Assembly (NCBI GenBank): GCA_012840245.1
Contig: DULR01000015.1
Coordinates: 1 to 64,000 of the forward strand
Reading direction: 5' to 3'
DNA: 64,000 nt
DNA from: Clostridiaceae bacterium
GTDB taxonomy: Bacteria; Bacillota; Clostridia; DSM-8532
Below are positions 1 through 64,000 of this stretch, piece after piece (within the stretch, counting starts at the first letter, position 1; every line of letters starts with the position of its first letter). Position numbers and translations under genes: made by a program. The notes under the pieces were generated by a model. The model did not search any database and was not told the origin of the DNA. It saw nothing but the letters and a program-made list of their open reading frames with translations.

Positions 1-34
1 AAATATTTGTTTCTAAGTGAATTTTTATGTAAAA

Positions 35-1063
35 TCAAAGTACATGACAAGGTGTCCGGATGTATCCGGTTTTATTGTCCGGATACTCCCGGAAATACTG
101 TCCGAATAATCCGGAATACGCACAGAACATGTCCCGCTTATACAGGATAAATGCAACAACCAGTGACAGCACCACTGAGCCTATGAATACGAACAGCCAC
201 ATAAACGGATGTCCCTCATTCGGGAGCGGGAAATTCTGTCCGAAAAAGCTGTAAACCATATTAGGTATTGCCATAACGATGGTTATGGCAGCCAGGAATT
301 TCATGACTTCATTCTGATTGTTTGAAATTACCGATGCGAAAGCATCCATCATCCCACTCAGAATCGAGCTGTAAATGGTTGCCATTTCAATGGCCTGCTT
401 GTTCTCAATGATGGTATCCTCAAGGATGTCGGCATCTTCTTCATACATCTTGATGTACTTGCCTTTCAGCAGCCTCTCCAGAACAGTCTCATTCGATTTC
501 AGGGAGGTATTGAAGTACACAAGGCTCTTGCTCAGGTCCATCAGCTTGTACAGTTCCTTATTGCGCATGGACTTATGGAGCGAGTTTTCAAGCAGCTCGC
601 TCTTTTTGTCGATATGCTTCAGGTATTTCAGATAATCTGTAGATACATAATAAAGGATCTGAAGAATAAAGCGCGTTTTCTTATAAGTATAGAAATCGCG
701 TATCTGCCCGTTTCTGAACCTTTCAAGGACAGACGACGGCTTGCCGCTGATGGTGATGATATAATCATCGCGCACCAACAGAAGGCCCAGGGGCATGGTT
801 TCGAACTTTATGGACTTATCGTCTTCAAAGACATAAGGTATGTCGACAATTATAAGGGTCTGATCCCCGTCAACGTCGATACGTGGTTTTTCCTCTTCGT
901 CAAGGGCATCCCTGATGAAATTCTGCTCGATTTCAGCATTTCTTACAACAAATTCGATTTCTTCCTCTGTGGGAGCAACAAGATTGATCCAGCAGCCCTT
1001 TTCTATAAAATCAAGGCTCACGAGCTCATGCCCGTCGGTCCGTGTCTTATAGATTTCCAGCAT
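35..1063 (-). CDS. corA: CorA-family magnesium/divalent cation channel with variant GQN motif
   Basis: CorA-family inner-membrane channel, most likely for Mg2+ uptake. The long soluble N-terminal region is followed by two C-terminal membrane helices (about residues 255-275 and 290-315), the CorA layout. The family signature GMN at the end of helix 1 reads GQN here (about residues 275-277, in the context FFGQNF), so the usual Met is replaced by Gln. About 28 residues follow helix 2, longer than the usual short tail. An ATG 36 bases further upstream is open, but the start at 1063 has the RBS AGAAGGTG six bases before it. An M-box riboswitch in the leader supports Mg2+ as the substrate. Family assignment is firm; the effect of the GQN change is unknown. 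Confidence 0.93.
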   Translation of the reverse strand: MLEIYKTRTDGHELVSLDFIEKGCWINLVAPTEEEIEFVVRNAEIEQNFIRDALDEEEKPRIDVDGDQTLIIVDIPYVFEDDKSIKFETMPLGLLLVRDDYIITISGKPSSVLERFRNGQIRDFYTYKKTRFILQILYYVSTDYLKYLKHIDKKSELLENSLHKSMRNKELYKLMDLSKSLVYFNTSLKSNETVLERLLKGKYIKMYEEDADILEDTIIENKQAIEMATIYSSILSGMMDAFASVISNNQNEVMKFLAAITIVMAIPNMVYSFFGQNFPLPNEGHPFMWLFVFIGSVVLSLVVAFILYKRDMFCAYSGLFGQYFREYPDNKTGYIRTPCHVL

Positions 1064-1245
1064 TGGAATCACCTTCTTTCTATAAAAATCACCTCTCATG
1101 AAATTTGCCCGGTCAGCAGCAAAGCTTACACCGGTATCAAAATCTCTTCTGGTTACCTGAATTCAGCCCGGTGCCGCATACTAAAACTCTTTCCGTCACC
1201 GCAGCAATATAGATATTTCCCATGAATCCAAGTTTTCAGAGATTC

Positions 1246-1268
1246 AAAAAAAGCCCGCCGGAGCGGAC
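1246..1268 (-). terminator. Riboswitch expression-platform terminator
   Basis: A 6-bp stem GUCCGC / GCGGGC closes a UCCG loop and is followed by seven U residues on the minus strand. It sits directly after the M-box aptamer and upstream of corA, as expected for a Mg2+-induced terminator. Confidence 0.85.
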
Positions 1269-1455
1269 ATGTATCATTACTTTCATAATAATCATTCCCC
1301 CGTCATTGAGCTTTGGCACTATACAGCTTAGGCTTACACCAGCTACATTAAACAAAACCTTAATCCGGCAATGTCTGTTTACCCATTGGCGTCTCTCGAC
1401 GTTTCCGGGCAGCAGCGTTTGTCCGTATAGGAGCCTCACCTAATAGAGAATTCTA
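1246..1455 (-). promoter_or_regulatory. M-box (ykoK) magnesium riboswitch
   Basis: Read on the minus strand this leader carries the conserved M-box blocks: TTAGGTGAGGCTCCTATA near 1430-1445, GCTGCTGCCCGGAAACGTCG followed by AGAGACGCCAATGGGTAA (about 1380-1420), and AAGCTGTATAGTGCCAAAGC (about 1310-1330). It ends in an intrinsic terminator at 1246-1268. M-box RNAs bind Mg2+ and terminate transcription of Mg transporters when Mg2+ is high. It lies upstream of corA with about 180 nt more leader between the terminator and the start codon. Exact ends are estimated. Confidence 0.93.
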
Positions 1456-1472
1456 TTGATTTAACCATTTAA

Positions 1473-1501
1473 ATTATAGACATTATTACATGCGACGTCA
1501 A
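1473..1501 (-). promoter_or_regulatory. SigA-type promoter of the M-box/corA transcript
   Basis: Minus-strand -35 TTGACG (1496-1501) and -10 TATAAT (1473-1478) are separated by exactly 17 bp and lie just upstream of the M-box RNA. Confidence 0.8.
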
Positions 1502-1680
1502 CTGGGAAAATGCTTAGAAAAAGAATGTGGGTATTTATATTATGTTGTTACATTTTGTATTTTTCCTTTAAAATATTGTAATAAAAATGCTATAATATTC
1601 CGAAGGATAACTATTATTAAACGGGGGAGTGTACAACTTAAGGCTGCATGATAGATTAATGGTTTTATGGATGTGTTGTT

Positions 1681-3498
1681 ATGAAGATCGGCCTTGTTTT
1701 AGGGATATTGAACAATGATCTGTGTGATAATATCGTTAAATATGTCTCTAAAGAAGTTTCTTCCCGAAATGCACAATTAATAGTTATAGAATGCGGTGAC
1801 GCTGATTGCGTCGATATAGACGAATTATCCGAAACTTCGATATTCAGGATCATCGAAAGTGAATGTCTTGACGGCATAATCATTGTTACTAGCACTTTGT
1901 CCGGTAAAAAAACCAGGGATTTGGTCGAGTTTGTTATAAAAAGATCAGGAAAGCCGGCCGTATCGGCAGGCGACAGGTTGGAAGGCATCCCGTCTGTTGT
2001 CTTCGATTATGAATCAGGCTTCGACAGTATCATTTCGCATTTTGCTTCACATAAAATCACTAATTTTGCATTTGTCTCAGGTCCTTTGTCAGATCTTGAC
2101 AACCTGTCGAGATGCAACGCATTTTTTAGAGCAGCGGAAAAGCATGGTCTCGATATTCCACAGCATCTTATACTTGAAGGGACAGACGGATATATGCCGG
2201 GATACGGCTGTGCAAGAAAGCTTTTACCTTTTGTGAAAGACACCTCTGTCAGGGCTGTGGTATGCTCTGACGATGAGCTCGCCATATCGGTCATCAAGTG
2301 TTTCAGGGACAATGGCATCAGTGTCCCCGGAGATGTGGCAGTATCAGGCTATAACAATTCATTTCCGGCAGTATGCAGTAAGGCTCTTACGTCTGTAGAC
2401 AGACGTCTTGACCAGTTATTCGGGAGATCTGCAGCTGTTCTGTTTGAACAGATCTTCAAGCGCAATAACGACATCGTCTTTTCATGCAAACCAGAACTCG
2501 CTCCCGGGCGAAGCTGCGGCTGTGATATAAAGCTGCAGGCCGGCGATGATATTATCTGTCGGTGGACAAGGTTCAACGGACTGAGAGGAAAGATTTCAGG
2601 TTCAGGCGATGAAAAGATCATCTCCAGGCTTGCCCAATATCTTGAGGACAATAATGTCACCCATTGCTATGTAATCCAGAAGGACCAGCCTTCCAAATGT
2701 GCATGCCAGGAAACCCTGAAAGGAACATTATTCTTCGGCTATACGAAAGGGAAGATCGTTTCATGCTCCAAGCCTTTTTCTCTGACTGAAATACTCCCCA
2801 GGCATATTATGCACGAAATAAGAGAGCCGATGGTCATCAAGCCATTATTTCAGTACGGCTTTTTGTTCATTTCCATATCCGATTCCATGGCTTCATTCAT
2901 TGATGACCTGGCTTTGGAGCTAAGCCAGCACTTTGCGTACCTTTATGCCATAAATGAGCAAAAACGATTGGAAAAGGAGATCGCCGACGCCCACGAAAGC
3001 CTGATGATATCCAACAGGCGATTAAATGAACTTAATGTTAAGGATAACCTTAACAAGCTCATCAACATACGCCACCTGGCATCGAACATGCTTCAGAGCC
3101 GCGGGGGAAGCAAAGGTGAATATGTGCTGATCATCGCGGAGATCGATAACTTTAACGAGATAAATGCCCGCTATGGCTTCAGCGAAGGGGAGTTCGTAAT
3201 TTCCTGTGTTTCAGGCATCCTAAGCAAATCCATAAGAGACGATGACTTCTTATCCCATCAATACTGTGAACGATATGTGCTTCTGGTCAAAAACGTCCAT
3301 AAAGATCCTACAGGAGCAATTGCCAAACGGTTTATCAAAGCTCTGGACGAGCTGAACAGCACTTTGAAGAAGCCTTATACCATCAGCTTCAGCTGGGGAT
3401 TTGCCCAGGCAAACATTGATAATGATTTTGAAAAGGCATATAATGAAGCGGAGCAGAATCTTCTCCTCAACAAACAGAAGCTCCTGCCCCGCGGTTAG
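1681..3498 (+). CDS. Cytosolic LacI-type ligand-binding domain fused to a degenerate GGDEF domain
   Basis: 605-residue soluble protein with no signal peptide, membrane segment or HTH. Residues about 1-285 look like the periplasmic-binding-protein-like sensor of LacI/GalR regulators (for example VVCSDDELAISVIKCFRDNG and VAVSGYNNS, then the Cys-rich GRSCGC typical after that domain). A middle region of unknown fold follows, then a short coiled coil (about 420-455) and a GGDEF-type domain (about 455-600) with the EIDNFNEINARYGFSEGE core. The active-site loop reads YCERY where GGDEF is expected, so diguanylate cyclase activity is unlikely. No good SD precedes the ATG at 1681; an upstream in-frame stop at 1657 limits the start. 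A TATAAT box at 1591-1596 has only a weak -35. Role inferred: intracellular sugar-responsive signalling or an effector-binding scaffold. Confidence 0.8.
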   Translation: MKIGLVLGILNNDLCDNIVKYVSKEVSSRNAQLIVIECGDADCVDIDELSETSIFRIIESECLDGIIIVTSTLSGKKTRDLVEFVIKRSGKPAVSAGDRLEGIPSVVFDYESGFDSIISHFASHKITNFAFVSGPLSDLDNLSRCNAFFRAAEKHGLDIPQHLILEGTDGYMPGYGCARKLLPFVKDTSVRAVVCSDDELAISVIKCFRDNGISVPGDVAVSGYNNSFPAVCSKALTSVDRRLDQLFGRSAAVLFEQIFKRNNDIVFSCKPELAPGRSCGCDIKLQAGDDIICRWTRFNGLRGKISGSGDEKIISRLAQYLEDNNVTHCYVIQKDQPSKCACQETLKGTLFFGYTKGKIVSCSKPFSLTEILPRHIMHEIREPMVIKPLFQYGFLFISISDSMASFIDDLALELSQHFAYLYAINEQKRLEKEIADAHESLMISNRRLNELNVKDNLNKLINIRHLASNMLQSRGGSKGEYVLIIAEIDNFNEINARYGFSEGEFVISCVSGILSKSIRDDDFLSHQYCERYVLLVKNVHKDPTGAIAKRFIKALDELNSTLKKPYTISFSWGFAQANIDNDFEKAYNEAEQNLLLNKQKLLPRG

Positions 3499-3530
3499 TA
3501 TTTTTAAGATAACGATCTTACGATATTTTA

Positions 3531-5354
3531 TTATGCTTCAAAAGCCATTTTCCCCTGTTCTTCGATCAGCTGGTTCGTATAGAGCCTGTAGTAATAGCCC
3601 TTCTTCCTGATCAGCTGTTTATGGTTGCCTTCTTCGATGATCCTGCCCTTGTCGATAACCAGGATTCTGTCTGCAGATCTTATTGTGGAAAGCCTATGAG
3701 CTATGATAAAGCTGGTCCTGCCCGCCAGAGCCTTATGCAGGGCATCCTGTATCAGATGTTCGGTCTCTGTGTCTACAGATGATGTCGCCTCATCCAGCAC
3801 GAACATACCCGGATCGGACAATATGGCCCGGGCGAAAGAAATCAGCTGCTTCTGGCCGGTGGAAAGACGGCTTCCCCTCTCTCCCACCTCAGTGTCATAA
3901 CCCTTTTCAAGATTCATGATGAAGTCGTGGGCATTGACTATCTTCGCAGCTTCGATAATGTCCTCCATGGTCGCGTTCTGTCTGCCGTATGCAATATTCT
4001 CCTTTACGGTTCCGCTGAACAGGTGAGGCTCCTGAAGAACGTATCCTATGTTTGAATAAACCCAGAGCAGAGGCCTTTCCCTGTAATCCAATCCGTCGAT
4101 CAGTATGCTTCCCTCAGTCGGTTCGTAAAAACGGCAGGCCAGGTTGACGATGGTAGTTTTCCCCGATCCTGTCTCCCCGACAAGTGCAATGGTCTCGCCG
4201 GCTTTGATTTTGAGATTGAAGTTTTCAAGGATGTTTCCGCCTTCCTTATAGCGGAAGGTGACATTCCTGAATTCGATATCTCCAACGAACTTCGGCCACT
4301 CTTCACGGTTGGAATCGAACATTTGACCGAAACGCTCCGTAACCTCGGGGCTGTCCACAATGTCGTTTTCCGTATCCAGCAGAGTCACGACTCTCTCGGC
4401 AGAAGCCTGGGTGTACTGAAGCTCCGTGAACACCCTGGCAAATTGCTTGACAGGTTCAAAGAACTGTACAGCATAGGAACTGAAGACAACTATGGTTCCG
4501 TAGCTTATGGCATTCTCTCCGATCTGCGCACCGCTCTTCCAGAGGACAAGGCCTGTGGCTATACTTCCCAGAAACAGAATTATCGGCGTATAGATCGATG
4601 AGATGGTGGCGGCTTTTACCGTGAAGTTTTTCATCTCGGAGGTCAGATCCTTAAACTCATTCAGCATATGTCCTTCAATGCTTAAGGACTTAATGGTCTT
4701 CGCTCCCGTAATGCCTTCATTGAAGCCTGCAGTTATCTGGGAGTTGAGCCTTCTGGCTTTTCTGAAATTATGCAGGATTATTTTCTGGAATATCATGCTT
4801 ATGATGACCAGAAAAGGTACTACAGACAAGACCAGAAGCGCATAACCGACATGGGTTATCAGCATCATGACAGTCATAATGACGATCAGGAAAATAGACC
4901 AGAAGAAATCGACCAGATGCCATGATAAGGTCACTCCGAGCCTTTTTACGTCAGAGGTCAGACGCGCCATGATCCAGCCTACCGGGGTCCTGTCGCAGTA
5001 GGCGATGGAAAGCTCCTGCAGCTTGTTGAAAGCGGCTTTCCTTATATCATACGGTATACTGTTCTCCACCTTGCCCGCGTTGAGTATCATGAGCCTTACG
5101 TTGGCAGCCTGGAACACCACCAGCCCCAGAGCTATGAGGCAGTAGATCCAGAAACCGTCAAGACTGTGATTTACCGCAAACAAGTCTATGGCATACTGGT
5201 TGAGCTTAGGAAAGACTGCATCGACCAGAGCCAATAAGACCATTTGTATTATCAAAACAATTATTTCTTTTTTATAAGGTTTCGCGAATACCAGCAGCCT
5301 TTTGAATGTTTCAAGGTCAAAGCGCTTGCTGTATTCCTGTTCTTCAAAATGCAT
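3531..5354 (-). CDS. Heterodimeric ABC exporter, subunit with the catalytic-Glu NBD
   Basis: Half-transporter of 607 residues: six-helix exporter domain (about 20-320) and a C-terminal NBD (about 355-595). The Walker A reads GETGSGKTT, Walker B ends FVLDEATS with the catalytic Glu, and the H-loop is IIAHRLSTI. The ABC signature is degenerate, LSTGQ rather than LSGGQ. With the partner encoded upstream (5535-7325), this gives one consensus and one degenerate ATP site, the arrangement of BmrCD, LmrCD and TM287/288 exporters. It probably exports drugs, lipids or peptides; the substrate cannot be read from sequence. It is the second gene after its partner, 180 bp downstream across a dispersed repeat. 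The stop lies 32 bp from the convergent stop of the sensor gene at 3498. Confidence 0.92.
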   Translation of the reverse strand: MHFEEQEYSKRFDLETFKRLLVFAKPYKKEIIVLIIQMVLLALVDAVFPKLNQYAIDLFAVNHSLDGFWIYCLIALGLVVFQAANVRLMILNAGKVENSIPYDIRKAAFNKLQELSIAYCDRTPVGWIMARLTSDVKRLGVTLSWHLVDFFWSIFLIVIMTVMMLITHVGYALLVLSVVPFLVIISMIFQKIILHNFRKARRLNSQITAGFNEGITGAKTIKSLSIEGHMLNEFKDLTSEMKNFTVKAATISSIYTPIILFLGSIATGLVLWKSGAQIGENAISYGTIVVFSSYAVQFFEPVKQFARVFTELQYTQASAERVVTLLDTENDIVDSPEVTERFGQMFDSNREEWPKFVGDIEFRNVTFRYKEGGNILENFNLKIKAGETIALVGETGSGKTTIVNLACRFYEPTEGSILIDGLDYRERPLLWVYSNIGYVLQEPHLFSGTVKENIAYGRQNATMEDIIEAAKIVNAHDFIMNLEKGYDTEVGERGSRLSTGQKQLISFARAILSDPGMFVLDEATSSVDTETEHLIQDALHKALAGRTSFIIAHRLSTIRSADRILVIDKGRIIEEGNHKQLIRKKGYYYRLYTNQLIEEQGKMAFEA

Positions 5355-5447
5355 AAAGGTGTCACCTACTTTTTATTCATCATGTGAGAGCAAATCCCGT
5401 TTATCTTTTTATAAACTTTTGTCAGCTAAGTAAAACTTTTTCAATAG

Positions 5448-5505
5448 GTCATCCTGAGCGAAGCTACAGATTTGTGTAAGATTCTTCGCTTCGTTCAGAA
5501 TGACA
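5448..5505. repeat. Dispersed inverted repeat (TCATTCTGAGCGAAG family)
   Basis: Arms GTCATCCTGAGCGAAGC and GCTTCGTTCAGAATGACA are near-complementary around a short spacer. The same family occurs at 36086-36175, 36251-36332, 42788-42840 and partly at 46733-46762. It fills the gap between the two exporter genes. Confidence 0.8.
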
Positions 5506-5534
5506 TTTTTGTTGTGATACTTTTTCCATTAGTT

Positions 5535-7325
5535 TTAAGCAATATCCTCGCCCAGAGAGCTTTGGATCTCCCAGATCCTCTTGTAGATGCCGTTTCTGGA
5601 GATAAGCTCTTCGTGGCTGCCTTCCTCGGCGATCTTTCCTTTGTCAATTACCAGTATCTTATCGGCTTCAGCCAGTGTGGTGATCCTGTGGGATATTATA
5701 ATGGTAGTCGTATCCTTGCTTCTTTCTTTCAGGGCCTGCCTGATCTGGCTGTCTGTTTCGGTATCTACGGCACTTAAGGAGTCGTCAAATATCAGTATGG
5801 GAACATCCTTTGCCACCGTCCTGGCTATGGCTATTCGCTGCCTCTGGCCTCCCGAGAGTGTCACGCCTCTTTCACCGACGATGGTCTTATAGCCGCTTTC
5901 GAATTCCTCTATGGAATCATGGATGGAGGCTATGCGCGCAGCTTCATAAACTTTTTCCTCATCCTTCACATCGTCTCCAATCCTTATATTCTCATAAATG
6001 CTCCTGGAAAAGAGGAATGGCTCCTGGAGAACGATCCCTATATTCTTTCTTATCCATTCGCGGCTGATATCAGACAGCTCAACCCCGTCAATGGTTATGT
6101 GCCCCTTCTGGTAGTCGTACAGTCTGAATAGCAAATGCACAAGAGAGCTTTTACCCGAGCCGGTGGCTCCCAGGATCGCCACGGTGGAACCCTTTTCGAT
6201 CCTGAAGCTTATGCCGTCAAGAACGGGTTTGCCCTTCTCATACTCGAAGTACACATCGTCAAATACTATCTCACCCTGAATCGGTATATCCTTGAGGCCT
6301 TTGTGGTAGTCTTCAGGCTGCGAATCAAGGATCTCGCTGATCCTGCCCAGAGATACGAATGCCTGCCCCATAAATCCCATCATCTGGCCAAGTCCTCTGA
6401 GAGGCCAGACCATCATGCCTGCATAAATCGAAAAGGCTATTATGGTTCCAATGGAAATGATATCCTGGGTAGCCCAGTATGTTCCCACTATAAGGACCAG
6501 AGCATGCTGGAGCATGCATATAAGGTCGGTTCCTCCCCAGAAATCGGCCATCAGCTTTACGATCTTCAGGTTGAGCTTTCTGTATTTATCATTCTTTTCA
6601 TCGAATTTTTCTATCTCAAATTTCTGGGCTCCGAAGGCCTTGACCACCCGAACACCGGTCAGGTTTTCCTGGAGAGCTGCTGACATCACACCCTCGGCCT
6701 CATCGGTCTGAATGAAGATCTTCATCATATTGATGAAGAATCGGACCGTGATGACAAAAACTATGGGTATAAGCACGATCGATATCAGAGTATATTTCAG
6801 GCTTATCGGGATCATTATCGAAAGCACTATGATGACCTGGAATATTATCTGTATCGCATCGACCGATTGCCTTTCCACAAAGTTCTGCACCGTTTCTATG
6901 TCCGATGTGCATCTTTGGATAATGTCTCCTGTCTGCGCCTTTACATGATAGTCAAAGGGGAGCCTCATAAGATGGTTGTACAGTCTGTCCCTCATCCTCT
7001 TTGAAGAGGTTTGGGCGGCAACCGCCGAGAGTTTCCCCTTAAGGAACATGAACGTACCCTGGAGCACGGTTATCGCAACGATCACAACGAAAATGACCCA
7101 TAGATTGCTCCGTATGCTCTCTATTCCACCGATCTGCTCGATCAGTCTGTCAAAACCAAAAGGCAGATCAACAGGATTATCACCTATGACCGAATCAACG
7201 GTGAACTTGATGATCAGTGGTGAAAGGGCTGAAAATACAGTCATCAGCAAAACAGAAATTATCGCAAATATATATGTTCTGCCGCTTCCATGCAAATACT
7301 GCATCAGCAGTCTGAATTTTTTCAT
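5535..7325 (-). CDS. Heterodimeric ABC exporter, subunit with the degenerate-site NBD
   Basis: 596-residue half-transporter: exporter membrane domain (about 15-310) and NBD (about 340-585). The Walker A is GATGSGKSS and the signature is canonical LSGGQRQR, but the residue after the Walker B Asp is Asp rather than Glu (LIFDDSLSAVD). That loss of the catalytic base, matched by the degenerate LSTGQ of the partner at 3531-5354, means the two subunits form one inactive and one active ATP site. The H-loop is IISHRITTL. It lies 5' of its partner on the same strand. A 35-codon ORF with a strong RBS and a good promoter sits about 150 bp upstream and probably shares the transcript. Confidence 0.93.
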   Translation of the reverse strand: MKKFRLLMQYLHGSGRTYIFAIISVLLMTVFSALSPLIIKFTVDSVIGDNPVDLPFGFDRLIEQIGGIESIRSNLWVIFVVIVAITVLQGTFMFLKGKLSAVAAQTSSKRMRDRLYNHLMRLPFDYHVKAQTGDIIQRCTSDIETVQNFVERQSVDAIQIIFQVIIVLSIMIPISLKYTLISIVLIPIVFVITVRFFINMMKIFIQTDEAEGVMSAALQENLTGVRVVKAFGAQKFEIEKFDEKNDKYRKLNLKIVKLMADFWGGTDLICMLQHALVLIVGTYWATQDIISIGTIIAFSIYAGMMVWPLRGLGQMMGFMGQAFVSLGRISEILDSQPEDYHKGLKDIPIQGEIVFDDVYFEYEKGKPVLDGISFRIEKGSTVAILGATGSGKSSLVHLLFRLYDYQKGHITIDGVELSDISREWIRKNIGIVLQEPFLFSRSIYENIRIGDDVKDEEKVYEAARIASIHDSIEEFESGYKTIVGERGVTLSGGQRQRIAIARTVAKDVPILIFDDSLSAVDTETDSQIRQALKERSKDTTTIIISHRITTLAEADKILVIDKGKIAEEGSHEELISRNGIYKRIWEIQSSLGEDIA

Positions 7326-7477
7326 GATAAGAATCCTCCTTATGCCTGAAGACCATTGACAAATAAATAACGGTTCGTCCCCGAATACAAAGTCCCCAGG
7401 ACAACATAAACTGTGGCAGGAAATTTGTCCGGCCAGATTCGTATATTGAATGCAAGGTTTGGATTAAAGAGTGAGAA

Positions 7478-7585
7478 CTATTTTCTGCCGCGGTGGGCAA
7501 TGGATGAGAGGTTGGCGGCCGCGACAATGTTTAACCTTCCTTCCAATATTAATCTGGTATCATTCATCAACTTTTCTGTAAACAT
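7478..7585 (-). CDS. Small ORF of 35 codons ahead of the ABC exporter
   Basis: An ATG at 7585 is preceded by a near-perfect SD, GAAGGAGGT (7592-7600), six bases away, and opens a 35-residue frame ending HRGRK with TAG at 7478. The peptide is mixed charged/hydrophobic with no membrane helix or signal. A SigA-type promoter (7627-7655) lies just upstream. The stop is 152 bp before the exporter start. I recognise no family. It could be a leader peptide that couples translation to exporter expression, a small regulator, or the remnant of a longer gene. The strong initiation signals are the main evidence that it is translated. Confidence 0.5.
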   Translation of the reverse strand: MFTEKLMNDTRLILEGRLNIVAAANLSSIAHRGRK

Positions 7586-7626
7586 TTCACGACCTCCTTC
7601 CATAAGAATATAATCAAACATATAGT

Positions 7627-7655
7627 ATAATATAACAAAAATTCTCAAGAATCAA
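7627..7655 (-). promoter_or_regulatory. SigA-type promoter for the small ORF/ABC exporter transcript
   Basis: Minus-strand -35 TTGATT (7650-7655) and -10 TATTAT (7627-7632) with a 17-bp spacer, 40 bp before the SD of the 35-codon ORF. No other clear promoter is seen before the exporter. Confidence 0.65.
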
Positions 7656-7688
7656 TTGTTTTAGTAAATGAAATATTTTTGTAACATA

Positions 7689-9053
7689 CTACAGCAGGTT
7701 GAAGCTTTCTCTTAGGATCTCACTGACAGTAGGATGCGGAAATACCGTTTTGCCAAGCTCATTTGTCGTCAAACCGTGCTCTATGGCCATAACGGCTCCG
7801 AAGATAAATTCCGAAGCTCCGTTCCCGATGGCGTGCACCCCAAGCAAGGTGTTGGTAGCCCTGTCCTTTGAGCATTTGATCATACCCCTCGGAGTACCGC
7901 CTTCCACCGCATACCTGCCGCTAAGCATCATGGGCAGCTTTATGCCGGCAAAATCCACGCCTTTTTCCTTCAGGCTGTCTTCTGTTTCTCCGACCCAGGC
8001 AACTTCCGGGTTTGTGTATATTACAGAAGGGATAGCACCATAATTCATGGTTTCCTTCTTCCCCAGGATATTGGAAACAGCCACCTCTGCCTCCCTGTAT
8101 GCAGTGTGAGCAAGCATGTACCTGCCGTTTACATCCCCGGCGGCATATACGCCCTCCACATTGGTTTCCATATATTCGTTGGTTTCGATCCTTCCAGCGG
8201 AAATATCCAGGCCTATGTTTTCGAATCCCATATTCCTGATCCTGGGCTTCCTTCCGGTGCTTACAAGCACCTTGTCCCCTTCGATCAGCCTGGTTTCTTG
8301 ATCTGTTTCGACCTCAAGGCCATTGTCGTTCACTGCCTTGACCCTGGCTCCCAGAATAAACTCTATCCCCTTCTTTTCCATTTCTCGCTTCAATATCTGG
8401 GACAGCTCCAAATCGATATTCCCGCCTATATGGTCCAGCATATCGATCACTTTTACCGAGCTTCCGGCAGCTGAATAATATTGTGCCATCTCAAGGCCAA
8501 TGATGCCGCCGCCGAGTACCAGAAGCCTTTCTGGGACCTCGCTCAGTGAAAGGATCTCAGTGGATGTTATCGCAAAACCTTTTTTCAGCGCTTCATTGAT
8601 CCCTTTTATTGGAGGAATTGCGCTTTCAGAACCGGTACAGATCAGGAGTCTGCTGCTTTTTTCGGAATGGTTCTCTGAATCTACGCGGAATAAACCGTCT
8701 TCTTTTCCTGATATTACGGCTTTTTCCGGAATGATATTTACTCCCTGCTTTTTGAGACTGTCGTTTATGGATTGGCAAAGCGCTCTTACGATTCTGTCCT
8801 TGCTCTTCATGGCAGCCTGGTGATCGATTTTGACCCCTTCGGCCATGACTCCGTATCGCGCGGCATCCTTACCATATTCAAAAACCTTTGCCGTATGCAA
8901 AAGGAACTTGGAGGGAATGCAACCTTCGTTAAGGCATGTTCCCCCAAGCCTCTTTGCTTCAAAAAGAGAAACCTTCAATCCATTGTTTGCTGCAACAAGA
9001 GCGGCATGATATCCGGCAGGACCGCCGCCCATGATGATAAGATCAGAACTCAC
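7689..9053 (-). CDS. lpdA: Dihydrolipoyl dehydrogenase (L-protein / E3)
   Basis: 454-residue flavoprotein that reoxidises dihydrolipoyl groups with NAD+. It shows an FAD dinucleotide motif (GGGPAGYHAA, residues 8-17), the redox disulfide GGTCLNEGCIPSK (about 37-49), a second NAD-binding GGGIIGLE (about 177-184), the second FAD motif YAAGDVNG and the C-terminal interface His-Glu in FPHPTVSEI. The gcv operon and lipoate ligase lie upstream on the same strand, so it is most simply the L-protein of glycine cleavage. No pyruvate dehydrogenase genes are seen here. The start at 9053 begins MSSDLIIMGGGPAG, normal for the family. Confidence 0.95.
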   Translation of the reverse strand: MSSDLIIMGGGPAGYHAALVAANNGLKVSLFEAKRLGGTCLNEGCIPSKFLLHTAKVFEYGKDAARYGVMAEGVKIDHQAAMKSKDRIVRALCQSINDSLKKQGVNIIPEKAVISGKEDGLFRVDSENHSEKSSRLLICTGSESAIPPIKGINEALKKGFAITSTEILSLSEVPERLLVLGGGIIGLEMAQYYSAAGSSVKVIDMLDHIGGNIDLELSQILKREMEKKGIEFILGARVKAVNDNGLEVETDQETRLIEGDKVLVSTGRKPRIRNMGFENIGLDISAGRIETNEYMETNVEGVYAAGDVNGRYMLAHTAYREAEVAVSNILGKKETMNYGAIPSVIYTNPEVAWVGETEDSLKEKGVDFAGIKLPMMLSGRYAVEGGTPRGMIKCSKDRATNTLLGVHAIGNGASEFIFGAVMAIEHGLTTNELGKTVFPHPTVSEILRESFNLL

Positions 9054-9117
9054 GATAGTCTCCTGTCTGCAATTTTTGGTTAATTCTATTCTACCCTATT
9101 TTATCTGACTTGCAATA

Positions 9118-10530
9118 CTAATCCTGCCTGAGGGCTTTCATGACACTCAGCTTCATAGCCCTTCGTGAGGGCAGTAGCCCTGCCATCAGGCTTGCAATGG
9201 GTGCAAAGACAAAAGCCGCCGCAGTGAGCCAAATTGGTATATATGACGATTTGAGCTTTACTATCCCTTCCGGGGTCCATATTTCAGCACCCCCAAGATT
9301 TACATTGAACTTGTTTAACAGGAAGGACAAAAGATAGCTCAGCCCAACTCCAAGAATGCCTCCAAATACGCCTATCCACCCGGCTTCCAGCATGAAGAGC
9401 CGCCTGATGTCCTTTAATCTTGCACCTATAACCTTAATTATGCCAATTTCGCGAGTGCGCTCATAAATGGACATATACATAGTATTGGCTATGCCTATGG
9501 CAGCGATTATAAAGGACATAATGCCTATGCCAAGCAGGATCTGGCGCAGGCCGGCTGTTTGCTGTTTCATGCTTTCAAGCATCTGTATCGGGCTGTCACA
9601 CATATATCCGATCTCTTCAATTTCATCGATAATGTTGACAACATCATTTATATGTGCGGCCTTGATAATAACACGTTCATAACCCTTGTCGGAATCATTG
9701 CTGCCACCTATCCCTGCAGCAACAGCAATCGCACTTTTATATATTATTCCGCCTCTTATTCCGCCGCCATTCGACCCGCCGTTCTGTTTGTTCCATTTCT
9801 CCATTTCCTTCTGATACTTCAAAACTGTCTCAAAGGGCATTATTACTGAATAGTCGTATTCAGAATAGCCGCTTCGTCCTACTATCCCCACTGCCTCGAC
9901 CTTGACCGGCTTTGCCTTGACCTTTGGCTGGGACATTCCCGGTACGGGTTTTTCACCATAGTTCATATCCCAGCTTATGGTCAGCTTTTCCTCCATCAGG
10001 TTGAAGCCCTCGGGAGCAGGCTCCCAGCGGAAGCGGGTTGCTTTTGGATTATAGAAGTTCCGGGCTACATACTTGCCCACGACCATATGGTCGGTGTCGC
10101 CCTCCTCCAAAGGACGGCCTTCAATGACAGGTATGTCAAGAAGCCTGAACATTCCAGCCTTAATGCCTATGATGTTGACATAGCCAACATACTTGCCCGC
10201 CATCATCTTAACATTCAAATTGATTACCGGGGTAACCGCCTGAACGCCCTTTATTGTTTCAATATAGGCCAGCATATCATCGTCCAGGGGCGGGACATCC
10301 TTCCCTTCAGGTGTTTTCCCTCCCCAGTTGTAATTATAGATGTTTATCTGCATTATATCGCCCATCTGGTTTACCTGGGTCATGAAATTCCTTTCCATGG
10401 CAATACCCAGAGAAAGCATGACAACAATAGCACAACAACCTATCATAACACCCAGAACAGTCAGGATGGTTCGAAGCTTGCGGCGCCACAGATTCTTAAT
10501 ACTCAGAAAAAGAGTGTCCCCCAGCTTCAT
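9118..10530 (-). CDS. MacB/FtsX-type ABC transporter permease
   Basis: 470-residue membrane protein with a MacB-type core: an N-terminal helix (about 20-42), a large extracytoplasmic domain (about 45-310) and three C-terminal helices (about 325-450) of the FtsX domain. The extracellular domain carries a Gly-rich stretch near residues 245-275. It begins with an ATG overlapping by one base the TAA of the exported-protein gene (TAATG), so translation is probably coupled. With the ATPase at 12613-13329 it forms a mechanotransmission-type ABC complex, probably acting on an envelope substrate rather than a simple solute. Substrate unknown. Confidence 0.88.
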   Translation of the reverse strand: MKLGDTLFLSIKNLWRRKLRTILTVLGVMIGCCAIVVMLSLGIAMERNFMTQVNQMGDIMQINIYNYNWGGKTPEGKDVPPLDDDMLAYIETIKGVQAVTPVINLNVKMMAGKYVGYVNIIGIKAGMFRLLDIPVIEGRPLEEGDTDHMVVGKYVARNFYNPKATRFRWEPAPEGFNLMEEKLTISWDMNYGEKPVPGMSQPKVKAKPVKVEAVGIVGRSGYSEYDYSVIMPFETVLKYQKEMEKWNKQNGGSNGGGIRGGIIYKSAIAVAAGIGGSNDSDKGYERVIIKAAHINDVVNIIDEIEEIGYMCDSPIQMLESMKQQTAGLRQILLGIGIMSFIIAAIGIANTMYMSIYERTREIGIIKVIGARLKDIRRLFMLEAGWIGVFGGILGVGLSYLLSFLLNKFNVNLGGAEIWTPEGIVKLKSSYIPIWLTAAAFVFAPIASLMAGLLPSRRAMKLSVMKALRQD

Positions 10531-12635
10531 TAAAAATCAAACTCCTTATTTTTTTTGCGCTTGCGTGCAATCAGGATTATTACAACAACGATTGCAACAA
10601 CTACAACGCCGATTATGACATAGAACCAAACACTCTGGAAAAAGCTTTTAGCAGGATGCTCTTCCATTCCCGGAATTCCCGGCTTGCCGATGGGGCCATC
10701 AACCGGGAAGCCGTCATCCTGCATCATCATTTCCATGACATTCATGGAGATCTCCTTAACAACCTCATGGACCTCTCCGCTTGCATCCTCATATTGGAAT
10801 ATGATACGTCCGGACGCCTGGCCAACAGTCATGGGAATAAGATTAAGCTCAAAGTATTCCACTCTTCCGGATTCGAAATTGCCAAAGTAATTGCTCTTGG
10901 GCTGAGCGTCAAAATCCCCTTCCACACGAAGCTTCACATTGTATATCTCTGTCTTGCCCAAATTATACATCTCAAACATGGTATAGATGGGCTGGCCCAT
11001 AAAGGTATCAGACGGAAGCGAGATCTCCGAAACCTCGAACCTTGAAGGCTGATATACAGGTATTCCTATTATCTCGGAAGCTGTGTGAGATGTTCCAAGA
11101 TCATCCTCATATTCAAAGGAGATGGTTACTGTGTAAGTCTTGGATTTGGCATCCGGAATGGTATACAGGGTAACATTCCACTCAGCCGTATTCTGCGGGC
11201 TGATCTTGTCTATGTAAAAGGTATTGCTGCTTCCCACGGGAGTAAATACATTGCCTGTTTCATTGGAGCCTTCGGTTACCGAGAAGCTGCCTTTGATATT
11301 TCTGACCTCCCTGGTGGAGTGGGTGTTTAAAAACTGCATAGTGAGTGTGAAGTTTTCGCCCGCATTGACAAGTGTGGGATCTGATGAATAGCTTTTTATT
11401 ATCAATTTGGGAATGTTTTTTTTCGGATCATCTACGCCTGACGTTTCTGCATCCACAAACACCGAAATTGCCTGGGAAATGGCTGTTCCGTCGTTGCCAT
11501 CGACCGGCTCCACCTTAATAGTTATGGGAACGCCTCCTCTTTGGGCTTCGGGATGGGGCTGGAATTTAAAAGTAATGACCTTTGTTTCGCCCTTCCTGAT
11601 GCTCTGGACAATATGCAGGTTTTGCGAAACCGGCAGCAGCGCCGAGGTTCCTTCAGCCGTGATCTTTACCTGTCCCGAATCATATGCTCCGCTGTTTTTG
11701 ACCTTCACGGTTACGTCAAAAACATCTTCAGGCTTGACAGTAGTTTTGGAAGGCGTTATTTCAAGCACTTCAAATACCGTTCCTGTTCCGCCGCTTCCTG
11801 AAACGGGTATCCATAGCTCCTGTTCTTCACTGAAAGCATTTCCTCTTTCATCGGTATATTCCAAAGAGAAGTGGAGTGGATAACTTCCTGTTTTAAATGA
11901 TGACGATGCTCTGAGTGAATATTTTAATGTTTTGGTCTCCTTACCCTTGAGGCTGTCAAAATTATACTTCCCGCTCCCTGAAACCACTGAAAAAGTATCC
12001 TGAGACAGTCCCTTAAGAGATATTTTTATATCCTTTGCAACAAAATCACCATCATTTTTAAGAGTGACCGGAAGCTCGAAAATGCCTCCCGCAGTTGCTA
12101 AAGCACTTGCATCTGATTCCAGGACCAGCTTGGCTCTTCTTTTATCATTTTTAATCATCACATCGACCGACATTTCCACGATAGTTTCGACCGAATATGG
12201 CGGTTCGGGAACCGAATAGCTGTATTTCAGCTTGAACGGCAAGGTATGGAAGCCCTCCTGAGCAAACTTATCAACTGTTACCGATATCTCTATATCAGCC
12301 TTTCCGTCATAAGAGGTCAGATATTTTACAGGCATTTCGGTTACAGGCTTTATTTCTGTAAAAATCCTGTCTTTGTCATTCTGATAATCCGGAATGAAAT
12401 ATAAACTTCTTGCTGAAGTCGTAGTACTGTTGTTCTTGAATGTCAAAACGAGATTACCGGTTTCTCCCGCTTTCAGCTCCACATATTCCTTCAGCATAAC
12501 ATCTATATCGGGTTGACCCGGCCCTACAGCAAACGCCGCGGTATCAAAACCTGCCATTGGCAAGATGGCGGTAAAGAAAAAGATCATCAACAACAAACTG
12601 AATAAAGTTTTCTTAAGCATCGATTTTTTCATCAT
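10530..12635 (-). CDS. Exported multi-domain CARDB/NEW3-like protein with a C-terminal membrane anchor
   Basis: 701 residues: signal peptide (about 1-36, ending near AFA), then four or five repeating beta-sandwich units of the CARDB/NEW3 kind (phrases such as ELKAGETGNLVLTFKNNS and PSKTTVKPEDVFDVTVKVKN), and a C-terminal helix (about 665-690) with a basic RKRKK tail inside. COG1361-type S-layer-like proteins look similar. The gene overlaps the ATPase gene by 23 bp and the permease gene by one base, so the three proteins are probably made together. It may be the external partner of the ABC system, in the place MacA has in Gram-negatives, or its cargo. RBS GGAAGGG precedes the MM start. Confidence 0.82.
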   Translation of the reverse strand: MMKKSMLKKTLFSLLLMIFFFTAILPMAGFDTAAFAVGPGQPDIDVMLKEYVELKAGETGNLVLTFKNNSTTTSARSLYFIPDYQNDKDRIFTEIKPVTEMPVKYLTSYDGKADIEISVTVDKFAQEGFHTLPFKLKYSYSVPEPPYSVETIVEMSVDVMIKNDKRRAKLVLESDASALATAGGIFELPVTLKNDGDFVAKDIKISLKGLSQDTFSVVSGSGKYNFDSLKGKETKTLKYSLRASSSFKTGSYPLHFSLEYTDERGNAFSEEQELWIPVSGSGGTGTVFEVLEITPSKTTVKPEDVFDVTVKVKNSGAYDSGQVKITAEGTSALLPVSQNLHIVQSIRKGETKVITFKFQPHPEAQRGGVPITIKVEPVDGNDGTAISQAISVFVDAETSGVDDPKKNIPKLIIKSYSSDPTLVNAGENFTLTMQFLNTHSTREVRNIKGSFSVTEGSNETGNVFTPVGSSNTFYIDKISPQNTAEWNVTLYTIPDAKSKTYTVTISFEYEDDLGTSHTASEIIGIPVYQPSRFEVSEISLPSDTFMGQPIYTMFEMYNLGKTEIYNVKLRVEGDFDAQPKSNYFGNFESGRVEYFELNLIPMTVGQASGRIIFQYEDASGEVHEVVKEISMNVMEMMMQDDGFPVDGPIGKPGIPGMEEHPAKSFFQSVWFYVIIGVVVVAIVVVIILIARKRKKNKEFDF

Positions 12636-13329
12636 TCAAATCCCTTCCATTCTCAATCTTTTCTATTTTCCCGTCGCGGATCTTTATAATGCGCGAAGCA
12701 TATGTTGTTATTTCCAGATCGTGGGTTACGATCACCATTGTCTGATTCCAGGTTTTGGCCATTTCGGTCATCAGATTCATCATTTCATAGGTCGTGGTCG
12801 TATCAAGGTTGCCCGTAGGCTCATCGGCAAATATGACTTTCGGGTTATTTGCAAAAGCCCTGGCTATACTTACCCTCTGCTGCTGACCACCACTCATTTC
12901 GGAAGGCTTGTGTCTCATCCTGTCCTTCAGACCTACGCTCTCCAGAAGCTCCTTTGCCCTTTTCAGTCTCTTTTTTCTGGGAACGCCGCAAAAGGTCAAT
13001 GGCAGCGCTACATTTTCCAGCGCGGTCAGGGTCGGTATAAGATAATAATTCTGAAAGATGAAGCCAACATGCTTCTGTCTGAACAGAGCCAGTTGATTTT
13101 CGCTCAGAAGGTCGATCCTTGTTTTGCCTATCGTAATGGAGCCCTTGGTCGGCTTTTCGAGTCCCGCCATCAGATGCAGGAGAGTCGACTTGCCTGAACC
13201 AGACGGTCCCTGAAGGCAGCAGATCTCACCTTCATTGATCTCCAGGCTGATGCCGTTGACAGCCATGATTTTTTCATTACCCATTCGATAGACCCGATAG
13301 ACATTATCCAGTGTAATAATTGCGGACAT
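12613..13329 (-). CDS. MacB/LolD-type ABC transporter ATPase
   Basis: 238-residue ATPase of the LolD/MacB family: Walker A GPSGSGKST, Q-loop FIFQNYYL, signature MSGGQQQR, Walker B VIFADEPTGNLD and H-loop VTHD. An ATG 15 bases upstream exists, but it contains the SD (AAGGAG) for the ATG at 13329, which is therefore the start. It is first in a coupled three-gene unit with the CARDB-like exported protein and the MacB-type permease, so it powers that complex in the cytoplasm. Confidence 0.93.
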   Translation of the reverse strand: MSAIITLDNVYRVYRMGNEKIMAVNGISLEINEGEICCLQGPSGSGKSTLLHLMAGLEKPTKGSITIGKTRIDLLSENQLALFRQKHVGFIFQNYYLIPTLTALENVALPLTFCGVPRKKRLKRAKELLESVGLKDRMRHKPSEMSGGQQQRVSIARAFANNPKVIFADEPTGNLDTTTTYEMMNLMTEMAKTWNQTMVIVTHDLEITTYASRIIKIRDGKIEKIENGRDLNDEKIDA

Positions 13330-13409
13330 ATGTATCTCCTTCATTTTGATACAGTAACCCGGCAGAGGGGTCTGTACCCTAAATATATATGTCGGTATCC
13401 TTACTGCTA

Positions 13410-14441
13410 TTAGAATTCGTTTTCAAGCCATTTTGCCAGATCATCAAGCACAATATCCTTAATATCATTATCTTTCAGAAGATTGCTCATGGCTATTTTA
13501 CTATTATTAAGTTTTTGTAACAGTTCACTGCCAAGCCTTGAATTTATGAAAAGGCCGGGAAGTTCACTTATTATCTCTTCACACAGGGCGTCGGAATAGA
13601 CTTCCGCCTTCTTTATCATACCTTCGTCAAGCTTGAGGCAGATCTCGATTCCACCCCAGGGGAATCTGTTCTTAAGCGTAATATCAAATTCAGGAGCTTC
13701 CCCGTAACACCATTCCCAGGAACCGTTCCTTCTCATCAGCTCCCTGAAAGACGGGTCATCAGGCCACATATCCTTGTTTCCGGCACTTAACTCGACTGTT
13801 TCTGCCGCAGAACCATATTCTTCCTGGAATGCTGTTATGATCTCTCTCTTAACCATATCCGGCGTAAGATCAGGTTTTATCTCAGCAAGGTTGATCACAC
13901 GGCTTTTTACTGAATTTATCCCTTTAGATTTGATTTTATCAGTGGATACGGTCAGGTATCTTGACATCCTCTCCTTATCGGCTTTGATCAGAATCGTGCC
14001 ATGATGCAGAGCATTTTGTCCCCTGAAACAAAAGGCATTGCCTGAAAACTTTTTATCATCGACCGTCATGTCATTCCTTCCGCTTTTGCAGGCATTTATA
14101 CCTAATCTTTTAAGACAGTTGATTATTACTCCGCATTGCCGGCCGACATCATAGATATCTCTGTTTAAAATGAATGAAAAATTAAGGTTGCCGATATCGT
14201 GAAAAACCGCTCCTCCTCCTGTTATCCTGCGAGCCAGACGTATGTTGTCCTCCTCCATTTTTGCAAGATTGCATTCGGTCCAGGGATTCTGGTTTCTCCC
14301 GATAACCACGGTATCTTTATTCTGCCAGAGGAAAAGAATAACATGATTTTTGGGAAGACTCTCCAGGAAATATTCCTCCAGGGCAAGATTTATCCAGGGA
14401 TTAAGTATATCGGTAGTGATTATCTTAACTTTTTGGTCCAT
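13410..14441 (-). CDS. lplA: Lipoate-protein ligase A
   Basis: About 343 residues; attaches lipoate through lipoyl-AMP to acceptor lysines. The lipoate/adenylate-binding motif RRITGGGAVFHD (about 70-81) and the following GNLNFSFI are typical, and the catalytic Lys lies in DDKKFSGNA. A C-terminal accessory domain (about 255-343) is present, as in full-length LplA. A GTG three bases upstream is open, but AGGAG is spaced six bases from the ATG at 14441. It lies downstream of the gcv operon, so GcvH is the likely acceptor and scavenged lipoate the likely donor. Confidence 0.93.
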   Translation of the reverse strand: MDQKVKIITTDILNPWINLALEEYFLESLPKNHVILFLWQNKDTVVIGRNQNPWTECNLAKMEEDNIRLARRITGGGAVFHDIGNLNFSFILNRDIYDVGRQCGVIINCLKRLGINACKSGRNDMTVDDKKFSGNAFCFRGQNALHHGTILIKADKERMSRYLTVSTDKIKSKGINSVKSRVINLAEIKPDLTPDMVKREIITAFQEEYGSAAETVELSAGNKDMWPDDPSFRELMRRNGSWEWCYGEAPEFDITLKNRFPWGGIEICLKLDEGMIKKAEVYSDALCEEIISELPGLFINSRLGSELLQKLNNSKIAMSNLLKDNDIKDIVLDDLAKWLENEF

Positions 14442-14614
14442 CACACACTCCTGCTTGTCATTAGTACTATTTGGTTATTCTTATATCATATGTATTTGTT
14501 CGATTCAATTACAAAAATGTCACATGGAAATAGCTACCTCTAATATAGACGTAGCTATTTCCAACCTGGTTCATTATTTTGACAAAAATATTACAAATTT
14601 TTTTCAGCTGAGCC

Positions 14615-14710
14615 GAGTAAGTCGAGGGGACGGAGACTTTTACTCATTCCTATACGTTAATATAAATGAGTAAAAGTCGAATGAATCAAGGGACTTGATT
14701 CATTTTTCCC
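14615..14710. repeat. GGGGACGG-core palindromic repeat cluster
   Basis: GGGGACGGAGACTTTTACTC (14626-14645) is followed by its inverted arm AATGAGTAAAAGTC (14665-14678), then by AATGAATCAAG-GGA-CTTGATTCATT (14680-14704). It belongs to the same family as the units at 40704-40736 and 42849-42913. It starts 11 bp after the gcvPB stop and occupies much of the 279-bp gap before lplA; the rest of the gap shows nothing else. Confidence 0.75.
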
Positions 14711-14720
14711 CTAAACTCAC

Positions 14721-16175
14721 TTATGGTCTCCACCTTAAAACAGGATTCCTTGCTGCTTTAACCTCATCAAGTCTTGTGACATATGTGTTTTTGGGTGCAT
14801 GCTTCAAACCTTCAGGATCTGTTTCAGCCAGCTGTGCGATGCGTCGCATGGTTTCGACGAACGCATCGAGGGTCTCCGGACTCTCTGTCTCGGTAGGCTC
14901 TATCATCATGGTCTCATGTACGATCAGCGGGAAATAAACCGTAGGCGGATGGTATCCTTCGTCCAGAAGGTTCTTTGCTATATCCAGAGCCGTTACCCCT
15001 TTTTGTGCCTGTCTGTCCGCAGACAGTACGAATTCATGCATGCAGATCCTGTTATACGGGATATCATACAGGTCCTCAAGCTTCTTCCTGATATAATTGG
15101 CATTCAGGACTGCCGCCTGTGAAGCGCTCTTAAGTCCCTGAGGCCCCATCATCATGATATAGCTGAACGCTTTAAGCACTACAGAAAAATTGCCGTAAAA
15201 AGATTTGACCTTACCTATCGAGAGAGGCCTGTCATAATCAAGAACATAGTAATCATCCTGCTTTTCGATCACCGGAACGGGCAGGAAGGGTACAAGCTCT
15301 TTGACCACTCCAATAGGTCCTGAGCCGGGCCCGCCTCCGCCGTGCGGGGTCGAAAAAGTCTTATGGAGATTGACATGTGCTATGTCAAAGCCCATATCCC
15401 CCGGGCGGGCAATGCCCATGATGGCGTTCATATTGGCTCCGTCGTAATACAAAAGTCCGCCGCATTTATGAACCATTTCGGATATTTTAAGTATATTCTC
15501 CTCGAACAGTCCCAGAGTGTTGGGGTTGGTAAGCATGAGCCCCGCCACGGTATCATCAAGTATTTCCTCAAGAGCGGTCATATCGACACAGCCCTTTTCG
15601 TCAGAAGGTATCTGAACGACCTCAAACCCTGCAAGGGCGGCAGAGGCCGGATTAGTACCATGCGACGAGTCCGGGACAATAATTTTTACGCGCTTTTCAT
15701 CATAGCGGGACATATGGTAGGCCTTTATGATCATCAGGCCGGTCATCTCTCCCTGGGCTCCTGCAGCAGGCTGGAGAGTTACCCTTTCCATTCCAAGGAT
15801 CTCCGCAAGGTATTTGTCCATCCTGTAAAATATCTCAAGACAGCCCTGAGCGCTCATGGGATTCTGAAGAGGATGCATCTGTGAAAAACCGTCGATCGAT
15901 GCTATATCTTCATTTATCTTGGGATTATACTTCATGGTGCACGAGCCGAGAGGATAGAATCCCGAATCCACCCCGTAATTTCTTCTGGACAGATTCGTAT
16001 AATGCCTTATGACATCAACTTCAGAGACCTCGGGTATCTCCGGCCCGGAACTTCTGAGCACCCCTTCACCGAATGTCTCTGTAAGATCCACTTCGGGCAC
16101 ATCATTTGCAGGTAAGGTAAATCCGATACGTCCTGGCACCGATTTTTCAAATATCAGCCTTTCATCTCTGATCAT
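14721..16175 (-). CDS. gcvPB: Glycine dehydrogenase (decarboxylating) subunit 2, P-protein beta
   Basis: 484-residue PLP subunit of the split glycine decarboxylase. The PLP-lysine motif [20 protein letters not shown] is present (about residues 250-270), along with GSCTMKYNP and [13 protein letters not shown] longer frame starts at 16196, but the ATG at 16175 has GGAGGG eight bases upstream and forms an ATGA overlap with gcvPA, so it is preferred. With GcvPA it decarboxylates glycine and loads the aminomethyl group on lipoyl-GcvH. Confidence 0.95.
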
Positions 16176-17569
16176 TTCTGGAGCCCTCCCTGACAAATAC
16201 TGCTGACTTTCCTGACAAACATATCGATTTCATCCTTTGTTCTTTTTTCGGTCACTGCTACAAGCCAGCATCCCTCAAGCTCAGGATATTCTTTTGACAA
16301 ATCGTAGCCTCCTATTATACCCTCAGCCAAAAGCACATCATTCAGCAGTTCGGGATCTGTTTTGGGTTTCACAACGAATTCTCTGAAGAACGGAGCATTA
16401 AAGACTTTATCTGCCTGTCCGCTCTCCAAAAGTGCCCTGTATGTATAATAGGATTTATCGATGCATTGTCTGGCGACCTCTTTCAGCCCCTTCCTGCCCA
16501 TAAGGGAAAGATATACCGTAGCTGTAAGTGCACAGAGAGCCTGATTGGTGCATATGTTCGAGGTTGCCTTCTCACGTCTGATATGCTGTTCCCTCGCCTG
16601 AAGCGTCAGGACGAATCCCCGTCTTCCTTCCGAATCGGTGGTCTGGCCCGCTATCCTGCCGGGCATGCGCCGTATATACGGGCTTTTTACCGCAAAGTAT
16701 CCCAGAAGCGGTCCTCCGAAATTCATAGGATTCCCCAGGGGCTGTGCTTCTCCTACGGCAATGTCGGCCCCCAATGCTCCGGGTGATTCGAGCACTCCCA
16801 GCGATATCGGATCGCATACGGCGATCATAAGGGCTCCGGCTTCTCTAGCCTTTTGTGATGCTGATTTTATGTCCTCAATGATGCCAAAGAAATTGGGAGA
16901 TTGAATGACAACAGCCGCAGTGTTTTCATTGATCTCAGACTGAAGCCGGTCAAAATCCAATGTCCCGCTCTTTTTATCCTCAACGGTACTGGTATAGAAC
17001 TCAATTTCCTTAATGATTATCCCAGAATATTTGAGACCTGAATAAAGAACCTTGCGGTATTCAGGGTTAACGCTCCGCGCGATCAATACCTCTTTCCTGT
17101 CGGTGTGTCTTACAGCAAGCAAAACTGCCTCATAAAGCGCAGTAGCACCGTCATAAAGGGAAGCGTTGGCGGCATCCATCCCGCTAAGCTCAGAAATCAT
17201 TGTTTGATACTCAAAAATAGACTGAAGCACACCCTGGCTTATTTCAGGCTGATAAGGCGTGTAGGCGGTATAGAACTCCTGCCTTGAAGTAATATGCTTA
17301 ACGGCCGAAGGTATAAAATGATCGTATATACCTGCTCCCAGAAAGCAAAGATTCCAGCTGGAATCAAAATTCTGCTGAGAAAGAGCCATCATATGCTTCT
17401 TTAGTTCATATTCTGACAAAGGTGCCGGAATATCCAGATCTTCCTTCAGCCTTAACTCTTCCGGTATGGCTGAAAAAAGCTCTTCCACCGAATTGACCCC
17501 GACAGCGGCAAGCATTGCATCCTGCTGCTCTCCGGTCATTGGAATATAGGATGATTTCAAAATGTTCAC
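16172..17569 (-). CDS. gcvPA: Glycine dehydrogenase (decarboxylating) subunit 1, P-protein alpha
   Basis: 465 residues; the non-PLP-lysine half of the two-gene P-protein found in Firmicutes and archaea. It keeps family blocks such as [16 protein letters not shown] (here [16 protein letters not shown]), [15 protein letters not shown] and [11 protein letters not shown]. The start is GTG at 17569, overlapping the gcvH stop (GTGA). Translation is coupled on both sides: it also overlaps gcvPB by four bases. Confidence 0.95.
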
Positions 17570-17946
17570 GCTCCCTTTGTATACTCCTCATACTGCTGCT
17601 TATTCATAAGCTGCGACAGTTCAGCCGGATCGTCCAGGCTTACAACGGCTATATGGTTTTCATAGGGGTTTTCATTGATCAGCCCGGGGTTGTCTGCCAA
17701 GGCCTCATTGATCTCTGTCACTGTCCCTGATACGGGAGAATAGACATCGGCGGCAGCCTTTACCGACTCAACCACACCTAATACCTGTCCTTTGGAAACA
17801 GCTTTGCCTGTCCTGGGCATCTCAACGTAAACGATGCTTCCCAGTGAATCCTGCGCATAGTCGGTAATGCCGATATACGCATTATTTCCATCGACTCTTA
17901 CCCATTCATGATCTTTTGAATAATAAAGATTTTCTCCTGTTCCCAT
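17566..17946 (-). CDS. gcvH: Glycine cleavage system H protein
   Basis: 126-residue lipoyl carrier. The lipoylated lysine is in VVESVKAAADVYSP (about residue 63), and the start YYSKDHEWVRVDGN is the normal H-protein N-terminus. It shuttles the aminomethyl group between P, T and L proteins. The lipoate ligase encoded 3 kb downstream is the likely modifying enzyme. It overlaps gcvPA by four bases and lies 23 bp after gcvT. Confidence 0.96.
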   Translation of the reverse strand: MGTGENLYYSKDHEWVRVDGNNAYIGITDYAQDSLGSIVYVEMPRTGKAVSKGQVLGVVESVKAAADVYSPVSGTVTEINEALADNPGLINENPYENHIAVVSLDDPAELSQLMNKQQYEEYTKGA

Positions 17947-17969
17947 AAAAAACCTCCGAAAATATACCC

Positions 17970-19100
17970 TTATTTTTTATATTTCTTTCCGTAGAAAGGA
18001 ACGGGGACGATCTTAGCCCCGCAAGCCCTGTCACGGATCATGATCTTAATCGTATCCCCGGATGATAATCCGGTATCATCGAGCAATGCCAGTCCCCCGT
18101 TTATGCCAAGGCTGGGAAGAGGACCTCCGCTGGTCACATAGCCGATTTTCCTCCCTTCTCTCACAACCTCGTAACCATTTCTGGGAATGCCTCTGTCCAC
18201 CATTTCAAATCCATATATCTTTCTTTTAAGTCCCCGCTCATATTGTGAAGCCAGAGCGTCTTTGCCGATAAAATCATCTTTATTGAGCTTGACAAATGTC
18301 TTCAGTCCGGCTTCAAGTGGAGTTATACTGTCAGACAGCTCATGTCCGTAAAGAGGCAGAGCCGCCTCAAGGCGCAGGGTATCTCTTGCTCCCAATCCGG
18401 CAGGTACGATCCCGTTCTCTTTTCCGGCTTCAAGTATGCAGTTCCAAAGCCTTTCAGCTGTTTGTCCGCCATCCTCCGGAAGCCATAAATATATTTCAAA
18501 CCCGTCTTCTCCAGTGTATCCGGTTCTTGACAGCAGGACCCTGATGGGTGAAAGTCCGTCATTACCGCAAAGAGTAGTCTCGGTGAACCAGTAGAACCCT
18601 GGAAGCTCCGTATTTTCATCCTTTAAGAGTTTTCTTATGATGGCTTCAGATTCCGGTCCCTGCAATGCCAGCTGCACAAACCTGTCTGAAACATTTTCTA
18701 TGGTAACATCCCCGGTTTGATGCGATCTTATCCATTCCTCATCCTTGTCGGTATTGCTTGCGTTAACGATCAAAAGAAGTTCTGTATCAGAGATTTTGTA
18801 AATCAGGATATCATCCACAACGGTACCGTTTTCATAGCACATGGGAGAATACAGGATCTTGTTCTGCGGAACAGGAACTATATCGTTGGTTATTAGCTTG
18901 TTTATAAAAGAAAGAGCATCCTTGCCTTTGACCATTATCTCACCCATGTGGGATACGTCGAACAGGCCGGCGGCATTTCTTACCGCATGATGCTCCTTCA
19001 GAATATCCGAGTATGAAACGGGAAGCTCCCAGCCTCCGAAAGAAGTGAATTTCGCTCCCAAAGCTTTCTCAACATCATACAAAGGGGTTTTTCTGTCCAT
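17970..19100 (-). CDS. gcvT: Glycine cleavage system T protein (aminomethyltransferase)
   Basis: 376 residues; transfers the methylene of aminomethyl-GcvH to tetrahydrofolate and frees ammonia. Typical blocks are FDVSHMGEIMVKG (about 47-59), YTGEDGFEIYL and GLGARDTLRLEAALPLYGHE. GGGAGG lies nine bases before the ATG at 19100. It is the first gene of gcvT-H-PA-PB and follows the glycine riboswitch. Confidence 0.96.
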   Translation of the reverse strand: MDRKTPLYDVEKALGAKFTSFGGWELPVSYSDILKEHHAVRNAAGLFDVSHMGEIMVKGKDALSFINKLITNDIVPVPQNKILYSPMCYENGTVVDDILIYKISDTELLLIVNASNTDKDEEWIRSHQTGDVTIENVSDRFVQLALQGPESEAIIRKLLKDENTELPGFYWFTETTLCGNDGLSPIRVLLSRTGYTGEDGFEIYLWLPEDGGQTAERLWNCILEAGKENGIVPAGLGARDTLRLEAALPLYGHELSDSITPLEAGLKTFVKLNKDDFIGKDALASQYERGLKRKIYGFEMVDRGIPRNGYEVVREGRKIGYVTSGGPLPSLGINGGLALLDDTGLSSGDTIKIMIRDRACGAKIVPVPFYGKKYKK

Positions 19101-19125
19101 ATGCTTATCCTCCCGATAAATAAAT

Positions 19126-19161
19126 AAAAAAGGGCATTAACCACAATGTGGCTAATCACCC
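19126..19161 (-). terminator. Glycine-riboswitch terminator
   Basis: A long imperfect hairpin (GGGTGATTAGCCACA with TGTGGTTAATGCCC) is followed by six U residues on the minus strand, directly after the second aptamer. Confidence 0.8.
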
Positions 19162-19372
19162 TGTCACTTACCTGAGAGATTCTTGTCCCTAGTAAAAATA
19201 TCAGCTGATCCACTGATTTATGCATTAGGGAAATTGCTCCTTCGGTGCCGATCGGCTCTTCAGAGTATTGTCCGGTTACGGTCTTTTTGCCTGAAAGTTT
19301 CATTCAAGATCATTCCACCCCTTGAACTTGCTTCTTCGGCTCCCTTTCGGGTATCTTCCGTAACCTTCATTC
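19126..19372 (-). promoter_or_regulatory. Tandem glycine riboswitch
   Basis: Two glycine aptamers lie in series on the minus strand. The first contains GAAAGGGAGCCGAAGAAGCAA and TTTCAGGCAAAAAGACC (about 19270-19360, quoted in parts); the second contains ACCGAAGGAGCAA and ATCTCTCAGGTAAGTGACAG (about 19165-19262). A terminator hairpin follows at 19126-19161, 26 bp before gcvT. Tandem glycine riboswitches bind glycine and in Firmicutes usually turn the gcv operon on. Confidence 0.95.
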
Positions 19373-19396
19373 AATCCTATATTTAATTTCAATCTT

Positions 19397-19425
19397 ATTA
19401 TATTTTTCCTTGTTCAAATTGTCAA
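19397..19425 (-). promoter_or_regulatory. Consensus SigA promoter of the gcv operon
   Basis: Perfect -35 TTGACA (19420-19425) and -10 TATAAT (19397-19402) with a 17-bp spacer, just upstream of the glycine riboswitch. Such a strong promoter suggests that the riboswitch does the control. Confidence 0.88.
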
Positions 19426-19435
19426 ATTGTGTGAA

Positions 19436-20677
19436 TCACTTTATTACTCTTCTGGCTCCCAGATATTTTTCACTGTACGTAGCAAGCGATCTTGTAACAA
19501 CTTTCTTCTTCGAAGAGGATGCATGGATAAACATACCGTTTCCAATATAAATGCCCACATGGCCTACTGTACCATTTTTCTCGGTATCCCAGAGAAGTAT
19601 GTCGCCTTTCTGAAGCTCTGAGCGGGATACTTTTGTTCCTATCGAAGCATAGGCATATGAAGAACTTGGGAGCTTGATCCCGAATTTGGCAAAAACATAT
19701 TGTGTAAATCCTGAGCAATCGAATCCCTTTGTGGAATGCCCGCCCCACACGTAGGGAACGCCAAGAAGTGTTTTTGAATATTCTACTATCTTGTCTGCCA
19801 GCGTCTGGCCTTCCGTACTCAAAGGCTGCGCTGCTTCAGTTTTGCCTGAAGTGGTCGCGCTTCTGGAAACGGTATTCTCAACTTTGTCGGCACTGCTGAC
19901 CAAATACTTGGCCAGTACATATCCCTTCTGATCTTTCCAGGTAGTAATCCTGGCCCATTCTCCCACCGTTTCGTAATAGGTGACCTTATCCCCTCTTGTT
20001 ATACTGGTTATCAGTTTACTGTCCTTTGTGGCCTTTTCCCTTACGTTGAGCTTGTCGGCATTTACATATTTGACCACTGGCTTTATAGTCTTGTCAGCAC
20101 TGTCAACCAGATACTCAGCCAATACATATCCATTTTTATCTGTCGAGGTCGTGATCCTTGCCCATTCGCCCACTGTTTCGTAATAGGTGACCTTATCTCC
20201 TCTTGTTATACTGGTAATCAAATTGCTGTCTTTTGTGGGCTTCTCTCTTACATTGAGCTTGTCGGCATTTACATACCTGACTTCAGATTTTATTTCTGAT
20301 TTGGGCTCATCGGCCAGAGCAATCATAGCAGCCGGTACGATTTTATTAATTTCAGGATCAATTACTATTTCTGTCTCATTAAGATCGATATTGGCTGTGG
20401 CTGCAGGAATGGGTTCTGATTGAAAGATATCTGTGTTACCGGAGGTTGCTGCCAGAGATGAGGAGGAATCAGTGAACGAAGCTGTCTGATCGTTATTATC
20501 TGTTCTTTGGTTTTCTATATTTATATTTAAACTTTTTTCTTCCGTAATATTTCCCTGCACATTTCCTGCCATGCTGTCATAGGATATTGTTGCAGAGAGA
20601 GCAAAGGCTGTTTGCGAAAGCATGAAAAGCAGGATCAGCAATAAAAATGGTGTGTTTATCTTTTTATGTCGTTCCAT
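19436..20677 (-). CDS. Secreted SH3b-SH3b-NlpC/P60 cell-wall hydrolase
   Basis: 413 residues from the preferred start: signal peptide (about 1-28, FLLLILLFMLSQTAFA), a low-complexity region, two bacterial SH3 domains of nearly the same sequence (each with YVNADKLNVREK and ITRGDKVTYYETVGEWARIT), and an NlpC/P60 endopeptidase with catalytic Cys in FDCSGF, His in GHVGIYIG and a third polar residue in FIHAS. It cleaves peptidoglycan stem peptides outside the cell. The frame is open 72 bases further upstream, but that part is the riboswitch; AGGAGG lies eight bases before the ATG at 20677. Control by c-di-AMP fits the known link of this second messenger with wall hydrolases. Confidence 0.93.
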   Translation of the reverse strand: MERHKKINTPFLLLILLFMLSQTAFALSATISYDSMAGNVQGNITEEKSLNINIENQRTDNNDQTASFTDSSSSLAATSGNTDIFQSEPIPAATANIDLNETEIVIDPEINKIVPAAMIALADEPKSEIKSEVRYVNADKLNVREKPTKDSNLITSITRGDKVTYYETVGEWARITTSTDKNGYVLAEYLVDSADKTIKPVVKYVNADKLNVREKATKDSKLITSITRGDKVTYYETVGEWARITTWKDQKGYVLAKYLVSSADKVENTVSRSATTSGKTEAAQPLSTEGQTLADKIVEYSKTLLGVPYVWGGHSTKGFDCSGFTQYVFAKFGIKLPSSSYAYASIGTKVSRSELQKGDILLWDTEKNGTVGHVGIYIGNGMFIHASSSKKKVVTRSLATYSEKYLGARRVIK

Positions 20678-20695
20678 GTTGTTCCTCCTATTTAA

Positions 20696-20801
20696 GGCTT
20701 CCGGAGTTAGCTGACGGGTGCGGGTAATAGGTACCCCTACCATTTGCATGGATTAACCCCATAAGATTGGTTCCTCCGTTCGCTTTTTCAGCGATTAAGC
20801 C
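20696..20801 (-). promoter_or_regulatory. ydaO/yuaA c-di-AMP riboswitch
   Basis: On the minus strand the conserved ydaO blocks are visible: ATCGCTGAAAAAGCGAACGG, then GGGGTTAATCC, GGTAGGGGTACC, and CCCGTCAGCTAACTCCGG. P1 is closed by GGCTT / AAGCC at the two ends. These RNAs bind c-di-AMP and usually switch off wall-hydrolase and potassium-transport genes. It ends 18 bp before the hydrolase start. No clear terminator is seen, so control could be at translation or the terminator may be weak. Confidence 0.92.
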
Positions 20802-21163
20802 TGTTTCTGTCTATATGCCCTGACACAAATCAAGGCTATACTATTAGTATATGTATATTTGTTCCAACCGCACAGTCTATTATATCAACAGTACACTCCG
20901 TTTACAAGCAATGGAACAACTTACCACAGACAACACACATAATATATCCAGTTTTTGATTTATTATTAAACCTGCATTATATTTGTATTTACAGGTTGGG
21001 AAATATTACTATGCAAGCAGCCATATATGTCCCAAGACTATAATACTATTCATGAAGGTATAAAATTACTACTATTTTCAGTGGTTCTGAAAAGCATGAG
21101 ATAACTGGATTCAATAGCAGGTCATAATACCAATGGAAAGTTGTGGTGTACACAAAAAAATAC
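20802..21163. other. AT-rich non-coding stretch between riboswitch and tRNA
   Basis: About 360 bp without a coding frame or a recognisable RNA. The left part must hold the promoter of the c-di-AMP riboswitch transcript (TATACT-like boxes near 20840), but no clean -35 is seen. Otherwise I see nothing in it. Confidence 0.5.
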
Positions 21164-21192
21164 TTGAAATTATAAAATGACGGTGCTATACT
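21164..21192 (+). promoter_or_regulatory. Promoter of the tRNA-fMet gene
   Basis: -35 TTGAAA (21164-21169) and -10 TATACT (21187-21192), spacer 17 bp, 24 bp before the tRNA 5' end. Confidence 0.8.
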
Positions 21193-21216
21193 AATAGGGC
21201 ACTAAAAAATTGACGT

Positions 21217-21294
<78 letters not shown>

Positions 21295-21299
21295 GTTAC

Positions 21300-21338
21300 A
21301 AAACCGCTTGTTCGGAAGAACAGGCGGTTTTGCTTTTT
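21300..21338 (+). terminator. tRNA-fMet transcript terminator
   Basis: A 14-bp stem AAAACCGCTTGTTC / GAACAGGCGGTTTT with a GGAA loop, then GCTTTTT. It follows the CCA end by five bases. Confidence 0.9.
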
Positions 21339-21432
21339 GATTTTTTATTAGTAAATTTTATCTGCATATTCCATATAAGTTTCTGTTTCGGACTTGCCCA
21401 TATCAGTTCTTTTCCCTGCTCCTGGCTGCAGC

Positions 21433-22386
21433 TTATTTCAACTTTATTGCCCTGCCTGTAATTACACCATTCTCATCCTTCATGATTTGAACCAAAATCC
21501 TTTCTTCATCACTTCCAAAGACCGCGGTATTTTTCCATACACCTGTTTCTCCCTCTTTGAAAAAATGTTCAATTGACAAACCAACTTTGGAACCTCCATA
21601 TTCATAATACGCCATACCCTTCTCATCAAAAGTGACCTCTTTTATTGATTCTGGTATTACAGCACCATTTTCAAATTCTTTTTCTATGTCTATAATTGGT
21701 TCTTCATGATCAACACCGGCTGTATCATCTTCCGGTTCCAGCAGTTCCTTTAAATACTCATCAGCCTTTTTATGGTCGGCTTTGTTTATATCGAGGGGCA
21801 GATCAAAAATTATGTTAATTCCTTTATAATCCGGATTAGGTGTGATTTCACCTGATCTTTCGTCATAAATGAATGCGTCAATATCGTAGAATGTGCCTGA
21901 ATTGATACAAAGATAGAGACCTCTGTCTGCAAACATTTCTATTCCATCGCATTCAATCAGTCTGTACATGACTCCATCTATCACGCATTCTCTGTAACCG
22001 CCGTTCATGGAAGCTATATTCACCAGCCATGGCTTTTGACCCTTGATTAATGGGGAAATAAAAAATTTTGATTCAGAATCCTTATCCCCAAAACCAGGAA
22101 TCATGCTGCCATCTTCTTTTTCTATTGATATTACAGCATAGGTCCTGTCCGGGTATATATCATGTACGGAACTTTTTATGCCGTTCAAACCTTCTCCCGA
22201 AACAATTCCTAAAAGGGTAAAATGATATCCGCCGGAACTTACAGACTTGTTTATTTTGATTGCATCCTCGCCTTCAAATGCAATGGCAAGCGGTACATCA
22301 TCAAAGTGCTCAGCAACTTCTTCAGGCGTAAGAAGCCGCCAGACTGCAAAAGCTGTTGCGGTCATGATCAGAAAAATAACAGCCAC
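21433..22386 (-). CDS. N-terminally truncated anti-sigma-factor-like membrane protein
   Basis: 317 residues from a GTG: one membrane helix (about 2-20) followed by an extracytoplasmic domain with phrases such as YHFTLLGIVSGEGL and DRTYAVISIEKEDGS, the layout of DUF4179-like anti-sigma proteins encoded next to ECF sigma factors. The normal cytoplasmic sigma-binding segment before the helix is missing: the frame is open only to about 22409, inside the stub of a sigma gene (22401-22565). A deletion seems to have removed the sigma 3' half and the anti-sigma 5' part together. A short-form protein from the GTG may still be made, but there is no good SD. Family call is moderate. Confidence 0.6.
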   Translation of the reverse strand: MAVIFLIMTATAFAVWRLLTPEEVAEHFDDVPLAIAFEGEDAIKINKSVSSGGYHFTLLGIVSGEGLNGIKSSVHDIYPDRTYAVISIEKEDGSMIPGFGDKDSESKFFISPLIKGQKPWLVNIASMNGGYRECVIDGVMYRLIECDGIEMFADRGLYLCINSGTFYDIDAFIYDERSGEITPNPDYKGINIIFDLPLDINKADHKKADEYLKELLEPEDDTAGVDHEEPIIDIEKEFENGAVIPESIKEVTFDEKGMAYYEYGGSKVGLSIEHFFKEGETGVWKNTAVFGSDEERILVQIMKDENGVITGRAIKLK

Positions 22387-22400
22387 GATAAAAGTAAATG

Positions 22401-22565
22401 CTAATTGATGCTTTTATTGAATTTATACCTTAATTCCATTGCTTTTAAAAAGGTTTCCTGATACAAATCGTCTGTATCGTTTATATTTTTAGCCAGCTTA
22501 TGGCAAAATCCATAGACTGCTTTACCATGCAGCTCCACAAGCTCGTTTATATCTGAGGTATTCAA
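22401..22565 (-). pseudogene. Truncated ECF sigma factor (region 2 stub)
   Basis: From a TTG at 22565 (AAAGGGG about seven bases before) runs a 54-residue frame with ELVELHGKAVYGFCHKL and DDLYQETFLKAMEL, a clear sigma-70 region 2.1-2.2 of the ECF type. It then stops at TAG (22401), so the DNA-melting remainder of region 2 and all of region 4 are lost. The end runs into the anti-sigma-like gene in another reading frame, which marks a deletion junction near 22400-22415. Confidence 0.75.
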
Positions 22566-22684
22566 ACTATATCCCCTTTCAGCAAGATTTAAGACTTCAA
22601 TATAAACCCGTCACTCATATATTGTCATATTTTATTAAATGGTTCATTTTGGGAGCCGGAAAATTGGGTCTTATATTATAAGTA

Positions 22685-22960
22685 TCGATTCATCATCTTT
22701 ATTGGATATCATGTATTTCTTGAAATTTGAGCATGCGGATTTCGGAGAATTGCTGGCATAGCAGTAAATACACCGGTGGCAGCAGGTATCGTACTGGCCG
22801 ATATCCTTGCTTACTATGCCATGCGGAAAAGCCTGATCAATAATTCATCATCTATGCATTTGCTTCTTCTTATTTTGTATCTGCTCAAATCTGTCTCTTC
22901 AGCACACGCAGCTATTTCAATCCCTCAATTTTATTTATCTCATACAGTCCCTTAGCAGTA
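22685..22960 (-). pseudogene. Broken partial copy of the DUF1848 gene
   Basis: This stretch is strongly similar at DNA level to the C-terminal third of the DUF1848 gene at 25576-26580 (roughly 25590-25975), including an identical run from GGATTTCGGAGAATTGCTGG into the CxxCxYCYA coding part. It lacks about 95 bp inside (after CTATG at 22818) and has many substitutions, so no frame is kept. Both copies are in the same direction and flank the ABC transporter genes. Confidence 0.85.
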
Positions 22961-23143
22961 GCCCAGCCTTAATGCTGGGCCAACTGATATTAATTATGGC
23001 GTAACCTATATGACAGGTTATAATGGCAAAGCTGCGGTCGTTCTCCATTGCGTAAGAAAGAACCAATTTTATCTGTATGTTCCAGATATAATTCATCTCC
23101 CGTACTGCTCTTGGCAGAATATAAATTAGTTGTCATTGGTTTT
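22961..23143. other. Non-coding stretch with a short hairpin
   Basis: GCCCAGC-CTTAAT-GCTGGGC (22961-22980) forms a 7-bp hairpin without a T tract on either side. The rest has only short frames without an RBS and nothing I recognise; it may be decayed DNA downstream of the permease gene. Confidence 0.4.
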
Positions 23144-24733
23144 TTATGTCCTTATTTTAAAAGTAGAAGGAGAGATATGTAGCACTGCTAAAAAACCGCT
23201 GAATGCCAGCAAGGACATGATCGCCAGAGGTATAAGAAAATTCGTGATGTCCCCGCGAATAAACAGTATGCCATATGATAAAAGGCCTTCTGTCTTGTTG
23301 ACAATAGTAAAAAGGGGACTCTTTACGGTGCAGTCCATGGTAAATGGCTGCAGAAGGTAATATGCAATCAAATGGAAAGTTTCAAATATAAAAAAAATCA
23401 AAGCAAATACGATACCAAAAGTGAGCAGCTTGTAAGCTGGCAGCCAGGTTCCTGCAGTCATCAGGAAAATGCAGACATCAGCCATTGCTATAACCAGTAA
23501 TAATGATCCATTCAGCATAAGGAAGCGAAATCGACGTAAAAGGCTGATCCGAATCATCGCTGCATCATAGAAGTGATGGTAAAGAAGCGGCGCATCCATA
23601 TTGCGGAAGCATAATTCCAGAAAGCTGCGTCCATAGGTCATCCCAATTACAGTAGTTATCATGAATGTTGAGTATTGCAGAATATTTGAATTTTTAAGGC
23701 CAAAAACCTGATAACGGAAAAGCAGCCCGCATACCACAGCAGAAATCGTGTTTGATATGATACTTTGTATTATCTGATTGCGAAAGGCTTTTCTCATTCT
23801 TCTCTTAAGTATCCTGTCGAAATAATTCCATGAATCAAGGTGTTTCAGATTCTGGAACTGGGTCATATGGACCGTTTCATCTTCTTCCTTCAGATTGAAC
23901 TCATCATATTCCCGACCGGATATCTTTTGCACGACAAACACCGGTTTAATCCCGGATGCAAATGCAACAGCAACAGTTTTATAATCCCGGAAGCTGAATA
24001 TTGGTATGCAAAAAGCTACACAAATAGCTAAAGCCGCTGCACCGATCCCTGCAAGGATCCAGGGGTCAGGGATTTTATCCGGGAAATTCAGAAAAATGCA
24101 TGAGGCATAAAGCACAAGCATCAATAACACAGAAACATTCCAGCGCTTTTTCCGTTCAGGAATCTTTGACTTCCTTTGGAAAATCATCAGAGACAAATAA
24201 TCACCTGCGGCAATTGCTGCCAGGTTGATACAAACCAGGCAGAATACAAGGTATCCATCCCTTAAGACATATATCAATGCAGGAGCTGTCATTATACCAT
24301 TATCCCACAGAATCTTTATGAACTTCTGACGATACCAGATTTCAGGATCCATCATAAAGTGGTTTAAAAACAGGATATCATCACGTACCGGAGCGAACAG
24401 CCTGCTGTTCTCCAAAGCCGGCAGAAAACAGCGGACGGTGATAAAAAAGAACGCATATAAAAGCGCATTTGCTGCTTCTTCCCGACCGAGCGCCTGCATT
24501 ATTGTTCCCGGTATCCAATACATGAATAATACAGTAGCCAGATTGCTTACAAGCGAATTCTTGACAAAATCCAGGATAAAACCGAAAGCGCTTACAAGGA
24601 TTTTTGGCAGTGTATAACGGTAAACATTCTGTGGGATGAACAGCCTGATAACCGGTAGTTTGGACAGATAATACAAAAAGGCATTGGTTTGCATGCTGAA
24701 ACGTATACGAATATATGTAAGCAGATTCCGCAT
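23144..24733 (-). CDS. ABC transporter membrane protein (multi-span permease)
   Basis: 529 residues, about ten to twelve hydrophobic segments, with a charged cytoplasmic stretch near residues 280-330. It starts 14 bp after the ATPase gene stop on the same strand, so the two form one transporter. The sequence resembles uncharacterised large ABC-2-like export permeases seen with short ATPases in Firmicutes. Neither substrate nor direction can be read. A remnant of the DUF1848 gene lies just downstream and the intact gene upstream of the cassette. Confidence 0.75.
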   Translation of the reverse strand: MRNLLTYIRIRFSMQTNAFLYYLSKLPVIRLFIPQNVYRYTLPKILVSAFGFILDFVKNSLVSNLATVLFMYWIPGTIMQALGREEAANALLYAFFFITVRCFLPALENSRLFAPVRDDILFLNHFMMDPEIWYRQKFIKILWDNGIMTAPALIYVLRDGYLVFCLVCINLAAIAAGDYLSLMIFQRKSKIPERKKRWNVSVLLMLVLYASCIFLNFPDKIPDPWILAGIGAAALAICVAFCIPIFSFRDYKTVAVAFASGIKPVFVVQKISGREYDEFNLKEEDETVHMTQFQNLKHLDSWNYFDRILKRRMRKAFRNQIIQSIISNTISAVVCGLLFRYQVFGLKNSNILQYSTFMITTVIGMTYGRSFLELCFRNMDAPLLYHHFYDAAMIRISLLRRFRFLMLNGSLLLVIAMADVCIFLMTAGTWLPAYKLLTFGIVFALIFFIFETFHLIAYYLLQPFTMDCTVKSPLFTIVNKTEGLLSYGILFIRGDITNFLIPLAIMSLLAFSGFLAVLHISPSTFKIRT

Positions 24734-24747
24734 ATCAGTCTCCTTTT

Positions 24748-25440
24748 TTAAGCTCCTTCTTTCAGGGCTGCAATAATTGATGCTTCGAATTTGTCATCAC
24801 TCAGATCTTCCGGGTCCATCGCACTAAGCCTGCCCTGATGCAGCAGCACAATATCGTCACTGACGTCCTTTGCCAACTGCAGGATATGTGTGGACATAAG
24901 GATTATATGATCGCTCTTCATGGCTATCATCAATTCCTTGATATCGTGTGAAACAATGATATCAAATGATGATAACGGTTCATCCAGCAGGATTATTTTT
25001 GGATTTCTGATCAGGCAGCATAAAAGCTGAAGCTTGTTTTTCATGCCGAAAGAATAGGATTTGATGAGCCTGAAATAATCTTTCGGTTCTATACGAACCA
25101 AATCCAGCCATTCCTCTGCGCTTCGTTCAACCCGACCATGCAGTTTTATAAAGAAGTGAATAAACTCATAACCCGTCAGGTATTCGGGCAGAACAGGCGA
25201 GGTTGAGACCATTCCGACATCGCTGAAGGTCAATGGCCTTTCTGTTGTTCCGTCTGAGTAAAGGATCCTCCCAGATTCATATTTCAGGTCACCGTTGATG
25301 CAATTGAAAAGCGTTGTCTTGCCTGCACCATTTCGTCCGAGGATACTGTATATTTTCCCTTGCTCGAACGAAAAACTGGCGTCCTTCAATACATTTTGTT
25401 TACCATATGATTTTGATAAATTCTGAATGTGCAAATGCAT
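24748..25440 (-). CDS. ABC transporter ATPase
   Basis: 230-residue ATPase of the ABC-2 export type: Walker A GRNGAGKTT (about 35-43), Walker B IILLDEPLSSFD, H-loop MSTHI. The signature is poorly conserved, YSFGMKNKLQ in place of LSGGQ, as in several ABC-2 ATPases (CcmA-like). GGAGATG lies nine bases before the ATG. It pairs with the permease gene 14 bp downstream. Confidence 0.9.
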   Translation of the reverse strand: MHLHIQNLSKSYGKQNVLKDASFSFEQGKIYSILGRNGAGKTTLFNCINGDLKYESGRILYSDGTTERPLTFSDVGMVSTSPVLPEYLTGYEFIHFFIKLHGRVERSAEEWLDLVRIEPKDYFRLIKSYSFGMKNKLQLLCCLIRNPKIILLDEPLSSFDIIVSHDIKELMIAMKSDHIILMSTHILQLAKDVSDDIVLLHQGRLSAMDPEDLSDDKFEASIIAALKEGA

Positions 25441-25575
25441 ATAGAAACATCTCCAAACATATGATTCTGCATATAATCGACAGATTCAGGAGCAACAAAG
25501 ATGATTCGGTTAACATTAAATCAAAAGTAATATATTAGTATTGTATCAGATTTTTGCTTGTTGTTAAATTAATAA

Positions 25576-26580
25576 TTAATTAAAAATAATTATTGATTCA
25601 TCATTTTTATTGGAGGTCAGGTATTTCTTGTAATTGTCGCAGGCGGATTTCGGAGAATTGCTGGCATAGCAGTAAATACACCGGTGGCAGCAGGTATCGT
25701 ACTGGCCGATATCCTTGCTCACTATGCACCCGCAGTGTTCACGCTGGCCTTTGTCCTTGAGCTTTTTTGACCTGTCTTCTGCATTGTCCCTGCAGCATAA
25801 GAAGTCAATCAGTTCTTTGTCATGCGGAAAAAGCCTGATCAATAATTCATCATCGATGCATTTATTTTTTTGAATATTATACTTGCTTAAATCAATTTCT
25901 TCAGCGCATGTGGCTATTTCGATTCCCCAGCTTTTATTTATCTCATAAAGGCCTTGTGCCACTGCTTCCATTGTTTCGGGAGTAAATTCGATATAACTGA
26001 CATTACTTCTTTTAAGATTGCTTTGTACTTTACGATATGAATAAACATCTGCAAAACTTATTACCAGTTTGTTTGTATAATCAACGATCCGGTTCCCCAC
26101 CTTATATACCTTGTCGATTAATTTATCTGTGGTTACTTTGTCGGTCAGAAATAAAGGGTCAAATCTCCAGATAACTTTATCCTTCCCTATCTTGCCTGAG
26201 AGCTCCTTAAACGTGTCTATCCTTTTATCAAGGCCTCTTAAACCCGGCTCAAAACCTTCTTTTTCGTAATCATTTACTGTGAACAGGAAATAATAGTTTA
26301 TTTCCCTGTCATCAAACTCTTTAAGATGCGGAATCAGATTATTGGCGTCTTTCGTCCAGAAAACGAATGCACGGGTTTTTGTGAATGAAACATACTGCGG
26401 TTTTTTATTAAATGGGTTTATCCATTTGACATATCCCTCATTCAGCCTGTTTATAAGCCACTCAGCATAAAATGCAGGGATATCGGTAGCTCTGCTGGCT
26501 GAAATGATAACCGGAGCAATACCTTGCACTCTTCCCTCTTTAGTTTCAATTTCTACGGTGTCCCATTTATGTGAAGCCAT
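25576..26580 (-). CDS. DUF1848-family protein with a C-terminal Cys cluster
   Basis: 334 residues of the DUF1848 family. It has the family start ISASRATDIPAFYAEW (about 27-42), then KTRAFVFWTKDANNL and WRFDPLF, and ends in a Cys-rich motif, EHCGC...CCHRCIYCYA (about 290-315), thought to hold an iron-sulfur cluster; the family is regarded as related to radical-SAM/SPL-like proteins. Function unknown. A decayed partial copy lies at 22685-22960. Confidence 0.9.
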   Translation of the reverse strand: MASHKWDTVEIETKEGRVQGIAPVIISASRATDIPAFYAEWLINRLNEGYVKWINPFNKKPQYVSFTKTRAFVFWTKDANNLIPHLKEFDDREINYYFLFTVNDYEKEGFEPGLRGLDKRIDTFKELSGKIGKDKVIWRFDPLFLTDKVTTDKLIDKVYKVGNRIVDYTNKLVISFADVYSYRKVQSNLKRSNVSYIEFTPETMEAVAQGLYEINKSWGIEIATCAEEIDLSKYNIQKNKCIDDELLIRLFPHDKELIDFLCCRDNAEDRSKKLKDKGQREHCGCIVSKDIGQYDTCCHRCIYCYASNSPKSACDNYKKYLTSNKNDESIIIFN

Positions 26581-26809
26581 AAATTATGCCTCTTTCCCTT
26601 ATGTTAATTTTTTCTCTGTTATAAGTACTTTTATCTTACATAAAATATCAACAAGTAGCATTTATGTTAATTACAGTGTATAATTTTTTTATTGATATGG
26701 CGAATCAATATTTGATTGAGCATACAATCATAATTTTAATATAAAACTTTGCAGTCTGTATGCAAGCACTGAGTATGATAAGATCATCAAATAACTGGAG
26801 TGTTTATAA

Positions 26810-28075
26810 ATGAAAAATCTCATTCGGGTTATTTTTATTTTTGTATGTATTATATTATTCTTCTCATCATGTGTAAATGAAGCAACTAATAAAGACGATT
26901 TGATGCCAGAAAGTGATAATAAAAACAGTAATTCTATGGACGAAGCTACTCTGGAATCCGTCAGAACACCAGAAGCATCACAAAATAATGCGGATGATCA
27001 TTCTTACTTTACATATGAGCAAGCTATAAAAGACAGTGATTTTTTATTCGATCGTCTTAAAGAAGATTATCCGTTTGAGGGTGTTCTCTATAGAAAGTAC
27101 GGTCTGACACTTGACTCTATAAAAGATAATTTCAATAAGTCTCTTACTGATAATAAAAATGATATGGATCTTAATAAATTTGCTCTGCTTCTGAAAGATA
27201 CTGTTCAATCATTTCAGGGGCTTGCTCATTCTGGGTTGATCGATTGCACCAGATACAGAGATTTAAGAGAATTTTTAAAAAGTGTCTATGATCAAAATGA
27301 TGAACGCTATGCACCTTTTATCGGTAAAAACACAATGAAAACATATCTATATTTTTCGTTACCTGATCGAATGCAAATTTTAACTACGCCATCGTCAAAT
27401 CCAAGAAATTCTTCCAATGAGATTTCGCTAAAGATTTTGGACGATAATATTGCATATATTAAAATACCCTCTATGAAAAGCGGCAAAGCGCTTGAGAATG
27501 ACTATGCTGAATTAATTAAGTTCTATGAGGAAATATCGGATTTTAAAAATCTTATCATTGATATAACAGGAAATGGCGGGGGAAGCGATTGGTATTGGAT
27601 GAATAATATAGTGAGACCGAACATATCAAAGCCGGTAAAAGTAATAAATTATTTTTTTATGAAACAAAGTGACATAAATCTGAGATTTTACGAACTGAAT
27701 ACCGGGAGAAGTATATATGAAAGTAAAGCAGATAAGAATGTAATCGATACTTTGCCAATGATAAACCCAGATGATTTAGAAAAACCAGGACATTTGTTTG
27801 AAGCCTATAAAGAAATATATCCTCTAAAAGAAGGCGAGCAATTGTTCAGCGGCAACATTTATCTGTTAGTTGATAAACATGTTTATTCATCTGCTGAAAG
27901 TTTCGCAATGTTTTGTCATCAAACCGGTTTTGCTTATATAGTAGGTGCAGGAACAGGAGGTGATGGTGGTGGTTTTGATCCGGTCTTTATCGCCTTACCT
28001 GAAAGTGGATTAATCGTAAGATGCCGGGCGAGTTCATACCTCTTGCAGAAGAAACCGGTCTTATCGTTCCAATAG
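26810..28075 (+). pseudogene. S41-type peptidase lipoprotein, 3' end replaced by foreign sequence
   Basis: The first 404 residues are a lipoprotein (MKN...LFFSSC, lipobox Cys 21) with a tail-specific-protease S41 domain: the fold block IKIPSMKSGKALEND and the catalytic Ser region VYSSAESFAMFC, then GAGTGGDGGGFDPVF and SGLIVR. At about 28018 the similarity stops and 17 unrelated residues follow, read out of frame from an EAL-domain gene. The normal last third of the S41 end (substrate/product loop and closing strands) is absent. GGAGTG precedes the ATG by eight bases. The protein may be made but is probably damaged. Confidence 0.8.
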
Positions 28076-28653
28076 GAGAATGGGCGCTTTATTCTGCTTG
28101 TAAACAGAATAAAGAATGGCAGAAAAAGGGGTTTCCTGTAATCCCGATATCAGTGAATGTATCGGGCCTGCAATTCCAGTCTGAAAGCTTCATACATTCC
28201 GTAACCAGTGCACTTAAATATACAGGGCTTTCGCCCGACTGCCTGGAGATCGAAATCACAGAGAGTATCCTTCACGAAATCGGAAAGATCGGAGAAAATG
28301 TAAATAAACTTAGACGTTTAGGTGTTAAAATTTCCATAGATGATTTCGGTACCGGGTATTCATCGATAAGTCTGCTGAAAAGCTTGACCGTCAATAATTT
28401 GAAGCTTGATCCTTCATTCGTCAAAGATGTTGATACAAACCCCAAGACTGAATTGCTTATAAAATCAATAATAGATATGGGGCATAATCTGGGGTTCAAA
28501 ATAGTCGCAGAAGGTGTGGAGTATGAGTATCAGATGAGGATGCTTCAAAGAAACGGCTGCGATTTATTCCAGGGGTACTATTTCAGCAGACCTATGCCGG
28601 CAGAGGATATCGAGGCTCTGTGGCAAAAAAGTATGGATACGGAAAACGCTTGA
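28021..28653 (+). pseudogene. 5'-truncated EAL-domain (c-di-GMP phosphodiesterase) fragment
   Basis: 210 residues covering the C-terminal three quarters of an EAL domain: PGEFIPLAEETGLI, then EIEITES, DDFGTGYSS, LKLDPSFV and AEGVE, ending FQGYYFSRPMPAEDIE. The EAL motif itself, which supplies a metal ligand, and everything before it are lost; the fragment begins at the junction with the S41 gene at about 28020. No SD fits the first ATG. It cannot be an active phosphodiesterase as it stands. The joined parts point to an intragenic deletion or recombination. Confidence 0.85.
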
Positions 28654-28829
28654 ACAGCATCATTCCTTTTGAATATTGCATTAGAATAATTAGCAAAGAT
28701 CATTTTAAATACAATCAACATGTTCAAGCTCATACGTTCTTTTATAATACCTTAATAAATGGTAACATAGAAATGATCAGCGTAAAATCTGAAATACTTC
28801 AAGTATGAATTAAGGTGGGATATTCAGAT

Positions 28830-29630
28830 ATGAAATCACCTTTCGAACAGAATCTGGAGCAAGAGCTCTTTTCATTGCTGGATGGAAAAGCGCTCGAGGT
28901 TGCACGATATATAACTTCAGATGAAGAAATACATGGCTGGCAGGAACTGGCCAACGCGGTTTCTATCCGTCGTCTTGGCTACAATGATCATGGTCCTGTG
29001 CATATGAGAAAAGTTGCGATCAATGCTATGAAGATGTTCAACATTCTCAGGGAATCGGGCATTCAGACAAGCATGGTAAAAGAGGATACCGGTTCTGAAG
29101 AAGACAGCCGGATCGCTGTGCTTCTGTCAGCGTTCCTTCATGATATAGGCATGTCGGTCGGCAGACCCAACCATGAAATGAGTTCATTCATTCTGGCAGA
29201 CAGAATCATAGACCGGACACTCGATTCCGTGCTGAAAGGCCATCTCTCAAGACAGCTTGCCATAAAGAGCGTTGCCCTGGAAGGCATTATGGGGCATATG
29301 ACCAATCATGCCATATCTTCTATAGAAGCCGGCATGATTCTTGTTGCTGACGGCTGCGACATGGAAAAAGGACGTTCCCGGATACCCATGCTCATAAATC
29401 AGGAATCCCGTGTGGGAGACATACATAAATATTCTTCCTCCGCAGTTGAAAAAGTCTCAATCGAAAAGGGCCAGGAAAAGCCCATCAGGATTGCTGTCGA
29501 AATGACTGCATCAGTTGGCTTCTTCCAGGTCGAGGAGGTTCTGATCGGCAAGATAACAGCCAGCACAATAAAGCAATATATCGAGCTTTATGCCAATGTT
29601 ATCGGGCGAGATGTGAAGAGATATCTGTAA
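28830..29630 (+). CDS. HD-domain metal-dependent phosphohydrolase
   Basis: About 266 residues. HD-superfamily metal-binding residues are visible: His in NDHGPVHMRKV, the HD pair in FLHDIGMSVG, His in PNHEMSS and Asp in VADGCDMEKG. No other domain is evident; it could act on nucleotides or a nucleotide messenger. AAGGTGGG fits the ATG at 28830 (ten-base spacing); a GTG at 28815 overlaps that SD and is less likely. Between the EAL remnant and this gene (28654-28829) I see no other gene. It precedes murD by 61 bp. Confidence 0.85.
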   Translation: MKSPFEQNLEQELFSLLDGKALEVARYITSDEEIHGWQELANAVSIRRLGYNDHGPVHMRKVAINAMKMFNILRESGIQTSMVKEDTGSEEDSRIAVLLSAFLHDIGMSVGRPNHEMSSFILADRIIDRTLDSVLKGHLSRQLAIKSVALEGIMGHMTNHAISSIEAGMILVADGCDMEKGRSRIPMLINQESRVGDIHKYSSSAVEKVSIEKGQEKPIRIAVEMTASVGFFQVEEVLIGKITASTIKQYIELYANVIGRDVKRYL

Positions 29631-29691
29631 ACCTCCTGTCAACAATTGTTGTTAGGGAATAAACTGGATATAATAGGAGCGGAGGTTTTTT

Positions 29692-31029
29692 ATGGGAAGT
29701 ATGAAAAAAGCGTTTGTGCTTGGCATGGCAAGAAGCGGCTATGAAGCTGCAAAATTACTGACAGCAAAAGGATATGACGTAATAATCAATGATGCAAAAA
29801 GCGATCAGAATCCTGAACATATAAAAGAACTTCAGGCTCTTGGTGTTAAAATGGTCCTGGGAAGCCATCCTGAAGAGTTGTTTGACAATTCGTTTGAGCT
29901 GCTGGTCAAAAACCCGGGGATACCCAATAATCACGTTTACGTTGAAAAAGCCAACTCTTTCGGTATACCGGTTATAAATGAACTTGAGCTGGGCTACCGG
30001 TATTTTCCCCAGGGTGTAAAGATAATCGGCATTACAGGCACCAACGGGAAGACCACTACAACCACCATCATTTACAAGATGCTCACAGAGGCAAAAAAGA
30101 GCGCATATCTGATGGGTAATATCGGACTTCCGGTCTGTTCTTTCGTTTCGAGCCTTAAGGATGAAGATATAGCCGTTATGGAGGTTTCCGACCATCAGCT
30201 TTGCAACGTCATTGATTTTAAAACAGATGTATCTGTCATGACCAACCTGTTTGAAGCTCATATCGATTTTCATGGCTCATACGAAAAATACAGGGAAATA
30301 AAAAAGAGAATATTCAATCATCATACAAGAGATGATGTGGCAATACTCAATATGGACAACTCGGAAGTAATGGAGCTTACCAGAGATATAGTATCCACCA
30401 AAAAATACTTTTCACGTTGTTCGGAAAATCATGCCGAGTGTTCAATAAAAGACGGTTATATTTGCTATAACAATGAAAATATAATCGCATTGGATGATAT
30501 CCGGATAAAGGGGCGCCATAACCATGAGAACGTCATGGCAGCCATTCTTGCCGTAAAAGAATTCGGAGTGGAAAACGAGGCCATTGTCAATGTCCTGAAG
30601 AACTTCGGTGGTGTCGAGCACAGGATGGAATTCGTAACGACCATCAACGGCATCGATTTCTACAACGATTCAAAATCCACCAATATCACTTCGACACAAA
30701 TAGCCCTTTCGTCCTTCACAAGGCCGGTAGTGCTCCTGCTGGGCGGCCTGGACAGGGGCCACAGCTTTGATGATCTAAAGGATTATCTTAAATATGTCAA
30801 GCTCATAGTGTCATACGGTGAAACAAAGGACAGGATCAAGGAATTCGCCACAAGGAACGGAATTGGCTGCATAACGGTCGAAACGCTCGAAGAAGCGACA
30901 AACAAGGCATACAGATCCTCAGAACCGGGAGATGTAGTCCTTTTAAGTCCCGCATGCGCCTCCTGGGATCAGTTCAAGGATTTTGAGGTTCGTGGCAATA
31001 TGTTTAAAGAATATATAAAAAGCCTTTAA
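29692..31029 (+). CDS. murD: UDP-N-acetylmuramoyl-L-alanine--D-glutamate ligase
   Basis: 445 residues; adds D-Glu to UDP-MurNAc-L-Ala in the cytoplasm. The ATP-binding motif GITGTNGKTTTT (about 112-123), AHIDFHGSYEKY, GRHNHENVMAA and the C-terminal DSKSTN motif are those of MurD. GCGGAGG lies seven bases before the ATG. It stands alone, outside a dcw cluster; murI, which makes its D-Glu substrate, is 5.5 kb away. Confidence 0.95.
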   Translation: MGSMKKAFVLGMARSGYEAAKLLTAKGYDVIINDAKSDQNPEHIKELQALGVKMVLGSHPEELFDNSFELLVKNPGIPNNHVYVEKANSFGIPVINELELGYRYFPQGVKIIGITGTNGKTTTTTIIYKMLTEAKKSAYLMGNIGLPVCSFVSSLKDEDIAVMEVSDHQLCNVIDFKTDVSVMTNLFEAHIDFHGSYEKYREIKKRIFNHHTRDDVAILNMDNSEVMELTRDIVSTKKYFSRCSENHAECSIKDGYICYNNENIIALDDIRIKGRHNHENVMAAILAVKEFGVENEAIVNVLKNFGGVEHRMEFVTTINGIDFYNDSKSTNITSTQIALSSFTRPVVLLLGGLDRGHSFDDLKDYLKYVKLIVSYGETKDRIKEFATRNGIGCITVETLEEATNKAYRSSEPGDVVLLSPACASWDQFKDFEVRGNMFKEYIKSL

Positions 31030-31041
31030 ACTTTAAAAATT

Positions 31042-31084
31042 AAACAACCTCCTGCAGTACAGACACACTGCAGGAGGTTGTTTA
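31042..31084. terminator. Bidirectional terminator between murD and the AraC gene
   Basis: A 17-bp perfect stem, AAACAACCTCCTGCAGT / ACTGCAGGAGGTTGTTT, with an eight-base loop lies between the convergent stops. The plus strand ends GTTTATT, and the minus strand gives GTTTAATTTTT, so it can serve both genes. Confidence 0.88.
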
Positions 31085-31092
31085 TTACAGCT

Positions 31093-31872
31093 TCAGTTAA
31101 CACTGTTTTTTACCCTTGATTTGTACTCACGGACAGAAACACCTACGGTTCTTTTAAACAACCGAGAAAAATTGGAAAAGTCGCTGAACCCGCACATCAG
31201 AGCTGCCTGATTTGCGTTATATCCTTCGGTCAAAAGCCTCTTTGCCCTGGATATCCTTTTGTAGATAATATACTCATGCAGATTGCTTCCTACGTTCTTC
31301 CTAAACAGCCGGCTCAAATATGAACCGCTGATATAAAACTTTTTCTCCAGGCATGACAGAGAAAGGTCACCATCCAGATTCTCATCAATGTATTCCAGTA
31401 TAGGTGCCAGCCGCTTTGAAAATGCTGTCGGTTCCTCCCTGCCTCCGCTGCTTCTGAACGCCTTATTGATCAAAATGAGTATTTCCAGAAAACAGGCAAG
31501 CTTTGCCGAGCTTGCGTATTCGGATTCCCTTTGTATCCTCTCGATTTTCCGGAATAATCCCTTTAATTCCTCTATCTGCTCCGGTCTTAACACGATTTTA
31601 TTCTGCTCTCCAACAGGCCTGTTCTCAAAGCAGCTTAAAAGGTCATCTGAGTTATAGCTGAAAATCCTGGGAAGCTCGGGATCGAAATGTATAACATACC
31701 GTTCATAGGGCGAATAATCCAGGAACGACGGTTTATGGATCTCGTGGCTGTTCATGACCAGAAGGTCCCCGTATTTAAGTGCATAAGATTTTTTCTCCAC
31801 GAAATATTTCACATTCCCCGAAATAAAAAAATATATCTCATACCTTCCGTGAAGATGGAAGTCAGCAGCCAC
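31093..31872 (-). CDS. AraC-family transcription regulator
   Basis: 259 residues from a GTG: N-terminal cupin-type sugar-sensing domain (FHLHGRYEIYFFISG, LLVMNSHEIHKP) and two C-terminal HTH motifs (about 165-255, ending CGFSDFSNFSRLFKRTVGVS). The reading frame stays open and protein-like for 25 codons upstream of the GTG (PGYEIDFSHNITEGP region), up to about 31947, but has no in-frame ATG. A good SD (GGAGG, 31952-31956) is followed by an ATG in another frame. So the real start may be an ATT near 31941, or the 5' end may be frameshifted. It is divergent from the isomerase/oxidoreductase operon at 32064, its probable target. Confidence 0.88.
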   Translation of the reverse strand: MAADFHLHGRYEIYFFISGNVKYFVEKKSYALKYGDLLVMNSHEIHKPSFLDYSPYERYVIHFDPELPRIFSYNSDDLLSCFENRPVGEQNKIVLRPEQIEELKGLFRKIERIQRESEYASSAKLACFLEILILINKAFRSSGGREEPTAFSKRLAPILEYIDENLDGDLSLSCLEKKFYISGSYLSRLFRKNVGSNLHEYIIYKRISRAKRLLTEGYNANQAALMCGFSDFSNFSRLFKRTVGVSVREYKSRVKNSVN

Positions 31873-32063
31873 CGGACCTTCGGTTATATTGTGTGAAAAA
31901 TCTATTTCATATCCGGGATTTGAAAAGTAAAGATCAAGAATAGAGCATCAGCCTCCATAATCAGGTCAAAAAAAGCCATGTTTTACTCAAATAATCCAAA
32001 CTTTTTGTTTATATTATACCTTATAATAAAATCAAATAGTATACCATATCGGGAGATGGTGGC

Positions 32064-32945
32064 ATGAAATACGGAGTTTTCTCGGTAAGCATACCCGAGT
32101 ATGATGTGGAGCAGTCGGTAAAGCTCTTGAGCGAACTGGGATACAATGGCATAGAATGGAGAGTCAATAACCCTCCCCCAGCCCAAAAGCCCGACAACTA
32201 CAGCTTTGAGTCAAGATACTGGTCTTTCAACCACAGCACACTGGATATAAACAATATAGAAAGAGATGCAGCAAGGGCAAAGTCATTGTGTGATCAGTAT
32301 GGTCTTGATCTTATCTCATTGACTACATATTTAAGGCCTCACCAGGCAGATGAGGTGGAAAAGGTCCTAAAAGCCGCGCGGGATATCGGCTGCAGAAACA
32401 TCAGGGTCTTCCCGCCCGATTATAACGAAAAGGAAAACTATAACACTCTGTTTAACCGGACTGTCGACGAGCTGAAGGTTCTCGTTGAAATGGCTGCCCG
32501 GTATGGAGCAAGGATAAACCTTGAGATACACATGGGCAACATTATCCCGAGTGCAAGCGCTGCGTACAGGCTTGTTTCTCATTTCGATCCCAAATATATA
32601 GGCGTGATATATGACGAAGGAAATATGGTCCACGAAGGCTTTGAAAACTACAAGCTGGGATTGGAGCTTCTCGGAGATTACATTGCATATATCCATATAA
32701 AAAATGCCGTATGGAAAAAGATCGGAACATCGGATGCAGGTGCTGAAATCTGGAAGCCTGTCTGGGCACCGCTCAGGAAAGGATACGCAAACCTTGAAAA
32801 ACTCGTGCGGAACCTGAAGGAAACAGGATACGATGGTTACCTTTCCATAGAAGACTTCTCCAATGAATCTGAAACCTATGAAAAATTAAAGGATAATCTT
32901 CAGTTCTTAAAACAATTGGATGAAATGACAGGAGGATCATTATGA
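32064..32945 (+). CDS. TIM-barrel sugar phosphate isomerase/epimerase-like protein (first of two)
   Basis: 293-residue AP-endonuclease-2/xylose-isomerase-like TIM barrel. Likely metal ligands are Glu in INLEIHMG, Asp in VIYDEGN, His in YIHIKN and Glu in YLSIEDF. It begins an operon of four: this gene, a second barrel (four-base ATGA overlap), and two Gfo/Idh/MocA oxidoreductases. The substrate is unknown; such barrels include inosose isomerases and lyases that act on 3-keto-sugars. GGGAGATGG lies just before the ATG. Confidence 0.87.
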   Translation: MKYGVFSVSIPEYDVEQSVKLLSELGYNGIEWRVNNPPPAQKPDNYSFESRYWSFNHSTLDINNIERDAARAKSLCDQYGLDLISLTTYLRPHQADEVEKVLKAARDIGCRNIRVFPPDYNEKENYNTLFNRTVDELKVLVEMAARYGARINLEIHMGNIIPSASAAYRLVSHFDPKYIGVIYDEGNMVHEGFENYKLGLELLGDYIAYIHIKNAVWKKIGTSDAGAEIWKPVWAPLRKGYANLEKLVRNLKETGYDGYLSIEDFSNESETYEKLKDNLQFLKQLDEMTGGSL

Positions 32946-33799
32946 GCCGATTTATATTGAGCGCTTTTGCAGATGAGATCGACCCTTCTCTTCAGACTCA
33001 GATGGATGTGCTTGATGAGTATGGCATCAGGTATATCGAGATGAGAGGAGTGAATGGGAAAAATCTTACCCAATATTCACTGGATGAAGTAAAAAGTATT
33101 AAAAAACATCTGGACGAACGAGGTTTTAAGCTTTCGGCCGTCGGTTCCCCCATCGGGAAGATCATGATAACCGATGAGTTCGATTCCCACCTTGAGCTGT
33201 TCAAACATACTATCGAAATCGCAAAAATCATGGAAACGGAATATATCCGCATGTTCAGCTTTTTCATTCCTAAAGGGGAAGATCCGCTGCGCTTTCGCGA
33301 TGAGGTAATGAATCGCTGGCAGAAATTCATCAAAGCAGCAGAAGGCACGGGGCTGATCCTGCTTCATGAAAACGAGAAGGATATTTACGGGGACACTCCT
33401 GAAAGGTGCCTTGATCTTATTGAGACATTGAACTGCGATTATCTGAAGCTGGTCTTCGATCCGGCCAATTTTGTCCAGTGCGATGTAACAACATATCCCG
33501 ACGCTTATGAAATGCTGAAGGATCATATAGCGTACATGCATATCAAGGATGCTCTCTTCAAAAACCACCAGGTGGTTCCTGCAGGCCACGGGGACGGACA
33601 TGTAAAAGAGATTCTCACTGCTTTGAAGGCAAGGGGCTATGAGGGATTCCTGTCACTGGAGCCGCATCTGGCCAATTTTGTGGGTTATGCCGATCTTGAA
33701 CCCAACTCTCCGCTGAACTTGATGGAGGAGGGCGGCCCGAAACAGTTCGCAATCGCAAAAGAGGCTCTGCTTAAGATCCTGGATGAGATAGGAGGCTGA
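32942..33799 (+). CDS. TIM-barrel sugar phosphate isomerase/epimerase-like protein (second of two)
   Basis: 285 residues, same fold as its neighbour but clearly divergent. It keeps the metal set: Glu in LLHENEKD, Asp in VFDPANF, His in YMHIKDA and Glu in FLSLEPH. It overlaps the first barrel gene by ATGA and lies four bases before the oxidoreductase, with GGAGG inside its own last codons. Two paralogues in one operon suggest two consecutive steps or a heteromeric enzyme. Confidence 0.88.
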   Translation: MSRFILSAFADEIDPSLQTQMDVLDEYGIRYIEMRGVNGKNLTQYSLDEVKSIKKHLDERGFKLSAVGSPIGKIMITDEFDSHLELFKHTIEIAKIMETEYIRMFSFFIPKGEDPLRFRDEVMNRWQKFIKAAEGTGLILLHENEKDIYGDTPERCLDLIETLNCDYLKLVFDPANFVQCDVTTYPDAYEMLKDHIAYMHIKDALFKNHQVVPAGHGDGHVKEILTALKARGYEGFLSLEPHLANFVGYADLEPNSPLNLMEEGGPKQFAIAKEALLKILDEIGG

Positions 33800-33803
33800 T
33801 TTT

Positions 33804-34964
33804 ATGGAAAAAGTCCGTATAGGTATTATCGGAATAGGAAATATGGGCTCTTCCCATGCAAGAGAGCTGGCAAAAGGCAGCGTAGCCGGCGGGGAGCTTG
33901 CGGCAGTCTGCGATATAAATCCTGACCGGCTGAAGTGGGCGAAGGATACCTTTGGCGAGGATCTCGCCCTGTATGATGACGCAGATGCGCTGATCAATTC
34001 GGGAAATATTGACTCTGTTCTGGTGGCAACACCTCATTACGACCACCCGCCGCTTGCCATAAAAGCCTTTGAAAAAGGTCTCCATGTCCTTATTGAAAAG
34101 CCCGCAGGCGTTTACACCAAACAGGTCCGTGAAATGAACGAAGCTGCGCTTAAATGCAACAAGGTATTTGGGATCATGTACAATCAAAGGACCAATCCCC
34201 TGTATCAGAAGCTGAGGGACCTTGTAAAGTCGGGAGAGCTTGGCGAGCTTAAAAGGACAAACTGGATAATCACCAACTGGTACCGCTCCCAAAGCTACTA
34301 TGATTCAGGCGGTTGGAGAGCCACCTGGGCCGGTGAAGGCGGCGGTGTATTACTGAACCAGGATCCGCACCAGCTTGACTTATGGCAGTGGACGTGCGGT
34401 ATGCCGAAAAGAGTTATGGCTTTTATGTCTTTCGGAAAATATCACGATATAGAAGTGGAGGATGACGTGACAGCCTATGTAGAATATGAGAACGGCGCTA
34501 CCGGCGTATTTGTCACCTCAACAGCCGACGCGCCCGGAACGAATCGTTTCGAGGTCACCGGAGACCGCGGCAAAATCGTGATCGAAGATGACAAGCTTAT
34601 CTTCTGGCGCAACAGGATACCCGAGCGCCAGTTCAACAGGGAATACAGGGGAGGCTTCGGCCAGCCCGAATGCTGGAAATGCGAAATCCCCATCACCGGA
34701 CAAAACACTCAGCATGTTGGGATCCTTCGCAACTGGGTCGATGCAATACTTAAGGGAACAGAATTACTGGCCCCGGGAATCGAGGGAATAAACGGGCTTC
34801 AGATATCGAATGCCATGCATCTCTCAGCCTGGACGGGAAAATGGGCAGAGATCCCGGTAGATGAAGACCTCTTCTGTGAGCTGCTTCAGGAGAGGATCAG
34901 AAATTCAAAATACAGGAAAAATATCTCAGACTCAAAAGTACTGGATGTCACAGGCACCCATTAG
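33804..34964 (+). CDS. Gfo/Idh/MocA-family oxidoreductase (first of two)
   Basis: 386 residues. N-terminal Rossmann motif GIIGIGNMGSSHA, the EKP motif in LIEKPAGV (Lys in catalysis), and the active-site block GGGVLLNQDPHQLDLWQW with the His. NAD(P)-dependent oxidation or reduction of a sugar, polyol or glycoside hydroxyl is expected. Third gene of the operon. About 40 residues at the C-terminus are longer than in its paralogue downstream. Confidence 0.9.
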   Translation: MEKVRIGIIGIGNMGSSHARELAKGSVAGGELAAVCDINPDRLKWAKDTFGEDLALYDDADALINSGNIDSVLVATPHYDHPPLAIKAFEKGLHVLIEKPAGVYTKQVREMNEAALKCNKVFGIMYNQRTNPLYQKLRDLVKSGELGELKRTNWIITNWYRSQSYYDSGGWRATWAGEGGGVLLNQDPHQLDLWQWTCGMPKRVMAFMSFGKYHDIEVEDDVTAYVEYENGATGVFVTSTADAPGTNRFEVTGDRGKIVIEDDKLIFWRNRIPERQFNREYRGGFGQPECWKCEIPITGQNTQHVGILRNWVDAILKGTELLAPGIEGINGLQISNAMHLSAWTGKWAEIPVDEDLFCELLQERIRNSKYRKNISDSKVLDVTGTH

Positions 34965-34974
34965 GGAGGATAAT

Positions 34975-35988
34975 ATGCGAAGAACAGGCGTTGCAGTCAT
35001 TGGCTGCGGAGCGATATCAAAACTTCATTTTGACTCAATAGTTAATACTCCTGATACGGAGCTGATTTATGCCGTTGACATAAACGAGAAAAGGGCAAAA
35101 GATGCCGCATCTGCATATGGCTGCGGCTTTCATACCGATTACCGGGAAGTGCTCAATGATCCCGCTGTTCATGCGGTCCACCTGTGTACTCCTCATTATC
35201 TGCACTGTCAGATGGCACTGGATGCCATGGAAAAAGGAAAGCACGTGCTTACCGAAAAGCCTATGGCCATTTCACCTGAAGATGCCGAAAGAATGATACG
35301 AAAGTCGGAAGAGACCGGATTGACGCTGGGGGTCTGTTTTCAGAACAGGTACAACGCCACATCGGTTAAAATCCGGGAAGCCCTGGATTCAGGCAGGGCA
35401 GGCAGCATCCTGGGAGCTAAGGCATCGGTCACCTGGAATCGGGATGAAGGCTATTATAAAGCTGACAGCTGGCGCGGAACATGGGAAATGGAAGGCGGCG
35501 GAGTACTGATCAATCAGGCCATTCATACGCTGGATCTTCTGCAATGGTTTGCTGGAGATGCAGTAAGCGTCAGAGGAAGCTGTTTCAAAAGCCTTCTGGA
35601 AAACGTCATTGAAGTGGAAGACAGCGCCCAGGCAATAATTAAATTTGATAGCGGAGTGAATGCTCTGTTTCAGGCGACCAACTGCTATTGTGTCAACTCC
35701 CCTGTAAGCATCGAAATAATATGCACCAATGCGACCATAAACCTGGATGGAAGCCTGACCATCAGGTACAACGACGGCAAAACAGAATGCTTCACCGATG
35801 ACAATCCTATAACCGGAGAAAAATCCTACTGGGGATACAGCCATAAGCTTCTGATACAGGATTTCTATGACTGCATCCATACCGGCAGGAAATTTACTTT
35901 GGATGGCCATGAGGGAATAAAAGCCCTGAAAATCGTCAAAGCCATTTATAAGTCTTCGGATACCGGTCAGTGGGTTACATTGTCATAG
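34975..35988 (+). CDS. Gfo/Idh/MocA-family oxidoreductase (second of two)
   Basis: 337 residues. GVAVIGCGAISKLH for NAD(P), LTEKPMAIS, and GGGVLINQAIHTLDLLQW with the catalytic His. A longer frame is open upstream within the preceding gene, but GGGAGG lies six bases before the ATG at 34975, ten bases after the preceding stop. The stop codon TAG falls inside a GGGGACGG-type repeat (35980-36029). Last gene of the AraC-linked operon. Confidence 0.92.
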   Translation: MRRTGVAVIGCGAISKLHFDSIVNTPDTELIYAVDINEKRAKDAASAYGCGFHTDYREVLNDPAVHAVHLCTPHYLHCQMALDAMEKGKHVLTEKPMAISPEDAERMIRKSEETGLTLGVCFQNRYNATSVKIREALDSGRAGSILGAKASVTWNRDEGYYKADSWRGTWEMEGGGVLINQAIHTLDLLQWFAGDAVSVRGSCFKSLLENVIEVEDSAQAIIKFDSGVNALFQATNCYCVNSPVSIEIICTNATINLDGSLTIRYNDGKTECFTDDNPITGEKSYWGYSHKLLIQDFYDCIHTGRKFTLDGHEGIKALKIVKAIYKSSDTGQWVTLS

Positions 35989-36029
35989 GGACGGTTCTTA
36001 TGACAATAAGTTGTCATGGGGACAGTCCT
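35980..36029 (+). repeat. GGGGACGG-core repeat at the oxidoreductase stop codon
   Basis: Two units: TTGTCATAGGGACGGTTCTT-ATGACAA, then TTGTCATGGGGACAGTCCT. The arms TTGTCA / TGACAA are complementary. The stop codon TAG (35986-35988) lies inside the first unit. Same class and same orientation relative to the gene as the copies at 36438-36491 (murI) and 48222-48264 (GerA-like). Confidence 0.8.
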
Positions 36030-36085
36030 TTATATTATATTCATGCAATTAATAAACGTGATTTTCTACTGCGAAGCCTAACCGT

Positions 36086-36175
36086 GTCATTCTGAGGAGA
36101 AGCGACATAATGTCGCTGCTACGAAGAATCTTTTTATATGATCCTTCGACTTCGCTGCACTCCGCTCAGGATGAC
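36086..36175. repeat. Dispersed inverted repeat (TCATTCTGAGCGAAG family), long copy
   Basis: Left arm GTCATTCTGAGGAGAAGCGA and right arm TCCGCTCAGGATGAC, with inner arms CGAAGAATC / GATCCTTCG. An extra inner palindrome GCGACATAATGTCGC is inserted in the left half. Confidence 0.8.
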
Positions 36176-36250
36176 GCGAAGTTATGCGTTGAGGTCTATT
36201 AAGCTGTTGTTCAATGTGTATGCAGGGCAAAAAGCTTCGTAGCCTTACTA

Positions 36251-36332
36251 TGTCATTCTGAACGAAACGAAGTGAAGTGAAGAATCTTATAAAAGATCCT
36301 TCGACTTCGCTGCGCTTCGCTCAGGATGACAC
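36251..36332. repeat. Dispersed inverted repeat (TCATTCTGAGCGAAG family)
   Basis: TGTCATTCTGAACGAAACGA ... GAAGAATC and GATCCTTCGACTTCGCTGC ... GCTCAGGATGACA form long complementary arms. It is the second such copy in the 505-bp gap 35989-36493, which otherwise holds only the GGGGACGG units and a stretch with no gene. Confidence 0.8.
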
Positions 36333-36437
36333 AGTCAGGCTATGTAACGGATAACCGTGCTATTAATTCATATAAAACAAACAACCCGTAGTCCAGTACT
36401 AAGGGTGCACTACAGATTCTACAGATTCTTATAATCG

Positions 36438-36491
36438 TGACAGGTCCGTCCCCGTGACAATAAGTTGTCAACAGAACCGTCCCCGTGACAA
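36438..36491 (-). repeat. GGGGACGG-core repeat at the murI 3' end
   Basis: On the minus strand: TTGTCACGGGGACGGTTCTG-TTGACAA, CTTA, TTGTCACGGGGACGGACCTG-TCA. It starts two bases after the murI stop and reads in the same direction as the gene. Confidence 0.82.
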
Positions 36492-36493
36492 TG

Positions 36494-37255
36494 TTATGCG
36501 AGTATTTTCCAGTAGTTCTCCAGCAATGACGGATCATCCACTAAAACGCCTGATTTGTAAAAGGTCACTTTTCCCTTTTGATCCGGGGATTCAAGCTTGT
36601 TTTCTGACTTTAGCACTTCGTGCAGATGCCTTACAGTTCCCTCGTTTCCGTCAATTATATCCACGCCGGGAGCGATTTTCGCCAGCACTTCCTTAAACAG
36701 CGGAAAATGGGTGCAGCCCAGAACCAGCGTGCCATATTTCTCTATGTCAGATGGCAGGATCTCTCGTAAATAGGCTTCAACCTCAGGACCGCTGAAAATG
36801 AACCTTTCAGCAAACTCCACAAGCTTTGGGGCGGGCAGCATATCAACGATATGTCCGGGATCGAATCTTGAGATAAGATCCCGGAATTTCTCTTCCTTCA
36901 GTGTCAATGGAGTGGCCAGGGTAAGGACCCTTTTTTCGGCGCCGTTATTCTTCTCGACTGCGGGCTTGATGGCAGGCTCCATGCCTATAACAGGAAAATC
37001 ATATTTTTGTCTCAAGTCACGCACAGCTGCGCTCGTTGCCGTGTTGCATGCCACAACAAGGGCTTTTATATTAAGCCTGACAAGAAACTCAACAGCCGAA
37101 AAAGTCAGCGCTTTGACCTCTTCTTTAGTTTTTATGCCATACGGAGCATTGTCGGTATCTCCGTAATATATATAATTTTCATTGGGCATCAGCCTCAGGG
37201 CTTCCTTAAGGACCGAAAGCCCGCCTATGCCCGAATCGAAAAAGCCTATGCACAT
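36494..37255 (-). CDS. murI: Glutamate racemase
   Basis: 253 residues; makes D-glutamate for peptidoglycan. The two catalytic cysteines are in VVACNTATSAA (about 72-82) and LVLGCTHFPLF (about 182-192), and the N-terminal FFDSGIGGLSVLKE (about 5-18) is typical. A GGGACGGGGTAGG stretch precedes the start. Directly downstream lies a GGGGACGG repeat pair. Confidence 0.95.
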   Translation of the reverse strand: MCIGFFDSGIGGLSVLKEALRLMPNENYIYYGDTDNAPYGIKTKEEVKALTFSAVEFLVRLNIKALVVACNTATSAAVRDLRQKYDFPVIGMEPAIKPAVEKNNGAEKRVLTLATPLTLKEEKFRDLISRFDPGHIVDMLPAPKLVEFAERFIFSGPEVEAYLREILPSDIEKYGTLVLGCTHFPLFKEVLAKIAPGVDIIDGNEGTVRHLHEVLKSENKLESPDQKGKVTFYKSGVLVDDPSLLENYWKILA

Positions 37256-37345
37256 AAAACCTACCCCGTCCCAGACTAAATGATTTACATAAACAGTATA
37301 GCCAACACGTCCGAAATTAACAAGAAGCCAGCCCGGGTTTGTATA

Positions 37346-37372
37346 ACCCTTGTCTTCCCCTTCTCATATAAT
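37346..37372 (+). promoter_or_regulatory. SigK-like sporulation promoter of the transglutaminase gene
   Basis: AC at 37346-37347 and CATATAAT at 37365-37372 with a 17-bp spacer match the SigK pattern AC-N17-CATANNNT. No SigA -35 fits. Mother-cell expression agrees with the coat role of Tgl. Inference from a short motif. Confidence 0.55.
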
Positions 37373-37404
37373 GGATTAGAATTTATTGCATCGGAGAATA
37401 CGAC

Positions 37405-38187
37405 ATGATACGGATCGGAGGCCAGCCCCTGCAGCCGGAAACAATCCGGACCCGGTACGGCAGCGACAGCATTAAGAGAGTAATTATCAATAAATTGAAT
37501 GACAGTGATGTTTCATATTCCTACAGGACCATCGAAGCCCTCGATTTTGAACTTGATTCAAGGGCGGCAATTGTCCGGGCTGCTGTGAGCCTGAATGACA
37601 GCTATTTTTCATTCAGGGTTTTCAAAGAAGCCAAATGCAATCCCGAATACTGGGAAAGGACTGATATAGGCGGTTTTCTTTTAAAACCGAATGTCAGTCC
37701 ATATAAAGCCATCAAGGATATCCTTAAAAACAGCCGGCTATATGGCACCGAATGTTCGACTGCGATCGTCATTGTCTTTTATCTGGGTCTTACAGAGATC
37801 CTGCCTGAGGAATTGTTCAATGAGCTTTTTTCAAATCTCTACCTTATGAACTGGAAATACCTTGACAAGGATCTCGGAGTCCGTTCCTTCAATAATATAA
37901 AGGATACCTTGCCGGGAGACTGCCTGTATGTTGCAAATCCCGATGTTGACCCTGAAACACCCGAATGGCAGGGAGAGAACGTGATCCAGCTCATCAACGG
38001 GAAATACTACGGGCACGGTATTGGCATACGGACCATCGAAGGATTCATACGGGCCCTCAACCAGAACAGAAAGCGCGGCGCGACCAGATCAGCATACCTT
38101 ACCGATACTGTGGTAAGGCCGGATTATATGTATTTATACAGGCGATATTCGTCCGGTTTGCAGGCTATGGCATCAAGGAGGATATAA
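37405..38187 (+). CDS. tgl: Protein-glutamine gamma-glutamyltransferase (spore coat transglutaminase)
   Basis: 260 residues resembling Bacillus Tgl over its length. The catalytic Cys lies in YGTECSTAIVIV (about residue 113), and GDCLYVANPDVDPETPEW plus GENVIQLINGKYYGHGIGI match the Tgl core. It cross-links coat proteins by epsilon-(gamma-glutamyl)lysine bonds in the mother cell. Start at 37405 with CGGAGAA before it. A SigK-like promoter lies 33 bp upstream. The stop is followed directly by a second SD-linked mini-frame of five codons (38188-38205). Confidence 0.92.
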   Translation: MIRIGGQPLQPETIRTRYGSDSIKRVIINKLNDSDVSYSYRTIEALDFELDSRAAIVRAAVSLNDSYFSFRVFKEAKCNPEYWERTDIGGFLLKPNVSPYKAIKDILKNSRLYGTECSTAIVIVFYLGLTEILPEELFNELFSNLYLMNWKYLDKDLGVRSFNNIKDTLPGDCLYVANPDVDPETPEWQGENVIQLINGKYYGHGIGIRTIEGFIRALNQNRKRGATRSAYLTDTVVRPDYMYLYRRYSSGLQAMASRRI

Positions 38188-38217
38188 TGAACTGGCTGTA
38201 TTAAGTAAATGAAAAAA

Positions 38218-38247
38218 GGGGGTGTCTCAACTTATAAGGACACCCCC
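38218..38247. terminator. Hairpin between tgl and the DUF819 gene
   Basis: A 9-bp stem GGGGGTGTC / GACACCCCC with an inner CTTATAAG. The plus strand has only a weak T tract (AATTTTATC); the minus strand has TTTTTTC. Most likely it ends tgl transcription. Confidence 0.65.
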
Positions 38248-38419
38248 CTGAATTTTATCCATGCTCTATACCGACGTGCGCTTCACAGGGCATGTTTCCT
38301 TTATCTTCATGTGAAGAAATCGCAGCTTTTCTGCTTTAAACTATTTAACTTTTCATATCCATAAGGTTATGATAAACTTGAAAAAACAGGATAAATCTTT
38401 GCTGCAAAGGAGTTTTATC

Positions 38420-39607
38420 ATGTTCGTTACGATTCTTATGCTGTTGATCATCATATTTTTGCCCCGTCTGATAATGCTTGCCTCAAGCAGATCATCGATT
38501 CTTAAAACATTAGGTCCCGTGTTTTTGTGTTATCTGTCAGGAATAATATTAAGCTTTCCTCTTAAGAACTGGGGGGCTGACATGACTCTTGCGGCAGATT
38601 TCTCATCTGTTCTTGTATTGATCGGGATGCCTCTGATATTGTTTTCTGCTGATCTTCCCGCGCTGAAAAAGCTTGCCAGACCGATGATCATCTCCTTCAT
38701 GATGTGCACTGTTTCGGTTATTATCATCTCAATAGCTGCATTTTTCATATTCAAAGGATCAGTTTCCGATCCTCAGAATATAAGCGGTATGCTGGTGGGC
38801 ACATATACAGGCGGAACTCCGAACATGATAGCAATCGGCCACGGTCTGGGCGCATCTACCGAACAGATCCTGCTACTCCAGACAACCGATATGATCGGCG
38901 GAGGAATTTATTTCTTCCTGCTGCTTTCTATCTTCCCCAGGCTTATGAAAAAGATATTGCCCGAGTATGAGTTCACAGGCAATGCCAATCTGGAAGAAGC
39001 CAGCCAGTACGCAGAGGCCTTCAGCGGCAAAAAACAAAGCATAAAGCCTCTCAGATCATTCATGATCCGTCTTGGTCTTGTATCGGTCTCGATCGTTTGT
39101 GTAGCCATTGCCCTGGGTATTTGCCTTCTGCTGCCCAGTCAGTACGGCAATACTGGTCTTGCAAAGCTGGGTGAATATACGGCTTTGATAATGCTTATCG
39201 TGACCACCTTAGGGATTCTGCTGTCTTTTGTCAAAAAGATACGGACTGCGCCCGGTTCCTACAGTTCAGGCCAATACTTCCTCTTGATGTTCTCGGTGGC
39301 CATGGGTCTATGTTTTGATATAAGCGCCATAAGCGGAACGCTGATGATGCTGTGCATGCTTCTTGTGATCCAGTTCGGCACAGTTTTCGTACATATAATA
39401 CTTGCCAGATTAGGAAAAATAGATTATCACACCATGATCATAACCTCTACTGCCGGAGTTTTCGGACCGGCCTTCATAATTCCTGTAGCAAGAGCCCTTA
39501 AAAACGATGAAGTGATCCTGCCCGGAATCCTGTGCGGTATCTTAGGCTATGCCATAGGTAATTATCTGGGCATCGCCGTCGGAACCTTCCTCCGTATGTT
39601 CCTGTAA
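38420..39607 (+). CDS. DUF819-family integral membrane protein
   Basis: 395 residues with about ten membrane helices. The motif GTYTGGTPNMIAIGHGLG (about residue 130) is the DUF819 (YjcL) signature, and a second related GVFGPAFIIPVARAL stands near the C-terminus, suggesting inverted halves as in sodium-coupled carriers. The frame is open from 38369, but AAAGGAG lies seven bases before the ATG at 38420. Transport function is likely; the substrate is unknown. Confidence 0.88.
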   Translation: MFVTILMLLIIIFLPRLIMLASSRSSILKTLGPVFLCYLSGIILSFPLKNWGADMTLAADFSSVLVLIGMPLILFSADLPALKKLARPMIISFMMCTVSVIIISIAAFFIFKGSVSDPQNISGMLVGTYTGGTPNMIAIGHGLGASTEQILLLQTTDMIGGGIYFFLLLSIFPRLMKKILPEYEFTGNANLEEASQYAEAFSGKKQSIKPLRSFMIRLGLVSVSIVCVAIALGICLLLPSQYGNTGLAKLGEYTALIMLIVTTLGILLSFVKKIRTAPGSYSSGQYFLLMFSVAMGLCFDISAISGTLMMLCMLLVIQFGTVFVHIILARLGKIDYHTMIITSTAGVFGPAFIIPVARALKNDEVILPGILCGILGYAIGNYLGIAVGTFLRMFL

Positions 39608-39772
39608 AAATGAAATGTTCACACTTTCAGTCTGAGCATGACGGAGGATCTTCTCATTTTCTTATGAACTTATTCTGTTTTACTACGTCTATTATATCGA
39701 AATGAAAATTTTTCCGTCGCTCTTGAATACCAGAGCGAAATATCAATGACAGAACATTCTGGAGGATTGATC

Positions 39773-40708
39773 ATGAAAAGAAACGCATTTGTACTATTGA
39801 TCGTACTGGTACTGGTTGTATGCCTTTCCGCCCCTGCATTCGCTGATTCACAGCCGGCAAGGCCTGTTCACTGGGCACAGAAATTTATCGATGAACTGGC
39901 ACTTGAACATGATATCGATTCAGTGTTCATGGATGTTGATCTGAATGCCTATATAACAATTGAGGATTTTCAGAAGATAGTAAGGCTTGTTCTCGATGAA
40001 GGATATGAAGGTGCGCCTGATTCCGTTATGCGTGAGGCTGTTGTACATGAATTTACACGCCTGTGGGCTGACAAGACGGGTAACAATCTTGATGAAATAG
40101 TTACTGTCCAAATGATAATATATACTGACACCGACAAGATAGATCCCAAATATAATCACTCGGTTACAATAGCCTACATGAAGGATATAGCAAGAGGCAG
40201 AGGCCAGGGTATATTCGATCCGAAAACAAAAACCACCTATGGAGAGCTTGCAACTCTGGCGTACTTTACCGAAAAGGCGATCAGAGACGAGATTAAGCCA
40301 GGAGTTCCTTCAATTGTCGCCGGCAAACTGGAAACAAGAGTTTCCTGCGGAATAATGGACGATAATGTCGTATTCAACATTCAATTGATGAGTCATTATA
40401 CAAGGCCTGTCGATCTGACATTCTCCTCCGGTCAGCAGTTCGAGCTGGTGATAACAGATGAAGCAGGCAAAGAGGTATACAGGTATTCAGACGGCAAATT
40501 CTTCACGTTGGCATTGATCAATAAGACTCTCAATCCTGGTGAGATCCTTAGCTGGAAGGATGAGTGGGACATGACCGACAAAGACGGAATCAAGCTCACC
40601 TCAGGCAATTACAAGGCGACAATCAACATATTGGTCTATGATATGGGCGGAGAAAAGGTCGATGACAGCGAGCTTACTACCACCATTGAATTCAGCCTGA
40701 ACAAATGA
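39773..40708 (+). CDS. Secreted protein with a BsuPI-like C-terminal domain
   Basis: 311 residues: signal peptide (1-23, VCLSAPAFA), an alpha-helical region with weak S-layer-homology-like features (PVHWAQKFIDELALE, and GQGIFDPKTKTTYGELATLA), and a C-terminal beta domain (about 205-305) like BsuPI, with FELVITDEAGKEVYRYSDGK and LNPGEILSWKDEWD. BsuPI is an intracellular proteinase inhibitor of Bacillus, but this copy is exported, so the domain may only serve binding. GGAGG lies eight bases before the ATG at 39773; an earlier ATG at 39746 is less likely. Its stop TGA lies inside a repeat. Confidence 0.82.
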   Translation: MKRNAFVLLIVLVLVVCLSAPAFADSQPARPVHWAQKFIDELALEHDIDSVFMDVDLNAYITIEDFQKIVRLVLDEGYEGAPDSVMREAVVHEFTRLWADKTGNNLDEIVTVQMIIYTDTDKIDPKYNHSVTIAYMKDIARGRGQGIFDPKTKTTYGELATLAYFTEKAIRDEIKPGVPSIVAGKLETRVSCGIMDDNVVFNIQLMSHYTRPVDLTFSSGQQFELVITDEAGKEVYRYSDGKFFTLALINKTLNPGEILSWKDEWDMTDKDGIKLTSGNYKATINILVYDMGGEKVDDSELTTTIEFSLNK

Positions 40709-40736
40709 GTAACGGGGACGGAGACTTTTACTCATT
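40704..40736 (+). repeat. GGGGACGG-core 33-bp palindromic unit at a stop codon
   Basis: AATGAGT-AACGGGGACGGAGACTTTT-ACTCATT: perfect 7-bp inverted ends around the core. The TGA stop of the BsuPI-like gene (40706-40708) is part of the left arm. Confidence 0.85.
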
Positions 40737-40746
40737 CTAAACATCA

Positions 40747-40781
40747 GGACAGACGAATCAAGTTATTCGTCTGTCCTTTTT
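40747..40781 (+). terminator. Terminator after the BsuPI-like gene
   Basis: 12-bp stem GGACAGACGAAT / ATTCGTCTGTCC with a CAAGTT loop, then TTTTTATT. Confidence 0.9.
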
Positions 40782-40830
40782 ATTGTCATATTGTTTGATT
40801 AATGCGAATGAGTTTATTACTTCGCATACA

Positions 40831-42705
40831 TCAAACCATGCGCCACACTGTTGCTTCGTAAGGTCTCAGCCAGCGGCTGTCGGTATCAGGGTAATTGGAA
40901 ATCAATCGTGTTGCGGACGGAACGCTGCCCTTCCGGCGAATGGTGTTTCTGCTTAAATTGCATTCAATAAAAAGAGTTTGTTTTTCATTTCTGCGGTAGT
41001 AGGTAAAAAGATCTGCCACTTTCTTGTTCGTGATCTCAATATCCCCATAGACCAGTGCCGGATGAGCTTTCCTGATCCGGATCAGGCTGCGGTAGAAGTT
41101 CAGTACCGAACCCTCGTCTTTCAGTTGATCTTCCACATTGCATATTTTATAATCATCATCCGTGCCTATCCAGGGCTCAGCATCGGAAAATCCCGCATAA
41201 TCGCTGCCGGACCATTGCATGGGAGTTCTTGAATGATCCCTTGATCCCGCGAGTATTTTCCTGAATGCTTCTGGTTCACTCATGCTGTTGGTCAATTCTG
41301 AATATAGATTTATACTCTCCACATCACGAAGCTGGTCAATGGATTTAAAGTCTTTATTGATCATACCAAGCTCCTGCCCCTGATATATAAACGGAGTGCC
41401 CCGGAGAGTCAGCTGCATCACAGCCAGAAGCTTTGCCAGAACGAACCTGTATTTCGGGTCAGGGTCTACCTTTGATACCATGCGGGGATTGTCGTGGTTT
41501 TCATAGAATAATGACATCTGGCTGGCAGTACCGTAATTCTCCATCCAGTCGATCATATATTCCTTCAAATAATTCAGGTCATACCGGTAATCATCGAATC
41601 TGGTCTTCCCCGGGTTTTCCAGGTGATCGAAAGAAAAAATCATATCCAGTTCGTTCCTGTAATCTGCAGTCAAAAGCTTGCTCATTTCCATTCCGATACC
41701 CGGAGTCTCACCGACCGAAAAAGCGTTGAATGGTGCGAACACTTCTTCTTTCAATTCCCGAAGGTATTGATGGAGCCTGGGCCCATAAAAATAATGCTCG
41801 ACGCCGTAAAAACCCATGAGTTCTCCGATCCGGGGATTTCCGTCAGGAAGCCCGGGCCGCTTGGAAATATAGTTTATGACATCCATCCGAAATCCATCGA
41901 TGCCCTTTTCAAGCCACCAGCGCACCATATCCTTTATTTCGCTTCTGACTTCGGGATTATCCCAGTTCAGGTCCATCTGCTTGGACGAAAACAGATGAAG
42001 GGCATATTGATCACGTTCTTCTATGTATTTCCATGCGCTGCCACTGAAGAATGAAGTCCAGTTGTTGGGTTCGTCCCTGAAAAAATAGAAATCACCGTAT
42101 TTCGAATCAGGCTCTTTGATTGCCCTCCGGAACCATTCATGCTCATCGGAGGTGTGGTTTATGACCAGATCCATGATAAGCTTCATGCCCCTTGCATGCA
42201 CAGCCTCGAGCAGCCTGTCGAAATCCTCCATGGTGCCGAACTCGGTCATGATTTTTTTATAATCTCGTATATCGTAGCCATTATCATCATTGGGGGAATC
42301 ATAAACAGGAGACAGCCAGATAGCATCAATGCCCAGATCCTTTATATAATCCAGCTTTTCGATGATGCCGTTCAAGTCTCCGATACCATCCCCGTTGCTG
42401 TCTTTGAAGCTTCTGGGATATATCTGATAAAACACGGCTTCCTTCCACCATGCAGGTTTTATGGGACCGTTTCCCGGCCTGGGCATATCATGTTCTCCGT
42501 TAAGAAGCTCCAGAATCGTATTCAGAAAATTCTCATCGACCATTCCGCCCGTAAGATTGGGAAGGTATCTGAGCTTCATGTTCCCCACGACGGGATTGGT
42601 GACAATAAGCTCTTTTTTGCCCATTTGAAGAAGTATTTTTTTAATTACGTCCTTCCCGATGGGGTGAGCGTACAGATCCTTTATCCGGCTGTTTTCTGTA
42701 AGCAT
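40831..42705 (-). CDS. GH13 alpha-glucosidase (oligo-1,6-glucosidase type) with an extra N-terminal domain
   Basis: 624 residues. Residues about 85-620 form a GH13 barrel: DLVINHTSDEH, nucleophile Asp in GFRMDVINYIS, acid/base Glu in SVGETPG and NHDNPRM with the third Asp. The order and the GDGIGDLNGI block fit the oligo-1,6-glucosidase/trehalose hydrolase group. About 75 residues precede the barrel, with IKDLYAHPIGKDVIKKIL, a small helical unit also seen at the ends of other clostridial glycosidases. No signal peptide, so it acts on imported sugars. It follows the GPH transporter gene across a 203-bp repeat-filled gap. Confidence 0.93.
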   Translation of the reverse strand: MLTENSRIKDLYAHPIGKDVIKKILLQMGKKELIVTNPVVGNMKLRYLPNLTGGMVDENFLNTILELLNGEHDMPRPGNGPIKPAWWKEAVFYQIYPRSFKDSNGDGIGDLNGIIEKLDYIKDLGIDAIWLSPVYDSPNDDNGYDIRDYKKIMTEFGTMEDFDRLLEAVHARGMKLIMDLVINHTSDEHEWFRRAIKEPDSKYGDFYFFRDEPNNWTSFFSGSAWKYIEERDQYALHLFSSKQMDLNWDNPEVRSEIKDMVRWWLEKGIDGFRMDVINYISKRPGLPDGNPRIGELMGFYGVEHYFYGPRLHQYLRELKEEVFAPFNAFSVGETPGIGMEMSKLLTADYRNELDMIFSFDHLENPGKTRFDDYRYDLNYLKEYMIDWMENYGTASQMSLFYENHDNPRMVSKVDPDPKYRFVLAKLLAVMQLTLRGTPFIYQGQELGMINKDFKSIDQLRDVESINLYSELTNSMSEPEAFRKILAGSRDHSRTPMQWSGSDYAGFSDAEPWIGTDDDYKICNVEDQLKDEGSVLNFYRSLIRIRKAHPALVYGDIEITNKKVADLFTYYRRNEKQTLFIECNLSRNTIRRKGSVPSATRLISNYPDTDSRWLRPYEATVWRMV

Positions 42706-42787
42706 GATGCAACCTCCGTTACCCTGTCACTCCAACAATGCAATCGTGTCGTGAGTGATGTCAACTGTGTCATTTGAAGAAATAAAT

Positions 42788-42840
42788 GTCAACATTCCTT
42801 TGAGGAAAGCAAAGATTCTTCGCTTTCGCTCAGAATGACA
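42788..42840. repeat. Dispersed inverted repeat (TCATTCTGAGCGAAG family), degenerate copy
   Basis: GTCAACATTCCTTTGAGGAA and TTCGCTTTCGCTCAGAATGAC around AAAGATTC. It lies next to two GGGGACGG units in the gap 42706-42908. Confidence 0.75.
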
Positions 42841-42848
42841 ATAATAAA

Positions 42849-42913
42849 AATGAGTAAAAGTCTCCGTCCCCAAAACTCATAATGAGTCAAAGTGTCCGTC
42901 CCCAAAACTCATT
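42849..42913 (-). repeat. Two tandem GGGGACGG-core 33-bp units at a stop codon
   Basis: On the minus strand AATGAGT-TTTGGGGACGG-ACACTTTG-ACTCATT is followed at once by a second unit with GAGACTTTT in the middle. The arms AATGAGT / ACTCATT are complementary, and the TGA stop of the symporter gene (42909-42911) lies in the first arm. Confidence 0.85.
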
Positions 42914-44270
42914 CTGCGAAGTCGCCGCGTTCTTTTAGTTCGGAGACGATCTTATCAAATAATTCCTTGTCTATTTTGAATTTTGCCCTGTAGACCAGAT
43001 AGCCTGCAACAATGAAGAAAATAGGAAGTATAAGCATCGACAGTTTCATTATAAGAAGTCCCGTTTCGGTCACATCATCCGGAGTCCGGGCGGCATTGAT
43101 GCCTGAAATGATCAGTGTTGCTCCAACTATACCGCTTGATATGGCCCCGCCTATTTTATTGATGAACGGCTGAACTGAGAAAGTAGTGCTTTCATTTCTG
43201 CGCCCAAGCTTCCACTGGCCGTATTCCACCGTATCTGCCAGGAACATCAGCATAAGAACCTGAATAAAAGCTTCTCCTATGAACAGGAGAACACCCGATA
43301 TGCCTATGGGGATCATGTTCATGGGCGAGAAGAAAAAGATTATGTAGCCTGTTACAACCAATATGGTTGAGAAAGTGTAAAGCTGTTTACGGGTGTACTT
43401 CTTTGCGAACAGAGGAAATATCGAAAGAGACGTAAGCTGCGTAACTCCCAGAATCCCTGCGAAAACCGAATACATCCCCTCATCTTTGAATGCATATTTA
43501 AAAAAGTACAGTCCGAAGCTGGTGGTTGTAGTATAGCCTATCATGAAAAGCGCCATGGATATCGCCGTATACATAAGCTGGTCATTTTTGAAAAGCACTG
43601 TAAACATTTCTTTCAGCGATGTGGTTTCAGCTCTGACATTGATGGATTTATCCTCTTTGACTCCAAATAAGGTAAAGCACAAAAACAGCAGCGAAAGGAC
43701 AACCACACCTACCGCAACTATGAACCAGGCCTTTGTGTCATCACCCAAAGCTCTTCCCACTTCAGGTATCCCTATCACTGCCACATACATTCCCGCATTG
43801 GCGCAGATCCTCGCGAAAGAACCTGTTTTTTCCCGCTCCTTCTGGTCTATGGTGAGGGACGGGAGCATGGACCAGTAGGCTATATCATTGGCACCGTAGG
43901 TCAGATCCCACGAAAGGTAAATTATGATGAAGGAGATCACATATCCGATTCCCCTCAAGCCCAGGTCGGTAAAAAGCAGTACAGTCAGTATCCCTCCTAG
44001 TATGCCTCCGATCGCGATCCAGGGCTTGAATTTACCCCAGCGGGACCGGGTATTGTCTACAAGAACACCCATTATGGGATCATTTACGGCATCAAAGATT
44101 CTTAGCACTGTAAGGGCCGCTGTCATATACCACATGGTTGAATCGGAAAGATTCAGGACATCGGTAAGATAATACATAAAGTACATGCTCACCAGCGAGT
44201 AAAGCATGTCCCTTCCTATAGTGCCAAGGCCAAAGGTATAACGGTTGCGTCGTGAATATGTCATTTTCAT
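42909..44270 (-). CDS. GPH-family sugar:cation symporter (MelB-like)
   Basis: 453 residues with 12 membrane helices. GPH features: RNRYTFGLGTIGRDMLY at the start, DAVNDPIMGVLVDNTRSRWGKFKPW after helix 2 and DTVEYGQWKLGRRNE in the second half. It imports melibiose- or raffinose-type sugars or other glycosides with Na+ or H+. It overlaps the GH36 gene by four bases, so alpha-galactosides are the likely cargo. Its stop is supplied by a repeat unit. Confidence 0.92.
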   Translation of the reverse strand: MKMTYSRRNRYTFGLGTIGRDMLYSLVSMYFMYYLTDVLNLSDSTMWYMTAALTVLRIFDAVNDPIMGVLVDNTRSRWGKFKPWIAIGGILGGILTVLLFTDLGLRGIGYVISFIIIYLSWDLTYGANDIAYWSMLPSLTIDQKEREKTGSFARICANAGMYVAVIGIPEVGRALGDDTKAWFIVAVGVVVLSLLFLCFTLFGVKEDKSINVRAETTSLKEMFTVLFKNDQLMYTAISMALFMIGYTTTTSFGLYFFKYAFKDEGMYSVFAGILGVTQLTSLSIFPLFAKKYTRKQLYTFSTILVVTGYIIFFFSPMNMIPIGISGVLLFIGEAFIQVLMLMFLADTVEYGQWKLGRRNESTTFSVQPFINKIGGAISSGIVGATLIISGINAARTPDDVTETGLLIMKLSMLILPIFFIVAGYLVYRAKFKIDKELFDKIVSELKERGDFAE

Positions 44271-46621
44271 TCTTCCTCCCTTCGGGATTGTGAGGTGGTG
44301 ATATGGGTGATATAGATATTGGAGCCGAAATCACCGAGCATCCGCACATTTTCATTGTATCCGGTGCCCATGAACTGGCTTTTTAACGGTATGCCTGCCT
44401 TAAGTGCCTTGTCCGAGCATTCGTACTCTTCAACGCAGTCGGTAAGGCTGTAAAAGCGGTTAGCCATACGCAGCACCAATCCGTCAGGATTGAGTTCCAC
44501 TGGAAGTATATGCTTTACAAGGCCGCCAAACCGCTTGATAAACAAGCGCTGAGGGCGCGTCCTTACAACATATCTTCCTGGCCTCAGGCCTGTTACGATG
44601 AGCTTGTCGTCGCTCTCGGCAGCAGCAGCCTGAGTCTGGAAAAAGCCGGTGAGCGCCAATGCTCCGTCGTTACTTGTCGATTGCCAGATCACCTTGTTTT
44701 CCTTGCCTCTTGATTCCCTGATCCGCGTAAACCTGCCGTATTGGAATACTCTGCGATACTTTTTGTAAAAAGCTATCTGTTCTTTTATTTCTTTAATTTC
44801 CTCATGAGAAAGATATTTCAGATCCAGTTCGTACCCGAGGCAGCCAAAACATGCCACATTGAAACGGGTAGATAAAGGAGTGTCCCGTAAAGTCTGCTGG
44901 TGAGGGGACTGGGAAACATGGGCTCCCATGGTGGAGGGAGGATAAAAATATGAAAGGCCGCCCTGAATTTTGAGCCTTTCAATTGGATCGGTATCATCCG
45001 ACGTCCAAACTTGCGGACTATAGCACAGCATGCCCAGATCAAACCTGTTTCCTCCGCTGGAGCAGCTCTCGAGAAGTATATGAGGCCTCTTATCAAAGAT
45101 CCTGTTCAAAATATCATAAAGGCCCATGATATAGCGGTGGTAAAACTCGCCCTGATTTGATATGGCAGGAGAAAAAGCCTCTGCTATATGCCTGTTCATA
45201 TCCCATTTGACATAGGACGCTGCCGATTCATCCAGGATGCGGCCTACATTTTCGACAATATAATCCCGGACTTCCTTATTGCAAATGTCCAGCACCATCT
45301 GATTCCTTCCCAGCACCGGCTTTTTGTCCGGAGATTTAACTGCATATTCAGGATGAGCGCGATACAGGCTGCTGTCAGGATTGACCATTTCAGGCTCGAA
45401 CCACAATCCGAAATCCATACCCATTTCGCGTATCTTATCGGCAAAAGACTTGAGTCCCCGGGGAAATTTCTTTTTATTCACATTATAGTCGCCTAGTCCC
45501 GCTTCATCGCTGTTCCTTTCGCCGAACCAGCCGTCGTCCAGAACAAAGAGCTCTGCGCCCAGGCTTTTGGCGGTTTTGGCCAGCTGAAGCAGTTTGCTTT
45601 CGTTAAAATCGAAAAATGTAGCCTCCCAGTTATTGAATAATACAGGCCGTTCCTTTTCCTTCCATTGGCCTCTTACAATATGTCTGTTGACAAAATCATG
45701 CATATTATGGCTCATGCCGTTGAAGCCTTTGTCACTGAAGGTCAGGACCGCTTCGGGCGTTTCAAAATCCTCGTTTTTATTTAATATCCATTCGAAAAGG
45801 TGGGGATTTATTCCCGCCGAAACCCGGACGATATCTCTTCCGCTTTTTTCTGCGCTGCCAAAATGGTTCCCGCTGTAAATCAGATTGAAACCGTACACAT
45901 TCCCATGATCCTCAGTGGCAATATCACTTGCCAGCATGAATGCGGGGTTATGACGGTTGCTGCTTGACCCTGTGGTGGAAGAGTTTATTGTCATCCCATA
46001 TCCAACCGGTGTTTTATGGAGATGGGCTTCTTTGATCCACCCTCCATCCAGGGTGTACATGTGGAAACATTCATCAGGCAGGTCCACCATCATACTCATG
46101 ATCCTGCGGATAATGAGGGGATCGTCACTTTCGTTTTTCAAAACGGCTCTCCGGGTGATGCAGTCGGCTTTTTCAAATACGGTATAGTAAAGATCGAGAA
46201 ATACATCTGAAGTAGTATCTTTCAAAGTGATCTCAAGGGTTTGATCCCCGCCATAGGATGACGGCAGGGTCTTCATGGGTACAGAACCATCAATGATCCT
46301 GTGAGACAAATAAGCAAAGTCGCTGATAAAGGTGTCGTCGGGCATTTTTATCTCTGTCGGGCTTTGGCGATAGTCGCCGCGGCCGTTGTCTGACCATTCA
46401 AGACACATATTGTCCAGACTGTACAGCTTGTCCGATCCATCATAGCATATACTGCTGCCGATGGAGACAGAGGATTTCTGAGCCATAACATCTGCAGAAT
46501 CATCCTGATCAAGCAGGGAACCGTAATAAACATGCTCCAGATGGCCGAATTTCGTGATCCTGAATATATATGTAGTATTTTCAGTATCAAGTCTGAAGAC
46601 ATTATCTTTAACAGTAATCAT
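44267..46621 (-). CDS. GH36 alpha-galactosidase
   Basis: 784 residues, the size of clostridial and Bacillus GH36 enzymes. N-terminal beta domain, then a TIM barrel with the nucleophile Asp in YVKWDMNRHI (about 490) and the acid/base Asp in VWTSDDTDPIER (about 555), plus LFVLDDGWFGERNSD. No signal peptide, so it is intracellular. It hydrolyses alpha-1,6-galactosides such as melibiose and raffinose. It overlaps the transporter gene by four bases and follows GH1. Confidence 0.95.
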   Translation of the reverse strand: MITVKDNVFRLDTENTTYIFRITKFGHLEHVYYGSLLDQDDSADVMAQKSSVSIGSSICYDGSDKLYSLDNMCLEWSDNGRGDYRQSPTEIKMPDDTFISDFAYLSHRIIDGSVPMKTLPSSYGGDQTLEITLKDTTSDVFLDLYYTVFEKADCITRRAVLKNESDDPLIIRRIMSMMVDLPDECFHMYTLDGGWIKEAHLHKTPVGYGMTINSSTTGSSSNRHNPAFMLASDIATEDHGNVYGFNLIYSGNHFGSAEKSGRDIVRVSAGINPHLFEWILNKNEDFETPEAVLTFSDKGFNGMSHNMHDFVNRHIVRGQWKEKERPVLFNNWEATFFDFNESKLLQLAKTAKSLGAELFVLDDGWFGERNSDEAGLGDYNVNKKKFPRGLKSFADKIREMGMDFGLWFEPEMVNPDSSLYRAHPEYAVKSPDKKPVLGRNQMVLDICNKEVRDYIVENVGRILDESAASYVKWDMNRHIAEAFSPAISNQGEFYHRYIMGLYDILNRIFDKRPHILLESCSSGGNRFDLGMLCYSPQVWTSDDTDPIERLKIQGGLSYFYPPSTMGAHVSQSPHQQTLRDTPLSTRFNVACFGCLGYELDLKYLSHEEIKEIKEQIAFYKKYRRVFQYGRFTRIRESRGKENKVIWQSTSNDGALALTGFFQTQAAAAESDDKLIVTGLRPGRYVVRTRPQRLFIKRFGGLVKHILPVELNPDGLVLRMANRFYSLTDCVEEYECSDKALKAGIPLKSQFMGTGYNENVRMLGDFGSNIYITHITTSQSRREEE

Positions 46622-46732
46622 CGTCTTTTCCCCTTTACATCATGGAGCGCCTCCCGCCCCATACAATTTCTCTCTGAGTTATGGGGACAGTGCTTCGCGG
46701 GCCCGGCTTGTAGCAGAATGTCCCAATTAACC

Positions 46733-46762
46733 AGAAAGATCCTTCGGCTTCGTTCGGGATGA
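46733..46762. repeat. Half copy of the TCATTCTGAGCGAAG repeat
   Basis: AAAGATCCTTCGGCTTCGTT followed by CGGGATGAC is a single arm. A nearby TTATGGGGACAG (46680-46690) is a fragment of the GGGGACGG family. The 151-bp gap 46622-46772 holds nothing else. Confidence 0.6.
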
Positions 46763-46772
46763 CTTGCAGGGA

Positions 46773-48056
46773 CTAATAATGATATTGCTGGTTTTTGACA
46801 TATTCATCATAGATCTCTTTTGTTACTCCGCCTGCCCTGATGATCTCAGAGAAGAACTCTCCGGACCTTTTTATTGTGCGGGCTTGTGTTTCGTAATCCA
46901 CATAAACGAGACCAAACCTTGCGCTCTCACCCTCGAGCCATTCAAAATTGTCGCAGAAGCACCAGTGATAATAACGCTCTATGGGAAGCTCCGAGCTGCA
47001 AAGGGTTTTCAGATGGTCATATATGTAGCGGCAGCGGAAAATGTCCTTGTTGTCACAGGTCCCGTTTTCGGTTATGTATATGGGGCGTTTGAGTACGTTA
47101 TACAATTTTTCTGCGCAGCGTATGATGCCCTGAGGATAGACCTCCCAGCCCAGATCATTTTTGGGCGCATCTTTTTTCACTCCGTCACCAAACCGGTAAA
47201 CAGTAGTACGGGTATAATAATTAAGGGCTATAAAGTCACAGTATTCACCCGGTTTCACATGCAGATAATTTTTGATGGGCCATTTGAACTTACCCAGATA
47301 CATAGCCTCGGTTATTGCGTCCTGAAAGAAACGATCCAGCATGGATGCCGTTATTCTGTGCTTCAGGTTTTTGTGGTTTTCGGGGTCGAAAACTCTCATA
47401 TGATGCGCAAAACTGACCTTAGTATCGTCATACCCCATTTCTTTTCTCATTTTATGTATCAGCTTATATGCCTCGATATGGCAGGCTGTCATTACTGACA
47501 TTACTTTCATGGCACGTGCGAAGGATTTTTCCCCGGGAGGCCACTCTCCGAAGAAGAATGAGCTCGTTGCATATACGTTTGGCTCATTTATTGTTATGTA
47601 TTCCGAAATCATATCTCCAAAGGATTCCACCACGAGCTTGACCAGATCGAGAAAGTGCCTGATATTCTCAACCTTTGTAAATCCGCCTTTCTTCTCGAAC
47701 CACATGGGATTGGTGAAATGATGGATGGTCAGAAGCAGCTTAATGCCCTTTTTCTGAAGGTATTCCATTTCCTCTCGGTAATGAGCGATGGCCGATTCAT
47801 CGACCATATCCTCAGTGGGACAGATCCTTGCCCATTCAATTCCGAAACGGTAGATCTGAAGCCCCATTGATGCCATCAAATCGGCATCCTCTTTCCAAAG
47901 GTTGTAATGGTCGGTGGATCTTGCCGGATTTGACCTGTCTTTGATATTGCCTCTGGCATACCAGTCATTCCAGTTATGCCCCAGTTCTCCTCCTTCGATC
48001 TGAGTAGCGGCCGATGCCGCGCCAAGTAAAAGACCCGGTTTAAGCCTGAATTCCAT
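46773..48056 (-). CDS. GH1 beta-glucosidase
   Basis: 427 residues. Acid/base Glu in ITINEPNVYA (about 163), nucleophile Glu in YITENGTC (about 330), and the N-terminal FLLGAASAATQIEGG, here LLLGAASAATQIEGG, with the conserved His-Trp substrate positions (HHFTNPMWFE). It hydrolyses beta-glucosides, possibly unphosphorylated, since no PTS is near. No signal peptide. Upstream of the GH36/GPH genes. Confidence 0.94.
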   Translation of the reverse strand: MEFRLKPGLLLGAASAATQIEGGELGHNWNDWYARGNIKDRSNPARSTDHYNLWKEDADLMASMGLQIYRFGIEWARICPTEDMVDESAIAHYREEMEYLQKKGIKLLLTIHHFTNPMWFEKKGGFTKVENIRHFLDLVKLVVESFGDMISEYITINEPNVYATSSFFFGEWPPGEKSFARAMKVMSVMTACHIEAYKLIHKMRKEMGYDDTKVSFAHHMRVFDPENHKNLKHRITASMLDRFFQDAITEAMYLGKFKWPIKNYLHVKPGEYCDFIALNYYTRTTVYRFGDGVKKDAPKNDLGWEVYPQGIIRCAEKLYNVLKRPIYITENGTCDNKDIFRCRYIYDHLKTLCSSELPIERYYHWCFCDNFEWLEGESARFGLVYVDYETQARTIKRSGEFFSEIIRAGGVTKEIYDEYVKNQQYHY

Positions 48057-48218
48057 AGCTCGACCTCCGCATCATTGGTTGGATATGTCTCTTCAATTTT
48101 ATCATGAAATGGTCTTTTCTTCTATAATATATGACATTTAAAACAAGGGACAGTTTTTTACCTCAGATTGGAACACGGAAATCTTAACAGATGCGATACA
48201 GAACCAGCGCTTGCTTGC

Positions 48219-50249
48219 TTAGGTCTGTCCCTGTGACATGTCAGAAGAACCGTCCCCGTGACAAGGTTTTTTCGCCCGGCTCTTTATCTCGGCAGTTATC
48301 CAGATAATGACCGGAAGGATTACCTGAAACGGAAATGCGTAATACGGATATATGGAAATGGCCCATTCAGTCATTTCCGGTCCGCTGTCATAAACGATGA
48401 TGGAAAGCAATACCATCAGTATTCCTAAAGGCGCTGCGATATTCCGATATTCCTTTATGTTGAAAACAGATGAAAGCCCTCTGCTCGCCGCGAACAGACA
48501 AACAGTGTTTTTGGTGAATCCGCTGATAATGAATTCAACGGCGACAGTTGCCTCTATTCTTTGAAAAAAAGACCCTATCTTTATCAAACGGCTTGTTGCA
48601 TAGGTGGAATAATTCTGGATCATCTTTGTCGGAATGCCCAGAACCAGTATTGAAAGTACGGAAATAACGAGCAATAAGGTACCCCCGATAAAAAGCGAAA
48701 TGTAATATGTTTTGTACGGGCTGCTGCCTTTTCTCAGATCCCCCAGCAAGGCTAAAAACAGCACCGTCTCGGCAAAAGGAAAGCTGAATAATCCGAACGA
48801 AGCGCTGAATACCGGCTTGAAGCCATCATATAAAAAAGGTTTTAAATTTTTCAAGTCATAAAGAGGTATTGCCATCAGAGTGACTATAATTATCAATGCG
48901 ATATATATCGGGAAAAAAAGCGCAAGAAATCGGCCAAGCAGTTCAACGCCGCCCCTTACTGTATATATTACAAGTATGACACCAAAAAACGCGAATATGC
49001 ATTCCGGTGTCTCCGGTAACGAAACCGTACGGACAAATTCCGAAATGTTTCTCATAATAAGGGCTGCCGTACCCAACACCAGAGCTCCCAGAATACTCAG
49101 AGCTTGTCCGATCTGTATCGGCACTCTCATGCCTACTTCCCTCATGATCTCAAAAACAACCAGCAATCCAAGGGTTTCTATAACCGTAGGGAGAGGTATT
49201 CCCTCCCTTGCCGCAGATATGCTGAACAACAGGGGGGAAGGGATCATCTCCTGATGGAAGGTCAGGATAGCGACATAGGCGGCCGGCAGAAGAATGGTGA
49301 TGATGAAGCTTAAGAACCTTAGCATCCTGCTTATTGATGAGTAATAAAAATTGATATAATAATCGTCATTGGCTTTAAAGTATTCCTCAAACAAAAAAGG
49401 TACAGTCAGCGCTGACGGCGATCCATCCACTATTACTACGATATGCCCGTCAAGCATCATCAAAGCAGCGATATCAGGCCTTTCGGTACTTCCTACCGTA
49501 TCGAAGGGTGAATACGGTGAATCCTCTATCAGCTCGGTGATAAACCCTGAATCCAGGATACCGTCGAAATCTATCTTGCTTAGTCTGTCCGTCAATTCAT
49601 TGAGGATCTCCTTGTTTACTATGTCATCAAGATAGCAAATGCCTATTTTTGTTTTGGTCTGTTTACCGATAACCATATTTTTGATCTTCAGATTGGTTGT
49701 AGGAAGCTTTCTCCGAATCATGGTCAGATTCAGGCTTATGGATTCCACAAAACCCTCTCTTGGACCTCGTTGAACCTTTTCATTTTCCGGTTCGGTAATA
49801 TCTCTTGATTTCCAGCCCTCGGTTTTTATAGAAAGCGCTTCATCGCACTTTTCCATCAACAGTATGCTTTCACCGCGCAATAGTCCCTCGGTCATTTTAT
49901 GAAAATCACATATTTTTTCAGCATGATTGGATATAACGACCTGTTCCAGTATCACATCCATGTTGCCTTCGAAGTTTATGGGTAAGCTGCTTTTGATTAT
50001 AGGACGGATGATGTTTCTGTTAGCCGATTCCTTATCAGCCATCCCGTCGATATATATCAGACAAAACTCTGTTTTGCTGTACTCCTGATTGCGGAAGCTC
50101 CTTACTATCAGACCGTCGTGGTCACTAAAAATCTCTTTTATCTCATTTAAATTATCATCCAGCGACATATAAAGCGTTTTGCTTTTATTTCCGCTTTTCT
50201 CCGAACCGGTTTCCTGCGGGTTTTCCTTATCCTTGCTGTCTCTCGGCAT
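48219..50249 (-). CDS. GerA-family spore germination protein (GerAA/SpoVAF type) with a repeat-encoded tail
   Basis: 676 residues: a soluble N-terminal region (about 1-310) with LIVRSFRN and the GerA block DGHIVVIVDGSPSALTVP, then five or six membrane helices (about 315-650) with IPLPTVIETLGLLVVFEI and RVPIQIGQALSILGALV. It would sit in the inner spore membrane as a germinant-receptor A subunit or SpoVAF-like protein. No B or C subunit genes follow. The last 15 residues, CHGDGSSDMSQGQT and the preceding Pro region, are coded by a GGGGACGG repeat (48222-48264), so the natural C-terminus was changed. A SigG-like promoter lies upstream. Confidence 0.92.
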   Translation of the reverse strand: MPRDSKDKENPQETGSEKSGNKSKTLYMSLDDNLNEIKEIFSDHDGLIVRSFRNQEYSKTEFCLIYIDGMADKESANRNIIRPIIKSSLPINFEGNMDVILEQVVISNHAEKICDFHKMTEGLLRGESILLMEKCDEALSIKTEGWKSRDITEPENEKVQRGPREGFVESISLNLTMIRRKLPTTNLKIKNMVIGKQTKTKIGICYLDDIVNKEILNELTDRLSKIDFDGILDSGFITELIEDSPYSPFDTVGSTERPDIAALMMLDGHIVVIVDGSPSALTVPFLFEEYFKANDDYYINFYYSSISRMLRFLSFIITILLPAAYVAILTFHQEMIPSPLLFSISAAREGIPLPTVIETLGLLVVFEIMREVGMRVPIQIGQALSILGALVLGTAALIMRNISEFVRTVSLPETPECIFAFFGVILVIYTVRGGVELLGRFLALFFPIYIALIIIVTLMAIPLYDLKNLKPFLYDGFKPVFSASFGLFSFPFAETVLFLALLGDLRKGSSPYKTYYISLFIGGTLLLVISVLSILVLGIPTKMIQNYSTYATSRLIKIGSFFQRIEATVAVEFIISGFTKNTVCLFAASRGLSSVFNIKEYRNIAAPLGILMVLLSIIVYDSGPEMTEWAISIYPYYAFPFQVILPVIIWITAEIKSRAKKPCHGDGSSDMSQGQT
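48222..48264 (-). repeat. GGGGACGG-core repeat inside the 3' end of the GerA-like gene
   Basis: Minus strand: TTGTCACGGGGACGGTTCTT-CTGACA then TGTCACAGGGACAGACC. It is the same class as at 35980 and 36438 but without the four-base linker. It is translated as the last residues of the GerA-like protein; the TAA follows at once. Confidence 0.82.
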
Positions 50250-50295
50250 ATGTCACCCTCATCCATCTTAAGTATTTTTATTCTTAAGTATGGAT

Positions 50296-50327
50296 TAGTA
50301 TGCTTTAAAACAGCTGTTATTATTACA
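50296..50327 (-). promoter_or_regulatory. SigG-like forespore promoter of the GerA-family gene
   Basis: -10 CATACTA (50296-50302) fits the SigG/SigF CATNMTA consensus; the -35-like TGTAATA (50321-50327) lies 18 bp upstream. The -10 is 47 bp before the GerA start. Germination receptor genes are known SigG targets. Confidence 0.5.
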
Positions 50328-50430
50328 GGTCAGGAATTTAATGAGCGTGAGCAAAATAAGGAAGATCACTTTATCTATTAATTAACAAAGAATATTAAAA
50401 AATATGCTGGATTTTTTTGAAAAGTGATGT

Positions 50431-50457
50431 TATAATTTTAGTAGTTTTACGTTAAAC
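50431..50457 (+). promoter_or_regulatory. Promoter -10 and LacI-type operator of the GH65 operon
   Basis: TATAAT (50431-50436; weak -35 TGGATT 17 bp upstream) is followed by the near-palindrome GTTTTACGTTAAAC (50444-50457). Almost the same site, GTTTAATGTTAAAC, lies before the LacI gene at 56083-56096. A repressor bound here would block transcription start. Confidence 0.6.
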
Positions 50458-50541
50458 TTTTATGATATAGATCCATTAGTACTGGTTTTTCGAAACCAAC
50501 CACCCTATGTCGGCTGTATTCTGAATAAAGGAGATAAGAAA

Positions 50542-52851
50542 ATGGCTAAAATTGCAGACAGATATTTTGTTACAGACCCCTGGAACATTATCGAGGAAGG
50601 TTTCAACCCTTCTTATTCACAAGTAGCGGAATCCATATTCTCTCTTGGCAATGAATATATGGGAACACGTGGTTTCTTTGATGAGGGATACTCCGGACAA
50701 AGCCTGATCGGCAATTATTTCAACGGTGTCTATGCTCGCCTTGAACAGACGCCGTCGGCATATAAAGGAATGGTAAACAGTACCGAATTCATGGTCAACT
50801 CAGTCAACTGGCTCTATACAAGAATAAAAACAGACGATGAGATGCTGGATCTGAACAATTGCGTTTTCAGCAACTTCAGACGTGTACTGAATATGAGGGA
50901 CGGTCTTCTGAAACGTTCCTTCACATGGACTACAAAAAGCGGCAAGATACTGGACGTGGTTTTCGAACGGTTCGTTTCCATGGGCAAGGTACATATCGGG
51001 GCTCAGAAAATATCTGTCACTCCTGTAAACTTCAGCGGAAAAATCAGCATCATCTCAGGACTGGATTTTTCAGAACCCCACAGAATGTTTGGCAAAAATT
51101 TCTGGGATTGTGAGAACAAAGTACATAAAGATTCGTATCTGAGCATCACCGGCAAGATCGAAAGCACCAAAAAGAAAGTATTCTCAAGCTGTTTTTTCAG
51201 CGGAGACATTGAGAATAAGAAAGATGTGGAAGTAAACCCCAAAGCCGTGGCAAAGGAATTCATTCTGAACCTTAGTCCCGGCAGGACATCGGAACTGGTC
51301 AAAATAGTATCGAATATAGTGTGCACCGGCTCTTCCAGGGAGGATCTTGATCTTTTTGAAAAACAATGCATCCAGGCAGAGCAGGAACTAGAAGCACTTG
51401 ACTATCACACCCTTAAGGAAGAAAACAAGGCATGGTGGGAAAAAGTCTGGAACAACTCCGATATCGTCATCCGGGGTGACAAGCTCAACCAGCAGGGAAT
51501 AAGGTTCTGCATATTCCAAATGTTCCAGACGTACCACGGCGCTAAAAAAGGAACCAATATCGGCGCCAAGGGTCTGACAGGAGAAGCTTACAGCGGCAAC
51601 GCATTCTGGGATACCGAGGTTTACTGCCTGCCATTCTATATATTCAACAATATTGAAGCTGCAAAGAACCTCCTCTTTTTCCGTTACGTAACACTGCCCG
51701 AGGCCAGGCAGAGAGCTTCCGAACTGGATTGCGAAGGCGCTTTCTATCCCATTGCAACCATTAGCGGCAGGGAATGCTGTACCTTGTGGCAGCATGCCAA
51801 TCTGCAGCTTCAGGCCTCAACAGCTGTAGTATACGGCATCTGGTTCTATGACAGGCTTGTGGATGACAAGAGTTTTCTTTTCGATTACGGTCTTCCCATA
51901 CTTGTTGAAGTGAGCAGAATGCTCGCCACCAGAGGAAGCTGGACCGAGAACGGTACCAAATACGGTTTCTTCGGAGTCATGGGTCCCGATGAGTTCCAGA
52001 TGATGGTCAATCATAACTGTTACACTAATTATATGGGACGTTTTACGTTTTACTATACACTCAGCGCGCTGGAGCAGCTCAAACAGCATGATGAGAGGGA
52101 ATACGACGATCTTATATCCAAAATGGGTATTTCAGCGAAAGAGACCGAAGCATGGAAAAGCATGGCAGATCATATGTTCATACCTTATGACGGGGAAACC
52201 AAGCTCTATGAACAGCATGACGGCTATTTCAAGCTGCCCCATGTGGATATCCATTCCATACCTGTCGAGGAGTTCCCTCTATATCATCACTGGTCTTATG
52301 ACAGGATCTACCGTAATGACATGATCAAGCAGCCCGACGTCCTGATGCTTATGCTCATGTTCAACAGCCGTTTCAGTGAGGAAGAAATTCTGAAGAATTA
52401 TGAGTTTTATGAACCCAGATGCATCCATGAAAGCTCGTTATCACCTTCAGTGCACTCAATACTTGCTTCCCAGCTCAAAAAGCACAGTGAAGCCTACGAT
52501 TTCTTCAGGTTCGCTACCAGAATGGATCTGGACAACTATAACAGGAACACTCACGAAGGCCTGCACACCACTTCCATTGCAGCCGCCTGGATGAATATCG
52601 TCTATGGTTTCGGAGGTATGAGGTCGGATGTGGAGCCGCTGAGCTTCGCTCCGTCTGTTCCGGCCGAATGGGATGGCTATTCATTCCGGATCACATATAA
52701 AAACAATGTTATTCTTGTAGATGTAAGCAAGGATACTGTGACTTTCACAAATACAGGCAATGATGTCATCCCCGTCAAAGTTTACGGGAAAACCATAATG
52801 CTGGGCAAAGAGGCTCAGACATTCGAAGTCCCTGCCGACAGGAGAGGATAA
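50542..52851 (+). CDS. GH65 glycoside phosphorylase/hydrolase (first of two)
   Basis: 769 residues with the GH65 layout: N-terminal beta-sandwich (about 1-270), (alpha/alpha)6 barrel (about 320-670) and a C-terminal beta domain. The general acid Glu is in VMGPDEFQMMVNHN (about 480), and the phosphate-binding area reads CIHESSLSPSVHS, which fits phosphorylases, with His-Glu in place of the HGSS of its neighbour. FWDTEVYCLPFY is the substrate block. It probably splits an alpha-glucoside disaccharide with phosphate to give beta-glucose-1-phosphate; linkage unknown. AAAGGAG lies eight bases before the ATG. It is followed two bases later by a paralogue. Confidence 0.9.
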   Translation: MAKIADRYFVTDPWNIIEEGFNPSYSQVAESIFSLGNEYMGTRGFFDEGYSGQSLIGNYFNGVYARLEQTPSAYKGMVNSTEFMVNSVNWLYTRIKTDDEMLDLNNCVFSNFRRVLNMRDGLLKRSFTWTTKSGKILDVVFERFVSMGKVHIGAQKISVTPVNFSGKISIISGLDFSEPHRMFGKNFWDCENKVHKDSYLSITGKIESTKKKVFSSCFFSGDIENKKDVEVNPKAVAKEFILNLSPGRTSELVKIVSNIVCTGSSREDLDLFEKQCIQAEQELEALDYHTLKEENKAWWEKVWNNSDIVIRGDKLNQQGIRFCIFQMFQTYHGAKKGTNIGAKGLTGEAYSGNAFWDTEVYCLPFYIFNNIEAAKNLLFFRYVTLPEARQRASELDCEGAFYPIATISGRECCTLWQHANLQLQASTAVVYGIWFYDRLVDDKSFLFDYGLPILVEVSRMLATRGSWTENGTKYGFFGVMGPDEFQMMVNHNCYTNYMGRFTFYYTLSALEQLKQHDEREYDDLISKMGISAKETEAWKSMADHMFIPYDGETKLYEQHDGYFKLPHVDIHSIPVEEFPLYHHWSYDRIYRNDMIKQPDVLMLMLMFNSRFSEEEILKNYEFYEPRCIHESSLSPSVHSILASQLKKHSEAYDFFRFATRMDLDNYNRNTHEGLHTTSIAAAWMNIVYGFGGMRSDVEPLSFAPSVPAEWDGYSFRITYKNNVILVDVSKDTVTFTNTGNDVIPVKVYGKTIMLGKEAQTFEVPADRRG

Positions 52852-52853
52852 AC

Positions 52854-55058
52854 ATGATCAGCTGGAAGATTGAAGAAGTCGGTTTTGATTCCCGCAACAT
52901 CGCATCAAACGGAAACAAATTCCTTACGGGAAACGGCTACATGGGCGTCAGGGGAACTCTGGAAGAGTTCACGAAGGAGAATCTGGTGGCCGTAAACCTT
53001 GCCGGGATCTATGACCGTGTAGGTCAGGGGTGGAGAGAGCCGCTCAATGCCCCAAATGGTCTATTCACTACACTCAGGATAGACGAAGAGGAATTCTCCA
53101 TTCTAAAGATACAGCCATATTTCCACAGGTGTTCCCTGGATTACAGAAAGGCTTTGTTCTCCAGAAATACAGTCTGGAAAACCAAACGGGGACAGGTCGA
53201 GATCGAATCGGAACGTTTCGTCAGTCTGGACGAACCTCACCTGATAGTGATGAAATACAGCATAACGGCCAATTTCCATGCCGATATAGAGCTTATTACC
53301 GGCATAGACGGCGATGTCTGGGATATCCATGGCCCTCATTACGACTATTTGTCTCTTTCCATAAAAAATAACGATCTGATAGCAGTGGGGACCACCCATG
53401 AAAATAAGGACAAGGTTTATGTCGTTGAAACCTGCAAGTGCGATTTCGTCAATGAGACTAACTATTCTGTCGATGATAAGCGTGTTCTCCGACATGTGTC
53501 CTTCATAACCGATCCGGGAACAAAATACACCCTTACTAAATGGATCTCTGTTTTTACCAGCCGTGACGACACAGGCTGCAGGGACGAAAGCGAGGCAGTC
53601 AGACTCGTTGAGGATTGCAGCATGAAAGGCTATGATCATTGCAGGAACGCCCACATCAAAAAATGGGAAGAAAAATGGTCGGTCTCAGAAGTTATCATAG
53701 AGGGCGATGACGCCGCTATGGAAGCTCTCAATTATTCTTTATACCATCTCCACAGCATAGCCCCCAGGCATGCCAGAAGCATGTCCATAGCGGCAAGAGG
53801 CCTTTCGGGGCAAACCTATAAGGGAGCGGTATTCTGGGATACCGAAATGTTCATGCTGGACTTTTTCATCTTCACTGAGCCCGAAGTGGCCAAGACACTG
53901 CTGAGATACCGCATCGACACTCTTGGCGGAGCAATGGCCAAGGCGAAGCATTACGGATACGACGGTGCCTTCTATGCCTGGGAGAGCCAGGAAGGCGGCT
54001 ATGACGCCTGCTCGGATTACAATGTGACCGATGTCTTTACCGGACGCCCCATGAGAACGTACTTCAAGGATAAGCAGGTCCATATATCCTCGGCAATAGT
54101 ATACGGGATCATGAAATACATAGATATCACAGGCGATGAGTCGCTGCTGTGGGAAAACGGCGCGCAGGGGTGGAAGACCATCATAGAATGCGCCAGATTC
54201 TATTATTCCCTCCTTCTTAAAAAACTGGATTCCGATTATTATGAAATACATGACGTGGTAGGTCCCGATGAATACCATGAGAGGGTAAACAATAACGGAT
54301 ATACGAACCGTATGGCAAAATACACCTTTGATACTGCAATACGGGTCATCGACCTTATTGACCGGATCCAGGATGATCTTGCACAAAAAATCAGAAGCGA
54401 ATATCCGGTAGAACAGCTCAGAGAGAAATTCAGCGATGCGTCGGCGCATATCTTCATACCGCGGCCGGGAAAGGATGGCGTCATACAGCAGTTTGACGGC
54501 TATTATGATCTGGAGGATGCAACACCGAGCATTCTTAAGGGAAGACTTTTGCATGAAAAGGAATACTGGGGAGGGGCTTATGGTGTTGCCAGCAATACCA
54601 GGGTAATAAAACAGGCCGACGTGGTCACGTGGCTTGCCATGTTCCCCAAGGATTTCCCGGTTGAAACGATGCTTGCCAACTGGAATTATTATGAGCCCCG
54701 GACAGAGCACGGCTCTTCCCTGAGTGCCTGCATGTATGCATTGCTGGCATGCCGCTGTGGCTATCCCGATCTGGCATACCCATTCTTCCTGAAATCGGCA
54801 ACAGTCGATCTCATCGGGGGCGGAAAGCAATGGGCCGGTCTGGTCTACATCGGCGGAACGCATCCGGCCGCCCAGGGCGGTGCCTATATGACAGCAGTCA
54901 GAGGCTTTGGAGGGCTCGACTTCGAAGACGGAAAGATAAAAATAAAACCCCGGCTGCCAAAATCATGGCGCAGTCTGAGGTTTAAGATCTGGCACAGAGG
55001 AAGATTGTATCTTATCGAGGAAACCGGAGAATCGGCGAAAATCACGCCTGTTGGCTAA
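52854..55058 (+). CDS. GH65 glycoside phosphorylase/hydrolase (second of two)
   Basis: 734 residues, same fold as the gene before. General acid Glu in VVGPDEYHERVNNN (about 468), FWDTEMFMLDFF, and the phosphate loop RTEHGSSLSACM typical of maltose/trehalose/kojibiose phosphorylases. It differs enough from its neighbour to suggest another linkage. GGAGAGG is seven bases before the ATG. The stop overlaps by four bases the stop of the convergent LacI gene. Confidence 0.91.
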   Translation: MISWKIEEVGFDSRNIASNGNKFLTGNGYMGVRGTLEEFTKENLVAVNLAGIYDRVGQGWREPLNAPNGLFTTLRIDEEEFSILKIQPYFHRCSLDYRKALFSRNTVWKTKRGQVEIESERFVSLDEPHLIVMKYSITANFHADIELITGIDGDVWDIHGPHYDYLSLSIKNNDLIAVGTTHENKDKVYVVETCKCDFVNETNYSVDDKRVLRHVSFITDPGTKYTLTKWISVFTSRDDTGCRDESEAVRLVEDCSMKGYDHCRNAHIKKWEEKWSVSEVIIEGDDAAMEALNYSLYHLHSIAPRHARSMSIAARGLSGQTYKGAVFWDTEMFMLDFFIFTEPEVAKTLLRYRIDTLGGAMAKAKHYGYDGAFYAWESQEGGYDACSDYNVTDVFTGRPMRTYFKDKQVHISSAIVYGIMKYIDITGDESLLWENGAQGWKTIIECARFYYSLLLKKLDSDYYEIHDVVGPDEYHERVNNNGYTNRMAKYTFDTAIRVIDLIDRIQDDLAQKIRSEYPVEQLREKFSDASAHIFIPRPGKDGVIQQFDGYYDLEDATPSILKGRLLHEKEYWGGAYGVASNTRVIKQADVVTWLAMFPKDFPVETMLANWNYYEPRTEHGSSLSACMYALLACRCGYPDLAYPFFLKSATVDLIGGGKQWAGLVYIGGTHPAAQGGAYMTAVRGFGGLDFEDGKIKIKPRLPKSWRSLRFKIWHRGRLYLIEETGESAKITPVG

Positions 55059-56065
55059 ATAGCCCTCACGCTTTCCCTTTCAACGAGATATGTGGGCAGG
55101 ATTACCTCTCTTTTCTCAGGTTTTTTGCCTTCAAGCATCTCGAGCATCATATCAACGGCGATTTTTCCGCGCAGGGGGATATCCTGGTGTATTGTGGTCA
55201 GCGTAGGTGTGACCATCTGGCAAAGGCTTATATCGTCAAAGCCCACCACAGATATGTCATCAGGGACCTTTTTCCCGCACCTGCGCAGGCCTGCCATTAT
55301 GCCGGCGGCCATGACGTCAGCGGTCACGACGATTCCGGTGATATCAGGAATTTTGCATATTTCTTTGCTGAGGCTCAGGCATGATTCTATGTCCATTTCA
55401 TTTTCAAACACGAGTCTTTTGTCAAAAGGAATCGAGTTTTCGGTCAATGCGGCTTTATATCCATAAAAACGTTCCTGCAAAACGCCGCCATCCCTGATGT
55501 TGGGAGAAGCGAACGCTATACGCCTGTGGCCTTTTGAAATCAGATATTTGGTAGCGGTATAGCTTCCCTCAAAGTCTTCCAGACCAACGTTGCAGAAATT
55601 GGGATGCTGTACATAGCTGTCTATCAGAACGATGGGAATGGTAAGTGTTGAAAGCAAATCAAAAAATTCGTCTTTGAATATGCCGGTAAAGAACATGCCA
55701 TCCACATTCCAGTTCCTTAGGAACTTCAATAGCTCTTCGGATGTCTCTACCGTCCTTAGCATAAGGTAATACCCGTTTTCGCGCAGCACGCGCTCAATAG
55801 CTCCAATAAAAGACGACTGGAAAGGATCTTCCATGATATTTGACTGGTTGTGCGGAACGATATGGTTGATCATGCCGATAACTTTTGATGAATTCGATAC
55901 CAGGGAGCGCGCCGACATATTTGGCACATATCCCAGCTCGATTATCGCTTTATTTATTTTTTCTATCGTTTCGGCTGATACACGCCCGGATTTGCCATGG
56001 ATAACATTTGAAACAGTCGTGGCACTTACTCCAGTAACCCTGGCTATGTCTTTTATTGTTGCCAT
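55055..56065 (-). CDS. LacI-family repressor
   Basis: 336 residues. N-terminal HTH and hinge (TIKDIARVTGVSATTVSNVI; 2-60, with the AINELGYVPN-like hinge region) and a sugar-binding core (about 60-330). It is convergent with the GH65 pair and shares with it a near-identical operator, which points to control of the pair and of itself. The effector could be a GH65 substrate. CAAGGAG lies before the ATG. Confidence 0.94.
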   Translation of the reverse strand: MATIKDIARVTGVSATTVSNVIHGKSGRVSAETIEKINKAIIELGYVPNMSARSLVSNSSKVIGMINHIVPHNQSNIMEDPFQSSFIGAIERVLRENGYYLMLRTVETSEELLKFLRNWNVDGMFFTGIFKDEFFDLLSTLTIPIVLIDSYVQHPNFCNVGLEDFEGSYTATKYLISKGHRRIAFASPNIRDGGVLQERFYGYKAALTENSIPFDKRLVFENEMDIESCLSLSKEICKIPDITGIVVTADVMAAGIMAGLRRCGKKVPDDISVVGFDDISLCQMVTPTLTTIHQDIPLRGKIAVDMMLEMLEGKKPEKREVILPTYLVERESVRAI

Positions 56066-56082
56066 ACATGATACTCCTTGTC

Positions 56083-56096
56083 GTTTAATGTTAAAC
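56083..56096 (-). promoter_or_regulatory. Putative LacI operator (autoregulation)
   Basis: GTTTAATGTTAAAC, palindromic except for its centre, 18 bp before the LacI start codon. It matches the site in front of the GH65 genes at 12 of 14 positions. Confidence 0.6.
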
Positions 56097-56335
56097 TTAA
56101 TAATAGTTTAGCATTTATTAGTATAATATACAATCGAATTGTTTTGTAAAATTTTTTTGAACAGCAAAAATCGCTTTCATCTATGAAGCCTGAAACCAAG
56201 CGGACTGATCTTGATCTGCATTTAATTATTATGGTCTTTCTTATAATTCTAAATCTTTGCTGCAGAAAAATGCAAGGGAGTAAATCGACTCTCCAGGCTG
56301 TGAAAGAGTGTTCGAAGGAGCCTCTCTCAGACAGC

Positions 56336-56509
56336 TCAGGAGAAAATGTAAGTAATTATGTATTGGGTATTGTCGTCCGTAGCCATTCCGGGATCTTCAT
56401 CAGACCATTTTCCCTTCAGTCCGAGCTCCTGCGCCGTAAGATCAAAATGACACATGGCTATACCAACCGAAAATATCCTCCCTTCATTGATTGATAAAGC
56501 AGTCTGTAT
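56336..56509 (-). pseudogene. C-terminal remnant of a nitroreductase-family gene
   Basis: About 57 codons, open from 56509 to the TGA at 56336, with FSVGIAMCHFDLTAQELGLK and GKWSDEDPG, then NTQYIITY, the end of putative TM-nitroreductases. There is no start codon with an SD, and a stop (TAA at 56510-56512) precedes it. The N-terminal two thirds are missing. The 561-bp gap 56066-56626 otherwise holds the LacI promoter region and the cupin promoter. Confidence 0.7.
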
Positions 56510-56563
56510 TTACACAAAAAACCAATTATCAATATTAATAATACACCCTTATGCACATTAAGA

Positions 56564-56591
56564 ACACCGGTATATTTATAATCATATGATA
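56564..56591 (+). promoter_or_regulatory. SigK-like promoter of the cupin gene
   Basis: AC at 56564-56565 and CATATGATA at 56583-56591 with a 17-bp spacer match AC-N17-CATANNNTA fully. It lies 36 bp before the start codon. Confidence 0.6.
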
Positions 56592-56626
56592 AAAGTGGAT
56601 AAGCATACGGAAGGGAATGGACTAAA

Positions 56627-57235
56627 TTGAACAATTACTATAATTCGTCATTTATCCCGTATTACGACGGACGGCAGAGATTTATCCCAAACAACACATA
56701 CTATGACATGCAGCAGATGTATAATCCCAATAACCCATATGGGTCCATGTATATAAATAATTACCCCTATGGAGTCAATGCTTCGCCGTCATATAATCCA
56801 ATGCCAAATCATTATGGGGATCCGATGGGTAATGCTGATTACGGGCCTGCTCCTTTTGCAGTAAATATCGAGCAGGCAGCAAAACAGAACGACAATTTCA
56901 GGACGGCCTTATGGACAGGAAAGCATCTGCAGGTAACATTGATGAGCATAAATGTCGGTGAAGATATAGGTTTGGAGATACACCCCGATCTGGACCAGTT
57001 TATACGCATCGAGCAAGGCCAGGGCCTTGTTCTGATGGGTGACAGAAAAGATAATCCGGATTTTCAGGCCTATGTCGGGGAAGGATCTGCTTTCATCATT
57101 CCCGCAGGCAAGTGGCATAACCTGATAAACACCGGCAATATACCCATCAAGCTGTACTCCATTTATGCTCCACCTCAGCATCCCCATGGAACAGTACACC
57201 GCTCAAAAGCCGAGGCCGAGGCAGCAGAGCATTAG
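56627..57235 (+). CDS. Cupin protein with an Asn/Tyr/Pro-rich N-terminus, probable spore coat protein
   Basis: 202 residues from a TTG start. Residues 1-75 are rich in Asn, Tyr, Pro and Met (YNPNNPYGSMYINNYPYG), as in many coat proteins. Residues about 90-190 form a cupin barrel with metal-type ligands in IGLEIHPDLDQFIRIEQG and AGKWHNLIN. AAGGGAATGG lies upstream with a long spacing, so the start is not sure. A SigK-like promoter and this composition suggest deposition in the coat. Confidence 0.85.
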   Translation: MNNYYNSSFIPYYDGRQRFIPNNTYYDMQQMYNPNNPYGSMYINNYPYGVNASPSYNPMPNHYGDPMGNADYGPAPFAVNIEQAAKQNDNFRTALWTGKHLQVTLMSINVGEDIGLEIHPDLDQFIRIEQGQGLVLMGDRKDNPDFQAYVGEGSAFIIPAGKWHNLINTGNIPIKLYSIYAPPQHPHGTVHRSKAEAEAAEH

Positions 57236-57255
57236 TATGACAGATGTATCAAATC

Positions 57256-57297
57256 AAAACAGACGGTCAGGCTTAAAAAGCTGTACCGTCTGTTTTT
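57256..57297. terminator. Bidirectional terminator between cupin and antiporter genes
   Basis: 12-bp stem AAAACAGACGGT / ACCGTCTGTTTT, extended by CAG / CTG inside, then TTTTTG on the plus strand and TTTTGATTTG on the minus strand. It lies between convergent stops at 57235 and 57318. Confidence 0.9.
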
Positions 57298-57317
57298 GCT
57301 TTATTCTTTGTTTATAA

Positions 57318-58493
57318 TCAATAAGCGCTTATTTCTCCGGCTTTCTCCAGACCTATTTTTGTGATTCCGGGACCTACAAGCTCATATATCAGGGTTGCGC
57401 ACAGGATCACGGCTCTTATGGTCGAACCATACTCAGGAAGCGTCTGGGCTGCTATCAATGAAAGTCCGATAGCTACACCGGCTTGCGGTATAAGTGTCAA
57501 TCCCAGATGCTTTCTGACTGTTTCCGGAGCTTTCATCAAGGCTGCTCCAAATGATGCGCCAGAAACCTTTCCGATAACTCTGACCACAACGTAGATCACA
57601 CCTATAAGACCTATTTCAGGCAATACGGTTATATTCAGCTCAGCTCCTGAGACTACAAAAAACATAAGGAATATGGGCGGAGTTATATTATCCACAAGCT
57701 TGAAGATGGACAGCGCCGAATCGCTCACATTCGCAAGCATCGCACCCATACACATGCACAGTAGCAATGGTGAAAGCCCCAGCATGGTTGCAAGCGCTGA
57801 ACCCAGGAAAACAAACCCTACGGTGATTATGGTCCTGTTGGAATCCTTCCTGAAGAAACGAAGCGGTACTTTGAAAAGAAAACCAAGTACAAAACCCAGA
57901 AGCACTGATCCGATTATTTCTATGAATGGCAGCGCCACCGACATGACCACAGAGTTCTGTCCAGGATGCAATAAGGTGTTCACAACTGCCATAGAGAATC
58001 CAAATGCTATCAGAGCAACGGCATCATCCAGCGCAACGACGCTTAAGAGAGTCTCGGTAAGCGGTCCTCTGGCTTTATACTGCTTTACGACCATTATCGT
58101 TGCCGCAGGCGCAGTTGCTGAAGCTATAGCGCCCAAAAGCAATGATATTTCTATACCGAAGCCAAACAGAACAAGAACTACCGTTACCAGAAAAGTAGCA
58201 GAAAGACCTTCAAAGGCTGCGATCACAACTGGTGCGATACCTACCTTTTTCAGATAAGACATCTTGAATTCAGATCCGATCGAAAAGGCTATGAACGCAA
58301 GAGCCATCTCAGATATGAGTTCGAATTCTGTAACGATATCCCTGGGAATCAGGTTCAATATGTAGGGACCTATCAGAAGCCCTGCTATCAAATATCCTGT
58401 TACATTGGGGAGCTTGATCAGTTTTACCGCACGGCCGAATATAAGCCCTGAAAAAAGTATCAGAGCCAGATAGAACAAAGTATTCACTGTCAT
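57318..58493 (-). CDS. CPA2-type cation:proton antiporter
   Basis: 391 residues, about 12 membrane helices, of the KefB/NapA-like CPA2 family: LPNVTGYLIAGLLIGPYIL near the start, and VALDDAVALIAFG with the paired acidic residues of the ion site. It lacks the C-terminal TrkA-N/RCK domain of KefB. It starts two bases after the PII-like gene, so the small protein may replace that domain as regulator. Exchanges Na+ or K+ for H+. Confidence 0.9.
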   Translation of the reverse strand: MTVNTLFYLALILFSGLIFGRAVKLIKLPNVTGYLIAGLLIGPYILNLIPRDIVTEFELISEMALAFIAFSIGSEFKMSYLKKVGIAPVVIAAFEGLSATFLVTVVLVLFGFGIEISLLLGAIASATAPAATIMVVKQYKARGPLTETLLSVVALDDAVALIAFGFSMAVVNTLLHPGQNSVVMSVALPFIEIIGSVLLGFVLGFLFKVPLRFFRKDSNRTIITVGFVFLGSALATMLGLSPLLLCMCMGAMLANVSDSALSIFKLVDNITPPIFLMFFVVSGAELNITVLPEIGLIGVIYVVVRVIGKVSGASFGAALMKAPETVRKHLGLTLIPQAGVAIGLSLIAAQTLPEYGSTIRAVILCATLIYELVGPGITKIGLEKAGEISAY

Positions 58494-58495
58494 GA

Positions 58496-58837
58496 TCAGA
58501 ATCCGACCCCCTCAGCAGAAAGAATCGGAAGTGTGAAGAGAATCGCCGTATCAGGCTGAGACAGATCGCCCACTACCTCCCGGGCAATTTTTCTCACAGT
58601 ATCGACCTGTTCGTCCTTAAGTACCATGAAGATAGTTTTGCTTTCTTTTCTCTCAAAATCGATCAGGTAACGCAAAGTTCCAAAGATAGGATAATCCTCG
58701 ATACGCTTGCCCAATTCTCTGACCATACCGGTGCTGGAAAGAATTGTCGCCCCGCATATGCCTTTGGCCATAAGAGCCTCGAGCAGATCGTCAAGCTTCT
58801 CGACCTTGTTCAATACCATCAATAAAAGCTGCATCAA
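58496..58837 (-). CDS. PII-like small regulatory protein
   Basis: 113 residues with a ferredoxin-like fold pattern of PII/PII-like proteins: MQLLLMVLNKVEKLDDLLEA, a loop GATILSSTGMV, and the C-terminal VGDLSQPDTAILFTLPI. It lacks the Tyr-uridylylation T-loop of true GlnB. Being cotranscribed two bases ahead of the antiporter, it is probably its nucleotide-sensing partner, as PII-like proteins act on other carriers (SbtB with SbtA). Inference. CGGAGATG precedes the start; M1 or M2 may be used. Confidence 0.8.
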   Translation of the reverse strand: MMQLLLMVLNKVEKLDDLLEALMAKGICGATILSSTGMVRELGKRIEDYPIFGTLRYLIDFERKESKTIFMVLKDEQVDTVRKIAREVVGDLSQPDTAILFTLPILSAEGVGF

Positions 58838-58911
58838 TTTTCATCTCCGTTTTATACTTCGATCAAGAGTAAAATCTTAAGGAAATAATAAAAGCTTTAT
58901 CACATTATTTT

Positions 58912-58940
58912 ATCCTAGTACTATGGAGTTGTGTTGTCAA
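58912..58940 (-). promoter_or_regulatory. SigA-type promoter of the PII-like/antiporter operon
   Basis: -35 TTGACA (58935-58940), 17-bp spacer, -10 TAGGAT (58912-58917). The leader is about 70 nt and shows no known riboswitch. Confidence 0.65.
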
Positions 58941-58944
58941 TATG

Positions 58945-59302
58945 GGTTTGTAACAGCTACCCTTGACGATACGGTCTATGTCCTGGTTTTGGAAAGCCCG
59001 TCAAAAAGGCAAAAATGCCTACCGACCGGGCAGATCCCACCATTCAGGTCATGGATGACAAACTGATCACTCTTGGCGGCTGGACTGACGGCACCACGTT
59101 ATCCGACGCAATTGAAACTTATGATCCTGCGACGGACACGTGGACAAAGGCAGGAAAACTGAAACAGCCCATGTGGTGCATGGCTTCGGCATATGTAAAT
59201 GGAAAGCTGTACCTTATAGGCGGAAAAACCACAGGATGGGCTGATGAAACCGGAGGTTACACTGATACCGTCACCGAACTGGAAATAGATTTTGATCCAT
59301 AG
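58945..59302 (+). pseudogene. 3' remnant of a Kelch-repeat gene with a frameshift
   Basis: From 59015 the frame reads KLITLGGWTDGTTLSDAIET, YDPATDTWTKAGKL and LYLIGGKTTG: one and a half Kelch blades and the end of the gene (TAG at 59300). Upstream, ATLDDTVYVL (about 58955-58985) continues the pattern in another frame, so there is an indel near 58985. No start signal. The stop is 12 bp from the convergent pyruvate kinase stop. Confidence 0.7.
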
Positions 59303-59314
59303 TGTCCACTACTG

Positions 59315-61063
59315 TTATTTGACCCCTGAATATACCGTACCGGTATTGGCATCCATTGTTACGGTTATCCCGCTCCTTAGAAGCTGGGTAGCGTGCTCGG
59401 CTCCGCAAATGACCGGTATATCAAGGCTTAGACCCACGATCGCGGCATGGGATGTGATATCACCTTTCTCGGTGATGATGCCCCTGGCCCTTTTCAGTAT
59501 GCTCATGAGCTTATTGGTGGTTTCGGGTATGACAAGTATCTCTCCGCCGTTGAAGTTCGTCAGGGCTTCTTCTTCATTCTTGCATACGCAGAGAGTTCCC
59601 ACCGCAGATTTTTGGGTGATCCCGATCCCTTTCAGAAGTATATTTCCCACAATATGGACCTTCAGGATATTTGTCATGCCAGGAATGCCCAGAGGCAACC
59701 CTGCCGTCAGCACCACCAGATCCCCGCTCTTTACCAGTCCGGTCTCCACAGCCTTTTCTACGGCATGCTCAAAAAGCTCATCACTGTTCTTTTTCTCTTC
59801 GAACAAAACAGGAACTACTCCCCAGGACATGGATAACTGCCGGCAGACCTTCTCGTTTGTGGTGCAGCCTATTATCGGACATGCGGGCCTGAATTTGGAA
59901 ATCATGCGCGCTGTGGTCCCCGATACCGTGAGGGTGATTATTGCCGCTGCATCCAGATCGTGAGCCGTTGTACAGGTGGCATGGCTGATGGCATTGGTTA
60001 CATTGCATGTTGTATCTGTAAGTTCAATCTGGTGAAATCTCTTTTTGTAATGAATGGCTGCCTCAGTGCTTTCGGCTATCTTTGCCATTGTCCTTACGCT
60101 TTCCACGGGATACTTTCCTATTGATGTCTCCCCGGACAGCATAATGGCGCTCGTTCCGTCATAAATGGCATTGGCTACGTCATTGATCTCTGCTCTGGTA
60201 GGTCTGGGTTTTGATATCATGGAGTCCAGCATCTGTGTTGCGGTGATGGATTTTTTACCGTGAAGCATTGCTTTCTTAATGAGCAGCTTCTGTATCCTGG
60301 GCAGCTCATTGAAGTCTATCTCCACTCCCATATCACCGCGAGCAACCATTATTCCGTCGCTGGCCATCAGGATCTCATCTGCATTTTCAACGCCTTCCCC
60401 ATTTTCTATTTTGGCTATGATTTGTATGTCCTGACCTCCGTTTTCCTCGAGAACCTTTTTGATTTCTATGATATCTGAAGCGCTTCTTGTAAAGGAGGCC
60501 GCTATATAGTCAAAATCATGTTTTATAGCGAACTTGATATCCTGTATATCCTTTTCGGTAAGGTACGGCATATCCAGCCTTATTCCAGGAACATTGAGGC
60601 TTTTTTTGTCCTTGATGACACCGCTGTTCATGACATCGCAAATAATATCGGTGTCGGTCACATCTGCGACCACCAGCTCCACAAGTCCGTCGTCAATAAG
60701 GATCCTTGTCCCCTTTTTAACACACCGGGGCAAATTTTTGTATGAAACTGATACCCTTTCTTTTGTGCCCTGAACATCTTCGGTAGTCAGTATAAACCTG
60801 TCACCGGCATTAAGTGATGCGCTTCCCTCTTCAAAGCAGCCAAGCCTGATTTCGGGGCCTTTAGTATCCAAAAGCAGAGCGACCGGCTTTCCAGCCTCTT
60901 TACGGACTTTTTTCAGAGCCTCAACACGTTTCATATGTTCCTCATGACTTCCGTGGGAAAAGTTGAGTCTGGCAACATCCATGCCTTCCTCTATGATTTT
61001 TCTTAATATTCTCTCATCCTCGACAGCAGGACCGAGAGTGCAGATTATTTTTGTTTTCCTCAT
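59315..61063 (-). CDS. pyk: Pyruvate kinase with C-terminal PEP-utilising domain
   Basis: 582 residues; phosphoenolpyruvate + ADP to pyruvate + ATP. Barrel motifs: ARLNFSHGSHEEH, IIAKIENGEGVEN with the catalytic Lys, GIMVARGDMGVEI and ITATQMLDSM. After the allosteric domain (about 345-470) there is an extra domain (about 485-582) with the swivelling-His motif GDITSHAAIVG, as in Bacillus and many clostridial enzymes. Monocistronic as far as can be seen. Confidence 0.96.
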   Translation of the reverse strand: MRKTKIICTLGPAVEDERILRKIIEEGMDVARLNFSHGSHEEHMKRVEALKKVRKEAGKPVALLLDTKGPEIRLGCFEEGSASLNAGDRFILTTEDVQGTKERVSVSYKNLPRCVKKGTRILIDDGLVELVVADVTDTDIICDVMNSGVIKDKKSLNVPGIRLDMPYLTEKDIQDIKFAIKHDFDYIAASFTRSASDIIEIKKVLEENGGQDIQIIAKIENGEGVENADEILMASDGIMVARGDMGVEIDFNELPRIQKLLIKKAMLHGKKSITATQMLDSMISKPRPTRAEINDVANAIYDGTSAIMLSGETSIGKYPVESVRTMAKIAESTEAAIHYKKRFHQIELTDTTCNVTNAISHATCTTAHDLDAAAIITLTVSGTTARMISKFRPACPIIGCTTNEKVCRQLSMSWGVVPVLFEEKKNSDELFEHAVEKAVETGLVKSGDLVVLTAGLPLGIPGMTNILKVHIVGNILLKGIGITQKSAVGTLCVCKNEEEALTNFNGGEILVIPETTNKLMSILKRARGIITEKGDITSHAAIVGLSLDIPVICGAEHATQLLRSGITVTMDANTGTVYSGVK

Positions 61064-61156
61064 TTTATATGGACCTTTCTATTTATGAAATCTATTATAT
61101 TTCTAATTAACTTTTAGATATTATCAAATATCAAAAGTAAAGTAAATTGGTAAAAA

Positions 61157-63388
61157 TCACTCTTCCTGCTTTAAAAGGCCGGCGATGTCCATGCGTTTTA
61201 TATAAAGTCTCAGCCGGTGATAACCCTCAATAACCGGCAGCAGGCATAAAATCGCTGCCCTTACCATAGATGATACACTAAAGCCCGAAGGGTATTCGAT
61301 TGTTGACGACGACAACTCATTCAGTAATATATCCGATGCGATGATACCGAATACAAGCCCCATAGCAAGGCCTGTGCAATATTTCCCCAGAAGATGACCG
61401 AACGCCGTATTTGTAAGCTGCCTTTCTGAAAAGCCCATGGCAGAAAGTATAAGTAAGTCTTCCTGTTTTGATCTGTAATAATTTTGACTTATGACAATAA
61501 CGATAAGCAAGGAAACCAACAGGCCTGCAAGCCTTATCAAAACCGACAAGGTCTCCACTCCTTTGAATTCCTGTTCAAAGGCTGCCTTCTGCTGAGCTTT
61601 ATCATATATGTAACTTACATTATCAAAAAGCCCCAAACCCCTGCGTGTTTCAGCTATATCCTCTGTCGTTATGTTTACCGCGTTGGATGCTCCGGAGGAT
61701 TGCAGGTATGTAGCTATTGTCTCAAGAGCAATGAAATCTGTAAAATCTGAATATTGGGCCGATATCGCTTTAACCATGCAGCTTCCGTTCATTTTATAGT
61801 CTTCATACAGGATCTCATACTCTATAATGTCTCCGGGAGTGGCATCAAGGTACCGTGCCGTGTTTGAGCTTAAAATCACCTGGTTTTCCTGAGGAAAAAG
61901 GCGTTTACCAGCCACGTCGTAAATATGCACCAGAGAACTGTCCGACGGAATCGCGCATACCATGCAGTTTTTCTTTTTGTCCCCTTTTTTTAGTACAACA
62001 GGATACCTTGCCATAGGCTCTGCCCTGATTATCTTCATGCCTGAAAGGGAGTCGGTTATCTCCTTATTGGTTCTGAAGCTGTCATAATAGACCTGGATAT
62101 CGTATGTATATCTTCTGTCGAACAGGTCACTGATTATTGAGTTTACAGAATCATTATAGCAAAATGAAACCAGCACCAATGCTGTTGAAACTGATATGCA
62201 GGCTATTGAACCCGAAAAGACCAGATTCCTTCTTTTTATGCCCCGGCCGGGATCAGTGAAGCGATTCCGGACAATCGCAGACGAAATAAGGACAAAAAGG
62301 CTGAGGTATATACACGCCTGAATATACCCTGCAAAAATTAATGACGGCACCCGATCCGGTATTCCGATATTACTCAGTACCTCGTTTGTAATGAGGTTTT
62401 TCAGCAAAGCCGCCGGAACGATACCCAGAGCAGCTCCTGAAAATACGCACAGCAAATGATACGATGCCTGTCCCAGCCAGACATAATGATAAGAAAACCC
62501 CATTGAAGCAAGAATATTTTCATTTTTGTAATCCTCCCTGGCAACGCTTCTGCCCGAAAGGATAATGACCAGCATTAATATGAGCAGAAAGATCCAGAAG
62601 AAGTAACGGGACAGCTTCTTTGTAAGATACAGCAATTCGGCTGCGTTGGCATAAACAGGCATTTGATCTGCCTTTGTTATTTTTACGATATCGTCGCCAA
62701 AAAGTTTCTCTGAATATGATATAAAAGTATCGGGATCCGCGCCGGGTTCGAGCTTTACCACCAGCTGAGTCAGATATTTCTGTTCCCCGAACAGGGCTTT
62801 AAAAGACTTAGTATCAGTAATAAAGTCGCAGAAACTTTGATCAGAGCAGCGCACGATGTCATTTATATAAACGCTCATAAAAGCCGGCATGGCAGAAACA
62901 CGACTGATAAAAACAGTTTTGTCGGTATCCTTTATACTGATGTATGTACCCAGAAACGAATTGTATCGGGCTTCGTAATGGAAACTGACCCCGGAACACA
63001 GCGTTCCTGCAGGTGCCGCAACTTTATTTACCGTAACAGTTTTGTACAGTTCCTTTTCGTCACAGCCCCAAAACCGCGCTGAGACGACATCCCCTTTTTC
63101 TGTCCTGATATTTGCATCGGTTTTATAGATGCATTCTGCAACGCTTATGCCCTCCAGAGCTTTTATATTGTCGATCAGATCGGTATTGTCATCTTTCAAT
63201 GTACAGATCAGATCTCCGGTCCCGCTTCTATCGCAAAAGACCTCAAAGGCATCATATGCCTCCCTGTATCCAAGAGACAGAGCGGTAAAGACAATACACC
63301 ATACAGCGCATGCGCATATGAGTACAGCCGTATAAATCCGCTTGTGCGTGAATAATGCAATTGCTCTCTTAAATGAGTAGTATAGCAT
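61157..63388 (-). CDS. FtsX/MacB-like ABC transporter permease (two-module)
   Basis: 743 residues with about eight helices: one near the start (17-38), a triple set near 255-365, one near 385-410 and a triple set at the C-terminus (about 620-720), with two large extracytoplasmic domains between. This duplicated FtsX layout is that of BceB/LolC-like or lipoprotein/peptide-type export permeases. It follows the ATPase gene by 29 bp on the same strand. Function may be export or antimicrobial-peptide defence; no sensor kinase is in the window. Confidence 0.85.
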
Positions 63389-63417
63389 GATGTACCTTTT
63401 CCCTGCCTGGAAAGATT

Positions 63418-64000
63418 CTATTTAGCCTGCTCTGTCAAAATCCCGTCTTCGAGCCTGAAAATGCGGTCTGCGATCCTGCAGACGGCAATGTCGTGCGTAA
63501 CTATTATGGCTGTCTGTTTTATCTTCCTGGCAAGATCCGATATAAGGCTCATTATCTTAGCTCCAGATGATGCATCCAGAGCCCCCGTCGGCTCGTCGCA
63601 CAGAAGCAGTGCCGGTTTTTTTATCAGTGCGCGGGCTAAGGCTACCCTTTGCTGTTCGCCTCCGCTGAGCTGCCAGGGCATACTTTTCCTTTTATGGAGC
63701 ATTCCCACGCTCTCCAGCATGGATTCGGTCGTTATCGGGCTTGATACCAGCCTTCTGACTATCTCAACATTTTGGTAGACAGATAAGTCAGAAACCAGCG
63801 CGTACTGCTGAAACACGAACCCAACGTTATTTTTCCTGTATTCCACAAGGCTTTTGTAATCCCATGAAAGCAAATTCCCGTCGAAAATAACTTCACCCTC
63901 ATCAGGGCAGTCAATACCACCCAGGATATTAAGCAAGGTCGTTTTGCCCGAGCCACTGGGTCCCAAAACTGCGATGATCTCACCTTTATTGACCGTAAAA
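63418..64000 (-). CDS. ABC transporter ATPase, cut by the window end
   Basis: At least 193 residues are visible; the frame stays open past position 64000, so the N-terminus is outside. Walker [11 protein letters not shown]-loop FVFQQYAL, signature LSGGEQQR, Walker [13 protein letters not shown] and H-loop VTHDIAV place it in the LolD/MacB/BceA group. It pairs with the permease at 61157-63388. Confidence 0.92.

Follow-up and report, generated by a model that had tools for sequence, protein, structure and literature searches.

An AraC-flanked operon from an uncultured Clostridia lineage likely encodes a redox-neutral route for glucuronide cleavage

Redox/elimination glycosidases have been recognised recently, and annotation labels their parts 'sugar phosphate isomerase' or 'oxidoreductase'. 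An operon that pairs two isomerase-like TIM barrels with two Gfo/Idh/MocA dehydrogenases raises the question of whether it encodes such a system and, if so, for which substrate. The operon was found in a 64,000-nucleotide stretch of DNA from a Clostridiaceae bacterium (GCA_012840245.1 DULR01000015.1:1-64000, referred to here as the window), which is contig C50 of a 2.9 Mb genome that is 99.99% complete. The features of the locus are as follows.

31093 to 31941, minus strand: AraC-family regulator (AraC_binding and HTH_18), divergent from B1-B2-DH1-DH2
31942 to 32063, no strand assigned: divergent intergenic region between AraC and B1, with presumed promoters/operator
32064 to 32945, plus strand: B1, AP_endonuc_2 (PF01261, E 1.6e-29) TIM barrel, xylose-isomerase-like, 293 aa
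32942 to 33799, plus strand: B2, AP_endonuc_2 (PF01261, E 2.2e-28) TIM barrel, xylose-isomerase-like, 285 aa
33804 to 34964, plus strand: DH1, Gfo/Idh/MocA dehydrogenase, N- and C-terminal domains
34975 to 35988, plus strand: DH2, Gfo/Idh/MocA dehydrogenase, N- and C-terminal domains

Domain matches confirmed all five genes that an earlier note on this DNA had described as an AraC-linked operon of two barrels and two Gfo/Idh/MocA proteins, and its statement that the operon holds no kinase, aldolase or transporter was correct. B1 and B2 overlap by 4 bp at an ATGA junction, gaps of 4 bp and 10 bp separate B2 from DH1 and DH1 from DH2, and a purine-rich ribosome-binding site precedes every operon gene. 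DH2 was assigned to the ATG at 34975, and a mechanical ORF start at 34861 was set aside. Homology of the AraC protein continues past the GTG at 31872, reaching upstream as far as about 31941; judged from this reach, coding probably starts near 31941, possibly at an ATT, rather than at the GTG. The stretch from 31900 to 32066, aligned to that of a genome of the same genus (G004), had a mean column identity of 88%.

Two further genomes of the genus, G004 and G009, share the order AraC/B1-B2-DH1-DH2, and the G004 operon proteins are 82-91% identical to those of the window. Shuffled or reduced versions of the operon were found across Bacillota. As the gene order is kept in both genomes and variants recur across the phylum, we conclude that the operon is not a chance arrangement. 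Partner sets vary among relatives, which include DH1 with B2 only, DH1 with B2 and DH2, DH1 with B1 but without B2, and DH1 alone; within the window's own clade the barrel that most often accompanies DH1 is B2. The operon's nearest named relative is the metagenome-assembled genome 'Clostridiaceae bacterium AS21ysBPME_216', which resembles G004 in gene content.

The best solved relative of DH1 was 8tdi, 'P2B11 Glucuronide-3-dehydrogenase' (E 1.6e-108), with the next solved chain at 9.7e-34. DH1 and P2B11 are 51% identical over 365 residues, the P2B11 sequence used for this comparison being residues 1-390 as taken from the alignment. We take P2B11 to have the activity in its PDB name. A maximum-likelihood tree of 37 proteins, in which the bootstrap was incompletely settled and the inner DH1 forks were mostly open, placed P2B11 inside the DH1 clade with a support of 100/100, and DH2, 3q2k/3q2i and DgpA1 fell apart from it. 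The sequence WRATW (W171-R-A-T-W175 in DH1) is invariant in every DH1 sampled and in P2B11, and 3q2k/3q2i carry WRG[TK]W (WRGKW/WRGTW). We assume that 3q2k and 3q2i are the WlbA UDP-N-acetylglucosaminuronate 3-dehydrogenases, which the database names only oxidoreductase or dehydrogenase. The WR..W motif was not present in DgpA1 or in three other Gfo paralogues of the window's genome. Judged from the proteins that carry it, the motif may help to bind the C6 carboxylate, and it is a sequence mark that may tell uronide from glucoside members of the family. From these data we infer that DH1 is an NAD-dependent glucuronide C3 dehydrogenase, and a glucuronide is a more likely substrate than the glucoside that had been proposed from the window alone.

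Among solved proteins, DH2 is closest to 3q2k (34% identity) and 3q2i (33%). It carries WRGTW, although some DH2 relatives lack this motif. DH2 would be the 3-keto-glucuronate reductase that regenerates NAD+.

Both barrels retain an intact metal-ligand set. In B1 this set consists of E154, D184, H211 and E263, in B2 of E143, D173, H200 and E240, and the ligand columns were invariant and lined up with UlaE for B1 and with IolI for B2. The predicted structures are confident single barrels, with a pLDDT of 93.9 for B1 and 92.2 for B2. Sequence comparison with solved structures gave weak generic matches. Foldseek searches of the PDB with B1 and B2 returned many sugar isomerases without distinguishing a lyase from a hydratase or an epimerase; in a check for a lyase or 2-hydroxy-3-keto-glucal hydratase as the closest fold, AtHYD (8ro4) was among the matches but did not rank above generic epimerases. 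We infer that B1 acts as a 3-keto-glycoside lyase or hydratase and B2 as a beta-eliminase, perhaps also as a hydratase. The earlier idea that the two barrels form one enzyme was weakened, as several relatives have B2 alone or B1 alone beside DH1; an obligate B1/B2 heterodimer is argued against by the same single-barrel loci. By analogy with the partially bifunctional LgdB2, this suggests that one barrel can suffice.

Taken together, we consider it likely that the operon is a four-step, redox-neutral formal glucuronidase whose glucuronate is fed to a pentose-phosphate route. DH1 would oxidise C3 of the glucuronide with NAD+, and a metal-dependent barrel, most likely B2, would expel the aglycone by beta-elimination across C1-C2 to give 2-hydroxy-3-keto-glucuronal. 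Addition of water by B1 or B2 would yield 3-keto-glucuronate, which DH2 would reduce with NADH to D-glucuronate, regenerating NAD+.

Gene context speaks for uronide specificity. In G009 the operon is followed by AraC-AraC-6PGD-SDR-LarA-like-UxaC, and G021 has the co-directional run barrel-DH1-B2-DH2-FGGY kinase-SDR-like-6PGD-UxaC, the kinase being gluconokinase-like with a score below the cut-off. A UxuA gene lies within the run DH1...SDR-B1-Gfo-UxuA of Paenibacillus profundus (L095), and a metagenome-assembled genome (L128) has the run B2-DH1-UxuA. Among 32 genomes of the family, LarAH18 was present in 13 of the 16 with DH1 and in 4 of the 16 lacking it (Fisher p 0.004), and UxaC in 15/16 and 8/16, respectively (p 0.015), these p values ignoring shared ancestry. 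Two results count against the link to glucuronate. UxaC had no match in G004, despite the close identity of its operon, and neither UxaC nor UxuA was found within the retrieved flank at most other DH1 loci, in Paenibacillus and elsewhere.

The window's own genome contains a second operon, on contig C69, with the order PfkB-like kinase-UxaC-LarAH18-SDR-6PGD and a divergent AraC gene. Its UxaC scored 582.2 bits against a cut-off of 387 and its D-mannonate oxidoreductase 408.7 against 281; the 'putative hexonate epimerase' and 6PGD were also above their NCBIfam cut-offs. No PF03786 (UxuA) match was obtained in this genome, although control genomes gave matches, and no GH67 or GH115 alpha-glucuronidase was found in it. 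The products of the second operon would convert glucuronate to fructuronate (UxaC) and then to mannonate (D-mannonate oxidoreductase). A LarA-group-18 2-epimerase would turn mannonate into gluconate, from which a sugar kinase and 6-phosphogluconate dehydrogenase would lead to ribulose 5-phosphate. The FGGY kinases of the genome are a glycerol kinase, a sub-threshold XylB-like kinase and one weak match; the candidate for the kinase step is therefore the PfkB-like kinase adjoining UxaC.

Epimerisation of D-mannonate and D-gluconate is known for LarAH groups 19 and 20, and for group 18 hexonate epimerisation has only been hypothesised (PMC7583248); the operon neighbourhood gives this group a genomic context. 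LarC, which takes part in synthesis of the nickel-pincer cofactor, was not found in the window's genome, nor in 11 of the 17 LarAH18-bearing genomes of the family (the window's own and the single-contig G026 included), with control matches in 6/14. The failure to find LarC weakens the case for a LarA-type epimerase step. It is possible, but in our view doubtful, that the two AraC-flanked operons form one regulon that converts glucuronides to ribulose 5-phosphate without a hydrolase or the UxuA/KDG branch, LarAH18 being a mannonate-gluconate 2-epimerase that works without the LarC-encoded cofactor pathway.

The same 3-keto/elimination chemistry could instead act on polysaccharide-lyase products, i.e. 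unsaturated, galacturonic or other uronic-acid oligosaccharides, which we regard as unlikely. One locus of a DH1 subclade (L035) adjoins a heparinase II/III-type lyase, an AP_endonuc_2 protein and an extracellular solute-binding protein, and at a second (L037) the genes match these in size and order. That UxaC acts on glucuronate and galacturonate alike also counts for another uronide. However, the nearest uronate-gene neighbours carry mannonate-oxidoreductase-like SDRs and UxuA, which belong to the glucuronate branch, and the name of P2B11 refers to glucuronides. Deglycosylation of C- or O-glucosides by a system of the DgpA/DgpB-DgpC (CGE) type draws on the same superfamilies: the barrels share PF01261 with the CGE alpha subunit (7exz, found weakly by the B1 profile), and DH1 and DH2 each have DgpA among their five best solved relatives. 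We nevertheless judge it quite improbable, and a C-glycoside enzyme, given as an example in the earlier note, is not supported, as DH1 is far closer to P2B11, DgpA1 is without WR..W, and the published DgpA homologue D3dgpA showed no reaction with apigenin-7-O-glucuronide. The CGDB beta subunit (PF19906) had no match in the window's genome, a weak test in that control genomes gave none either.

Use of levoglucosan (1,6-anhydroglucose) by an Lgd pathway would share the two-plus-two family make-up and the reaction order exactly, yet is very improbable. With the LGDH model NF052479, DH1 scored 74.9 and DH2 110 bits against a cut-off of 650. DH1 matched 6a3f, presumably levoglucosan dehydrogenase although the database says 'putative dehydrogenase', at E 3.5e-16, far from its value for P2B11. 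We give hardly any credence to breakdown of inositol or inositol glycosides, for which weak matches of both dehydrogenases to iolG and of B1 to iolE speak. The iolG scores were 110 and 139 against a cut-off of 355, and the iolE score was 37 against 290. IolD in the genome reached 248.6 bits against a cut-off of 715, and with all three below curated cut-offs the inositol option that had been held open loses its footing. Glucuronides remain our preferred substrates.

A general redox/elimination glycosidase pathway was reportedly described by Nasseri et al. (Nature 2024). That work (doi 10.1038/s41586-024-07574-y) is cited in PMC13273386. The chemistry is already published; the operon adds to it a link with glucuronate genes and a context for LarA group 18. 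In the pathway of LgdA-LgdB1-LgdB2-LgdC (Kuritani et al. 2020; PMC7676230), the diversity of which has been surveyed (PMC10066097), levoglucosan undergoes oxidation, elimination, hydration and reduction. The likeness lies in two Gfo/Idh/MocA dehydrogenases, two sugar-isomerase-like proteins and NAD recycling. The non-hydrolytic 3-keto/beta-elimination route and the opposed dehydrogenases recycling NAD, both suggested in the earlier note, match this precedent, and the former also fits the place of DH1 in the P2B11 clade. In contrast to the Lgd system, DH1 is no LGDH by sequence, an ABC transporter does not adjoin the operon, and the predicted substrate is a uronide.

DgpA with DgpB/DgpC, or with PuCGE/AgCGD, likewise combines C3 oxidation by a Gfo/Idh/MocA protein with beta-elimination by a metal-dependent TIM barrel. 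These systems differ in their C-glycoside lyase, a heterodimer that includes a beta subunit (PMC13273386), and in the inactivity of the DgpA homologue on a glucuronide. For the downstream route, the hexuronate route of the Thermotoga maritima type, with the gluconate 2-epimerase GntE (PMC7583248), similarly leads from mannonate through gluconate to the pentose phosphate pathway, whereas the epimerase proposed here is a LarAH group 18 protein, in a genome where no LarC was found. The closest comparison is with P2B11 (8tdi), which shares its clade, 51% identity and WRATW with DH1. The window's operon differs from it in coming from an uncultured Clostridia lineage and in adjoining an AraC regulator, and it is a compact uronide-linked example whose neighbourhood predicts the fate of the product.

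AraC homology in the divergent regulator gene of the operon continues upstream of the GTG start, up to an ATT codon at 31941 (window 31872-31960) that is preceded by GGAGG. The codon at this position is also ATT in the same-genus genome G004, and it is ATG in G005 and GTG in G009. From the sequence, AUU is a possible start codon of this gene. At the other end, the DNA that separates the operon from the following gene (window 35990-36500) contains repeated stretches, e.g. GACAATAAGTTGTCA and CCTTCGACTTCGCTGC. Window 40831-56065 is a glycoside-use region, and a further contig of this genome (C69) carries glucuronate genes:

Within window 40831-56065, by Pfam: GH13 and MFS_2 permease
Within window 40831-56065, translations judged by eye: GH36-like, GH1-like, two GH65-like phosphorylases, LacI regulator
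C69, locus L046, 1784-8204: LarA group 18 putative hexonate epimerase, in an operon with UxaC, mannonate oxidoreductase and 6PGD

Despite the epimerase gene, a search of this genome for LarC (NPN cofactor synthesis) found none; LarC was likewise missing from the results for 11 of the 17 family genomes with group 18 LarA, a count that includes this genome.

Homologues (62-64%) of DH1, the operon's first Gfo/Idh/MocA dehydrogenase, occur at loci L035 (4131-12467) and L037. At L035, domain identification shows that the neighbouring genes encode a lyase of the heparinase II/III type, a protein with an AP_endonuc_2 domain and an extracellular solute-binding protein; L037 matches L035 in gene sizes and order. 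Perhaps these loci represent a uronide-oligosaccharide version of the system.

Follow-up and report, generated by a model that had tools for sequence, protein, structure and literature searches.

Two genes on the minus strand of the window, the whole stretch of 64,000 nucleotides that was analysed, encode a small PII-like protein and, directly behind it, a CPA2-type cation/proton antiporter (Table 1). That the first gene stands two bases before the second on the same strand had been read in the first-pass annotation and is confirmed here; the PII-like product counts 112 residues from the ATG and 113 from an in-frame TTG at 58837, upstream of this ATG, at which the open reading frame listing starts. 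Coupled translation of the two genes is plausible from their arrangement, with the SD-like site of the antiporter inside the 3' end of the PII-like gene. A promoter-like site and a strong hairpin appear to enclose the two-gene unit, the promoter being a candidate only: a scan gave 2 promoter-like sites versus 3.3 in shuffled sequences, i.e., not above expectation. The hairpin is likely to be a terminator common to the antiporter unit and the convergent cupin gene.

No functional tie to the pair was seen for the flanking genes, which comprise a GH65 enzyme, a LacI regulator, the cupin, a Kelch fragment, pyruvate kinase and an FtsX-type permease. The Kelch-repeat frame, which separates the PII-like gene from pyruvate kinase, has the appearance of a remnant of a longer gene. 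Nothing reached the Rfam gathering score between positions 56000 and 61500 of the window, and the defence-system models matched neither the PII-like protein nor the antiporter.

Table 1. Features of the two-gene unit and its borders, in window positions.
Feature	Position	Strand	Remarks
Hairpin	arms about 57260..57292		T-rich flanks on both strands; z -5.8 (minus), -6.5 (plus); likely terminator
CPA2-type cation/proton antiporter gene	57318..58493	-	391 aa, no appended domain
Gap, PII-like stop (TGA) to antiporter start (ATG at 58493)	58494..58495	-	2 bases
PII-like gene	58496..58834	-	112 aa from ATG
SD-like GAGGGGGT (GAGGGGG) of antiporter	58506..58513	-	within last PII-like codons; read by eye
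SD-like CGGAGATG of PII-like gene	58842..58849	-	read by eye
Promoter-like site TTGACA-17-TAGGAT	58912..58940	-	consensus match, about 78 bases before PII-like ATG; candidate
Kelch-repeat frame	58955..59302	+	PF01344, E 2.3e-12

Predicted folds and signatures of the two proteins

The label “PII-like”, also taken from the first-pass annotation, is weak by sequence and firm by predicted fold. The small protein reaches Pfam P-II with E 0.015 and 16.1 bits, below the cut-off of 25, and is missed by both Pfam and NCBIfam at their cut-offs; a sequence search of the PDB gave a PII protein as its top match (E 0.002), and a profile of 15 relatives brought no gain (best 0.03). The AlphaFold model, built on 44 sequences, has a pLDDT of 86.8, its least confident parts being the T-loop (residues 41-60) and the two C-terminal residues. 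When it was compared using VIA-align, the best 50 rows were all PII-superfamily structures, mostly tied, at Z 11.8-13.2 (top row Z 13.2, rmsd 4.5, 102 aligned), and Foldseek gave a best E of 3.7e-06 with probability 1.00, its rows including the Listeria monocytogenes PstA with c-di-AMP. As the predicted model matches PII structures, the protein is placed in the PII superfamily.

By motif, the window protein is neither a classical PII nor a PstA. Neither the B-loop ATP motif TGxxGDGKI of classical PII, nor even GDGK, nor the PstA c-di-AMP motif TKLxxxGGFLxxGNTT (both as given in an excerpt of PMC4316997), nor the CGPxGC redox loop found at the C-terminus of only some SbtB proteins, was present in any of the 160 distinct family members, the window's included. 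PF06153 (PstA) gave no match to the window protein at E up to 1 and was matched weakly by 2/68 diverse members (best E 0.0037), whilst PF00543 was matched by 62/68 at E up to 10 (best 3.2e-09). The family has a pattern of its own, conserved among these 68 at T30 (68), G36 (67), G28 (66), P103 (66), F100 (65), G109 (64), T67 (61), P94 (60), G89 (59) and K66 (54); position 97 is Gly in 60/68 and Ala in the window protein.

The antiporter matches PF00999 with E 3.1e-35 and no second Pfam family at E up to 1, TrkA/RCK included. Its AlphaFold model (pLDDT 89.2) superimposes on inward-facing NapA at Z 40.8 and rmsd 3.1 over 374 aligned positions, along residues 2-387 of 391, so that nothing is appended to it. 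Positions of the CPA motif were placed by us from the NapA alignment and read by the rules in an excerpt of PMC6181914, in which a residue other than Glu at position 5 denotes CPA2, and Asp at 6/7 with Lys at 8 an electrogenic exchanger. Positions 1-4 are A126-T127-A128-P129, position 5 is V152, and positions 6, 7 and 8 are D156, D157 and K309, each in 48/48 aligned antiporters; the CPA2 assignment of the first-pass annotation is thus borne out, and by its sequence the antiporter carries the electrogenic CPA2 pattern. It is not of the Kef type, having no Ser/Thr at position 1 or 4 and no C-terminal RCK. Since Ser/Thr at position 1 or 4 is linked to K+ clades (PMC6181914, excerpt), the antiporter probably prefers Na+.

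The further claim that the antiporter lacks its usual RCK part holds in so far as neither an RCK nor any other appended domain is present, but “usual” is misleading: by length, none of 193 relatives from the window antiporter's subfamily has room for an RCK, the longest tail being 31 residues in the 156 relatives paired with a PII-like gene and 84 in the 37 unpaired, and therefore no recent RCK loss is shown. The median tail after the profile is 3 residues in paired (n=156) and 21 in unpaired relatives (n=37; Mann-Whitney p 4.6e-14), a contrast which is not counted as evidence, as the tree offers only 2 to 4 independent contrasts, with which significance is out of reach for a sign test. Open frames of 537-543 codons are seen in certain other PF00999 genes of this genus.

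Conservation of the gene pair

The order, class, phylum and named-locus samples in which the pair was followed overlap (L018 and L002, for example, are one contig). Within the order sample the PII-like gene was found in 15/33 genomes, 13 of them with a full or nearly full adjoining antiporter; of the remaining two, L011 has a partial antiporter at a contig end and in L004 the contig stops before it. The named loci are the best 80 of 316 relatives found, and an antiporter was present in 78 (in L072 its start only), the other 2 being cut off; hence 78/78 judgeable loci are paired, a count biased to success, as these are the closest relatives. A few of the 80 are labelled Bacilli, Erysipelotrichales or Chloroflexi, mostly metagenome bins.

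In the class sample a PII-like match was found in 85/391 genomes (105 rows). Of these rows 99 were examined, leaving out G053:C1 and five weak or partial ones (G199, G304, G318, G084:C51 and G168), and with 5 at contig ends 94 were judgeable. A PF00999 antiporter adjoins 77 of these 94 genes and is missing beside 17. The antiporter lies within 700 bases in 74 of the pairs and just past a second, tandem PII gene in 3. In every one of the 77 pairs the two genes share a strand, and the 74 divide into 51 with the PII-like gene first and 23 with the antiporter first; as both orders occur among co-directional pairs, this is not one frozen block. Neighbours were called with our own antiporter profiles, and Pfam, run on 11 of the antiporters including the window's, returned PF00999 for each. 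The gene-neighbourhood survey which the first-pass annotation had set as a test shows the pair to be kept in many families within the class.

A match was found in 130/398 genomes of the phylum sample at E 1e-5. Among the 88 rows with E below 1e-22, the window's included, 44 of the other 87 were examined, picked by score and contig completeness, and all 44 have the antiporter, one of these loci being also in the class sample; four antiporters are incomplete as read, L260 and L279 being cut by the contig end and L292 and L297 split between frames. The rows outside the 44 include two genes of G169 that had already been counted as orphans.

The chance calculation took an estimated 2,000-3,000 genes per genome. 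PF00999 genes are few (13 matches in 21 genomes), and the window genome contributes a single one at an E cut-off of 1e-5, just as it gives a single match to this PII-like protein at an E cut-off of 10; a random gene would have a PF00999 neighbour in roughly 0.1% of cases, and the pairing is far beyond chance. One scan of viral contigs gave no relative, and two plasmid records had a match. In 306 fetched loci, no PII-antiporter fusion was seen among open reading frames of 100 codons or more. The gene pair is thus real and conserved, and as far as the literature searched shows it is undescribed; no account of a PII-like protein paired with a PF00999 antiporter was found in open-licence PMC papers, which is a weak negative.

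The PII-like subfamily is not tied to one kind of antiporter, as 13 of its partners belong to a second, very different PF00999 subfamily; these were found via their PII neighbours, so that their being all paired is uninformative. Conversely, 37 of the 193 judged relatives in the window's own antiporter subfamily are unpaired, the unpaired ones having been fetched only in part. When 117 antiporters, 102 of them paired and 15 unpaired, were placed on a tree, the pairing label needed 4 changes, and 0/500 shuffles were as low; the starred branches force 2 changes, and the unpaired antiporters fall, within the paired set, into two clades plus two single rows. The tree is unrooted, and gain and loss of the PII linkage look alike on it. 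A wide PII profile (E up to 10) revealed no hidden divergent PII beside unpaired antiporters in 39/40 loci checked, the sole exception, L242, having been fetched for its divergent PII neighbour.

No transporter was recognised next to 14 of the 17 class PII-like genes that have no PF00999 neighbour, and the protein, about one-sixth of whose class members have no antiporter beside them, may have other clients. Two such orphans (L132, L145) are positioned between an aldo/keto-reductase-like gene and an open reading frame which we take to be the asparagine synthetase AsnA, and two others (L139, L148) lie directly 3' of the same gene type, by eye similar to the ribosomal L11 methyltransferase family. 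Tandem PII-like genes adjoin one antiporter at L155, L156, L164, L167, L169 and L174, perhaps making a hetero-oligomeric PII, and at several of these loci one copy has the C-terminal extension RGGELERHIE...EYESEYY.

A proposed PII-type regulator and the alternatives

We propose, with a probability of roughly 65%, that the PII-like protein is a dedicated regulator of CPA2 antiporters, acting like SbtB on SbtA or GlnK on AmtB. A PII-like subfamily dedicated to cation/proton antiporters would be made together with an electrogenic, probably Na+-preferring antiporter of the CPA2 type; its trimer, as suggested by the PII fold, would dock on the cytosolic face of the antiporter, and loop 37-64 (the T-loop) would most likely block or permit the elevator movement. 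A small ligand would set this loop from the inter-subunit clefts of the trimer, which would hold the family-conserved T30, G36, K66/T67, G89, P94, F100 and P103.

The proposal is carried by both fold predictions, by the signature of the antiporter, by the co-directional pairing and by the recurrence of the PII-like subfamily beside a second PF00999 subfamily. The few changes of the pairing label on the tree, the NhaC and ZIP neighbours seen at one locus each (L168, L161) and the loci with two antiporters, each with a PII-like gene to itself, also speak for it. We infer that the two proteins interact physically; inhibition, as exerted by SbtB and GlnK, would by analogy be the direction of control, a trimer is suggested by the PII fold, and for the ligand an adenine nucleotide, the default from the fold, is a first guess. 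Against the proposal stand the want of a fusion in the 306 loci, the 17/94 class genes without a PF00999 neighbour, the 37/193 unpaired antiporters, the missing nucleotide motifs, and the mismatch between a trimer and a dimer. On balance, in many bacteria from guts and digesters the PII-like protein is likely to be the on/off switch of an adjoining antiporter devoid of a regulatory part of its own.

The same genes could be transcribed together without contact between their products, the PII-like protein being made when the antiporter is needed and acting on another target. The class members without an antiporter neighbour, which indicate that the protein can serve elsewhere, would agree with this, as would the outcome of a mean-field coupling analysis, in which 155 concatenated pairs gave no usable signal: the top-30 mean was 0.95 against 0.78-0.85 in six random re-pairings, a difference that shared ancestry alone can give, and the top coupled contacts were scattered and not limited to the T-loop. 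However, both gene orders and two distant PF00999 subfamilies point to a specific partner, as do three loci (L129, L300, L301) with two antiporters, each of which has its own PII-like gene, and we consider co-transcription alone unlikely.

Under the proposed regulation the signal itself might be an ion, the PII-like trimer binding the transported cation or sensing pH and thus providing feedback on cytosolic Na+, K+ or H+. The adjoining cation transporters come from different Pfam families, for besides PF00999 one family member adjoins NhaC (L168; PF03553, E 3.1e-44) and two tandem PII-like genes adjoin a ZIP metal transporter (L161; PF02535, E 7.2e-25), and what these have in common is the ion, not a metabolite. 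However, NhaC and ZIP each occur at one locus only, PII relatives bind nucleotides, and among the columns counted there is no conserved acidic, His or Cys cluster beyond D90 (43/68). An ion sensor is accordingly improbable as a full account, whilst an ion signal is a fair rival to the adenine nucleotide default. The genome of L161 also has a related antiporter on another contig, which is unpaired (L236).

The window genome has further PII proteins. It encodes a 586-aa fusion of an ammonium transporter and a canonical PII domain (G000, contig C59, L303, 1468-3228), a DUF1538 gene with a double-PII gene (contig C80, L304) and a separate canonical PstA with the full c-di-AMP motif (L282), and 3/4 of the PII-superfamily loci found in it are tied to a transporter gene. 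A diadenylate cyclase is also encoded, as is, on another contig, one 467-codon frame with two TrkA_N domains.

The first-pass annotation suggested a separate nucleotide- or c-di-AMP-responsive subunit for cation/proton exchange. The conserved pairing favours the separate regulatory subunit; the nucleotide or c-di-AMP response is unproven, both motifs being found in 0/160 members and a separate PstA in the genome. A c-di-AMP receptor tying the antiporter to the osmotic second messenger would have its cyclase in the same genome and a precedent among the putative cyanobacterial c-di-AMP receptors, which include K+ and Na+ transporters (PMC10117731, excerpt). The fold also matches PstA (Z 11.8), the threonine aligned with PstA Thr-28, whose role is taken from an excerpt of PMC4316997, is invariant (68/68), and two members have the weak PF06153 match. 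Yet the PstA motif is missing throughout, the beta2-beta3 loop is long, unlike the short T'-loop of PstA, and the genome has a separate canonical PstA; such a receptor is quite unlikely, and c-di-AMP as the ligand is less likely than had been implied. Equally doubtful is a nitrogen sensor, i.e., a PII reading 2-oxoglutarate/ATP and coupling nitrogen status to cation exchange, which could draw on the PII fold, the widespread PF00543 similarity and the orphans beside the presumed AsnA, but which is at odds with the absence of TGxxGDGKI and GDGK, the variable position aligned with PII Gln-39, and the Amt-PII fusion available for the nitrogen task.

P-II proteins also adjoin DUF1538 genes, in 7/7 loci picked from the weaker wide-profile matches (L283-L289). 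Since the DUF1538 member UmpAB is a known Na+(Li+,K+)/H+ antiporter (PMC5484666, excerpt; a term search of this paper gave no mention of PII), these loci may be a second PII-controlled antiporter system. Taken together with the dedicated regulator proposed above, PII-type proteins might act as a general layer of control over cation/proton exchange in anaerobic Firmicutes, with one undescribed subfamily serving two PF00999 subfamilies (and NhaC and ZIP at single loci), a second PII group serving the DUF1538/UmpAB type, and a trimeric PII regulating a dimeric elevator antiporter. This wider reading is tentative and falls somewhat short of even odds. According to excerpts of a review (PMC10710835), PII control seems restricted to transporters working as trimers, and the PII-controlled transporters are described as such, whereas KefC and NapA are dimers (PMC11150392, excerpt); a general layer, if true, would break the stated trimer-only rule and pose a symmetry mismatch.

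The narrower proposal of a dedicated regulator would, if true, already take PII control beyond trimeric channels and symporters, to CPA antiporters, which are dimers. A conserved PII-type partner would give antiporters with no regulatory domain of their own a soluble switch, with a bearing on pH and Na+ homeostasis, and would provide a first hypothesis for a PII-like subfamily whose window member escapes the Pfam and NCBIfam cut-offs. PII control of transporters is already known as a kind; its pairing with a CPA2 antiporter is a new variant, so far as the literature searched shows.

Comparison with known systems

GlnK-AmtB and SbtB-SbtA are the precedents for PII-transporter control (review PMC10710835, excerpt). 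SbtB, like the window protein, is a small non-canonical protein of the PII fold whose gene shares an operon with that of a crossover-elevator membrane transporter; however, cyanobacterial SbtA is a trimer and a Na+/HCO3- symporter, the partner here is a CPA2 antiporter, and the CGPxGC loop of some SbtB proteins is missing throughout the family. The T-loop of SbtB inserts in the inter-domain cleft of SbtA (PMC8352866, excerpt), and a paper cited in the same excerpt has SbtA regulated in vivo independently of SbtB. Although SbtA and NapA are both crossover elevators, the topology of NapA is depicted as inverted with respect to that of SbtA (PMC9477730, excerpt), and the docking mode and site of SbtB cannot therefore simply be transferred. 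GlnK-AmtB shares the conserved PII-transporter gene pair and the PII fold; AmtB differs in being a trimeric ammonium transporter, the PII ATP motif is missing here, and the window genome has its own Amt-PII fusion.

Within the superfamily, PstA (PF06153) has the PII fold without the PII B-loop motif, as here, but its own motif is missing in the window's family and a separate PstA is present in the genome. The DUF1538-linked PII proteins resemble the window protein in adjoining an antiporter family, in the window genome too, and differ in passing the Pfam P-II cut-off (4/4 tested), in having in part two PII domains per chain, and in adjoining another membrane-protein family.

KefC and KefB share the CPA2 transport module, and the cytosolic nucleotide-linked control seen on the Kef side is, by analogy, what is proposed here. 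Their control is exerted by a fused RCK domain, nucleotide-binding RCK domains holding the CPA2 module of KefC inactive (PMC11150392, excerpt), and Kef-like clades have the motif L-S-S-T (PMC6181914, excerpt) in contrast to A-T-A-P here. In the simplest model, the PII-like protein would do for a domain-less antiporter, via its T-loop, what the RCK domain does for KefC.
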